A stretch of 37,057 bases of DNA from Candidatus Binatia bacterium (GCA_035631035.1 DASQJL010000118.1:1-37057); one strand, 5' to 3'; numbered from the stretch's first letter, positions 1 to 37,057 are shown. A program made the numbers and translations. The notes: a model not told the origin generated them from the sequence alone.

Positions 1-432
1 GACGCCCCCTTCGGCGCGCTCGACGCGAAGCAGGAACGGCAGCGATCGGCGCGGGACGCCGCCTCTCGTCAGCGGCGATCCTTTCGAGGCGCCGTCCCGG
101 CCGACGTGCGTGACCTTATGGTATTCGCGCACCTCGACCGAAGGCGCCAGGACCCGGGCGAGCGGCTCCAGATAGCGCTCCGCCAGCGCCCCAGCCGTGA
201 GGAGGGTGCCGTCCTCCGGAAGAGCCGCCCCCGCGCGGAGCAGCGCCTCCCGGCCCGACGGCGTCGCGTTCATGGCGAAGGGGGTGAACAGCCGTACGTG
301 AGCGAAGCGGCGCAGATGCTCGCCGACCCTGCCGGCTTCGTAGACCACGACCCGGAATCCGGAGCGCGAGGCCTCGAGCGCGGCCTCGATGCCCATGGGC
401 CCGGCGCCCAGGATGGCCAGCAGGGGTTGCAT
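1..432 (-). CDS. FAD/NAD(P)-binding oxidoreductase-like protein, N-terminal part (runs off left edge)
   Basis: An open frame of 144 codons starts with ATG at 432 on the minus strand and continues past base 1, so only the N-terminal part is here. Residues 6-16 read AILGAGPMGIE, a GxGxxG Rossmann dinucleotide-binding loop followed by a helix. A second strand ends in VVVYEA about 20 residues later, as in the first FAD/NAD-binding fold of flavoprotein oxidoreductases. A later stretch with RLFTPFAMN resembles the substrate/flavin region of the 'FAD-dependent oxidoreductase' superfamily. The substrate cannot be told from this fragment. A CATACT element ends seven bases before the ATG and no Shine-Dalgarno site is seen, so the mRNA may be nearly leaderless. 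Assignment to the fold is firm; the specific enzyme is unknown. Confidence 0.75.
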   Translation of the reverse strand, partial: MQPLLAILGAGPMGIEAALEASRSGFRVVVYEAGRVGEHLRRFAHVRLFTPFAMNATPSGREALLRAGAALPEDGTLLTAGALAERYLEPLARVLAPSVEVREYHKVTHVGRDGASKGSPLTRGGVPRRSLPFLLRVERAEGGV

Positions 433-439
433 GATGGGA

Positions 440-445
440 AGTATG
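440..445 (-). promoter_or_regulatory. -10-like element CATACT just upstream of the flavoprotein start
   Basis: CATACT on the minus strand ends 7 bases before the ATG at 432. No convincing -35 box lies 16-18 bases upstream. It resembles the exact -10/6-base/start arrangement seen at six other starts in this window, but is one base off. Confidence 0.3.
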
Positions 446-486
446 GCGGGACGGGACGGCGCCACCGAGCGTGCCGGCTGCCGTCG

Positions 487-1197
487 CTAGGCCAGCCCCA
501 GGTCCTCGATGGCGTCCTCGTCGAAGCCGAGATAGTGGCCGTATTCGTGGAGGAGCGTGATCCGGATCTCCTCCGCGACCTCCTCGGAGGTCGTCCCGGC
601 ATGCTCGAGGTTCTTCTGGAAGAGGAGCACGACGTCGGCGTAGCCCGATCCCCCGCTCGCCTTCTCACCCAGCGAGGTCCCCACGAAGAGTCCCAGGATC
701 TCGGGCGTGATGTGGGGGGCGTATTCCGCCATGGCGGGCGTGGGCTTGGGCTCCACGACGACGGGCACCTCCTCCACGGCGTTCCGGATCGGCTCCGGAA
801 GCGAGGCCAGCACCTCGTCCAGGACGGAGCGAAAATCCTCGGCGTTCATGCGCACCGGCTCGGGAAAGTGCTCGGGATCGAGGCGGCTGGCCTCCGCGAA
901 GAGGAGATCCGCGTCTCGGAAGTCTCCGGTGACCTCGCGGATCCGGGCCTCGAGATCGGCGCGGTCGGCGTCGTCCTCTTCATCCTCGGGAGGACGGAGC
1001 GCCGTGACGGCACGCAACGCCTCGCGCGTGCGCCACAGGAGATGGAGGGTCTCGGCGCGGTCGAGGGCCGCCCCCCAGTGCTCGGGGTCTCCCGCGAGGA
1101 CGGCCTCGAAGCGTTCGAGCGCGGTCTCGAACTCGCCCGCGTCGAGCGCCTCTTCCCCCTCGCGCATCAGCTCGTCCAGACGCGAGGGAGAGGGCAT
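487..1197 (-). CDS. TPR-like/zincin metallopeptidase family protein
   Basis: A 236-residue protein. Residues 1-100 are acidic and helical with a TPR-like pattern (EEALDAGEFETALERFEAVL). The C-terminal half matches the small 'metallopeptidase family' zincins (Pfam Zincin_1 type). It has the fairly conserved IRITLLHEYGH region with the zinc motif HEYGH at residues 217-221 and a likely third ligand in GFDED (D226). The zincin part alone is the usual size of that family, so the N-terminal TPR-like part is an added module. No signal peptide is seen, so it is probably cytoplasmic. The ATG lacks a Shine-Dalgarno site but is preceded at exactly six bases by TAGGCT. It lies 9 bp after the lipoprotein gene on the same strand and may also be read from it. 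The natural substrate of this family is not established. Confidence 0.8.
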   Translation of the reverse strand: MPSPSRLDELMREGEEALDAGEFETALERFEAVLAGDPEHWGAALDRAETLHLLWRTREALRAVTALRPPEDEEDDADRADLEARIREVTGDFRDADLLFAEASRLDPEHFPEPVRMNAEDFRSVLDEVLASLPEPIRNAVEEVPVVVEPKPTPAMAEYAPHITPEILGLFVGTSLGEKASGGSGYADVVLLFQKNLEHAGTTSEEVAEEIRITLLHEYGHYLGFDEDAIEDLGLA

Positions 1198-1203
1198 GGC
1201 GTC

Positions 1204-1209
1204 AGCCTA
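1204..1209 (-). promoter_or_regulatory. -10 element TAGGCT, leaderless geometry, for the zincin gene
   Basis: TAGGCT on the minus strand is followed by exactly six bases and then the ATG at 1197. It overlaps the stop codon of the upstream lipoprotein gene. No -35 consensus is seen. It is part of a repeated pattern in this window. Confidence 0.4.
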
Positions 1210-1656
1210 TGGCGTTCCCGAGGCGGGAGCGGAGGACTTCACGGCGCGATCGAGCAGGCCGTCGATCTCGGTGAGGACCGGATCGAGTTGGGCCACCTGG
1301 GAGCGGACCGCGTCGGCGTCGTTGTTCTGCACCCAGGGGCCGGTCTGCGTGATGGTGTTGCGTCCCGTGGCGATCTGGATCTTCATCGTTTCGTTGTCCA
1401 TCAGGTTCATCGACGACGTCCTGGACTCGATGGCGTTGAACTGTTCGCCGATCTCCTTCATCGCCTTGGAAACGCCCTGGACGTCCGAGTCCTGCGCGGC
1501 GCGATCCATGCGCCCCTTCGCGTCACTCAGGGCCGCGCGCGAGGCGGCGAAGTCCGCGCCCGCATCCCCCTTCCCCGCCAGGGTCTGGCAGGAGGCGGCC
1601 CCCATCGCGAGCGCCGCGAGGGCCACGAGGAGGGCCGGAACGTGAGCGCGCCTCAC
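1207..1656 (-). CDS. small putative lipoprotein, helical
   Basis: A 149-residue protein begins with GTG at 1656, whose GTGA overlaps the coxC stop codon, so it is probably translationally coupled to coxC. Residues 1-25 form a signal sequence (two arginines, then an Ala/Leu-rich core) ending in a lipobox-like MGAASC. The mature part is mostly helical, with many Gln/Asp/Ser residues, and resembles a small coiled-coil periplasmic lipoprotein. I recognise no family. The context after cytochrome oxidase subunit III could point to a role in envelope or oxidase maturation, but that is only inference. The gene reads on toward the zincin gene 9 bp downstream. Confidence 0.7.
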   Translation of the reverse strand: MRRAHVPALLVALAALAMGAASCQTLAGKGDAGADFAASRAALSDAKGRMDRAAQDSDVQGVSKAMKEIGEQFNAIESRTSSMNLMDNETMKIQIATGRNTITQTGPWVQNNDADAVRSQVAQLDPVLTEIDGLLDRAVKSSAPASGTP

Positions 1657-2429
1657 AGGACGTACACGATCGTGAAGACGCCGATCCAGATCGCGTCCAC
1701 GAAGTGCCAGTACCAGGAGGCCGCCTTCAGCGGGAACTGCTGCTCGTGCGTCACGCGGCCGCGCATCACCGCGCCGTAGACCACGTTCAGGAAGATGATC
1801 CCCATCAGGACGTGCAGCCCGTGGAAGCCCGTCAGCATGAAGAAGGTCGAGCCGAAGATCCCGCTCTTGATGTTGAAGGCCTCGCCGTTCAGCACGCCGT
1901 ACTCGTAGGCCTGCCCGCAGAGGAAGATGGCGCCCAGGAAGATGGTGAGCAGGAGCGCCGAGACCACGCCCTCCCGGTTCTTCCGCTCGATCGCCACGTG
2001 CGCGAGATGGCAGGTCACCGACGAGGAGAGGAGGATCCCGGTGTTCACGGCCGGGAGCAGGAGCCCGAAGTGCGGCATGCCCGCCGGCGGCCAGCTCTTC
2101 GCGTGGGTGCGCGCGTAGATGATCGCGGCGAAGAAGGAGGCGAAGATCGCCGCCTCCGAGAGGATGAAGAGGATCATCGCCGTTCGGAGCCGCGCGTCGG
2201 CGTCCAGGAGGTCGCGTCCCACGAAGCTGTCCCGGAGCAGTTCGGCCCACCACCGCCCGGCGCCCAGGATCGTGACGAGGAGCCCGAACAGGAGGATCGC
2301 GATGCCCGCCTTCACCCCCCGCGTCGAGGCGATGATGCCGATCGGGATGAGGCCCGCGCCGATGGCCGTGATGATCGGCCACTGGCTCGGGACCGGGTCG
2401 TGGGAGTGGTGCTCCATCGCGATCGCCAT
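1653..2429 (-). CDS. coxC: cytochrome c oxidase subunit III (heme-copper oxidase)
   Basis: A 258-residue integral membrane protein with about seven hydrophobic segments. It is subunit III of the aa3-type terminal oxidase, which stabilises the catalytic subunit and lines an oxygen/proton path. Family marks include the conserved glutamate in LSEAAIFASFF (E92), GFHGLHVLMG in the fifth helix region, and the C-terminal WYWHFVDAIW. The start is set by GGAGGAG five bases before the ATG at 2429; a second in-frame ATG four codons later is possible. Length is normal for seven-helix bacterial subunit III. No coxA, coxB or coxD lies beside it; the gene upstream is an unrelated secreted protein. It overlaps the next lipoprotein gene by 4 bp. 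Family assignment is very secure. Confidence 0.95.
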   Translation of the reverse strand: MAIAMEHHSHDPVPSQWPIITAIGAGLIPIGIIASTRGVKAGIAILLFGLLVTILGAGRWWAELLRDSFVGRDLLDADARLRTAMILFILSEAAIFASFFAAIIYARTHAKSWPPAGMPHFGLLLPAVNTGILLSSSVTCHLAHVAIERKNREGVVSALLLTIFLGAIFLCGQAYEYGVLNGEAFNIKSGIFGSTFFMLTGFHGLHVLMGIIFLNVVYGAVMRGRVTHEQQFPLKAASWYWHFVDAIWIGVFTIVYVL

Positions 2430-2563
2430 GCGCGCTCCTCCGGAATCGTTACGGGTCGGAATTCAGCGGGCGAGTATGCCTTCGCGGACAGGCCATCGCA
2501 AGGACGTTGTGATCTTCGAACGGATGGGCGGAACGGGTCGTGGAGGGGGGGACCCTGGGGGGA

Positions 2564-3277
2564 TCAGCGAACGACGACCAGCTTCACGCTCTTCTGGATA
2601 CCCGGGGCGGCGACGCGGATCCAGTAGACGCCCGCGGCGGCGTGCTGGCCGCTCTCGGAGGCTCCGTCCCAGCGCAGCGTGTGCGGGCCCGCTTCCATGG
2701 CGCCGGAATGGAGCGAGCGAACGAGCCGGCCGCGCGCGTCGAAGACCTCCGCCGCCAGGGGCCCGGAACGGGCCAGCGTGAGCGCGATCTGCGCCGCCCC
2801 GGAGGTCGGAGACGGATAGGGCGCGCCGATCACGAGTTTCGGCGCGCCCAGCTCCGCGATGTCCACCCCGGTGACGTTCTTGGTGAGGTCGATGGTGGCC
2901 ATGTTCGAGAAGCCGCTCCAGTTCCCCGAGGCATCGGCGACGCGGAGGACCGCGAAGTACTTCTTCCCCAGCACGAGGCCCGCGATCACCACCGAGTCCC
3001 TCGCGCCCGAGGGGGGCGGAACGTGCCCGCTCATGTTTACGACCGCCGCCTTGTTCCACCAGGCGAGCGTGTCGGTGCCGCTGACCGCGGTCGCCGTGTA
3101 ACGAAGATCGTACTTGGCGGCCTGGCCGACGATGCCGTTGTCTCCCGTCGCGGTCCAGAGGAGCGTCACGGCGAGTCCGGCGGTCTGTGCCTGCGATCTG
3201 GAAACGGCGAGCGGTGCGATGGCGAAGCAGAGGGCGACACACAAAGCGGCACGGACGCGTCCGAGCAGGCGGGGCAT
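2564..3277 (-). CDS. secreted fibronectin-III-like protein with FlgD-like C-terminal domain
   Basis: A 237-residue exported protein. Residues 1-30 are a signal peptide (RR near the start, hydrophobic core, cleavage near SRSQA-QT). Residues about 35-132 form a beta-rich fibronectin-type domain (TLLWTATGDNG, KYDLRYT, KKYFAVLRVADASGNWS). Residues about 150-237 match the FlgD-Ig/sorting-domain-like end common in secreted proteins of Eisenbacteria, Gemmatimonadota and Bacteroidota relatives: PYPSPTSG, then VFDARGRLVRSL, then GVYWIRV and a basic last residue. The start is supported by GGAAGGA close upstream of the ATG. It probably sits on or beyond the outer membrane, perhaps as a structural or carbohydrate-binding module. 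It has no catalytic motif. Confidence 0.8.
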   Translation of the reverse strand: MPRLLGRVRAALCVALCFAIAPLAVSRSQAQTAGLAVTLLWTATGDNGIVGQAAKYDLRYTATAVSGTDTLAWWNKAAVVNMSGHVPPPSGARDSVVIAGLVLGKKYFAVLRVADASGNWSGFSNMATIDLTKNVTGVDIAELGAPKLVIGAPYPSPTSGAAQIALTLARSGPLAAEVFDARGRLVRSLHSGAMEAGPHTLRWDGASESGQHAAAGVYWIRVAAPGIQKSVKLVVVR

Positions 3278-3502
3278 GATCCTTCCCTGGGTGCGAGTTC
3301 GAGATGTCGATGGATCGGGATGTCGGTTCGGAACTGCCGGTTTTCATAGGCAGGAACCGTGCCGCGAAGGCACAGGGAGCAGGGAGGCACGCATCTAGTG
3401 GGAGATACGCGGTCCGTCGCGGACCACGAGCCGCGCGGGTGGATGCGGCGTGTACCCCCGCGTGCGGGCGGCGTCCCAGGAGGGAACGTCGTCTCCCGCG
3501 AT

Positions 3503-3508
3503 ACTATA
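3503..3508 (-). promoter_or_regulatory. possible -10 element TATAGT in the gap upstream of the Fn3/FlgD-like gene
   Basis: The 291-base gap at 3278-3568 holds no gene I can support. TATAGT on the minus strand is the best -10 match there, but no TTGACA-like box lies 17 bases upstream. It would give a leader of over 200 bases. Confidence 0.3.
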
Positions 3509-3546
3509 AAGACGTTTTAGAGTCGCCCCGTTCGGAGGTTTTCCGT

Positions 3547-3567
3547 GGCCCGCGCTTCGGGCGGGCC
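3547..3567 (-). terminator. stem-loop directly after the RND gene, no U tract
   Basis: A perfect 7-bp inverted repeat (GGCCCGC, seven-base loop, GCGGGCC) begins one base past the RND pump stop codon. It could end the htrA-to-RND transcript or protect its 3' end. The following bases are not T-rich on the minus strand, so a classical rho-independent terminator is doubtful. Confidence 0.35.
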
Positions 3568-3568
3568 C

Positions 3569-6500
3569 TCAGATTCGCGTGCGGCTCGTGGCCATGGCGG
3601 GCATCGGCTCTTCCTCGCGTGCCGGAGCCGGCGCCTCTTCGGGAGCGGCGCTCTCCGGCGACCCGCGCGCGGGCACCTTCGTGAAGCGGGCGAGATAGGT
3701 GTAGACCACCGGCACCAGCACCAGCGTGAGGAACGTGGAGAAGATCATCCCGCCCACCACCGCGATCCCCAGCGGACGCCGGGCCTCCGCCCCCGCTCCG
3801 AGCCCGATCGCGATCGGGAGGATGCCGAAGATCGTCGCCAGTGAAGTCATGAGGATCGGGCGGAGCCGGATCTGCGCCGCCTCCGCGACCGCATCCACGA
3901 TCGAGAGGCCTCGCGCGCGAAGCTGGTTCGCGTACTCCACGATCAGGATCGAGTTCTTGGTCACGAGACCGATCAGCATGATGAGTCCGATCTGCGAGTA
4001 GATGTTGAGGCTCTGTCGGAAGACGAAGAGCGACACCAGGGCCCCCGCGACGGCGAGCGGCACGGCGAGCAGGATCGTGAGCGGATGGATGAAGCTCTCG
4101 AACTGTGCGGCGAGCACCAGGTAGATGAACACGATCGCGAGCCCGAACAGGAAGTAGAGGCTGGTGCTCGACTCGCGGAACTCGCGCGACTGCCCCGCCA
4201 GCTCGTGCTTCATGCCGGCGGGCAGCTTCTCGGCGGCGATCTTGTCGAGCGCGTCGAGCGCCATGCCCAGCGGCAGCCCCGGCGGAAGGCTGGCCGTGAT
4301 CGTGGCCGAGCGGACCCGGTTGTAGTGGTTCAGCTCCTTGGGCGCGACGGTCTCCTTGATCGAGACCACGTTGGCCAGCTGCACCAGGCCGCCGTTCCCG
4401 CGGATGTAGATATCGTCGATCGTGCTGGGCGTGGAGCGCTCCTGGGGCGAGACCTGCGCGATCACGTCGTACTGCTTCGTCCCGCGCTTGAACTCGCTGA
4501 CCGTGCGGCCGCCCAGGAGCGTCTCGAGCGTGGTTCCGATGTCGGTCACCGAGACGCCGAGCTGTGCGGCGCGCTCGCGGTCGATCGAGACGTCGAGCTG
4601 CGGCTTGTTCAGGCGCAGATCGGTGTCGAGGTTCAGGAGGTAGCCGAGCTTCGAGGCCTCCCCCATCATCGCCCCGACCCCCTGGGCGAGCTGCTCGTAG
4701 TCCTCGCCCTGGAGCACGTACTCGACGGGCGATGAGGAGAACCGTCCGCCGATGCTGGGCGGGTTGATGACGAAGGCGAGCACGCCCGGAATCGAAATCA
4801 GGCGCGGGAAGAGCTCTTGCACCAGCTGCTGCTGCGACTTGTGCCGCTCGGCCCTGGGCTTCAGTCCCAGGAAGAGGAAGCCGTTCGTGACCTGCCCCGG
4901 GCCGCCGAAGCCGAGACCCGTCGCGGTGAAGAGCCCCTTGCGCTCCGGCAGCGGGAGCAGGATCGACTCCACCTGCCGCATGTAGCCGTCGGTGTATTCG
5001 AGCGTCGAGCCCTCCGGCGCGATCACGATGCCGAACGCCACGCCCCGGTCCTCGGTCGGGACCAGCTCGCGCGGCAGCAGCATGAACATTCCGCCGATCA
5101 GGGCGAGGAGCAGCACGGCCGCGCCGAGCGCCACGCCGCGGTGGCCCAGGAACCAGCGAAGCGAGCGCGAGAACTGGACGTTCACGGCATCCAGGAAGCG
5201 GTCGATCCCCTGCGCCAGCTTCCCCTGTGCCTTGTCATGCGACGACTTCAGAATTCGCGAGGAGAGCATCGGAGTGAGCGTCAGGGCGACGAACCCCGAG
5301 ATCAGCACCGCGACCGCGACCGAGAGTCCGAACTCGCTGAAGAGCCGGCCCACCGTGCCGGTGAGGAACGAAACCGGCACGAACACCGCGACCAGCGTGA
5401 TCGTGGTTGCGAGCACCGCGAACCCGATCTCGTTCGATCCGTCGAAGGCGGCGCGCAGCCGCCCCTTCCCCATCTCCATGTGCCGGTAGATGTTCTCCAG
5501 CACGACGATGGCGTCGTCCACGACCAGCCCGATCGCGAGCACCAGCGCGAGCAGGGTGAGGATGTTGATCGTGAAGCCCATGAAATAGGCGACCGCGAAC
5601 GTGCCGACGATGGAGATCGGGATCGCCACGGCGGGAATGAGCGTCGCGCGCGCGGTCTTCAGGAAGAAGAGGATCACGAGGATCACGAGGAACATCGCGA
5701 TGAAGATCGTCTGCGACACCTCGTGGATCGAGTCCTTGATGAACGTGGAGGAGTCGTAGGCGACGTCGAGCTTCATCCCCTCGGGCAGCGTGGCCTGGAG
5801 CTGCGGCAGGGCGGCGCGGACCGCGTCGGCCACGTCGATCGTGCTCGCCTTCGACTGCTTCACGACGCCGAGCCCGACCGCCGGCTCGCCGTTCCATCGC
5901 ACCGCGGTCCGCTCGTCCTCGGCCCCGACCTTCACGTCGGCGACGTCGTCGAGGCGGACCGTCTCGGTTCCGTCCTGCTTGACGATGATCGCGCCGAACT
6001 CCTCGGCGGTGACCAGGTCGCCGCGCGTCCGCACGGCGAACTCGCGTTGCGTCCCCTCGACGCGGCCCGCGGGGATCTCGGCGTTCTCCCGGCGCACCGC
6101 CGCCTCGACGTCCTGCGTCGTGAGCCCGTGCGCGGCCATGCGGCCCGGATCCAGCCACACGCGCATCGCGTAGCGCCGCTCGCCGCCGAGGAAGATGTTG
6201 CCGACGCCCGGCAGGCGCTGCAGCCGCTCCTTGAGCACGCGGTCGGCGACGTCGGACAGCTCGAGGTTGGAGAAGCGCTTGCTGGAGAGGGCGAGCCAGA
6301 CGATGGGCTGGGCGTTGACGTCCACCTTCTCCACGATCGGATCGTCCGCCTCGGCCGGAAGCTGTCCGCGGACGCGCGAGACCTTGTCGCGCACGTCGTT
6401 CGTCGCCTCTTCGATGTTCCGAGAGAGCTCGAACTCGACCGAGATCGAGGAGCCCTGCTCGCGGCTGGAGGACTCGATCGTCTTCACCCCTTCCAGGGTG

Positions 6501-6715
6501 GCGAGCTGCTCCTCGAGCACGTCGGTGATCTCGGTCTCCACCACGCTGGGGCTCGCGCCGCGGTAGAACGTGGTGATCGAGACGATGGGCGGATCGACGT
6601 CGGGGTACTCGCGCACCGGGAGCCGCGAGAAGGAGATCACCCCGAAGAGGATGATCGCCAGGCTCATGACCGTGGCGAGGACGGGACGCTGGATCGAGAC
6701 TTCGCTGAGCTTCAT
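3569..6715 (-). CDS. RND multidrug efflux permease (HAE1/AcrB family)
   Basis: A 1048-residue inner-membrane proton/drug antiporter of full family length. It begins with the usual MKLSEVSIQRPVLA amphipathic helix and first membrane segment. A periplasmic porter domain (residues about 30-330) follows, then membrane segments with the proton-relay pair D400-D401 in GLVVDDAIVVLENIY. A second porter domain and a second membrane block follow, with lysine K920 in VTKNSILIVEY. The C-terminal tail is rich in Pro, Ala and Glu. The ATG lies two bases after the adaptor stop codon, so the two are surely co-transcribed. With the adaptor and TolC genes upstream it encodes a complete tripartite pump. The drug range cannot be read from sequence. 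All key charged residues are present. Confidence 0.96.
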   Translation of the reverse strand: MKLSEVSIQRPVLATVMSLAIILFGVISFSRLPVREYPDVDPPIVSITTFYRGASPSVVETEITDVLEEQLATLEGVKTIESSSREQGSSISVEFELSRNIEEATNDVRDKVSRVRGQLPAEADDPIVEKVDVNAQPIVWLALSSKRFSNLELSDVADRVLKERLQRLPGVGNIFLGGERRYAMRVWLDPGRMAAHGLTTQDVEAAVRRENAEIPAGRVEGTQREFAVRTRGDLVTAEEFGAIIVKQDGTETVRLDDVADVKVGAEDERTAVRWNGEPAVGLGVVKQSKASTIDVADAVRAALPQLQATLPEGMKLDVAYDSSTFIKDSIHEVSQTIFIAMFLVILVILFFLKTARATLIPAVAIPISIVGTFAVAYFMGFTINILTLLALVLAIGLVVDDAIVVLENIYRHMEMGKGRLRAAFDGSNEIGFAVLATTITLVAVFVPVSFLTGTVGRLFSEFGLSVAVAVLISGFVALTLTPMLSSRILKSSHDKAQGKLAQGIDRFLDAVNVQFSRSLRWFLGHRGVALGAAVLLLALIGGMFMLLPRELVPTEDRGVAFGIVIAPEGSTLEYTDGYMRQVESILLPLPERKGLFTATGLGFGGPGQVTNGFLFLGLKPRAERHKSQQQLVQELFPRLISIPGVLAFVINPPSIGGRFSSSPVEYVLQGEDYEQLAQGVGAMMGEASKLGYLLNLDTDLRLNKPQLDVSIDRERAAQLGVSVTDIGTTLETLLGGRTVSEFKRGTKQYDVIAQVSPQERSTPSTIDDIYIRGNGGLVQLANVVSIKETVAPKELNHYNRVRSATITASLPPGLPLGMALDALDKIAAEKLPAGMKHELAGQSREFRESSTSLYFLFGLAIVFIYLVLAAQFESFIHPLTILLAVPLAVAGALVSLFVFRQSLNIYSQIGLIMLIGLVTKNSILIVEYANQLRARGLSIVDAVAEAAQIRLRPILMTSLATIFGILPIAIGLGAGAEARRPLGIAVVGGMIFSTFLTLVLVPVVYTYLARFTKVPARGSPESAAPEEAPAPAREEEPMPAMATSRTRI

Positions 6716-6717
6716 GG

Positions 6718-7950
6718 TTAGCCTTTCCGGGCCACCGCCGTCTTGCCCGAGGTCGCCTTGCCGGTCGTCGTCTTCCCGGCCGTCGTCTTGCCCGCGGGCG
6801 CGCCGGCCGTCGCCTTGCCGCCGGCCGGACCGCCCGTCGTGTCGGCGCCGGGGGCCGCCGCGCCGCCCGGTGCGCCCGTCGCGCCCGCTCCGCCCGGGGC
6901 CGACTGGATGGGAATGACTTTAGCGCCTTCGAAGAGCTTCTGGTGCCCGGCGCGCACGACGAACATGCCGGGCTCGAGGCCCTTCACCACTTCGACCACG
7001 TCCGCGAGGCGCGTTCCCAGCTGGAGCGAGCTGCGCGTGACCGTGCTGTCCTTCTTCACCACGTAGACGAAGCTCTCGCCGCCCTCGGAGAACACCGCCT
7101 CGTTCGGCACCGTGACCGCCTCGGGGCGCTGGCTCAGCACGGCGCTCACGTTGACCGACATGCCGGGCCGGAAGCGGCCGCCCGGGTTCCTCACGCGGGC
7201 GATCACGCGGCTGCTCCGGGTCTGCGGGTCGAGCACCGGGTCCATGACGTCGATCGCCCCGGTGAGCGCGTAGCCGGGAAACGCCGGCGCCGAGAGCGTG
7301 ACCGGAGCGCCGCGATGAAGGCGCCCCAGGTAGCGTTCCGGCACCGAGAAGGTCACCTTGATCACGCCGATCGCGGCGAGATCGGTGATCGGGGTTCCGG
7401 CGCGCACGTAGGCCCCCGGGCTCACGCGCTTGGGACCCGTGACGCCCGCGAAGGGCGCCCTGATGCGCGTCTTCCGGAGCCGCGTCTCGGCGAGCGAGAG
7501 GTTCGCCTGGGCCACCTTGAGCGCCGCCGCGGCGTCGTCCAGATCCTGGGGCGCGCCGGCGCCCTGCCCCACAACCGCCTTCACGCGCTCGTACGACGCT
7601 TTCGCCTGGTCGCGGAGCGCCTCGGTGCGGGAGACGTCCGCCTTGAGCTGCGCGTCGTCCAGCTGCATGAGGAGCGCACCCGCTCCGACCGGCTGCCCTT
7701 CCACGAACGGGAGCCGCTTCACGACGGCGTCGATCTCCGAGACCACCTGGATCGCCTCGCCCGCCTCCGCCGATCCGACCGCCTCGAAGCGGTCGGCGAC
7801 CGCGCCCTGGGTCACCGGAGCGATCTCGACCGGCATCGGCGGCGGCTTGAATCCCCCGCCCTGCGGGCCCTTCTGGCAGCCGGCGGCAGCCAGGACGAGA
7901 AGCGCGGCAGCGGTCCTGAGCGCGCCCGAATCTACGGAACGTCGGATCAT
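6718..7950 (-). CDS. RND efflux periplasmic adaptor (membrane fusion protein), lipoprotein
   Basis: A 410-residue adaptor linking the inner-membrane pump to TolC. An N-terminal lipoprotein signal ends in LVLAAAGC, with Cys25 the likely lipidated residue. The order is then a barrel-sandwich half (GSAEAGEAIQVVSEI), a helical hairpin with a Q/A-rich heptad pattern (about residues 100-165), the second lipoyl half (TRIRAPFAGVTGPK) and a beta-barrel domain (ITDLAAIGVIKVTFSVPE). A membrane-proximal domain follows (VTVPNEAVFSEGGESFVYVV). The last ~57 residues are an unusual Gly/Ala/Thr/Lys tail with repeated GKTT and GKAT units that is not part of the family fold. The start codon overlaps the TolC stop by 4 bp (ATGA), and GGAAGG precedes it. 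No regulator gene adjoins the operon. Confidence 0.93.
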   Translation of the reverse strand: MIRRSVDSGALRTAAALLVLAAAGCQKGPQGGGFKPPPMPVEIAPVTQGAVADRFEAVGSAEAGEAIQVVSEIDAVVKRLPFVEGQPVGAGALLMQLDDAQLKADVSRTEALRDQAKASYERVKAVVGQGAGAPQDLDDAAAALKVAQANLSLAETRLRKTRIRAPFAGVTGPKRVSPGAYVRAGTPITDLAAIGVIKVTFSVPERYLGRLHRGAPVTLSAPAFPGYALTGAIDVMDPVLDPQTRSSRVIARVRNPGGRFRPGMSVNVSAVLSQRPEAVTVPNEAVFSEGGESFVYVVKKDSTVTRSSLQLGTRLADVVEVVKGLEPGMFVVRAGHQKLFEGAKVIPIQSAPGGAGATGAPGGAAAPGADTTGGPAGGKATAGAPAGKTTAGKTTTGKATSGKTAVARKG

Positions 7951-9638
7951 TCGCTTCCTTCCCCCCGTGGCGTCGCCGGCGGGACTCCGCCGGACGTGAG
8001 ATAACGGAGCTGCGCCGCGGCCCGGGCCGTGCGCACCAGGGCCTGAGAGTAGCGTTGCTGCGCGGCCGCGAGATCGGCCGAGAGGCGCGACAGCTCGAAG
8101 GCGGTCGTCCTCCCGTAGTTGTATTCGAGCACGCCGATGCGCACCTGCTCGATGGACGCGGCCACGCCGCGCCGCGCCGCGTCGAGCCGCGCGGTCGCGT
8201 GCACCAGCTCGCGATGCTGCTCCCGCACGTCGTCAGCCAGCGATTGCTGTCCGGCGACGAGATTCGCCTGGGCGCGGTCGGCCTCGGCCTGCAGCCGGTC
8301 CCGCTCCCCCGCCCCGGCGCGGAAGCCGATCGGCACGGTGAGCGAGGCGCCCGCGCTCCAGTTGGCGAAATCGCGATTTCGCGCCTGGGAGATCGCGTCG
8401 CTCAGGTTGCCGTTGATCGTCGTTCGCAGCGTATCGCCGCCGAAGATCACCTCCTGCGGCGTCCCGGAGAGCCCCGTACCGCCGAGCGTGCCGAAGACGT
8501 CGAGGGCGGGATAGGCGTTCCACTTGGCGCCCTTGTGCCGCGCGCGGGCCGCCGCCACATCGCGCTCACGGGCGCGGAGCTCGGGGTTGTTGCGAAGCGC
8601 GCGCTGGACGAGGTCGGACTCGGGGTCCACCGGGAAGTCGCGGGGCGGCTCGTCGGTCGGACGGAACCGCGCCGCCTCACCGGTCGGGCGGGCGCCGATC
8701 TGCGTCGCGAGCCGGTCCGAAGCCTGGTCCAGCGCCTCCTGGCGATCGAACACCGCCTGCTCCTGCTCCGCCAGGAAGACTTCGGACGTGGCGACCTGCC
8801 CCGGCCCGACGAGGCCGGCGCGGTTCCGAAGCTGCGCCTGGTGCAGGAGGGCCAGGGCCTGATCGCGGATGAGCTGCGCCACGGCGAGGTCGCGCTCGGC
8901 GGCGTACAGCTCCCAGTAGGTCCGTTCGACATTGGCGCGCACCAGCCCCACCGCGTCCTCGTAGCGCGCCTGCGCCGCCTCCAGGTCGCGGCTGGAAGCG
9001 CTCCTCGCGCTGGAGGTGCCCGGGCCGAATCCACGGAGAAGCGGCTGCCGCAGCGAGAGGCGGCCGGTCGCGTCGTACTGCGGGCTCAGCAGCGTGAAGG
9101 GGGCGTTGGTCTCGGTGCGCACCGCATCCAGCGAGGCCGAGAGCTGCGTGCCGAAGGGCAACTTGATGCGCGCGCCGCCGCTCGCCGTCGTCTCCTTCAG
9201 CGACGTTCCGGAGAACACCGACGACGAGGGGGTCTCCTGGTCCACGTGATTCACGTCCGCGAACAGCTCGGGATCGAACGCGCCGCGCTCCCGCCGCGCC
9301 GCGCCGCGCGCCGCCCGAAGCCGGGCGGCCGCGATCCGCACGTCGGTCGAGCCCTGGAGGGCCGCGCCCATGGCTTCGGCCAGCGAGAGCGGCTGTCCCT
9401 GGATTTCGCCCAGCGTGCGGGCCAGGGCGCTGTCGGGATTCGACGCGAGCGGCGAAGGCGCCGGGGGCGGTTGGTCGGTCTCCGCGGCGGGCTGCGCGAT
9501 CGTGGGCGTGGCGGATAGGAACGAGAGAACGACGGCCGCGAGCGCGGCCAAGACCCCGGCGCCGGCGCGCGAACGCCGGCGCGGCCGAGGCGACGCCTCG
9601 GCGGACGCTGCCGATCCTGTGATCAATGAGTCCCCCAC
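7947..9638 (-). CDS. TolC family outer-membrane efflux protein
   Basis: A 563-residue outer-membrane channel subunit. The N-terminus is Arg-rich (RPRRRSRAG) followed by a hydrophobic stretch (VLAALAAVVLSFLSA) and a TIAQPA cleavage region, which I take as a long signal peptide. Two repeats with the TolC pattern follow: ALAQ/EA-like starts such as PLSLAEAMGAAL, long heptad helices and strands such as LSLRQPLLRG and ASLTVPIGF. The drawn start is GTG at 9638; a TTG at 9626 is also possible, and neither has a strong Shine-Dalgarno site. A CCCGAA/TTCGGG inverted repeat lies exactly at the 5' end. It follows the htrA-like gene by 46 bp and overlaps the adaptor gene by 4 bp, so it belongs to the pump operon. 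Confidence 0.9.
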   Translation of the reverse strand: MGDSLITGSAASAEASPRPRRRSRAGAGVLAALAAVVLSFLSATPTIAQPAAETDQPPPAPSPLASNPDSALARTLGEIQGQPLSLAEAMGAALQGSTDVRIAAARLRAARGAARRERGAFDPELFADVNHVDQETPSSSVFSGTSLKETTASGGARIKLPFGTQLSASLDAVRTETNAPFTLLSPQYDATGRLSLRQPLLRGFGPGTSSARSASSRDLEAAQARYEDAVGLVRANVERTYWELYAAERDLAVAQLIRDQALALLHQAQLRNRAGLVGPGQVATSEVFLAEQEQAVFDRQEALDQASDRLATQIGARPTGEAARFRPTDEPPRDFPVDPESDLVQRALRNNPELRARERDVAAARARHKGAKWNAYPALDVFGTLGGTGLSGTPQEVIFGGDTLRTTINGNLSDAISQARNRDFANWSAGASLTVPIGFRAGAGERDRLQAEADRAQANLVAGQQSLADDVREQHRELVHATARLDAARRGVAASIEQVRIGVLEYNYGRTTAFELSRLSADLAAAQQRYSQALVRTARAAAQLRYLTSGGVPPATPRGEGSE

Positions 9639-9651
9639 CCCGAATTTCGGG
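9639..9651. repeat. short inverted repeat at the tolC start
   Basis: CCCGAA and TTCGGG flank a single T directly upstream of the tolC GTG. It could occlude initiation or be a small operator; it may also be chance. Confidence 0.25.
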
Positions 9652-9684
9652 CCTTTCCGGTCCGACGAAACGAAGACGGCGAGT

Positions 9685-10710
9685 TTACGCTTCCGCGGGA
9701 ACGACTTCCAGCGTTTGAAGCTCGACCCCCCGGAGCACCGACAGGCTGCGCGGGACGCCGGCCGCCTGGTCGATCAGCTTCGCCTGGAGGTCGTCGACGC
9801 TGGCCACAGGCTCCTCCCCGAAGCCGAGAATGACGTCCCCCTCCTTGGCGCCGGCCCGCTCCGCCGGTCCGTTCGGCTGGAGGCCCTGGATCAATACCCC
9901 GCTCTCGACCGGGAGGCGGAAGTAGCGGGCCACCTTGCGCGGCAGCGTCACGTTCTGGCCCGCGATCCCGATCACGCTCCGGCGCACGCGTCCGAACTGG
10001 ATGAGCTGGCTCGCGACGCGCTTGGCGGTGTTGACCGCGATGGCGAAGCAGATTCCCTGGGCCGGAAGGATGACGGCGGAGTTCACCCCGACCACGTCCC
10101 CTTGCGCGGTGACGAGCGGACCGCCGGAATTGCCGGGATTCAAGGCCGCGTCGGTCTGGATCACGTTGTCGATGAGGCGGCCCGATCCGGCGCGCAGCGA
10201 GCGCCCCAGGGCGCTCACGACGCCGGCCGTGACGGTGGCCTGGAATCCGAACGGATTGCCGACCGCGATCACGAGCTGTCCCACCAGGAGCGATTGCGAG
10301 TCGCCCAGCTGGACGGGCCTGAGGTTGGGAGCGTGGATGCGGATCACGGCGAGATCGGATTCCGGATCGTCCCCGATCAGCTGCGCCTCGTGCCGCCCTC
10401 CCTCGGGAAGCCGGACCATGATGGAAGAGGCCCCGTGGACGACGTGGCTGTTCGTGAGAATGAACCCGTCGGGCGTGAAGACGAACCCGGAGCCCGACCC
10501 GCCTCGCGGCATGGGACGGTGCCCGCGCGCCGGGGGTCCGGAGGACTCGGGATGGCGCACTTCGATCGCCACGACCGAAGGGCCCGCGACAGCGGCAGCG
10601 TGGATGACCGCCCGGGAATAGGCATCGAGCGGCGCCGGATGCGGCCTCGCCTCGAACTCCGGGACGGGCTCCATCTCGAAGGAATCGCCGCTCGGCTCGC
10701 GCTGTGCCAT
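9685..10710 (-). CDS. trypsin-like serine protease with PDZ domain (HtrA/DegP-like), no signal peptide
   Basis: A 341-residue HtrA-type protease, counted from the ATG at 10710. The chymotrypsin-fold domain carries the full triad: H89 in LTNSHVV, D119 in DPESDLAVI and S195 in NPGNSGGPL. A single PDZ domain follows (about residues 245-335, with GVLIQGLQPNGPAERAG). The first ~35 residues are acidic and Pro-rich, with neither a signal peptide nor a membrane anchor, unlike most HtrA proteins. An in-frame TTG at 10734 adds eight residues and still gives no signal. Weak GGAG is the only possible ribosome site. It lies 46 bp upstream of tolC on the same strand and may be the first gene of the pump operon. 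It could clear damaged proteins in the cytoplasm, or be exported in some unrecognised way. Confidence 0.88.
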   Translation of the reverse strand: MAQREPSGDSFEMEPVPEFEARPHPAPLDAYSRAVIHAAAVAGPSVVAIEVRHPESSGPPARGHRPMPRGGSGSGFVFTPDGFILTNSHVVHGASSIMVRLPEGGRHEAQLIGDDPESDLAVIRIHAPNLRPVQLGDSQSLLVGQLVIAVGNPFGFQATVTAGVVSALGRSLRAGSGRLIDNVIQTDAALNPGNSGGPLVTAQGDVVGVNSAVILPAQGICFAIAVNTAKRVASQLIQFGRVRRSVIGIAGQNVTLPRKVARYFRLPVESGVLIQGLQPNGPAERAGAKEGDVILGFGEEPVASVDDLQAKLIDQAAGVPRSLSVLRGVELQTLEVVPAEA

Positions 10711-10797
10711 GGCGCTTTGGATGCTCCGTAACAAGAAGGGTTTCCGGCCGAATCCCGGCTGCGCCGGGGCGCCGAGACTTCCGGGCGCCAGTTCGCT

Positions 10798-10803
10798 TAT
10801 GAT
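10798..10803 (+). promoter_or_regulatory. -10 element TATGAT upstream of the lipase leader ORF
   Basis: TATGAT is followed by exactly six bases and then GTG at 10810, the same geometry as five other starts in this window. No clear -35 box is present. Confidence 0.4.
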
Positions 10804-10809
10804 GAGCGG

Positions 10810-10866
10810 GTGATCGCTCGAACGTCCGGCGCGCCGGATCCTTCACGCAAGGCTCACGCCGCGTGA
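10810..10866 (+). CDS. possible 18-residue leader peptide coupled to the lipase gene
   Basis: A tiny frame starts with GTG at 10810 and reads MIARTSGAPDPSRKAHAA. Its TGA stop overlaps the lipase GTG start in a GTGA junction at 10863-10866. The lipase start has no good Shine-Dalgarno site of its own, which fits translational coupling from a leaderless leader ORF. It could instead be fortuitous; 18 codons without a stop in GC-rich DNA is weak evidence alone. The support is the combination of -10 spacing and the exact overlap. Confidence 0.4.
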   Translation: MIARTSGAPDPSRKAHAA

Positions 10867-11795
10867 CCGCTCCAGACCCCACGGAATTCTATCTCGGCGA
10901 GCCGGAGGAGCACGGCCGGCTGCGCTGCCTGGTCTGGGAAGTGGAGCGGCCCCGCGGCCGCTTCAGCATCATCCACGGCCTGGGGGACCACGCGGCACGG
11001 TACACCCACGTGGCCGAGGCGCTGGCGCGCCGCGGCTTCTCGGTGGAGGCGATGGATCTCCCCGGGCACGGCAAGTCGGGCGGGCCGCGCGGTCACGTCC
11101 GCCACTGGGACGACTATCGCGGCGCGGTCGAAACGTGGATGGGGCACTCCGCTTCCCTTCCCGGGGCGGAGACGCGCGCGATCCTGGGCCAGAGCATGGG
11201 CGCCTTCGTCGCGCTGGACTGGACCCTGGGCCACCCGCGCGACGTGCGGGCGCTGGTGCTCTGCGGCGCGCCGTTCGAGGTCGTGCTCAAGCCATCGATG
11301 CTGAAGGTCAAGGCCGCCCAGCTCGCCGCGCGCATCTGGCCCGGGTTCTCGCAAGGGAACACCATCCTCCCCTCGATGCTCTCGCGCGATCCCGAAATCG
11401 TGCGGGCGCACTCGGTCGATCCCCTGGTCCACTACAAGATCAGCGCGCGCCTCTTCTTCGAATTCCAGCGCATGCGCCTGGAGCTGATGCGCCGCGCCGC
11501 CGAGCTTCCGGTGGACACGCTGGTCATCCACGGCGGCGCCGACCCGATCTCGAGCGTGGTGGGCGCGCAGCGCTGGGCCGCGCGCTGCCCCCAGGGACGG
11601 GTCACCTGCCGTCTCTACCCCGGCCTGCTGCACGAGGTGCTGAACGAGCTGGAGCGCCGCGAGGTGATGCAGGACGTCGTGGGGTGGGTCGAGGGCGTGA
11701 TGCCGGGCACGGATTCTAGCGGCGTTTCGCGGAGCCTCCCAACAACGACCGAATCGACCGGGTCCACACCTCCAGCTTCTGACGGCGCTCTGTAG
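10863..11795 (+). CDS. alpha/beta hydrolase, monoacylglycerol lipase/lysophospholipase-like
   Basis: A 310-residue serine hydrolase of the monoglyceride lipase branch. It has an oxyanion-side HGLGDHAARY motif near residue 38, the nucleophile elbow GQSMG with S111, an acid D227 in IHGGADPISS, and H257 in YPGLLHEVLNE. All three triad members are in the family positions. It lacks a signal peptide, so it likely acts on cytoplasmic monoglyceride or lysophospholipid. The start is GTG at 10863. The last ~27 residues are low-complexity Ser/Thr/Pro and lie antisense to the end of glpK (80 bp convergent overlap), so the tail is probably an evolutionary read-through. Beside glpK and glpD, it suggests use of glycerol released from lipids. 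Confidence 0.88.
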   Translation: MTAPDPTEFYLGEPEEHGRLRCLVWEVERPRGRFSIIHGLGDHAARYTHVAEALARRGFSVEAMDLPGHGKSGGPRGHVRHWDDYRGAVETWMGHSASLPGAETRAILGQSMGAFVALDWTLGHPRDVRALVLCGAPFEVVLKPSMLKVKAAQLAARIWPGFSQGNTILPSMLSRDPEIVRAHSVDPLVHYKISARLFFEFQRMRLELMRRAAELPVDTLVIHGGADPISSVVGAQRWAARCPQGRVTCRLYPGLLHEVLNELERREVMQDVVGWVEGVMPGTDSSGVSRSLPTTTESTGSTPPASDGAL

Positions 11796-13236
11796 CGGAC
11801 ATCTCGGGGCGGAACACCTTCGCCCCACCGCGCGAAACCGGGACGTCGCCCCGGTCGCTCCAGATTCCCGCGCCGATCCCCGCGAGCAGCGCCGCCCCCA
11901 GCGCGGTGCTCTCGAGCATCGCGGGGCGCGTGATCGGGATCCCCAGGAGATCGGCCTGGGTCTGCATCAGGAGATCGTTCGCGGCGGCGCCGCCGTCCAC
12001 GCGAAGCGCGCGCACGCGGGAGCGCGCGTCCTTCTCCATCGCCGCCACCACGTCGCAGGTCTGGAACGCGATCGATTCCAGCGCGGCCCGGGCCAGGTGC
12101 CCCCGCGTCGTCCCGCGCGTGAGGCCTGACCAGACGCCGCGGGCCTCGGGCCGCCACCAGGGCGCGCCGAGCCCCGCGAACGCGGGCACCAGGACCGTGC
12201 CGCCCGCGTCGGGGACCGACCGGGCGAGGGGCTCCACGTCGGCCGCCGTCGCGATGATCCCGAGGCTGTCGCGCAGCCACTGCACCGCCGCCCCGGCGAT
12301 GAACACCGAGCCCTCGAGGGCGTAGGCCGGCTCGCCGCGCGGCCCGCACGCCGCCGTCGTGAGCAGCCCCGAGCGCGAAGTCGTCGGCACAGCACCGGTG
12401 TGCAGCATGAGGAAGCAGCCGGTGCCGTACGTGTTCTTGATGCCGCCCCGCCGCACGCACCCCTGGCCGAAGAGCGCGGCCTGCTGGTCTCCCGCGATCC
12501 CACGAATGGGAATCCCGTCCGGAAGGCCGGGGACGCCGCGGGTCGCGCCGAAATCGCCGGCCGAGGGGCGCACCTCGGGAAGCATCGCTTCGGGAACGCC
12601 GAAGAGGTCGGCCAGCTCCGGATCCCAGCGGCGGCGCCGGATGTCGTAGAGAAGCGTCCGGCTGGCGTTCGTGGGGTCGGTGGCATGCACGGCGCCGCCG
12701 GTGAGCTTGGCGACCAGCCACGAATCCACGGTGCCGAACGCGACCGCGCCCCGGCGCGCGCGCACGCGCAGTCCGGCGTCGTGCGCCAGGAGCCATTCCA
12801 CCTTGGTCGCGGAGAAATAGGGATCCAGGCGCAGTCCGGTCCGTTTCCGCACCAGAGGCTCGCGGCCCGCGCGGCGGAGCGCCTCGCAGCGCCCGGCGGT
12901 GCGGCGGTCCTGCCACACGATGGCGGGGGCCGCGGGGCGCAGCGACCCCCGCTCCCAGAGCAGCGCCGTCTCGCGCTGGTTCGTGATGCCGATCGCGGCG
13001 ATGCGCTCCGCCCGCGCGCCGCGCAGCGCCGCCCGCAGCGCGCGGAGCGTCGTCTCCCAGATCTCCTCGCCGCGATGCTCCACCCATCCCGGCCGCGGGA
13101 AGTGCTGGGGCAGCTCGGCGTAGCCGCGCGCCGTCACGCGGGCGCGGTCGTCCAGCAGGAGCGCCGTCGTGCCGGTGGTGCCCTGGTCGATGGCGAGGAG
13201 CCGCGCGCCGCGGCTCACGCGCGCGCGACGGCTCAC
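11716..13236 (-). CDS. glpK: glycerol kinase
   Basis: A 506-residue FGGY-family kinase that phosphorylates glycerol to glycerol 3-phosphate. The N-terminal phosphate-binding loop is AIDQGTTGTTALL (D17-T21). Other family marks are GITNQRETALLW, IVWQDRRTAG, the catalytic IAGDQQAALFGQ, the signature NTYGTGCFLMLHTG, and the nucleotide-binding VDGGAAANDLLMQ. The start taken is GTG at 13236, whose GTGA overlaps the glpD stop codon; a GTG six codons later gives 500 residues. The frame remains open far upstream, but that extension is antisense-type noise inside glpD. Its 3' end overlaps the convergent lipase gene by 80 bp. Tight coupling to glpD gives a two-gene operon for glycerol breakdown. Confidence 0.95.
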   Translation of the reverse strand: MSRRARVSRGARLLAIDQGTTGTTALLLDDRARVTARGYAELPQHFPRPGWVEHRGEEIWETTLRALRAALRGARAERIAAIGITNQRETALLWERGSLRPAAPAIVWQDRRTAGRCEALRRAGREPLVRKRTGLRLDPYFSATKVEWLLAHDAGLRVRARRGAVAFGTVDSWLVAKLTGGAVHATDPTNASRTLLYDIRRRRWDPELADLFGVPEAMLPEVRPSAGDFGATRGVPGLPDGIPIRGIAGDQQAALFGQGCVRRGGIKNTYGTGCFLMLHTGAVPTTSRSGLLTTAACGPRGEPAYALEGSVFIAGAAVQWLRDSLGIIATAADVEPLARSVPDAGGTVLVPAFAGLGAPWWRPEARGVWSGLTRGTTRGHLARAALESIAFQTCDVVAAMEKDARSRVRALRVDGGAAANDLLMQTQADLLGIPITRPAMLESTALGAALLAGIGAGIWSDRGDVPVSRGGAKVFRPEMSATERRQKLEVWTRSIRSLLGGSAKRR

Positions 13237-14741
13237 GCGATCCCCCGCGTTCCCCGCTCCGCCTGGCCCGACCCGGCCGCCGCGTCGATGGCGCGCTCCT
13301 CCCGGTCCAGGATCGCGAGCAGCCGCTCCACCTCGGCCGAACGGGTCCGCTCGGACCAGCCCAGCACCGGCGCGGCCCACACCGCGCACGGCACCGCGGC
13401 CTCGCGGAGCGCCCGGGCATCCAGCCAGAGGCGCGTCCGGCGGAGCAGGATGTCGTCCAGGCGGCGCGCCTTCTCCACGCGCGCCGCGTGGGCCACCTCC
13501 GCCTCGGAGATCCGAAACCCGCCCGCGACCTCGGCCGCGCGGGGAAAGTCGCGGCGGAGCCTCTCGATCGATTCCGCGCGGCCGCTCTTGAGCGGAAGCG
13601 ATGCGGTGACGCACGGCGCCACGCGCGCGCCCAGCGCGCGGACGATGCCGTTCACGACGCGCTCGGCGAGCGCGCGATGGGTCGTGTACTTCCCTCCCAC
13701 CATCGTCCAGAGCCCGCGCTCGACGAGCACGCGGCTCTCGCGGCTGTTCTCCCAGGGACGCTCCGCGCGTCCGCGCGCGAGCGGCCGCACCCCGGCGAAG
13801 GCTCGGACCGGCCGCGCGCCGGCGAGCGCGCCGGGAAGCGCCGCGGCCGACTCCTCGAGGAGATAGCGCACGTCCTCGGCGTGCGGCTCCACCGCGCCGG
13901 GATCGGACGCATCGTCCACGTCGGTGGTGCCGGCCAGCGTGTGCGTTCCCCAGGGGATGACGAAGAAGACGCGGCCGTCCCGGCGCGCCGTGAGGAGGAG
14001 CGCCGTCCGGGGAGGGGTCGCCGCGAACACCACGTGCGCGCCGCGGGTGCGGCGCACGCAGGGCGGGGGATGCCCTTCGGCCATGGCGCGCACCTCGTCC
14101 ACCCACGGTCCGCCGGCGTTCACCACCGCGCGCGCCTCGACCTCGGCGTCGGTCCCCGTGATCCGATCGTGGAAGTGCGCGCGCCAGGATCGCCCGTCGG
14201 CGGTCGTGGCGAGCGCGATCGCCTCGGTGTGGGTCCGGATCGTCGCGCCCGCCCGCTCGGCGTCCACGGCCAGCGCGACGCAGAGCGCGGCGTCGTCCAT
14301 CTGCGCGTCGGCGAAGAGCGATCCCCCGCGGAGATCGGCCGGATCGAGTCCGGGAGCGAGCCGGAGCGCTTCCTCCGCCGCGACCCCGCTCCGCTCCGCG
14401 GCGCCGCCCGCGAGGAGGCGGTAGAGCGCGAGGCCGGCGCCCACCCACCAGCGCGCGCGGCCGCGGCCGGCATAGTGCGGAAGGAGGAACGGGAGCGGCC
14501 GCACGAACTCGGGAGCGGTGTGGAGCAGGATGGCGCGCTCGCGAAGCGCCTCGCGGACCAGGCGGATCTGGCCGTTCTCGAGATAACGAAGGCCGCCGTG
14601 GATCAGCTTCGAGGTGCGGCTGCTGGTCGCCGAGGCGAGATCGCCCTTTTCGAGGAGCAGCGTCTCGAGTCCGCGGCGCGCCGCGTCGCGCGCGACGGCG
14701 ACGCCGTGGATCCCTCCGCCGATCACGAGGATGTCGACCAC
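13233..14741 (-). CDS. glpD: FAD-dependent glycerol-3-phosphate dehydrogenase
   Basis: A 502-residue flavoenzyme that oxidises glycerol 3-phosphate to dihydroxyacetone phosphate and passes electrons to quinone at the inner membrane. The FAD loop is DILVIGGGIHGVAVARDAA at residues 3-21, followed by LLLEKGDLASATSSRTSKLI and HGGLRYLE, both highly conserved in GlpD/GlpA. Later motifs include NAGGPWVDEV, PWGTHTLAGTTD and MVGGKYTTHRALAE. The C-terminal helical domain is present. The start is the GTG at 14741: GGGGGAGG seven bases upstream is a clear ribosome site, so a GTG six codons further upstream, which would swallow this site, is not the start. The stop overlaps glpK. A TACACT -10-like box lies 40 bases upstream. 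Confidence 0.95.
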   Translation of the reverse strand: MVDILVIGGGIHGVAVARDAARRGLETLLLEKGDLASATSSRTSKLIHGGLRYLENGQIRLVREALRERAILLHTAPEFVRPLPFLLPHYAGRGRARWWVGAGLALYRLLAGGAAERSGVAAEEALRLAPGLDPADLRGGSLFADAQMDDAALCVALAVDAERAGATIRTHTEAIALATTADGRSWRAHFHDRITGTDAEVEARAVVNAGGPWVDEVRAMAEGHPPPCVRRTRGAHVVFAATPPRTALLLTARRDGRVFFVIPWGTHTLAGTTDVDDASDPGAVEPHAEDVRYLLEESAAALPGALAGARPVRAFAGVRPLARGRAERPWENSRESRVLVERGLWTMVGGKYTTHRALAERVVNGIVRALGARVAPCVTASLPLKSGRAESIERLRRDFPRAAEVAGGFRISEAEVAHAARVEKARRLDDILLRRTRLWLDARALREAAVPCAVWAAPVLGWSERTRSAEVERLLAILDREERAIDAAAGSGQAERGTRGIA

Positions 14742-14748
14742 TCGATTT

Positions 14749-14757
14749 CCTCCCCCC
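14749..14757 (-). promoter_or_regulatory. ribosome binding site that fixes the glpD start
   Basis: GGGGGAGG on the minus strand lies seven bases before the GTG at 14741. It argues against the upstream in-frame GTG at 14759. Confidence 0.7.
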
Positions 14758-14781
14758 ACGCGTCCCTGCGCGGCCGGCCGC

Positions 14782-14787
14782 AGTGTA
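14782..14787 (-). promoter_or_regulatory. -10-like element TACACT for glpD-glpK
   Basis: TACACT on the minus strand would place transcription start near 14775, 34 bases before the glpD GTG. The -35 region (TGGCGG) is weak. The 146-base divergent gap also holds a plus-strand box for the SDR gene. Confidence 0.35.
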
Positions 14788-14824
14788 GTGGAGGGCGCGG
14801 AAGGCCGCCAGATGCGATCCGTGC

Positions 14825-14830
14825 TAGGCT
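14825..14830 (+). promoter_or_regulatory. -10-like element TAGGCT for the SDR gene
   Basis: TAGGCT, the same hexamer as at the zincin gene, lies 57 bases before the SDR ATG, leaving room for a leader with a Shine-Dalgarno site. No -35 consensus is seen. Confidence 0.35.
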
Positions 14831-14887
14831 CTGCCCGCTTCGATCATCGCACGTCCGCCGCGCCGGCGCGGCACCTCTGGAGGAACC

Positions 14888-15676
14888 ATGACTCCGCTCG
14901 CTCCCCTTGAAGGACGCCGCGCGCTCGTGACCGGGGCGACCAGCGGCTTCGGCCTCGCCATCGCGCGCCGCTTCGCGGCGGAGGGCGCGCGCGTCGTCCT
15001 CACCGGCCGCCGGGAAGACCGCCTGCGCGCGGCCGCCGACGAGCTGCGCGCCCAGGGTGCGGACGCGACGGCGCTGGCGTTCGACGTGCGCGACCGCGCG
15101 GCGGTCGAGCGCGCGCTCGCCGACAAGGAGCTCGTGGGGAGCCTGGACATCGTGGTGAACAACGCGGGGCTCGCGGCGGGGCTGGACCCGGTCCAGACGG
15201 CCGATCCGGACGACTGGGAGCGGATGATCGACACCAACGTGAAGGGGCTGCTCTGGGTCACGCGCGCCGTTCTCCCCGCGATGATCGCGAAGACGCGCGG
15301 CGACGTGGTGAATATCGGCTCGGTCGCGGGGCACCAGGCCTACGGGGGCGGCTCGGTCTACGCCGCCACCAAGTTCGCCGTCCGCGCCATCACCGAAGCG
15401 CTGCGCTACGACGTGCTCGGCACCGGCGTGCGCGTGATGAACGTGGAGCCGGGCCTGGCCGAGACCGAGTTCAGCCTGGTGCGCTTCCATGGCGACGAGG
15501 CGCGCGCCCGGGCCGTCTATCGCGGCGTGCGGCCGCTGACGGCCGAAGACGTGGCCGACGCGGTCGCCTGGGCGGTCACCCGCCCCGCGCACGTCAACGT
15601 GCAGGAAATCCTCCTCATGCCGACCGATCAGGCCTCGGCCTACGCCGTGCATCGGCGCGAGGAGCCCGCGCGCTGA
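14888..15676 (+). CDS. short-chain dehydrogenase/reductase (YdfG-like)
   Basis: A 262-residue classical SDR. The cofactor loop is TGATSGFG at residues 15-22, with TGRRED at the end of strand two; the two arginines suggest NADP(H). NNAG is at 91-94. The catalytic set is N117, S145, Y158 and K162 (YAATK). The C-terminal half, with VEPGLAETEFSLVRFHGD and PAHVNVQEILLMPTDQ, is close to the YdfG group. That group oxidises serine-like and 3-hydroxy acids and reduces malonic semialdehyde. GGAGG stands five bases before the ATG. It is divergent from glpD and is followed by a secreted hydrolase 32 bp downstream that seems to have its own promoter. Family is certain; the substrate is inferred. Confidence 0.92.
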   Translation: MTPLAPLEGRRALVTGATSGFGLAIARRFAAEGARVVLTGRREDRLRAAADELRAQGADATALAFDVRDRAAVERALADKELVGSLDIVVNNAGLAAGLDPVQTADPDDWERMIDTNVKGLLWVTRAVLPAMIAKTRGDVVNIGSVAGHQAYGGGSVYAATKFAVRAITEALRYDVLGTGVRVMNVEPGLAETEFSLVRFHGDEARARAVYRGVRPLTAEDVADAVAWAVTRPAHVNVQEILLMPTDQASAYAVHRREEPAR

Positions 15677-15702
15677 ACCGGGATCCCGCGCCGGTGTATA
15701 CT
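15674..15702 (+). promoter_or_regulatory. promoter with perfect leaderless geometry for the secreted hydrolase
   Basis: TGAACC, a 17-base spacer and TATACT form a partial -35/-10 pair. TATACT ends exactly six bases before the ATG at 15709, so the transcript should start at or next to the A of the start codon. No Shine-Dalgarno site is seen. Confidence 0.45.
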
Positions 15703-15708
15703 TTTCCG

Positions 15709-16548
15709 ATGCCCGTCCCATCGCGAACCCGCTTCGGCGCGGCCGCCGCGGCGCTCCTGCTCGTCCTGGCCGTTTCGGCGCTCGCCGGAAAGCCCGCGCC
15801 GCTCGCGGTGCAGGAGTCGGGCTCGGGCGCTCCCGCGATCGTCCTCGTGCACAGCATCGGCGGCGACCGGAACGACTGGAGCGCCGTCGCGCCCCTCCTG
15901 GCGGCGCATCACCGCGTGCTGGTCGTGGAGCTTCCGGGACACGGCCAGAGCCCGCCTCCCGAGGGAACGCCGACGGTGGAGGGGGCGGCCACATCGCTCG
16001 CCAAGACGCTCGCCGACCGCAAGGTCGAGCACGCGATCCTGGTCGGACATTCCTACGGAGCGCTCGTCGCCCTGAAGACCGCGGCGGATCAGCCGAAGCG
16101 GGCCCGCGCCGTGGTCGCGGTGGACGCCGCCACCTACACGCCGGCCGACTCGGAGCGGATCGCCGAGGCCGACCGGGTGCTGACCGAGCGGTACACGGTC
16201 TTCCTGAGCGCGGTCTACCAGGCGATGACGAAGAATCCGGAGACCGGCGACAGTCTGCTCGCGCGGGCGATGCGCGTGCAGCCCTCCCTGCTGACCGGAT
16301 ATTTCCACGACTCGTGGCGCGAGGACCTGCGTCCGGCGATCCGAACGATGAAGACCCCGGTTCACCTCGTCGCGACCGTGGGGCTCTGGCCTGACGCGGA
16401 ATCGTGGACCAGCGCGCGGAAGCGGCTGGGCTACGAGACGGCCGGGCCCGCCGTGGGGCATCGCGTGGCGGAGTCGGCGCACATGGTGGCCCTCGATCAA
16501 CCCGACTCGCTGGCCGCCATCATCGAGACCGTCGCCGCGCACCCCTGA
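15709..16548 (+). CDS. secreted alpha/beta hydrolase
   Basis: A 279-residue exported hydrolase. Residues 1-27 form a signal peptide (basic start, Ala/Leu core, AGKPA end). The fold marks are LVHSIGGDRNDW (oxyanion region), the elbow GHSYG with nucleophile S115, a likely acid D229 in VGLWPDAESW, and H258 in AESAHMVALDQP. The residue after the His and the short cap (about residues 145-215) resemble haloperoxidase/esterase-type periplasmic hydrolases, but the substrate is not clear. A GTG five codons upstream (15694) is in frame, but it overlaps the -10 box and would spoil the signal peptide. The ATG at 15709 is preferred. It converges on the methyltransferase gene with a 27-bp gap. Confidence 0.85.
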   Translation: MPVPSRTRFGAAAAALLLVLAVSALAGKPAPLAVQESGSGAPAIVLVHSIGGDRNDWSAVAPLLAAHHRVLVVELPGHGQSPPPEGTPTVEGAATSLAKTLADRKVEHAILVGHSYGALVALKTAADQPKRARAVVAVDAATYTPADSERIAEADRVLTERYTVFLSAVYQAMTKNPETGDSLLARAMRVQPSLLTGYFHDSWREDLRPAIRTMKTPVHLVATVGLWPDAESWTSARKRLGYETAGPAVGHRVAESAHMVALDQPDSLAAIIETVAAHP

Positions 16549-16575
16549 CCGCGCCGGGGACGCTCCGTTCCCACG

Positions 16576-17391
16576 TCAGTCCTTCCGCCGCAGCACGTGG
16601 TACAGATTCCCGTGCTCCCCGACCCGGTAGTCCTCGAGCGGAAATTCCTCGAAGTTGTCCCAGTAGATCGCGTCCAGCGTGAACGGGCTTTCGGCCAGGA
16701 AGCGGGTCACGTCCTCGTGGGTCCAGTAGCGGAGCACGTGCTCCTCGTCGATCACGTGGCGCTCCTTGCCGCGGCGCGCGGTGATCCGGCAGTGCTGGTA
16801 GGAGCGCCGCGCCCCCTCGTCCTCGCGAAGCACCTCCCAGAGAAGCGTCGTCGAGAGGTCGCCGCCACGGTTCCCCCAGGGGCCGAAGCGCGCCCGCTCG
16901 GGCGGCTCGCCCCCGTAGGAGAACTGCGCGACGTAGATGCCGCCGGGGCGCACGGCGCCGCCCATCCGCTCCAGGTGGCCGGCGACGGCCTCGTCCTCGA
17001 GCAGGTAGCCGATCGAGTTGACCAGGTTGATCGCCGCGTCGAAGACCCGCGGCGGCTGGAAGGCGCTCATCTCCCCCAGCCACACCTCGCCGCCGACGGA
17101 GCGCAGCCGCTCGCGGGCGAACGCGGTCATCGCGGGGCTCAGGTCGTAGCCCGCGACTTCGTAGCCCTGCTCCGCGAGGGCGCGCAGGAGGCGCGCGGTG
17201 CCGCAGCAGGGCTCGAGGACGCTCTGCACCACGACGGCATGCCGGGTGAAGATCCGCTCCAGGAATTCGATCTCCAGATCGAGCCGCCAGCCGGTGGCGA
17301 CGTCGTAGATCTCCGGGGTGCGATAGGCGAGCGATGCGGCGGGACCGGCCGGTTCGGCGGCGGGGGCCGGAATGTTTTCGACGGAGCTCAA
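16576..17391 (-). CDS. class I SAM-dependent methyltransferase
   Basis: A 271-residue cytoplasmic methyltransferase. Motif I is VLEPCCGTARLLRALAEQ (residues 58-75), followed by GYDLSP with the acidic end of strand two. Then come FDAAINLVNSIGYLL (motif II) and GGIYVAQFSY (motif III). The C-terminal half is beta-rich with VLRYWTHEDVTRFL, as in a family of small-molecule methyltransferases annotated only as 'class I SAM-dependent'. The acceptor is unknown. The start chosen is TTG at 17391, because GGGAGGG sits five bases upstream. The open frame extends much further, but that part overlaps the cold-shock gene in another frame. It lies 91 bp behind that gene, beyond a terminator hairpin. Confidence 0.85.
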   Translation of the reverse strand: MSSVENIPAPAAEPAGPAASLAYRTPEIYDVATGWRLDLEIEFLERIFTRHAVVVQSVLEPCCGTARLLRALAEQGYEVAGYDLSPAMTAFARERLRSVGGEVWLGEMSAFQPPRVFDAAINLVNSIGYLLEDEAVAGHLERMGGAVRPGGIYVAQFSYGGEPPERARFGPWGNRGGDLSTTLLWEVLREDEGARRSYQHCRITARRGKERHVIDEEHVLRYWTHEDVTRFLAESPFTLDAIYWDNFEEFPLEDYRVGEHGNLYHVLRRKD

Positions 17392-17396
17392 GGGGT

Positions 17397-17403
17397 CCCT
17401 CCC
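17397..17403 (-). promoter_or_regulatory. ribosome binding site that sets the TTG start of the methyltransferase
   Basis: GGGAGGG lies five bases before the TTG at 17391. There is no in-frame ATG or GTG nearby with a comparable site. Confidence 0.6.
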
Positions 17404-17423
17404 GACTGGGGGGAAAACGACAT

Positions 17424-17451
17424 CCGGGGCGAGCCTTTCGGCCCGCCCCGG
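17424..17451 (-). terminator. rho-independent-type terminator after the cold-shock gene
   Basis: CCGGGGCG and CGCCCCGG form an 8-bp stem that extends by GCC/GGC past one mismatch, with a four-base loop. On the minus strand TTTT follows six bases later. It starts 31 bases past the stop codon, as expected for a short monocistronic cold-shock mRNA. Confidence 0.6.
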
Positions 17452-17482
17452 AGCATTGACACGCAGAGTGGTTCGCTCGGCG

Positions 17483-17683
17483 CTATGCCTTGCGGACGTT
17501 CGCCGCCTGCAGACCCTTCGGTCCACGGACGATGTCGAACTCCAGCCGCTCGCCCTCGGCCAGCGTCTTGAAGCCCTCGCCCACGATCGCCGAGTAGTGA
17601 ACGAAGACGTCCTCGCCACCCTCCTGCTGGATGAACCCAAAGCCCTTCGCTTCGTTGAACCACTTCACGGTTCCAGTCGCCAC
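17483..17683 (-). CDS. csp: cold-shock domain protein (CspA family)
   Basis: A 66-residue single-domain nucleic-acid-binding protein. [16 protein letters not shown] contains RNP1 (KGFGFI, residues 13-18) and is followed by RNP2 (VFVHY, 26-30) and [15 protein letters not shown]. Length and sequence are typical of CspA-type RNA chaperones that melt mRNA structure in the cytoplasm. It starts with GTG at 17683; GGAGGAG lies eight bases upstream. Its promoter is about 200 bases upstream and the leader contains strong hairpins, one of which looks like a terminator. A terminator also follows the gene, so it appears monocistronic. Long structured leaders are known to regulate csp mRNAs in E. coli; here the details differ. 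Confidence 0.96.
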
Positions 17684-17704
17684 GGACAAAACTCCTCCAC
17701 TGAC

Positions 17705-17718
17705 GGGGCGTACGCCCC
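17705..17718. repeat. 14-bp perfect palindrome in the csp leader
   Basis: GGGGCGTACGCCCC lies 21 bases upstream of the csp GTG, a few bases before the ribosome site. It may fold as RNA near the ribosome site or bind a dimeric protein. A CCGCC/GGCGG hairpin lies next to it, further upstream in the leader. Confidence 0.5.
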
Positions 17719-17808
17719 TTCCTACGACCGCCTCGAGGGCGGCACGCCCGGCCACTTTGGTCGGGCTTCCGGCGCCGGGCCCGGTTTCGGGCCGGCGTGC
17801 GCCGGATA

Positions 17809-17840
17809 CAAGAAAAGCCGCAGGCGAACTCTCCTGCGGC
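17809..17840 (-). terminator. terminator-like hairpin inside the csp 5' leader
   Basis: On the minus strand GCCGCAGG, an eight-base loop and CCTGCGGC form a perfect 8-bp stem, followed by TTTTCTTG. It lies between the csp promoter and the csp start. It could be an attenuator or end a short RNA of about 70 nt. On the plus strand there is no T run. Confidence 0.65.
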
Positions 17841-17887
17841 GTTGAAGACACGTTCGGTGTTTCGTACAACCGTCAGGCAACAGAAAG

Positions 17888-17916
17888 AGTATCGCCCGTT
17901 CCGAACCGGCTGTAAA
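17888..17916 (-). promoter_or_regulatory. sigma-70-type promoter of the csp leader
   Basis: TTTACA, a 17-base spacer and GATACT on the minus strand. It is the best vegetative promoter match I found in the window. The predicted start near 17881 gives a leader of about 198 bases before the csp GTG. Confidence 0.6.
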
Positions 17917-17981
17917 GGGGAAAGTGGGGGTCGCGCAGGGGCTCGGGGCGGAACGGGTTACGCCCCGGCCCTCGAAGCTGC

Positions 17982-17987
17982 TACACT
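17982..17987 (+). promoter_or_regulatory. -10-like element TACACT upstream of the zinc peptidase gene
   Basis: TACACT lies 56 bases before the ATG at 18044, the same hexamer as upstream of glpD. The -35 region is weak. Confidence 0.3.
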
Positions 17988-18043
17988 CGCGCGCCCGCAA
18001 ACGGGAGGCGCCGGCCCCGCCGCGCCTCCGAGGGCGACCGATC

Positions 18044-19054
18044 ATGGAACCATCCATCGACCGCGACCCCGCGGCCCGGCTCCTGGACACGCCCGTCCGG
18101 GATCTCAAGCTCTCCCTCGCAGGCTCTCCGGTGGAGCGCCTCACGAAGCGGCTCGTGCGCGAGCTGCGCGCCCGCGGACTCAAGCGCTTCACGCCCGAGT
18201 TCTACCTCACCGACGAGTGGGGCTGCCCTTCCGGGGAGCCGGTCATCGGCGTTCCCTTCTATCTCGCCGACCGCACGCTGATGCGATTCGAGCGGCGCAT
18301 GAACGATCTCGAGAGCCCGCGCGAGATCATGATGTACCTGATCCACGAGGCGGGACACGCGTTCAACTACGCGTATCGCCTCTACCCGACACCGGAGTGG
18401 CGTGCTACGTTCGGCCCATTCCGCCGCCGCTATCGGGACGATTACAGGCCGGTGCCGTTCAGCCGGTCGTTCGTGCGCTATCTGCCGGGCTGGTACGCGC
18501 AGAAGCATCCCGACGAGGATTTCGCCGAAACGTTCGCGGTGTGGCTGACGCAGTCGCCGGGGTGGAGGAAGCGCTACGAGGGGTGGCCGGCGCTCGCCAA
18601 GCTCGAGTACATGGAGCGCGTGACGGCCGAGCTGGGCGACCAGGACCCGGTCGTTCCGAAGGGCCGGACCGACATCACCGTGGATGAGATGGAGCAGACG
18701 GTGCGCGAGGTCTTTCAGGAGATGTCCGCGCGCAATCGCGCCGCGCTCGAGCTGAAGCCCGACGACGATCTGGCCGATATCTTCATGAAGAAGGACCCCA
18801 AGCGCAAGAACACGCGCCCGGCCTGGCAGATCGTGGCCGAGCACCGGCTGGCCCTGGTGGACGCCATCGCGTACTGGACCGGCGTGCGCCGTCCGGTCAT
18901 CCGGACCATGGTGGACGGAACCATCGAGGCGCTCCGCGCGGCCGAGTACCAGGGCATCCGCGGCCGGGAAGCGGAATATCTCATGCGACTCACGGCATAC
19001 GGCACCACCCTCGCGTTCAGCTACTTCTCGCGAGGCAAGTTCCACAACCTCTAG
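18044..19054 (+). CDS. putative zinc-binding metallopeptidase
   Basis: A 336-residue cytoplasmic protein of the 'putative zinc-binding metallopeptidase' type. The active-site motif is LIHEAGHAFNYAYRL, with zinc ligands H101 and H105 and catalytic E102. A candidate third ligand lies in DEDFAETFAVWL (E158 or E162), the arrangement of gluzincin-like families. TDEWGCPSGEPVIGVPFYL upstream is also characteristic of the group. The C-terminal third is helical and basic. No signal peptide is present. The ATG at 18044 has only a weak GAGGG site, and the frame is open for 40 more codons upstream without a better start. The stop is 11 bp before a Ddl-like ATP-grasp gene, so the two very likely form one operon. 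The substrate is unknown. Confidence 0.8.
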   Translation: MEPSIDRDPAARLLDTPVRDLKLSLAGSPVERLTKRLVRELRARGLKRFTPEFYLTDEWGCPSGEPVIGVPFYLADRTLMRFERRMNDLESPREIMMYLIHEAGHAFNYAYRLYPTPEWRATFGPFRRRYRDDYRPVPFSRSFVRYLPGWYAQKHPDEDFAETFAVWLTQSPGWRKRYEGWPALAKLEYMERVTAELGDQDPVVPKGRTDITVDEMEQTVREVFQEMSARNRAALELKPDDDLADIFMKKDPKRKNTRPAWQIVAEHRLALVDAIAYWTGVRRPVIRTMVDGTIEALRAAEYQGIRGREAEYLMRLTAYGTTLAFSYFSRGKFHNL

Positions 19055-19065
19055 GAGAGGAGCGC

Positions 19066-20127
19066 ATGGCCGAAGCCCCGTTGCGCGTGGCGGTCCTCTA
19101 CGACGAGTGGCACGAAGAGAAGGAGCCGGAGCCCGAAGAGCCGGCCGAGCCGCCGGCGCCCGGAAAGCGGAAGAAGCGGCGCGAGAAGCTGGACCGGGAA
19201 GAGGTGTTCGAGGCGCTGAAGAAGCGCGGCCATCTGCCCAAGTATCACTGTCTCGACGGGCGGCCGCGTTCGCTCAAGGCGCTCGCGAACCTCGACGTCG
19301 ACGTCATCTTCAACCTGAGCGAGTCCTACGCCGGCGACGACACGCAGGACATCGCCATCGCCGCGTATCTCGACCTGCTGGGCAAGCCCTACACCGGCTC
19401 CGGCCCGGCGGGACTCCACCTCGCTCAGGACAAGGCGGTGGCCAAGCGGCTCTTCTCCTTCCACGGCATCCGGACGCCGAACTTCGCGGCCGTCTACCAG
19501 GGGCGCCTCGACTGGTCGCACGACATCCACTTCCCCGTGATCGTGAAGCCCAAGCGCGAGGACGGCTCGATCGGCATCGAGTTCAACGCCGTCGTCGGCT
19601 CGATCAAGGAGCTGATGGAGCGGATCGACCAGCTCCACGCCGATCTCGACTCGCCGGTGCTCATCGAGGAATACATCGAGGGGCGCGAGCTGTACGTCGG
19701 CGTCCTGGGAAACGATCAGCCCCAGGCGCTGCCGCTGGTCGAGCTGAACCTCTCCGATCTTCCGGAGGGGACCCCGCGCATCGCGGGGACCGAGGTCAAG
19801 TGGGAGCGCGGGACGGCGGCCTACAAGAAGACGAAGCTCCGCCTCCCCGACGACATTCCCGAGGAGCTGGTGGCCGAGATCCAGGACACGGCGTGCAAGG
19901 CGTGCCGCGCGCTCGAGGTGCGCGACTATGCGCGCGTCGACCTCCGGCTGAAGCCGGACGGCACGTGGTACACGCTGGAGGTGAATCCCAACCCCTGGCT
20001 CCACTCCACCGCCGAGTTCGTCCTCGCGGCCCGGCAGTCGGGGCGCGACCAGGCCGGGCTCATCGAGGAGATCGCGCTGATGGCGCTGGCGCGGCACCGC
20101 CGGCGCCGAGCGCGCCGATCACATTGA
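19066..20127 (+). CDS. D-alanine-D-alanine ligase-like ATP-grasp protein
   Basis: A 353-residue ATP-grasp ligase related to Ddl. After a short first strand (LRVAVLYDEW), residues about 17-45 form a charged insert of Glu, Pro, Lys and Arg that Ddl enzymes lack. The typical parts follow: VDVIFNLSESYAGDD, the GKPYTGSGPAGL loop, VIVKPKREDGSIGI (ATP contacts), VLIEEYIEGRELYVGV, and metal ligands in TLEVNPNPW. The ligase should join a carboxylate to an amine through an acyl phosphate. Because of the altered N-terminus and the pairing with a metallopeptidase 11 bp upstream, a role in cell-wall D-Ala-D-Ala synthesis is doubtful. AGGAGAGGAG gives a clear start. The end overlaps a convergent gene by 68 bp. 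Confidence 0.85.
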   Translation: MAEAPLRVAVLYDEWHEEKEPEPEEPAEPPAPGKRKKRREKLDREEVFEALKKRGHLPKYHCLDGRPRSLKALANLDVDVIFNLSESYAGDDTQDIAIAAYLDLLGKPYTGSGPAGLHLAQDKAVAKRLFSFHGIRTPNFAAVYQGRLDWSHDIHFPVIVKPKREDGSIGIEFNAVVGSIKELMERIDQLHADLDSPVLIEEYIEGRELYVGVLGNDQPQALPLVELNLSDLPEGTPRIAGTEVKWERGTAAYKKTKLRLPDDIPEELVAEIQDTACKACRALEVRDYARVDLRLKPDGTWYTLEVNPNPWLHSTAEFVLAARQSGRDQAGLIEEIALMALARHRRRRARRSH

Positions 20128-21688
20128 GCGTGACCCGCTCCGCGTCCTGCTGCCGGCGCTTCGGACGAAGCGCCGGCGAGCCCCAGTCGTCCAATCCCCA
20201 CGCCCACTGGACCGATCCCGTCGAGAAGACCACCGCCCCCGAGGGCGCCCGGTAGACCGTCGCTTCCGAGTTCTCGGTGGTGCCGTCCTTGAAGCGGATG
20301 GGCGAGCGCGACAGCACTTCGAGCCGGGGGGGCGACCACGTGCCATAGAGCGAATCGCCCACGAACGAGCGGTCGGTCTCGTAGCCGACCAGCCCCGTCA
20401 GCGCGCGCGTGGTTCCCTTGGCGACCCCCGTTCCCCGGTAGATCCACGAGTTCCGCATCGCGGGTATCGGAACGAAATCGGCCTCGACGCTCTCCTCCCC
20501 GCGCGCGGTCATGACGCCGAGGAGCGCCACCTCCGGCCGGCGCGGATGGAGGTTCCGGAAGCGGACGGTGAGGTCCCGGTCGGCGGCGGTGTCGAAGAGC
20601 GAATCGCGCGTGTAGTCCTTGGAGCAGAAGAGGACGCGACCTTCGGCGCCCTCCGAGGAGGGCTCGATCCGGATCTGCCAGTAACCCGCGTTCGCTCCGA
20701 ACAGCGCGAGGCCCGTCCCGGCGTCGCGCGCCCGCTCGAGCGCGTCGCGCATGAGCCGCGACCAGTACTCGGGGTGCCCCGCGATCATGAGTCCGCGCCG
20801 GCCCGCGGCCAGGGTGGAATCGGCGTGCAGGTCGAGATCGGCCGCATAGGCGGTCTCGATCCCGTTCCGCTCGAGCCAGCGGATCATCGGGTACTCCCAC
20901 CCCGCTTTCCGCACCGTGTGCGGCGTTGTGAGCAGCTCCCCCGCGCCCAGCCCCCGCCACGCGCCCGGACCCGACCCGTAGGGGCGGTCGTAGGACACCC
21001 GAAGGGCGCGGGCCTGCCGCCGGCTGTTGAAGTCGTAGAGGCTGGTCCCGCCCCAGTCGTTGTAGGCCTGCCAGGTCGTGGTATTGAGGAGAAGGAGGTA
21101 AGGGGCGCGGGTCCCCGCGGGCTCGCGCACCACGAACGGGACAAAGGCCTGCTTCGCGGTCCCCGAATCGGTGAGCCGGGCGAGGTAGACGCCGCTGGGC
21201 CAGTCGGTTCCGGTCCGGATCCGGAGCGACACCGGCCACCGGCAGGCCACGAGCCCGTCCTCGGGCCGGGGCTCGGGAACTTCGAGCGGCTCCCCGGGGG
21301 TTCCCTGGATCGCCGAGACCAGGCGCGCCCCTGCCCCCCCGTACCAACCCAAACGGTAGATCCGGGTATCAAAACGGCCGGAACGCGCGCTGACGTGGAG
21401 GGCGATGGAATCGCCGGCCCGGACACTCGCCGCGGAGGCATAGCCTTCGATCTCCCGGCCGGTGGCGGGGTTGGAAAGCTCCCAATCGCGGCTCCCCGGC
21501 CTCGAGTTCTCGGCGGCCACCCGCCCGCGCAGGGCGGGGGCGGGTCCTCCGGGCCCGGGCTCGGGAGCCCGGGCGCATGCCGGGAGCAACAGCAGAAGCC
21601 CGGTGGCCCCTGCCCTTGACACCACGGAAAGGATTCGGGAACATCGCGAAAGCCAACGACGTCGCGTCCACATCATCCCCAAGGCCAT
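20060..21688 (-). CDS. lipoprotein with N,N-dimethylformamidase large-subunit-like domain
   Basis: A 542-residue protein. The first ~40 residues contain several arginines, a hydrophobic stretch and a lipobox-like LLLLLPAC, so it is probably a lipoprotein. The first domain is beta-rich (EIEGYASAASVRAGDSIALHVS, YRLGWYGGAGARLV). It is followed by the domain seen in the large subunit of N,N-dimethylformamidase and many uncharacterised relatives: LLLNTTTWQAYNDWGG, SYDRPYG, MIRWLERNGIETAYAADLDL, GHPEYWS and FSTGSVQWAWGLDDW. Real dimethylformamidase is a two-subunit cytoplasmic iron enzyme. No small-subunit gene is present here, so the activity on formamides is not implied. Start codons near the N-terminus are uncertain (ATG at 21688 or internal ATGs). 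Its 3' end overlaps the ATP-grasp gene by 68 bp. Confidence 0.75.
   Translation of the reverse strand: MALGMMWTRRRWLSRCSRILSVVSRAGATGLLLLLPACARAPEPGPGGPAPALRGRVAAENSRPGSRDWELSNPATGREIEGYASAASVRAGDSIALHVSARSGRFDTRIYRLGWYGGAGARLVSAIQGTPGEPLEVPEPRPEDGLVACRWPVSLRIRTGTDWPSGVYLARLTDSGTAKQAFVPFVVREPAGTRAPYLLLLNTTTWQAYNDWGGTSLYDFNSRRQARALRVSYDRPYGSGPGAWRGLGAGELLTTPHTVRKAGWEYPMIRWLERNGIETAYAADLDLHADSTLAAGRRGLMIAGHPEYWSRLMRDALERARDAGTGLALFGANAGYWQIRIEPSSEGAEGRVLFCSKDYTRDSLFDTAADRDLTVRFRNLHPRRPEVALLGVMTARGEESVEADFVPIPAMRNSWIYRGTGVAKGTTRALTGLVGYETDRSFVGDSLYGTWSPPRLEVLSRSPIRFKDGTTENSEATVYRAPSGAVVFSTGSVQWAWGLDDWGSPALRPKRRQQDAERVTLNVIGALGAGGAAPAPSARSPR
21616..21644 (+). promoter_or_regulatory. promoter for the M16 peptidase gene
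   Basis: A perfect TTGACA, a 17-base spacer and GAACAT (3 of 6) on the plus strand. Transcription would begin near 21651, 67 bases before the ATG. The box lies inside the 5' coding part of the divergent lipoprotein gene. Confidence 0.45.
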
Positions 21689-21717
21689 ACCCCACCGCCC
21701 CCCGAAGGAGAACCGGA

Positions 21718-24564
21718 ATGAACGTCCTGTCGCACCGCCGTCCGGCAGCGCGGCTGCCGCGCCGCGCGCCCGCGCTCGCCTCGCTTCTCGCGCTCGCCGC
21801 TCTCGCGGCGACGGCGCCCGCGGCGTCCGCGAGCGTCAAGCCGCCGCAGATCAAGCTGGATTACGAGAAGTACACCCTTCCGAACGGTCTCGAAGTGATC
21901 CTTCGCGAGGATCATCGACTTCCGATCGTCGCCGTCAACACCTGGTACCACGTCGGACCCGCGAACGAAGCGGCCGGCCGAACCGGCTTTGCCCACCTCT
22001 TCGAGCACATGATGTTCCAGTCCTCGGGCCACGTGGGTGAGGACCAGTTCTGGAAGTACATGGAGGGCGCGGGCGCCTCGTTCATCAACGGGACCACCGA
22101 TTTCGACCGCACGAACTACATGGAGGACGTCCCCTCCAACCAGCTCGAGACGGCGCTCTGGCTGGAGAGCGACCGCATGGGCTTCCTTCAGGACCGCCTC
22201 ACGGCCGCCTCGCTCGCCAACCAGCAGGACGTCGTGCGCAACGAGCGGCGGCAGAGCGTCGAGAACGCCCCGTACCAGATCGTCGAGGAGGCGATGTGGC
22301 ACATGATGTTCCCCCAGGGCCATCCCTACTACGCGTGGGTGATCGGCTCGCACGAGGACATCCAGGCCGCCAAGATCGAGGATGTGAAAGCGTTCTTCAA
22401 GCAGTACTACACGCCGAACAACGCATCCCTCGTCATCGTCGGCGACATCGACCGCGTCAAGACCAAGAAGCTCATCGAGAAGTACTACGGCACGATCCCC
22501 CGCGGCCCGGCCGTGCCTCCCATCACCGCGACCACGCCGCCGCTCACGTCCGAGCAGCGGGCCGTGATCACCGACAAGGTCGAGCTGCCGCGGGTCTACT
22601 TCTCCTGGTTCACGCCCCCCATCTTCAAGCCGGGCGACGCCGACGCGCAGATCGCCGCGGACATCCTGGGCGGCGGCAAGGCGAGCCGGCTGTACAAGAC
22701 GCTCGTGTACGAGAAGCAGATCGCGCAGGACGTGAGCGTCTCCCAGAACTCCTACCAGCTCGGGTCGGTCTTCACGTTGCAGATCACGGTGAAGCCGGGG
22801 CACACCCCCGAGGAGGCGGAGAAGGCGGCGCAGGAAGTACTCGACGCGTTCAAGGCCGAGGGGCCGACGCAGGCCGAGATCGACGCCGCCCAGAATTCCA
22901 CCTATTCCGGAATCGTCACCAGCCTCGAGAACCTGGGCGGCTTCGACGGCATCGCGAACCGGATGAATCAGTACAACCAGTTCACGAAGAATCCGGGCTA
23001 TCTGAACCAGGACCTGGCCCGCTACGCGGCGGTCACCCCCGCCACGGCGAAGAAGTTCGCGCAGGATTACCTGAAGAACGACGCGCGCGTGGTGATCTAC
23101 GGCGTCCCGGGAGACAAGAAGCTTCCGCCGAATCCGACGGCGCCGCCCAAGCCGACGGGCGAGGAAGCCAAGATCGAGTCCGGCGAGCCGTGGCGCAACA
23201 CGGTGCCGACGGCCGGTCCGGTCTCCAAGGCCGCGCTCCCGACGCCGAGGCGCTTCACGCTGCCGAACGGACTCCAGGTCTACCTGGTCGAGTCGCACAA
23301 CCTGCCGGTCGTGGCCGCGAACCTCGTGCTCCGCTCCGGATCCGCGGCGGATCCGAAGGACGCTCCGGGCCTCGCCGGCTTCACCGCCTCCATGCTCGAC
23401 GAAGGAACCGAGTCGATGGACGCGCTCGGGATTGCCAATCGGATGTATGCGCTCGGGGCCACCCTGAACACCGGCTCCTCGTCCGACGCGTCCAATGCCA
23501 GCGTCCGCTCGCTCAAGCAGAACGCCCGCGCGGCGATGGACGTGCTGGGCGACGTGGTTCTCCGGCCCGGGTTCCCTTCCAAGGAAGTGGACCGGGTCCG
23601 GAACGACCGCCTCACCTCGCTTCTCCAGCAGCGCGACCAGCCGTTCCAGACGGCGATCCGGGTCATGAACGCCTCGCTCTACGGCCCCATGCACCCCTAC
23701 GGCCACACGGCCCTGGGGACGGAGGAGTCGCTCAAGAAGATCTCGCGTGACGATCTGGTCTCGTTCTACAAGGGCGCCTACGGCCCGAAGAACGCGGCGC
23801 TCGTCATGGTCGGCGACGTCACCGAAGCCGAGGCCAAGAAGCTCGCGGCCGACGTCTTCGGCGCCTGGAAGGGCCAAGGCGGCGAGTCGCCGCTGCCGCC
23901 CGAGGGCGCCACGGCCACCTCGCGGGTCATCATCGTGGACAAGCCGGAGTCGCCGCAGACCGCGGTGCTCGCCGGCCAGGTCGGCGTGGCCCGTTCCAAT
24001 CCCGACTACGAGAAGCTGGACGTCATGAACACGGTGCTCGGCGGGATGTTCTCGAGCCGGATCAACCTGAACCTCCGCGAGGACAAGGGCTATTCGTACG
24101 GCGCCTTCTCCTTCATCGGTCAGAACCGGGGCGTGGGTCCCGTCATGGCGGGCGCCGCCGTTCGCGCCGACGCCACGGGCCCTTCGATCGACGAGATCCT
24201 CAAGGAAGTCGCGCGGATGAGGGACGCGGGCGTCACCGACGACGAGCTCAAGATGGCGAAGGACTCGATGGTGCGCTCGCTTCCGGCCAACTTCGAAACG
24301 ACCTTCAGCACGGCGGGCACGCTGGCGCAGATCTACATGTACGACCTGGCGCTGGATTACTACCAGACGCTCCCCTCCCGCATCGAGGCGATGACGAAGG
24401 ACGACGTGGGCGCGGTCGCGAAGAAGTACCTCACGCCCGATCGCATGCTGATCGTGGCCGTGGGTGACAAGAAGGTCATCGAGCCGCAGATCTCGAAGCT
24501 CTCGCTCGGTTCCATCGCCTACAGGGACGCCGACGGGAAGGATATTGCGGCGAGCGCTCCCTGA
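21718..24564 (+). CDS. M16 family zinc peptidase, fused active and inactive modules, secreted
   Basis: A 948-residue exported protein. Residues 1-39 form a signal peptide (RR-rich start, LASLLALAALAATAPAASA). The first M16 module has the inverted zinc motif FAHLFEHMMF (H93, E96, H97) with the third ligand E176 in VRNERRQSVE. A linker rich in Pro and Lys lies near residue 475-510. The second module has the same fold pattern (FTLPNGLQVYLVESHNLPVV), but the HxxEH position reads FTASMLDEG and cannot bind zinc. Its substrate-holding REDKGYSYG remains. This arrangement is known in PqqL-like and other large M16 peptidases. It probably degrades peptides in the periplasm. AAGGAG lies seven bases before the ATG at 21718. 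Strong hairpins follow the stop. Confidence 0.93.
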   Translation: MNVLSHRRPAARLPRRAPALASLLALAALAATAPAASASVKPPQIKLDYEKYTLPNGLEVILREDHRLPIVAVNTWYHVGPANEAAGRTGFAHLFEHMMFQSSGHVGEDQFWKYMEGAGASFINGTTDFDRTNYMEDVPSNQLETALWLESDRMGFLQDRLTAASLANQQDVVRNERRQSVENAPYQIVEEAMWHMMFPQGHPYYAWVIGSHEDIQAAKIEDVKAFFKQYYTPNNASLVIVGDIDRVKTKKLIEKYYGTIPRGPAVPPITATTPPLTSEQRAVITDKVELPRVYFSWFTPPIFKPGDADAQIAADILGGGKASRLYKTLVYEKQIAQDVSVSQNSYQLGSVFTLQITVKPGHTPEEAEKAAQEVLDAFKAEGPTQAEIDAAQNSTYSGIVTSLENLGGFDGIANRMNQYNQFTKNPGYLNQDLARYAAVTPATAKKFAQDYLKNDARVVIYGVPGDKKLPPNPTAPPKPTGEEAKIESGEPWRNTVPTAGPVSKAALPTPRRFTLPNGLQVYLVESHNLPVVAANLVLRSGSAADPKDAPGLAGFTASMLDEGTESMDALGIANRMYALGATLNTGSSSDASNASVRSLKQNARAAMDVLGDVVLRPGFPSKEVDRVRNDRLTSLLQQRDQPFQTAIRVMNASLYGPMHPYGHTALGTEESLKKISRDDLVSFYKGAYGPKNAALVMVGDVTEAEAKKLAADVFGAWKGQGGESPLPPEGATATSRVIIVDKPESPQTAVLAGQVGVARSNPDYEKLDVMNTVLGGMFSSRINLNLREDKGYSYGAFSFIGQNRGVGPVMAGAAVRADATGPSIDEILKEVARMRDAGVTDDELKMAKDSMVRSLPANFETTFSTAGTLAQIYMYDLALDYYQTLPSRIEAMTKDDVGAVAKKYLTPDRMLIVAVGDKKVIEPQISKLSLGSIAYRDADGKDIAASAP

Positions 24565-24565
24565 T

Positions 24566-24587
24566 CCGCTCCGCCGCAGCGGAGCGG
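24566..24587 (+). terminator. first hairpin after the M16 gene
   Basis: CCGCTCCG and CGGAGCGG form a perfect 8-bp stem with a six-base loop, starting two bases after the stop codon. No T tract follows directly. Confidence 0.4.
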
Positions 24588-24608
24588 AACTCCAGTTCTT
24601 CCAAGCAA

Positions 24609-24632
24609 GGGCCGCCCTCCGGGGCGGCCCTT
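24609..24632 (+). terminator. second hairpin after the M16 gene, terminator-like
   Basis: GGGCCGCCC, a TCCG loop and GGGCGGCCC form a perfect 9-bp stem followed by only two T residues. It is probably the transcription end of the M16 gene. The rest of the 332-base gap (24565-24896) holds an inverted repeat and a -24/-12 promoter. Confidence 0.55.
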
Positions 24633-24636
24633 CGCG

Positions 24637-24660
24637 TGTCAGCTCCGTCAGGTGCTGACA
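24637..24660. repeat. inverted repeat far upstream of Hsp20 module 1, possible activator site
   Basis: TGTCAGC, a ten-base spacer and GCTGACA form a perfect 7-bp inverted repeat about 160 bases upstream of the -24 element. That is the usual distance for a sigma-54 enhancer-binding protein. No exact match was seen upstream of module 2. Confidence 0.35.
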
Positions 24661-24788
24661 TGACAGAACGGCGGGACTAGGCCAGCGACCGCCCTTACCC
24701 TCTGCCCCGCCATCCCGCGCCATATCGACCCACCCCCACAGATCTGCGCATGCGGACGCACTCCACGGAAACAGCGCTCGACCACCCC

Positions 24789-24809
24789 GCGGCGCGCTTC
24801 GCGCGCCGC
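24789..24809. repeat. inverted repeat adjacent to promoter of Hsp20 module 1
   Basis: GCGGCGCGC, a TTC centre and GCGCGCCGC form a perfect 9-bp inverted repeat. Its 7-bp core ends ten bases before the GG of the -24 box, the same distance as a different repeat in module 2. Confidence 0.55.
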
Positions 24810-24816
24810 AATTAGA

Positions 24817-24832
24817 GGGCACACCTCTTGCA
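24817..24832 (+). promoter_or_regulatory. sigma-54-type (-24/-12) promoter of Hsp20 module 1
   Basis: GGGCACACCTCTTGCA has GG and GC ten bases apart, GGCAC at -24 and TTGCA at -12, against the consensus TGGCAC-N5-TTGCW. Expected transcription start is near 24842, 55 bases before the first ATG. The second module has the same element. Confidence 0.65.
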
Positions 24833-24896
24833 GCCAACCGAGCGCACTGCATTCCGCCAATCGAAGACGCGCAGCCCTTCGAACGAAGGAGATCGC

Positions 24897-25097
24897 ATGA
24901 GCACGCCGCGCACGCGGCCGGAAGCGCCGGCCCGAACCGATCCCGGCCCAAGGGAACGCCTGGCCCTCCTCGAACCCGCGGCCGCTGGTTCCCGGAGCGA
25001 CGCCGAGCTGCACCGGGCCATCGAGTCCGCCGCGACGCGGCTCCTGGGCCTTGCTCTGGCGCGAAGCGCCGAGGAGCGGGACCCCGACGAAGAATGA
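24897..25097 (+). CDS. small helical protein, first gene of Hsp20 module 1
   Basis: A 66-residue protein of unknown family. The first ~30 residues are Pro/Arg-rich and probably disordered. The rest forms one amphipathic helix (DAELHRAIESAATRLLGLAL) and an acidic end (EERDPDEE). The start at 24897 is set by AAGGAGA six bases upstream. Its partner at 29475-29648 shares the pattern AEL-x3-IE-x4-RL-x2-L-x-L and an acidic tail at the same place in the second module, so it is a real gene in spite of its size. It lies 16 bp before hsp20. It may bind the chaperone or the third protein as a small adaptor; that is inference. Confidence 0.65.
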   Translation: MSTPRTRPEAPARTDPGPRERLALLEPAAAGSRSDAELHRAIESAATRLLGLALARSAEERDPDEE

Positions 25098-25113
25098 AGC
25101 GAAGGAGGTACTC

Positions 25114-25653
25114 ATGACGAACGAGACCCAGACCATCGACGGCGCCATCGAGCAGGTGGAGCGGCTCTACGAGTCGGTCACCGGCCGCGAAGCGCCCACG
25201 CTGGAAGAGAAACCCTACGCGATCATTCCGCCCGAAAAGGTGCCCGAGGAGCACGTTCAGGAGCAGGTGGACCGCCTGATCCAGACGCTCGCGCAGTTCT
25301 CGGGCAAATCCGAGGCCGAACCGGAATGGAAGCCTCCGATCGCGCTCTGGGAGGGTCGCAACGAAGTTCGGATCGTGGTCGATCTCCCGGGAGTGGAGCG
25401 GGACGCGGTGCGCGTGGCAGTCAGCCGCGGCATGCTCGAGCTCACCGGGACCCGGCTGTTGCGCCCTGCCGAGGACGATTCGATCAAGCTCCGCTACGCG
25501 GAGCACCCGTACGGCAAGTTCCGCCGGACGATGCCCCTGCCTCACGGCGCCAAGGTCGAGCAGCTGAAGGCCGAGATGAGGTCCGGGGTGCTGGAGCTTC
25601 GCATCCCGAGGGAAGCCGAGATCGTCGAGATCAAGACCGTGACCGTCGGCTGA
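25114..25653 (+). CDS. hsp20: Hsp20/alpha-crystallin small heat-shock protein with distinct N-terminal region (copy 1)
   Basis: A 179-residue ATP-independent chaperone. The alpha-crystallin domain is residues about 73-166, with VVDLPGVERDAVRV, HPYGKFRRTMPLP and the family signature A-x4-GVLELRIP (AEMRSGVLEL). The C-terminal tail has VTV in place of the usual I-x-I assembly motif. Residues 10-58 are not the usual variable sHsp arm. They read as a defined region with IEQVERLYESVTG and PPEKVPEEHVQEQVDRL, nearly identical in the second copy. GAAGGAGG lies before the ATG at 25114. Second gene of the module, driven by the -24/-12 promoter. It should hold unfolding proteins, probably in the cytoplasm under stress; the N-terminal region may recruit the partner proteins. 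Confidence 0.92.
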   Translation: MTNETQTIDGAIEQVERLYESVTGREAPTLEEKPYAIIPPEKVPEEHVQEQVDRLIQTLAQFSGKSEAEPEWKPPIALWEGRNEVRIVVDLPGVERDAVRVAVSRGMLELTGTRLLRPAEDDSIKLRYAEHPYGKFRRTMPLPHGAKVEQLKAEMRSGVLELRIPREAEIVEIKTVTVG

Positions 25654-25665
25654 ACGGAGCAGGTC

Positions 25666-26271
25666 ATGACCCGTCATCCCAGAAAACGAACACCACCGCC
25701 ACGGAAGGCCGCCGACCCGGCACCACGGGCCCCTGGCGGCGCACGCAAGGAGGAATCCATGGAAGCAAAGGTCGATGTCCGGAAGCTCCAGATTCTCAAT
25801 GACCGGATCAATCAGACGATCGACGCCCTGAGCCAAGTCCGTCTCTCGGTCCATGGCCTCGGGCACACGGGGGTTCCCACGCCGATGTTCCATCCGTTCA
25901 GCGCCTACACCCAGGGATTGGGAGTGCCGACGATTCCGAACTTCCCGGGCATCCCCTCGTTCCCGCCGGTTTCGCCGTACAGCATGATTCCGCCGGTTCC
26001 GGGCCCGATCGGGCTGTCGCACACGCCGTTCAACCCGCTCGTGAACCCGCTCTTCAACCTTCCGACGCCCTACACCACCCCGTTCGTCAACCCGATGATC
26101 CCGCCGGTTCCGACCCCGGGCATCACGCCGAACTGGGCTCCGACGCCGTGGACGGGCTTCGGCGGCGGGCTGTTCCACACGCCGATCGATCCCATCGAGC
26201 TGAAGCTGATGGAAATGAGGGCTCTCGATCCGATCCGGATCCGGGAGACCTTCCCGTTCGTCATCTACTAG
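25666..26271 (+). CDS. uncharacterised protein with conserved ends and Pro/Asn/Phe-rich core (module 1, third gene)
   Basis: A protein of 201 residues from ATG 25666, or 170 from the internal ATG at 25759. The extension (residues 1-31) is Arg/Lys/Pro-rich. The next ~37 residues, beginning MEAKVDVRKLQILNDRINQ, form a helix nearly identical to that of copy 2. The middle (~95 residues) is low complexity with many Pro, Asn, Phe, Thr and Met and repeated IPPVP and NPL units. The final ~36 residues, GGGLFHTP to TFPFVIY, are again conserved with copy 2. No signal peptide, membrane helix or known domain is seen. Both starts have ribosome sites, so two forms may be made. It lies 12 bp after hsp20 and ends before a strong terminator. 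I do not recognise the family. Confidence 0.75.
   Translation: MTRHPRKRTPPPRKAADPAPRAPGGARKEESMEAKVDVRKLQILNDRINQTIDALSQVRLSVHGLGHTGVPTPMFHPFSAYTQGLGVPTIPNFPGIPSFPPVSPYSMIPPVPGPIGLSHTPFNPLVNPLFNLPTPYTTPFVNPMIPPVPTPGITPNWAPTPWTGFGGGLFHTPIDPIELKLMEMRALDPIRIRETFPFVIY
25747..25759 (+). promoter_or_regulatory. internal ribosome binding site in the third gene of module 1
   Basis: AAGGAGG stands five bases before the in-frame ATG at 25759, a better site than the one for the upstream ATG at 25666. The matching place in module 2 also has a site and an ATG. Confidence 0.6.
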
Positions 26272-26316
26272 GAGGGGCTTGAAGAACCAAGGCTTGGGCC
26301 GGGCCGGTGCGGCCAA

Positions 26317-26350
26317 GGGGGCGGGCGCTCAGCGTCCGCCCCCTCTTTTT
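26317..26350 (+). terminator. rho-independent terminator of Hsp20 module 1
   Basis: GGGGGCGG pairs with CCGCCCCC and, past a G-T pair, CGCT pairs with AGCG around a one-base loop, followed by TCTTTTT. It lies 45 bases after the stop codon and before the end of the convergent protease gene. Confidence 0.85.
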
Positions 26351-26382
26351 GTGACGGGAGCAGCGCGACGGCCGGCGTGCGC

Positions 26383-28326
26383 CTAGAGAAGCTCGACCTC
26401 GCCGAGCACGATGCGCACCGCCTCGTCGAGGTCGGAGGCGTAGCGGACGATCTCGGCCTGGATCGTGAGCGGAACGAGGCTGCTGCGCTCGAGAATCGGC
26501 CGGTTTCCGGTGGGCACGACGATCATCGCGAGGTTGCGGTGGTAGGCCGCGTTCACCTTCTGCTCGACGTCCCCCACCGTGCGCACGGTGAGCACGTCGT
26601 GCGCGTCGGTGACCAGGACGCCGGTGAGCGCCACGTCCTGCCGGATCGGGCGCTGCAGGAATTGCGACAGGAAGGCGAGCGCGGTGGGAAGCCCCGCGGA
26701 GGTGCCGCCCGAGGGCTCGTCCTCCTTCGTCACCTTGTAGCCGTAGTGGTAATCCATGATGTCGCGCGTCAGGTGCGGGAACATCGACTGGGCGTATTCC
26801 CGGACCGCGATGAACGTGTTCCGCACGCTGTCGCGCATCTCGGGCGTGAGGTTGCCCAGGATATCGTCCCGCTGCAGCGAGCCGCCCCGTCCCGGAGACG
26901 CCATCTCCCGCGTGGCCCAGATCTCGTGGATCAGGCCGTGCACCGTGCCCGCGAAGCGATACGTCGCCGCCGAGAGCACCCGTCCGATCGCCTGGCTCCG
27001 CTCGCGCGCGGTGCGCTCGAGCGCCGCCGCGCGATCCGCGAACTGCTTCTGCTGGTCGGCGCCGCGGTTCATGAGCCCGAAGAGGACGGAGAGCTGTCTC
27101 CAGAGCCGGTAGTCCACGGGGCTGTCGTGCACCGCCCGCTCCAGCGCCTGGAGCGATTCGGCGAGCACGGCCGGCTCCTGGAACACGGCCGCGATCGCCT
27201 TCGAGGGCGTGGCCGCCTGCCGCTCGAGGAGCCACGCGATCACGTTCAGATCCGCGGGGTCGGCGCGCAGCACCTTGACGTAGCCCTCGACCGCCCGGTC
27301 GGCGCGTCCGTTTCCGTTCTCCAGCGCCTCGAGGTCGGCGAGGTACTTGAGATCGAGCACCTCCGGCGCGACCGAAAACCCGCGCCGCGCCTCGACCGCG
27401 TCGCCGCGGATGGCGTGCGCGATCGCGGTCTCGCGCCGCGAGGCGTCCGGCGGAGCGTCCATGGACGGCACGTGGACCTGGCGGAGCCGCTCGATCGGGA
27501 GGAAGCGGCGCGAGGCCACGGCGAGCAGGTCGTCGAACCCGGCGCGGTGCATCATCCGGCGATAGGCGGTCAGGTGGCGCTGCTCGTACTCGGCGGCGGC
27601 TTCCGACTCGCCGAGACGATGATGGAGCATGGCGAGGCGGCCGAGGACGACGGTGCCGTCGGCCCCGTTCAGGAGATAGCGGCAGATGTTCACGGCCGCC
27701 TCCAGGCTCGGGCGCGTGCCGATCTTCTCGTACAGCGCGACCAGCGCCATCAGGCGGTCGATATCGGTCTCGAAGCCGCGCTCCAGCCCGAGCCGCTCGA
27801 GGATCTCGCAGGCCTGCTGCAGCTGTCCGGTGAGCTCGTGGATCCACGATTCCGCGAGCACCGCCAGCTTGTAGACCGAGGTGTCGGTGTCCTTGTGGCG
27901 CGCCGCGACGCGCCGGCAGGTCGCCTCCGCCTCGGTGGGGTGGCGGTTCACGAACTGGCGGAACGCCTCTTCGAGGGCCAGGTAGGCGGTGGGCTTCTTC
28001 ACGAGCTGGAATTGGCCGAGGGCGAGGAACTCCCCCGCGCCGTGCACGGGGTCCTGGGCCATGTGGAGCATCGATTCGAGGTGCATGCGCCCCTGCTCGC
28101 CCGAGATGGACCTCCGGGACTGGAGCTGGGCGGAGCAGGCGACGGCCAGCGAGAGCTGGCCGCGCATGTGCTTGATCTTCGTGAAGAGGCTCAGCGCCTC
28201 GAGATGCTCGGGGGTCTCCTCGAGGATCTCGGCGACCTCGAGCTCGGCGCGCTGCAGCTCGCGCATCTCGACCAGGACCTTCGCGTAGCGAAGGCGGTCT
28301 TGCGTGACGAACGTGGCCAGTTCCAC
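26383..28326 (-). CDS. TPR-repeat protein with C-terminal Lon-type (S16) protease domain, no ATPase
   Basis: A 647-residue protein. Residues 1 to about 400 are helical repeats of TPR type (YAKVLVEMRELQRAELEVAEIL, EHLEALSLFTKIK and more). The last ~190 residues match the Lon proteolytic domain. The catalytic serine is S543 in GGTSAGLPTALAFL and the lysine K590 in VGDVEQKVNAA, followed by IVVPTGN as in Lon. There is no Walker A or B motif, so the usual AAA+ unfoldase is missing and the TPR part may select substrates. It starts with GTG at 28326, with TAGAAT exactly six bases upstream. It lies between the two Hsp20 modules on the opposite strand. It would be a cytoplasmic protease for already unfolded or chaperone-held protein. 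Confidence 0.82.
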   Translation of the reverse strand: MELATFVTQDRLRYAKVLVEMRELQRAELEVAEILEETPEHLEALSLFTKIKHMRGQLSLAVACSAQLQSRRSISGEQGRMHLESMLHMAQDPVHGAGEFLALGQFQLVKKPTAYLALEEAFRQFVNRHPTEAEATCRRVAARHKDTDTSVYKLAVLAESWIHELTGQLQQACEILERLGLERGFETDIDRLMALVALYEKIGTRPSLEAAVNICRYLLNGADGTVVLGRLAMLHHRLGESEAAAEYEQRHLTAYRRMMHRAGFDDLLAVASRRFLPIERLRQVHVPSMDAPPDASRRETAIAHAIRGDAVEARRGFSVAPEVLDLKYLADLEALENGNGRADRAVEGYVKVLRADPADLNVIAWLLERQAATPSKAIAAVFQEPAVLAESLQALERAVHDSPVDYRLWRQLSVLFGLMNRGADQQKQFADRAAALERTARERSQAIGRVLSAATYRFAGTVHGLIHEIWATREMASPGRGGSLQRDDILGNLTPEMRDSVRNTFIAVREYAQSMFPHLTRDIMDYHYGYKVTKEDEPSGGTSAGLPTALAFLSQFLQRPIRQDVALTGVLVTDAHDVLTVRTVGDVEQKVNAAYHRNLAMIVVPTGNRPILERSSLVPLTIQAEIVRYASDLDEAVRIVLGEVELL

Positions 28327-28332
28327 GGCCTG

Positions 28333-28338
28333 ATTCTA
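28333..28338 (-). promoter_or_regulatory. -10 element TAGAAT, leaderless geometry, for the Lon-like gene
   Basis: TAGAAT on the minus strand (5 of 6 to TATAAT) is followed by six bases and the GTG at 28326. A GGAG overlaps the region 5' of the box and is too distant to act as a ribosome site. Confidence 0.45.
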
Positions 28339-28372
28339 CTCCAAGCGGCGCCGCGCGCCAGCGAGGGCTTCG

Positions 28373-28900
28373 CTACGTGCCGGAGCCCCCGGGCGCCGGC
28401 GTGCCCACGGGCATGCCCTTGTGCCGCGCCAGGAAATCCTCGATGAAGAGAAGCCCCTGCTCTCCGGCGCGCCGCACCATGCTGAGGAGCATGTCCATGC
28501 TCGAGACCTCCTCGAGCTGCTCGGCGACGAACCACTGGAGGAAGTTCCGCGACGTGTGGTCGTTCTCGGCGATCGCGAGATCCACGAGGCCGTTGATCTG
28601 CTTGGTCACCGTGACCTCCCAGTCCAGGGAGAGCTGCACGGCCTCCTGGGCGTTCGCGAACGAGGGACGCGGCGCGGCGATCGCCGGAATGGCCACCGAG
28701 CCGCCGGCGTCGACCACGTAGCTCACGATCTTGAGGGCATGGACCTTCTCTTCTTCGGCCTGCCGGTAGAAGTGTTTCGATAGTTCGGGAAGATTTTCCC
28801 TTCCGAAGTGCGACGCGATCTGCACGTACTGGAGAAAGGCCCCGAATTCGTTTCCGATCTGAGTATTCAGCGCGGCGACCATCTTCTGGCTGATGAGCAT
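28373..28900 (-). CDS. ftn: ferritin (non-heme, FtnA-like)
   Basis: A 175-residue iron-storage protein forming a 24-subunit shell in the cytoplasm. The ferroxidase ligands fall one residue after the E. coli FtnA numbering: E18 in GNEFGAF, E51 and H54 in EEEKVHA, E95 in DWEVTV, with Q128 and E131 in AEQLEEV. The four-helix pattern and the fifth helix (RRAGEQGLLFIEDFLARH) are complete. A short Gly/Pro end follows. GGGAG stands six bases before the ATG at 28900. The gene is upstream of the Lon-like gene on the same strand (46-bp gap) and divergent from Hsp20 module 2. Iron storage here fits a role against oxidative stress. The promoter is unclear; see the TTGACA box upstream. Confidence 0.94.
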   Translation of the reverse strand: MLISQKMVAALNTQIGNEFGAFLQYVQIASHFGRENLPELSKHFYRQAEEEKVHALKIVSYVVDAGGSVAIPAIAAPRPSFANAQEAVQLSLDWEVTVTKQINGLVDLAIAENDHTSRNFLQWFVAEQLEEVSSMDMLLSMVRRAGEQGLLFIEDFLARHKGMPVGTPAPGGSGT

Positions 28901-29010
28901 CGTGTCTCCCGGGAGCTGCCGGCGGCGCTCCGCATTTCTACGAGGTTCGTCCGTACCGGCACGATGGGAAGGCCAAGGGACCGGATACTTGTGCCGCAGT
29001 GGCGCGATGT

Positions 29011-29032
29011 TGTCAAGCGGGCGGAAGCCCGC
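29011..29032 (-). promoter_or_regulatory. TTGACA box joined to a perfect inverted repeat, upstream of ferritin
   Basis: On the minus strand GCGGGC-TTCC-GCCCGC is followed directly by TTGACA. The -10 region 17 bases on (CACAAG) is poor, so an activator at the repeat is possible. The whole gap 28901-29474 contains no gene besides its promoters. Confidence 0.35.
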
Positions 29033-29241
29033 GCATCGCGACATGGCGATCCGCAACGTACACGGTTTCACCTTTCGGTGTGCAAAAGTGTGCGCGTCGC
29101 CGCGCGCGGGAACGAGCCATGTCGTGTCGACCGCGATCACCGCCATCGCGCAACGCGCGTGCGCGCTCTTTCGAGAATGCGCGACAATTCCTTGCTCACG
29201 CTTCGTTTTCCCGCCGAAACCGGATTCATCGACCGGTGTTT

Positions 29242-29294
29242 CTCCGAGCGTCGGAGCGGACGTCGTCTCGGGGGACGACGCCGCACACGGCGTC
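29242..29294. repeat. three stacked inverted repeats upstream of Hsp20 module 2 promoter
   Basis: CTCCGA-gcg-TCGGAG (29242-29256), CGTCGTC-N6-GACGACG (29261-29280) and GACGCCG-caca-CGGCGTC (29277-29294). The last ends ten bases before the GG of the -24 box, exactly as the repeat in module 1 does. The second and third share bases, so they are alternative structures or overlapping sites. Confidence 0.55.
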
Positions 29295-29303
29295 GCGTGT
29301 TGA

Positions 29304-29319
29304 GGGCATACGACTTGCA
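29304..29319 (+). promoter_or_regulatory. sigma-54-type (-24/-12) promoter of Hsp20 module 2
   Basis: GGGCATACGACTTGCA has GG and GC ten bases apart and a full TTGCA at -12; the -24 box is GGCAT in place of GGCAC. Start expected near 29329, giving a leader of about 146 bases. Confidence 0.62.
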
Positions 29320-29474
29320 CGTTTTTTCATCCGCAGTTCCGAATGACAAACGACGTTGTGGGACGCTTCGCGGATCGGAATGAATTCTGTCACCTGTCCG
29401 TGAAGCCGACGCAGGCGCACACCACCGTGCGCCGGACGCCCCGGGCATCGAGCCCGGGAGGAAGTGAGCGCATC

Positions 29475-29648
29475 ATGTCGCCGACGCGAATCCCGAATTC
29501 CGATCTCGACGACCTCCCTGCCGATCCCCGTGAGGCCGAGCTGGAGATGATCATCGAGGCCAGCACGCTGCGCCTGCAGAGCCTGGTCCTGGTCCAGGCT
29601 TCCTTTGAGGACGAATCCGAGATCGCGTATGCGGAGGAGGAAGCATGA
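29475..29648 (+). CDS. small helical acidic protein, first gene of Hsp20 module 2
   Basis: A 57-residue protein of unknown family, partner of the gene at 24897. After an acidic N-terminal stretch comes one helix (EAELEMIIEASTLRLQSLVL) and a strongly acidic end (EDESEIAYAEEEA). The shared positions with the module 1 protein are A, E, L, I, E, R, L and two further Leu at identical spacing. A start at 29475 corresponds to the paralogue's start. GGAGG is rather far (13 bases) and GTGAG nearer. An in-frame ATG at 29343 would add 44 residues with no counterpart in copy 1. The stop overlaps hsp20 by 4 bp (ATGA), so translation is coupled. Confidence 0.62.
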   Translation: MSPTRIPNSDLDDLPADPREAELEMIIEASTLRLQSLVLVQASFEDESEIAYAEEEA

Positions 29649-30181
29649 GCGAGACCGAGAGCATCGACACCACCATCGAACAGGTCGAACGGCTCTACCG
29701 GTCGGTGACCGGGCAGCAGGCACCGCCGGTCGGAGAGCAGCCGTACGCCACGATCCCCCCTGAGAAGGTTCCCGAAGAGCACATCCAGGAGCAGGTGGAC
29801 CGCCTGGTCGAGACGCTCGCCGCGTTTTCCATGGGCGGGCGCGTTGAAACCGAATGGAAGCCGCCGATCACGTTATGGGAGGCCAAGGAAGAGCTGGTGA
29901 TCGCCGTCGATCTGCCGGGCATGACCCGCGAACGGGTGCATGTCACGGTGGACCGCGGCCTTCTCCAGATCCATGGAGAGCGCCCGCTCCGCGAGACCAA
30001 GGACGGCGACGGGCGGAACCTCAAGTACGTGGAACACCCCTACGGTCGTTTCCGCAGGGTCATCCCGCTTCCGCACGCCGCCCGCGTGGATCAGCTCCAG
30101 GCGAATCTGCGCGACGGCGTCCTCGAGATCCGGATCCCGAAGCGGGAGTCAGCCGAAGCGCGAACCATACCCATCGCCTAG
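29645..30181 (+). CDS. hsp20: Hsp20/alpha-crystallin small heat-shock protein with distinct N-terminal region (copy 2)
   Basis: A 178-residue paralogue of the protein at 25114-25653, alike along its whole length. The shared N-terminal region has IEQVERLYRSVTG and IPPEKVPEEHIQEQVDRL. The alpha-crystallin domain (about residues 72-165) carries VDLPGMTRERVHV, HPYGRFRRVIPLP and ANLRDGVLEIRIP. This copy ends with a true I-P-I motif (ARTIPIA), which in sHsps docks into a neighbouring domain to build oligomers; copy 1 has VTV. The ATG overlaps the stop of the small first gene. The difference in the C-terminal motif suggests the copies may assemble differently or form mixed oligomers. Confidence 0.93.
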   Translation: MSETESIDTTIEQVERLYRSVTGQQAPPVGEQPYATIPPEKVPEEHIQEQVDRLVETLAAFSMGGRVETEWKPPITLWEAKEELVIAVDLPGMTRERVHVTVDRGLLQIHGERPLRETKDGDGRNLKYVEHPYGRFRRVIPLPHAARVDQLQANLRDGVLEIRIPKRESAEARTIPIA

Positions 30182-30191
30182 CGGAGGCCTC

Positions 30192-30887
30192 ATGCCGCCG
30201 CGACGTTCCAAGAGCTCTTCCGAGTCGTCACGGAAGACGAAATCGACCAGCGAGCCGGAAGAGCGGCCCGCTGTCCACGAGGAGAGACCCATGGAAGCGA
30301 AAGTCGACGTTCGCAAGCTGCAGGTTCTCAACGACCGGATCAACCAGACCATCGACGCCCTGAACCAGGTGCGTCTCTCGGTGCACGGACTTGGGCATAC
30401 CGGAGGGCTGCAATCCCCCTTCAACCCGTACGCGACGCAGGGCTACGGGATGCAGCAGGGATACGGGATGCAGCAGCCCTACGGCATCGGTGCGCCGGGA
30501 TTCGGGCTTCAGCAGGGCATGCAGGGTGGATTCCCCGGCATCACGCCCCAAATCCCGTTCGGATTCCAGCACAGCCCCTTCCAGCAGTTCGGCAACCCCT
30601 ACGTCGGCCAGGGCTCGCCGTGGGGCCAGGTCGGATCGCCCTGGAGCGTCCTCGGCCAGTCGAGCCCCGTGGGCTTCGGCGGTGGGGGCGGTTTCGGCGG
30701 ATCGGGCGGCTTCGGCGGCATCGGCGGTTTCGGGGGCGGGATCGGCGGCGGCCTGAGCCAGCTCTACGGCGGCATGGGCGGCGGCCTCTTTCACACCCCG
30801 CCCGATCTGATCGAGCGGCAGCTGGTCGAGGCCCGTGCCAACGACCCCTTTCGGATCACCCAGACCTTCCCCTTCGTCGTCTCCTGA
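30192..30887 (+). CDS. uncharacterised protein with conserved ends and Gly/Gln/Phe/Tyr-rich core (module 2, third gene)
   Basis: A protein of 231 residues from ATG 30192 (GGAGG before it), or 198 from the internal ATG at 30291. A Ser/Lys/Glu-rich extension (1-33) is followed by the helix MEAKVDVRKLQVLNDRINQ and LSVHGLGHTGG shared with copy 1. The middle has repeated GYGMQQ units, then QF-, GSPW- and GFGG-type repeats: a prion-like, Gly/Gln/aromatic low-complexity region. The last ~36 residues (GGGLFHTPPD to TFPFVVS) match copy 1. It follows hsp20 by 10 bp. Composition of this sort often gives reversible phase separation in other proteins; whether it does so here is inference. No family is recognised. 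Confidence 0.75.
   Translation: MPPRRSKSSSESSRKTKSTSEPEERPAVHEERPMEAKVDVRKLQVLNDRINQTIDALNQVRLSVHGLGHTGGLQSPFNPYATQGYGMQQGYGMQQPYGIGAPGFGLQQGMQGGFPGITPQIPFGFQHSPFQQFGNPYVGQGSPWGQVGSPWSVLGQSSPVGFGGGGGFGGSGGFGGIGGFGGGIGGGLSQLYGGMGGGLFHTPPDLIERQLVEARANDPFRITQTFPFVVS
30279..30291 (+). promoter_or_regulatory. internal ribosome binding site in the third gene of module 2
   Basis: GAGGAG stands six bases before the in-frame ATG at 30291, mirroring the internal start of module 1. Confidence 0.5.
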
Positions 30888-30967
30888 GCGGAGGCCCGCG
30901 CCCCCCGAAGGGGCGAAGCGGCCCTCCACGGAGACGCCGAAGTAACCGGCAGGTCTGAAGTTACCCC

Positions 30968-30998
30968 GCGGGGCAGGCGCTTGGAGCGCCTGCCCCGC
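30968..30998 (+). terminator. perfect 13-bp hairpin after Hsp20 module 2
   Basis: GCGGGGCAGGCGC, a TTGGA loop and GCGCCTGCCCCGC. It lies 80 bases after the stop codon; no T tract follows, so termination may need another factor. A weaker CGCCCC/GGGGCG hairpin lies close to the stop codon. Confidence 0.55.
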
Positions 30999-31048
30999 AC
31001 CGTCTCGCACCGGAAGGTACAAAGGATGCCGGAGCGGAGGTCCTGAGC

Positions 31049-31054
31049 TATTAT
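31049..31054 (+). promoter_or_regulatory. -10 element TATTAT, leaderless geometry
   Basis: TATTAT is followed by six bases and the ATG at 31061. There is no Shine-Dalgarno site, and no clear -35 box. Confidence 0.45.
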
Positions 31055-31060
31055 GATTCG

Positions 31061-31519
31061 ATGCGTCGAGCGGAGCACCATAGCCGCGCACTTCAGACGG
31101 TGGTGGCCGCGGTCGTCGTCGCCGCCCTGGCCTTCGCGATCGCCCTCGCCACCTTCCTTCCGGCCAACCAGGACACCCTGCGTGTCAACCTCAACTCGAT
31201 CGGCACCTCGGCCGCGGAAGGGCTGACCCTGGCGCGTGGGGACGACGAGTCGCGCCTCACCCGCAACTTCTACGATGTCGAGCTGGAGCTGCTCCGGGAC
31301 GATCTGGATCACGTGGTCGCCAACCTGGGCCATGCCCGACCCCTTCCCGAGCTTCGAGGCCGGTTTGCGGAAGCGACGGCTCTGGCCGGCTCCGCCTCGC
31401 GTGCCCTTCGGGCGCTGGCCGTTCCGGGAGCGCCCGCCGAGTCGGTCGTCGCCGGCCAGGCCACCCTCGTTTCCATCACGTCGCGGGTCGACAGCCTGAA
31501 GCAGGAGCTGGAGCGCTAG
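31061..31519 (+). CDS. membrane-anchored helical protein of unknown function
   Basis: A 152-residue protein. Residues about 10-34 are one hydrophobic segment (VVAAVVVAALAFAIALATFL) after a basic start, so it is an inner-membrane anchor with the rest outside the cytoplasm or, less likely, an uncleaved signal. Residues 40-152 are helical with a Leu-rich heptad pattern (DVELELLRDDLDHVVANL, RVDSLKQELER), probably a coiled coil. I recognise no family. The NRAMP-like transporter begins 9 bp after its stop, and two PRC-barrel genes follow, so it is the first gene of a four-gene operon. It could be a partner or sensor for the transporter; this is inference from position only. Confidence 0.75.
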   Translation: MRRAEHHSRALQTVVAAVVVAALAFAIALATFLPANQDTLRVNLNSIGTSAAEGLTLARGDDESRLTRNFYDVELELLRDDLDHVVANLGHARPLPELRGRFAEATALAGSASRALRALAVPGAPAESVVAGQATLVSITSRVDSLKQELER

Positions 31520-31528
31520 CTCATCCCC

Positions 31529-32767
31529 ATGAGCGCTTTCCTCCAGATCTTCCTCGGCATCCTGACGGCCATGGGCGGGTTCGTGGAGGTCGGCGAGCTG
31601 GTCTTCTCGGTGGGCGCCGGCGCCAAGTTCGGCTACAGCCTGCTCTGGGTCGTGGCCCTGGGCACGCTCGGCATCATCCTCTTCGGAGAGATGGCGGGGC
31701 GCGTGGCCGCGGTCACCAAGCAGCCGATCTTCGACTGGGTGCGCGAGCGGGCCGGCTTCCGCATGGGGCTGGGCACCCTGCTCGCGGCCAATCTCGTCAG
31801 CCTCCTCACCTGCGCCGCGGAGATCGGCGGCATCTCGATCGTGCTGCGGATGATGTCCGGCTGGCCCTACCGGCTGCTCGCGATCCTCACCTTCCTCGCC
31901 CTGCTCGCCATCGTCTGGTTCTTCGCCTTCAAGTGGATCGAGCGCTTCTTCGGGCTCCTCGGCCTTCTGATGACCGTGTTCGTGATCGCCGCGATCCGGC
32001 TGCATCCCGACTGGCACGCGGTCGGAGCCGGGTTCGTGCCGCAGGTGCCGACCCTCGAATCCCCGAAGGACTACCTGGTCTACGCCTACTTCGCCGTGTC
32101 GCTCCTCTCCTCGATCATGCTGCCCTACGAGACTTACTTCTACGCCTCGGGCGCCATCGAGGACGGCTGGCAGCCGCACGAGGTGCCGATGAACCGCATC
32201 GTCGTCACGATGGGGTTCGTCCTGGGATCGGCGCTGGCGGTGGGACTGGTCATCGTGGGCGGGCAGCTCTTGAAACCGCTCGGGATCGACCCCCAGTGGC
32301 CCGGAGCAGCGGCGCTCGGCCCCGCCTTCACCATGGGGCGCGCGGGACTCATCGTCGCCCTCCTCGGAATGCTGTTCGCCTTCGGCGGGGCGGCGGTCGA
32401 GAACGCGCTCACGGGGGCCTATAACACGGCCCAGTTCCTGGGCTGGCCATGGGGCAAGTGGCGGAAGCCCGCCGGCGCGCCGCGCTTCGCGCTCGCCTGG
32501 ATCGTCATGCTCACCCTGGCGGTGCTCATCATCCTGGCCGGCGTGAACCCGATCCAGGTGGTCGAGTACTCGATCGTCTTCTCGGTGCTGATCCTGCCGC
32601 TCACCTACCTGCCGCTGCTCATGGCCGCGGGCGACCGGCGGATCATGGGCGCCTACGTCAATAACGGCCCCACGAAGATCGCGGGATGGTTCTTTCTCGC
32701 CCTCGTCACGCTGGCCGGGCTCTTCGCGCTCCCGCTCCTGGTCGTGACGCGCGGAGGGAAGCTGTGA
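31529..32767 (+). CDS. NRAMP-family transporter lacking the canonical metal-binding motifs
   Basis: A 412-residue inner-membrane protein with about eleven hydrophobic segments and clear NRAMP-fold similarity, for instance AGAKFGYSLLWVVALGTL. In metal-transporting NRAMPs the first helix has DPGN and the sixth MPH, which together bind Mn or Fe. Here the first reads EVGE (residues 20-23) and the sixth LPY (198-200), so Asp, Asn, Met and His are all replaced. E20 and E23 could still bind a hard ion such as Mg, but this is inference. The NRAMP-related magnesium transporters also lack the methionine. No Shine-Dalgarno site is obvious. Its stop overlaps the next gene (GTGA), a PRC-barrel protein. 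Confidence 0.85.
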   Translation: MSAFLQIFLGILTAMGGFVEVGELVFSVGAGAKFGYSLLWVVALGTLGIILFGEMAGRVAAVTKQPIFDWVRERAGFRMGLGTLLAANLVSLLTCAAEIGGISIVLRMMSGWPYRLLAILTFLALLAIVWFFAFKWIERFFGLLGLLMTVFVIAAIRLHPDWHAVGAGFVPQVPTLESPKDYLVYAYFAVSLLSSIMLPYETYFYASGAIEDGWQPHEVPMNRIVVTMGFVLGSALAVGLVIVGGQLLKPLGIDPQWPGAAALGPAFTMGRAGLIVALLGMLFAFGGAAVENALTGAYNTAQFLGWPWGKWRKPAGAPRFALAWIVMLTLAVLIILAGVNPIQVVEYSIVFSVLILPLTYLPLLMAAGDRRIMGAYVNNGPTKIAGWFFLALVTLAGLFALPLLVVTRGGKL

Positions 32768-33138
32768 AGCCCGCAGATCTGCGCCAGCGCCCCCCCTTCT
32801 TCGACGTCGTGCGGATGCTGATGGACCATCAGCTCCTGGACGCCGACTACGTGGAGTGCGGCAAGGTGGACGACGTCGAGATCGAGATCACCGACGACGG
32901 CACGCTGCGCGCCACGGCCATCTTCACCGGCCCCGGAGCCGCGTTCGAGCACCTCCCCGGATGGCTGGCCGCGATCGCGAAGAAGTTCTTCGGCAAGCGG
33001 TCCAAGCGGATCCCCTGGCCCGAGATCGCGATCATCGAGAGCCGCATCAAGCTGCGCTCCACGTCCGAGGCGCTGGGGCTGGATCCCGCCGACCGGAGCG
33101 CCGCGCGGTGGATCTCGAAGCTCCCGGGGGCCCGATGA
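32764..33138 (+). CDS. PRC-barrel-like domain protein, first of two
   Basis: A 124-residue cytoplasmic protein starting with GTG at 32764, which overlaps the transporter stop by 4 bp. A short helical start (FFDVVRMLMDHQLL) leads into a beta-barrel region of PRC type: ADYVECGKVDDVEIEI, then RATAIFTGPGAAFEHLPGWL and KRIPWPEIAIIES. PRC barrels occur in RimM and in proteins that bind partners through a small beta barrel. Next to the transporter it may control its activity as a cytoplasmic partner. Another PRC gene overlaps its end by 4 bp. Family match is by pattern only. Confidence 0.7.
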   Translation: MKPADLRQRPPFFDVVRMLMDHQLLDADYVECGKVDDVEIEITDDGTLRATAIFTGPGAAFEHLPGWLAAIAKKFFGKRSKRIPWPEIAIIESRIKLRSTSEALGLDPADRSAARWISKLPGAR

Positions 33139-33389
33139 AGCTCTCCGAAGTGCTAGGGATGGAGGTGGTCGGCGCCTCGGGCGCGCATCGCGGCCACGTG
33201 ATCGACCTGCGCTCCTCGGGCGAAGCGGAGCACGGTCAGCCGAACGCGGCCCGCGTCATCACCGAGATCGTGATCGGCCGGGTCACGTGGCTGGAACGGA
33301 TGGGGCTTCGGTCGGTGCGCGAGGAGATCATTCCCTGGGCCGAGGTGGCCACCGTCGGCACAAGGCGCGTCACGCTGAAGAACGAGTAA
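33135..33389 (+). CDS. PRC-barrel-like domain protein, second of two
   Basis: An 84-residue protein starting with an ATGA overlap on the previous stop. It begins KLSEVLGMEVVGASG and continues AHRGHVIDLRS, the standard opening of a PRC barrel; later strands are ITEIVIGRVTWLERMG and EIIPWAEVATVGTRRVTL. It lacks anything beyond the barrel. The overlap of four genes (transporter, two barrels, and the upstream helical protein at 9 bp) strongly suggests a single functional unit. Confidence 0.72.
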   Translation: MKLSEVLGMEVVGASGAHRGHVIDLRSSGEAEHGQPNAARVITEIVIGRVTWLERMGLRSVREEIIPWAEVATVGTRRVTLKNE

Positions 33390-33403
33390 GCGCCCCGTTC
33401 TGC

Positions 33404-33409
33404 TATAAT
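33404..33409 (+). promoter_or_regulatory. -10 element TATAAT for the ATP-grasp gene
   Basis: A perfect TATAAT with a TG one base before it, an extended -10 arrangement that can work without a -35 box. The predicted start near 33416 is 81 bases before the ATG. Confidence 0.5.
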
Positions 33410-33496
33410 CCCGCCCGACCCCACCGTCGGCTGCGCCGACTACAACACAACCGCCGAAGGGACGCGGCCCCCACGCGCGCCAGGGAGATGCGTTCC

Positions 33497-34924
33497 ATGC
33501 GTCAGGAAGAATCCTCGGATTCGGGCCTGGCCTCGTCTCGCTTCGGGAAACGGCCGCCCGCGATCATTCTCGGCGACGATCCCGTCAACGGACTCGGCGT
33601 GGCGCGCAACCTTGGCCGCCTCGGCGTCGCCGTGCACCGCGTGGGCGCCGCGCGCGAGCCGCTCCTCCGCTCGCGCTACCTCCACACCCAGACCGTCGTC
33701 CCGATGCTCGACACCATGGACGACAACGGGTATGGCGGCGTGCTGGAGCGGATCGGCGACCGGATCGGCGACGGGGCCGTCCTCTTCCCCCTGACCGACC
33801 TGCACGTGATGCGTCTCTGCCGGCTCGAGGCGCGGCTCCAGCCGCGCTTCCGGCTGACCACGCCGCCGCTCGAGAGCGCGATGACCCTCGTGAACAAGAG
33901 GCGCTTCTACGAGGCCGCGGCCTCGTTCGGCGTGGACCATCCCGCCACGCGCTTTCCCGAGACACTCGAAGACTTCGACGCCGCGGGCGCGTCGCTCGGA
34001 TATCCCGTCTATCTGAAGCCCGAGATCTCGCCGCTCTACCACGGGGTGTTCGGCCGGAAGGGGTTCGTGGCGCGGGATCGCGCCGAGCTGCTCGCCGGCG
34101 CCGCCGAGGTCCTCGGCGCGGGACTCAAGGCCATCGTTCAGGAGATCGTCCCGGGCGACGCCGCGCAGATGCACGGCTGCGCCGGGTACCGACGCGGCGG
34201 GAAGTCGGTGTGGGTCTGCTACCGGAGGCGGCGCGAGTTCCCCGAGGGATTCGGCTCCGGCACCCGCCTCACGACCATTCCCAGCTTCGTCCATCGCACG
34301 CGGCTACTCGAGTTCCTCGACCACGTGGGACACGAGGGGCTCTTCGACGCGGAGTTCAAGCTGGACCCAAGGAACGGGAAGCTCCAGCTCCTGGACGTGA
34401 ACGCCCGGGCATGGTGGCAGAACGCGCTGCCCACGCGATGCGGCATCAACATGGTCGCGCTGGCCTACGAGGACGCCGTGAAGCCGGACACGTCCCGTTC
34501 CTTCCCCGCGCAGTCGTACACCGAGGGGATCGAGTGGATCCACGGCTACAACGACTACATGGCGGCCAAGGACGGCGGCGTGCGGCTGGGCGCGTGGCTC
34601 CGCTCGGTGCCCCGGCTCGGCGAGTTCGCCTTCTGGGCGCCGGACGATCCGCTTCCCGGCACGCTCCAGCTCTCGGGGATCGCGTGGAACATGATGCGCG
34701 GGCTGACAGGCGCGCGGCGCGCCAAGGACACGCGCGGGTACCGCATCGCGCCGACGACGCCGGACGGGGCGCCGGCTACGGTTCCGGTCGCGCCGGGGGC
34801 GGTTCCGGTCGCGCCGCCGGCGGTTCCGGTCGCGCCGCCCGCTTCCCTCTCAACCGCCACTCCCGCCCCGAACCAGCCGGCGCATGCCCCGCAGGAACCC
34901 GACCCCGAGGCAGCTCTTCAGTAG
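33497..34924 (+). CDS. ATP-grasp carboligase-type enzyme with Pro/Ala/Val repeat tail
   Basis: A 475-residue protein like the 'predicted ATP-dependent carboligase' ATP-grasp group (COG3919 type). The N-terminal domain (residues about 18-110) has IILGDDPVNGLGVARNLGRLG and VLFPLTDLHVM. The ATP-grasp part follows with LVNKRRFYEAAASFGV, YPVYLKPEISPLYHG, IVQEIVPGDAAQMHGCAGY and the metal-binding DAEFKLDP and LLDVNARAWW. The substrate is unknown; relatives lie near polysaccharide and peptide-modifying genes, and a glycosyltransferase gene lies next door. The ATG at 33497 is nine bases after AGGGAG; the ATG at 33488 directly abuts that site. The last ~65 residues are low complexity with VPVAPPA repeats. 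The end overlaps the convergent glycosyltransferase gene by 75 bp. Confidence 0.82.
   Translation: MRQEESSDSGLASSRFGKRPPAIILGDDPVNGLGVARNLGRLGVAVHRVGAAREPLLRSRYLHTQTVVPMLDTMDDNGYGGVLERIGDRIGDGAVLFPLTDLHVMRLCRLEARLQPRFRLTTPPLESAMTLVNKRRFYEAAASFGVDHPATRFPETLEDFDAAGASLGYPVYLKPEISPLYHGVFGRKGFVARDRAELLAGAAEVLGAGLKAIVQEIVPGDAAQMHGCAGYRRGGKSVWVCYRRRREFPEGFGSGTRLTTIPSFVHRTRLLEFLDHVGHEGLFDAEFKLDPRNGKLQLLDVNARAWWQNALPTRCGINMVALAYEDAVKPDTSRSFPAQSYTEGIEWIHGYNDYMAAKDGGVRLGAWLRSVPRLGEFAFWAPDDPLPGTLQLSGIAWNMMRGLTGARRAKDTRGYRIAPTTPDGAPATVPVAPGAVPVAPPAVPVAPPASLSTATPAPNQPAHAPQEPDPEAALQ
34780..34842 (+). repeat. 21-bp tandem repeat, three units
   Basis: GGTTCCGGTCGCGCCG recurs three times at a period of 21 bases, encoding VPVAP-G/P-A heptads in the tail of the ATP-grasp protein. 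The repeat ends just before the 3' end of the convergent glycosyltransferase gene. Confidence 0.85.
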
Positions 34925-35779
34925 CAGCGGGTAGGAAGACAACGCCGTGGGTCGCGCCGCGATGGCGCGGAGCGCGAATCGGCGGGCCAGCCCGAGTTGG
35001 AGCTCCTCCAGCGCCATCGAGGCATAGCCGGCGTTGGCGCGACGGTAGGCCTCGGCCTTGAAGGGCTTCAGGCGCGGCTTGAGATCCGGATCCTCGAAGG
35101 CCAGCGCGAACATCTCCATGTTCCGCTCCGCGATCGTTGCGATCGCTGTCCCGTGCGAGAGCGAAACCGCGCTCCGTTGATAGCGGACCAGCACCTCGTT
35201 CACGAACTCGATCGGGAACCGCGACGCGACGCGCAGCCAGTAGTACCAGTCCTCCGCGAACCAGAGCCGCGTGCTCATCGGCCCCGCGAACTCCATCGCG
35301 GCGCGGCGCATCAGCACCGTGGACGACGTGATGAAGTTGTAGCGAATCAGCCGCTCGAGCACGAGACCGCGGTCTTCGGGACTCGGCAGCACGTCCTTGA
35401 GGCGCTTGCCGTCGCGATCGAGAATCTCGATCCCGCAGTAGACCAGGCCCGCCTCGGGGTGCCGCTCGAAGACGCGGAGATGCGCCTCGACGTTCCCCGG
35501 CAGGTAGGCGTCGTCGCTGTCCAGGAACCCGATATACTCTCCCCGGGCGACGCGCATGCCGTGATTCCGCGCCGCCGCCGGTCCCCCATTCTCCTGATGG
35601 ACGTAGCGCACCCGCTCCGGATACCCGGCCAGCGCGGCGCGCGTGTCGTCGGTCGAGCCGTCGTCCACGACCAGGATCTCGAGGTCGGTGAAGCTCTGCG
35701 CCAGCACGCTGTCGATGGCGCGGCGCACGATGCTCGATCGGTTGTACGTGGGGATGACGATGCTGACACGGGGGGTCAC
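34850..35779 (-). CDS. family 2 glycosyltransferase
   Basis: A 309-residue GT-A-fold glycosyltransferase of cytoplasmic or membrane-associated type. VSIVIPTYNRSSIVRRAIDS opens the nucleotide-sugar domain, VVDDGSTDDT follows, and the metal-binding DxD motif is D87-S-D89 in GFLDSDDAYLPG. FAEDWYYWLRVA carries the usual acceptor-side ED. The C-terminal ~80 residues are basic and helical, possibly binding membrane. It should add a sugar to a lipid-linked or surface glycan. The start is GTG at 35779, with TACCAT exactly six bases upstream. The beta-propeller gene starts immediately on the other side. The 3' end overlaps the ATP-grasp gene. Confidence 0.92.
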   Translation of the reverse strand: MTPRVSIVIPTYNRSSIVRRAIDSVLAQSFTDLEILVVDDGSTDDTRAALAGYPERVRYVHQENGGPAAARNHGMRVARGEYIGFLDSDDAYLPGNVEAHLRVFERHPEAGLVYCGIEILDRDGKRLKDVLPSPEDRGLVLERLIRYNFITSSTVLMRRAAMEFAGPMSTRLWFAEDWYYWLRVASRFPIEFVNEVLVRYQRSAVSLSHGTAIATIAERNMEMFALAFEDPDLKPRLKPFKAEAYRRANAGYASMALEELQLGLARRFALRAIAARPTALSSYPLLLKSCLGVGFLRGMRRLVRGGSGG

Positions 35780-35785
35780 GTGCGG

Positions 35786-35791
35786 ATGGTA
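35786..35791 (-). promoter_or_regulatory. -10 element TACCAT, leaderless geometry, for the glycosyltransferase
   Basis: TACCAT on the minus strand, six bases, then GTG at 35779. The box lies inside the first codons of the divergent gene. Confidence 0.4.
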
Positions 35792-37057
35792 TCCAGTTCG
35801 AAGCGGACAGTAAACACGGCGCTGATCCGGCGTGCGGCACGCGGCGGGTGGATCGCGGCCTCACTTCTTCTGTTAACCGGCTCGGCCGCCCGAGCCGACT
35901 CGACGTGGGTCGACCGGTATCGCGCCGCGCAGGCCGCCTACCAGGCGGGAGACCTACAGGGCTTCCGCGCCGGTCTCTTGCGCGTGGCCGCCGAAATCGG
36001 CGAAACGCCGGGCGTGAATTACAACCTGGCCTGCGCCGAGGCACGCTTGGGCGACCGGGCCGAGGCGCTGCGCCGGCTCGGCCTCTACGCGGCTTCGGGG
36101 CTCGTGAGCAACCCGGCCGCCGACTCCGATCTGGTCTCCTTGTGGAGCGACCCGGCCTTTTCGAAGATCGCGGCAAGGATCCGCGCGAACGGCGACTCGG
36201 TCGGGGTCGCGCGTGAGCTTCATCGCTTCCAGGACGCCGGGCTGCTCACCGAGGACGTCGCCTACGATCCGAAGACGCGAAGCTACTTCGCGACCAGCGT
36301 CCATCATGGACGGATCGTCGAAGTCCTTCCGTCGGGCACCGAGCGCGAATGGGCCGACCCCAAAGCGAAGCCCGGGTGGGGCGTGTTCGCTGCGCGCGTG
36401 GACGCTCCGCGCCGTCTCCTCTGGACCAGCGTCGGCGCCGTCCCCACCGCATCGGGATACGACCCCGCCGACTCGGGCCGCACCGGTCTCGTCGCGTGGG
36501 ATCTCCAAGCGAAACGTCCCGTCCGGCGGTTCGAATGGCCGCGGGACGGCAAGGCGCACCTGCTCGGCGATCTCACCGTCGGCCCGGACGGCACCGTGTA
36601 CGCGTGCGATTCCCCATCCGGCGCGGTGCGGGTGGTGCGCCCCGGCGCCGCCACGCTGGAAACGCTTCTCCCCGACGGCACCTTCCGCGGTCCGCAGACC
36701 CCCGCGCTGGCGCGCGACGGACACCGCCTCTACGTGCCCGACTACGGAAGAGGCATCGCGCTCGTGGATCTCGCCTCGGGCAAGTCAACATGGCTCACCT
36801 TCGCGCCCGGACTCGCACTCCAGGGAATCGACGGCCTTTACGCCTACGGCAACGATCTGATCGCGGTGCAGAACGGCATCACCCCGCGACGCGTGATGCG
36901 CTTCCGCCTCGATGCCGCCGGAACGCGGGTGGTCGGGGCGTCAGTGATCGAGAGCGGCACTCGTCGGCTGGGCGAGCCGACACACGGGGTAGTCGTCGGT
37001 GACCAGTTCATGTTCCTCGCCAACACCGGATGGGAGCGGGTCGGCCGCGATCAGATT
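35786..37057 (+). CDS. secreted protein with TPR-like and beta-propeller (SMP-30/NHL-like) regions, cut by right edge
   Basis: At least 424 codons remain open to the end of the window, so the C-terminus is missing. Residues 1 to about 38 form a signal peptide (basic start, then LLLLTGSAARAD). A TPR-like helical part follows (YQAGDLQGFRAGLLRVAAEI, YNLACAEARLGDRAEALRRL). From residue about 150 come repeated propeller blades: DVAYDPKTRSYFATSVHHG, LTVGPDGTVYACDSPSG, LARDGHRLYVPDYGRGIALV and GIDGLYAYGNDLIAVQNG. The pattern is that of SMP-30/NHL-type propellers, often binding sugars or metals outside the cytoplasm. The start at ATG 35786 or GTG 35780 is unsettled; neither has a good ribosome site. 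It abuts the glycosyltransferase start on the other strand. Confidence 0.78.
   Translation, partial: MVSSSKRTVNTALIRRAARGGWIAASLLLLTGSAARADSTWVDRYRAAQAAYQAGDLQGFRAGLLRVAAEIGETPGVNYNLACAEARLGDRAEALRRLGLYAASGLVSNPAADSDLVSLWSDPAFSKIAARIRANGDSVGVARELHRFQDAGLLTEDVAYDPKTRSYFATSVHHGRIVEVLPSGTEREWADPKAKPGWGVFAARVDAPRRLLWTSVGAVPTASGYDPADSGRTGLVAWDLQAKRPVRRFEWPRDGKAHLLGDLTVGPDGTVYACDSPSGAVRVVRPGAATLETLLPDGTFRGPQTPALARDGHRLYVPDYGRGIALVDLASGKSTWLTFAPGLALQGIDGLYAYGNDLIAVQNGITPRRVMRFRLDAAGTRVVGASVIESGTRRLGEPTHGVVVGDQFMFLANTGWERVGRDQI

What the first reader, a model, noticed from the sequence alone, without database searches (positions are those of the whole stretch)
24789..30998. A three-gene Hsp20 module present twice: candidate undescribed stress system
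The order small helical acidic protein, Hsp20, low-complexity protein occurs at 24897-26271 and again at 29475-30887, same strand, each with a similar promoter layout. All three proteins of one copy resemble their counterparts in the other. The first and third proteins match no family I know, yet both are kept in both copies, so they are likely to work with the chaperone. The copies are well diverged outside short conserved blocks, which suggests an old duplication under selection rather than a recent one.
Basis: partly seen in the sequence, partly recalled or inferred. Interest (0 to 1): 0.9.

Follow-up and report, generated by a model that had tools for sequence, protein, structure and literature searches.

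The report
Chaperone, disordered linker, ATPase-less Lon protease
Two copies of a small heat-shock chaperone gene and a gene for a mostly unstructured partner protein flank a protease gene; the same three genes travel together in bacteria of at least two phyla, which points to a previously undescribed protein clean-up system that may need no ATP.

Summary
The duplication is real. Hsp20s are 58% identical; the third proteins share a 38-residue N-terminal block, a C-terminal block and a low-complexity middle. The small first proteins are barely alike and are not part of the conserved system. Hsp20, third protein and TPR-Lon occur in exactly the same 3 of 47 genomes of the phylum (Candidatus Eisenbacteria) and recur side by side in Myxococcota and a further phylum-level group. 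They form a dedicated Hsp20 clade and a protein family with no Pfam match. The third protein carries about three copies of a G-L-x-H-[T/S] motif, absent in the one genome that has Hsp20 and third protein but no TPR-Lon. Upstream of both copies lie sigma-54-like promoters, and the genome encodes RpoN. Best reading: a stress-induced relay in which the Hsp20 holds unfolded proteins and the disordered third protein tethers them to an ATP-independent Lon-type peptidase. The three-gene association is well shown; the mechanism is inferred (about 0.4).

The parts
24817..24832 (+). sigma-54-like promoter element of copy 1, GGGCACACCTCTTGCA
   Evidence: 20.0 of 21.7, p=0.0055 against random windows of the same sequence; rpoN in genome
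24897..25097 (+). small ORF of copy 1 (66 aa); lineage-specific, doubtful component
   Evidence: Shine-Dalgarno present but weak codon signal; not picked by the codon-based gene caller
25114..25653 (+). Hsp20 copy 1 (179 aa), module-specific small heat-shock protein
   Evidence: Pfam HSP20 8.7e-15; dedicated clade 96/98
25666..26271 (+). third protein copy 1: N-terminal helix block, disordered P-rich middle, GL[GSF]HT x3, C-terminal block. Likely start 25759 (AGGAGG SD); in-frame start at 25666 adds a basic extension
26383..28326 (-). TPR-Lon: alpha-solenoid (residues 1-444) fused to S16 Lon proteolytic domain (445-647), dyad S543/K590, no AAA+/Walker A
   Evidence: Pfam Lon_C 4.6e-10; AlphaFold pLDDT 86.8; Foldseek TMt up to 0.85 to human Lon proteolytic domain; dyad invariant
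28373..28900 (-). ferritin, 47 bp upstream of TPR-Lon on the same strand (probable co-transcription); also next to the module in G005; not part of the module outside this family
   Evidence: Pfam Ferritin 2.7e-34; synteny
29304..29319 (+). sigma-54-like promoter element of copy 2, GGGCATACGACTTGCA
   Evidence: 19.0 of 21.7, p=0.0125
29475..29648 (+). small ORF of copy 2 (57 aa), overlapping the Hsp20 start by 4 bp; lineage-specific
29645..30181 (+). Hsp20 copy 2 (178 aa)
   Evidence: Pfam HSP20 3.3e-17; 58% identical to copy 1
30192..30887 (+). third protein copy 2: N-terminal helix (residues 40-65), G/Q-rich disordered middle, GLGHT/GFQHS/GLFHT, C-terminal helices. Likely start 30291

Best explanation
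A stress-induced three-protein quality-control system. The Hsp20 (dedicated clade) holds unfolded proteins. The third protein is an intrinsically disordered adaptor: its conserved N-terminal helix binds the Hsp20 assembly, and its evenly spaced GLxH[T/S] motifs dock the TPR solenoid of TPR-Lon. This brings Hsp20-held, already unfolded polypeptides to a Lon-type Ser-Lys peptidase that has no AAA+ motor, so disposal needs no ATP. In this family transcription of the chaperone/adaptor copies is probably driven by RpoN (sigma-54). SHOWN here: the genes and their homology, co-occurrence and adjacency across lineages, domain make-up, catalytic dyad, lack of Walker A, motif repetition, duplication. 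INFERRED: which part binds which, ATP independence, substrate hand-over, stress induction, sigma-54 control.
For: Co-occurrence: this Hsp20 type, third protein and TPR-Lon lie in the same 3 of 47 Eisenbacteria genomes (hypergeometric 6e-5 per pair). In 379 Myxococcota genomes 8 have TPR-Lon and 7 of those have Hsp20 and third protein adjacent; the third-protein profile hits 6 of the 7 TPR-Lon genomes shared with that draw, plus G062. In the phylum of G063, G063 itself (locus L035), G601 and G602 repeat the trio. Pairwise identities of the three proteins correlate at 0.87-0.94. The third protein has GLxH[T/S] at 13.4 per 1000 aa against 0.07 in 224 control proteins, usually three copies; AlphaFold shows only an N-terminal helix and C-terminal helices, the middle below pLDDT 50. 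Reciprocal exceptions: G062/L034 has Hsp20 and third protein, no TPR-Lon in the genome, and no motif; G073/L050 has TPR-Lon and a four-motif LC protein, but no Hsp20 within about 8 kb and no recognisable N-terminal helix block. TPR-Lon: solenoid plus Lon peptidase, no Walker A, S543 and K590 invariant in the 10 aligned proteins. The described AAA-defective Lon type, MtaLonC, degrades unfolded proteins without ATP (PMC3391209).
Against: No physical interaction was tested. The motif/TPR-Lon link rests on one exception in each direction. The systems sampled belong to few lineages, so co-inheritance inflates correlations. Sigma-54 sites are clear only in the Eisenbacteria copies W1, W2, G005 and in L032 (p 0.006-0.02), marginal in L033 and L035, and not seen in G040, L034, L049, L051-L054 and L066. 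No expression data. In the window TPR-Lon is on the opposite strand and probably follows ferritin, so it need not be co-regulated with Hsp20.
Confidence: 0.4

Rival explanations
1. The third protein is a stress-assembled scaffold (condensate or filament) that the Hsp20 keeps soluble, and GLxHT is a recognition or cleavage tag by which TPR-Lon removes it after stress: the third protein is the substrate, not the adaptor.
For: Low-complexity G/Q/P/aromatic-rich middle with few charged residues; the motifs go missing where TPR-Lon is missing. E. coli Lon degrades excess sHsps (PMC8155344) and a Lon activator can itself be a Lon substrate (LarA, PMC10665427), so adaptor and substrate roles can coexist.
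Against: The three-copy, roughly 50-residue spacing and the 38-residue near-invariant N-terminal block suggest docking surfaces rather than only a degron. No direct test.
Confidence: 0.25
2. The third protein is a structural (envelope, coat or surface) protein; Hsp20 is its export or assembly chaperone and TPR-Lon its processing enzyme.
For: Gly/Pro/aromatic-rich low-complexity composition; Myxococcota include developmental bacteria (general knowledge).
Against: The third proteins start with a short helix, not an evident signal peptide (by eye, no predictor run); Lon peptidases and Hsp20s are normally cytoplasmic.
Confidence: 0.12
3. One reading: small acidic protein, Hsp20 and low-complexity protein are a self-standing three-gene stress system.
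For: Same order in both copies; a small ORF sits between the sigma-54 site and Hsp20 in both window copies and in G005.
Against: W1-W2 similarity weak, W2-G005 p=0.26, unrelated ORF in G040, not seen at the other loci; TPR-Lon is the conserved third partner.
Confidence: 0.05
4. TPR-Lon is a regulatory protease (for example removing a repressor or anti-activator of the stress response) and is merely linked to Hsp20 and third protein.
For: NtrC-type sigma-54 activators or response regulators lie near the module in L032, L033 and L050 (by eye).
Against: No conserved regulator across all loci; the third protein and TPR-Lon are linked by co-occurrence and by the motif exceptions.
Confidence: 0.1

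Closest known systems
LonC / MtaLonC, Lon-like protease without ATP-powered unfolding (PMC3391209)
   Same: S16 proteolytic domain with Ser-Lys dyad fused to a large N-terminal region without canonical AAA+ motifs; expected to act on unfolded proteins without ATP
   Different: N-terminal half is modelled here as a TPR-like all-helical solenoid, not a degenerate AAA-like domain; standing genomic partners Hsp20 and third protein; I recognise no LonC structure among the sequence hits
LonA (ATP-dependent protease La)
   Same: Proteolytic domain fold (TMt up to 0.85) and catalytic dyad
   Different: No LON N-domain, no AAA+ module, no Walker A
IbpA/IbpB small heat-shock proteins and Lon in E. coli
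   Same: Small heat-shock proteins functionally tied to Lon (excess IbpAB degraded by Lon, PMC8155344); ibpB also transcribed by sigma-54 (PMC4370416)
   Different: No genomic module, no adaptor protein, ATP-dependent LonA
LarA, heat-shock activator of Lon (PMC10665427)
   Same: Stress protein that engages Lon through a short motif
   Different: Five-residue C-terminal degron acting on LonA; here internal repeated GLxHT motifs; LarA was not aligned with the third protein

Membership tests
Small heat-shock protein (Hsp20 / alpha-crystallin) | alpha-crystallin domain | tested here: met
   Pfam PF00011 E 8.7e-15 and 3.3e-17, above cut-off; sHsp structures match the profile
Small heat-shock protein (Hsp20 / alpha-crystallin) | C-terminal I-x-I/V motif | tested here: met
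   VTV, IPI, VPV, IHV at the C-termini in the alignment; read by eye
Small heat-shock protein (Hsp20 / alpha-crystallin) | oligomeric holdase activity | not testable with these tools
   needs protein biochemistry
Lon (S16) peptidase family | Lon proteolytic domain with Ser-Lys dyad | tested here: met
   Pfam Lon_C 39.8 bits, cut-off 21.1; S543 and K590 invariant in 10 aligned proteins
LonA / LonB (ATP-dependent) | AAA+ module with Walker A | tested here: not met
   no AAA match, no Walker A in 13 members, no strands in the model before residue 449; NCBIfam Lon models far below cut-off
LonC (Lon-like, non-functional AAA-like domain) | AAA-like (degenerate) domain N-terminal to the protease | tested here: not met
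   model shows an all-helical solenoid 1-444; no direct superposition with MtaLonC was made
LonC (Lon-like, non-functional AAA-like domain) | ATP-independent degradation of unfolded proteins | not testable with these tools
   needs enzymology
Known anti-phage defence systems | match to PADLOC models | tested here: not met
   no hit for TPR-Lon, Hsp20, third protein or small protein
sigma-54-dependent operon | -24/-12 element with RpoN in the genome | tested here: inconclusive
   elements in W1, W2, G005 and L032 at p 0.006-0.02, not in several other loci; rpoN present

The most novel reading that the evidence does not exclude
A chaperone-to-protease relay that works without ATP: a dedicated Hsp20, a disordered adaptor with repeated GLxHT docking motifs, and an AAA+-free TPR-Lon peptidase, inherited as a unit in Eisenbacteria, Myxococcota and a further phylum-level group.
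Probability: 0.35. Interest if true: 0.82.

Novelty: new variant of a known kind. Interest (0 to 1): 0.7.

Why it matters
Small heat-shock proteins are usually thought to hand clients to ATP-driven Hsp70/Hsp100 machines. A conserved genetic unit that joins an sHsp to a Lon-type peptidase without a motor, through a disordered protein with a repeated short motif, would be a new route for removing damaged protein, suited to energy-starved cells. It gives a defined motif and three expressible proteins, so the hypothesis is directly testable. It also adds a Lon architecture (solenoid plus peptidase) that is not in the 2008 survey of Lon domain arrangements (PMC2605481).

Tried and rejected
Viral contigs: no encoded relative of the third protein. 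Plasmids: no TPR-Lon. PADLOC: nothing. PDB and Pfam for the third protein: nothing credible. TPR-Lon in 338 genomes outside the phylum, drawn as relatives: none, so the system is rare. The Hsp20 tree does not resolve whether the duplication came before or after the split from G005. Gas-vesicle GvpH was considered because of a weak HMM hit (E 0.044) and rejected: below cut-off, no gvp genes noticed around. Literature searches for a Hsp20/Lon-like/TPR system returned nothing relevant, but the library holds open-licence papers only.

Full report
OBSERVATION. The window is contig C118 of a 3.35 Mb draft genome, 97% complete. Both copies are real. Hsp20s are 58% identical. The third proteins share a nearly invariant 38-residue N-terminal block and a C-terminal block around a variable low-complexity middle. 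The first small proteins do not align by BLASTP; one helical segment gives p=0.0045 against shuffles. All six genes have good Shine-Dalgarno sequences. No family model covers the first or third proteins.

In the genome, the third protein exists only as these two copies. In the phylum it is found in 3 of 47 genomes: this one, G005 (same family) and G040 (another family). A scan of 84,980 species gave five loci, four of them labelled Myxococcales or Deltaproteobacteria. In three of these four the order on one strand is Hsp20, third protein, then a 640-660 aa protein with an N-terminal TPR-like part and a C-terminal Lon protease domain (L033 has one extra small ORF before it). The window encodes this protein between the two copies, at 26383-28326 minus. 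A profile of it finds exactly the same three Eisenbacteria genomes, 8 of 379 Myxococcota, 5 of 195 genomes in the phylum of G063, and none among 338 other genomes drawn as relatives. Of the 8 Myxococcota, 7 have Hsp20 and third protein next to it. In the G063 group, G063 itself (L035), G601 and G602 have all three; in G601 the Hsp20 reading frame is broken, perhaps by a sequencing error; G542 and G448 lie at contig ends and cannot be judged. The reverse search with the third-protein profile in Myxococcota gave 7 hits, 6 of them in the TPR-Lon set.

ANATOMY. TPR-Lon: AlphaFold model with mean pLDDT 86.8, helices only up to residue 444, then the Lon proteolytic domain, TM-score up to 0.85 (target-normalised) to human Lon proteolytic domain. 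Catalytic Ser543 and Lys590 are invariant in 10 proteins; no Walker A in 13. Sequence matches to solved Lon proteins cover only the protease part. Third protein: AlphaFold gives helix 40-65 and helices 206-225, nearly everything between below 50. It contains G-[LF]-x-H-[TS] about three times at roughly 50-residue spacing, where 0.01-0.02 is expected from composition; 13.4 per 1000 aa against 0.07 in 224 neighbouring proteins. Hsp20: module members form one clade (96/98) apart from the other Hsp20s taken from this genome and its relatives, and end in an IxI/V-type motif.

TWO EXCEPTIONS THAT INFORM. G062 (L034) has Hsp20 and a third protein with an intact N-terminal block, no TPR-Lon in the genome, and no GLxHT motif at all. 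G073 (L050) has TPR-Lon and a 544 aa low-complexity protein with four motifs, but no Hsp20 within the 17 kb examined and no recognisable N-terminal block. One case each way, but they fit a two-ended adaptor: helix to Hsp20, motifs to TPR-Lon. The whole genome of G073 was not searched for Hsp20.

DUPLICATION. G005 has the order M16 peptidase, ferritin(-), module(+), TPR-Lon(-) (reversed). The window has M16, module, TPR-Lon(-), ferritin(-), module. Tandem duplication of [ferritin, module, TPR-Lon] followed by loss of the first ferritin and the last TPR-Lon gives the window order. Flanking orthologues are mostly 61-73% identical (extremes 48% and 95%), while both Hsp20 copies are about 59% identical to that of G005 and 58% to each other, so the duplication is about as old as the split, and the tree does not resolve it. 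Copy 2's third protein is Q/G-rich like that of G005, copy 1's is P-rich.

REGULATION. Both copies have a sigma-54-like element (24817-24832 and 29304-29319), as do G005 and L032; the signal is marginal in L033 and L035 and absent in G040, L034, L049, L051-L054 and L066. rpoN is encoded. E. coli ibpB is also reported to be sigma-54 transcribed (PMC4370416). In the window TPR-Lon follows ferritin by 47 bp, probably as one transcript.

MECHANISM. Best reading: Hsp20 holds unfolded protein, the third protein tethers Hsp20 assemblies to TPR-Lon, and the motor-less peptidase digests what is already unfolded. MtaLonC sets the precedent that a Lon peptidase without a working AAA+ part degrades unfolded but not folded proteins without ATP (PMC3391209). 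The main rival is that the third protein is TPR-Lon's substrate rather than its adaptor. Shown: genes, linkage, domains, motif, dyad. Inferred: binding, ATP independence, hand-over, induction.

NOVELTY. Parts belong to known superfamilies, but the third protein family, the TPR-Lon architecture (not listed among Lon_C architectures in PMC2605481) and the trio were not found in any library or paper searched here. I call it a new variant of a known kind (chaperone-adaptor-protease systems). Limits: mostly draft genomes, few lineages, open-access literature only, no interaction data.

Noticed in passing
G000:C60, L022:8364 and L022:15191: Two further Hsp20-like proteins in the same genome, about 7 kb apart, each with a long charged or low-complexity N-terminal extension (for example ...WPYAGPLSATGYRPPTYMGYPGYMSY).
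   Followed up: no
L032:730-1094: Between Hsp20 and the third protein lies an Ala/Ser-rich ORF ending in a partial copy of the third protein's N-terminal block (MRKLQLLNDRLCQAMDALEWV); the whole-genome search scored it at 3.9e-6.
   Followed up: partly
L065:6438-7859: In G601 the Hsp20 reading frame is broken by a frameshift next to an otherwise intact TPR-Lon; sequencing error or decay not decided.
   Followed up: no
25666-25758 and 30192-30290: An in-frame, Arg/Lys-rich upstream extension of the third protein stays open in both copies and in G005 and G040; possible alternative start.
   Followed up: partly
L032:3983-4999, L033:5161-6522 and 12761-14137, L050:6102-7262: NtrC-type sigma-54 activator or response-regulator genes near the module (identified by eye).
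   Followed up: no
3569-9551: RND-type efflux set by eye (pump, periplasmic fusion protein, outer-membrane factor) on the minus strand.
   Followed up: no
L033:7073-7225: A short Hsp20-like C-terminal fragment lies upstream of the module in L033.
   Followed up: no
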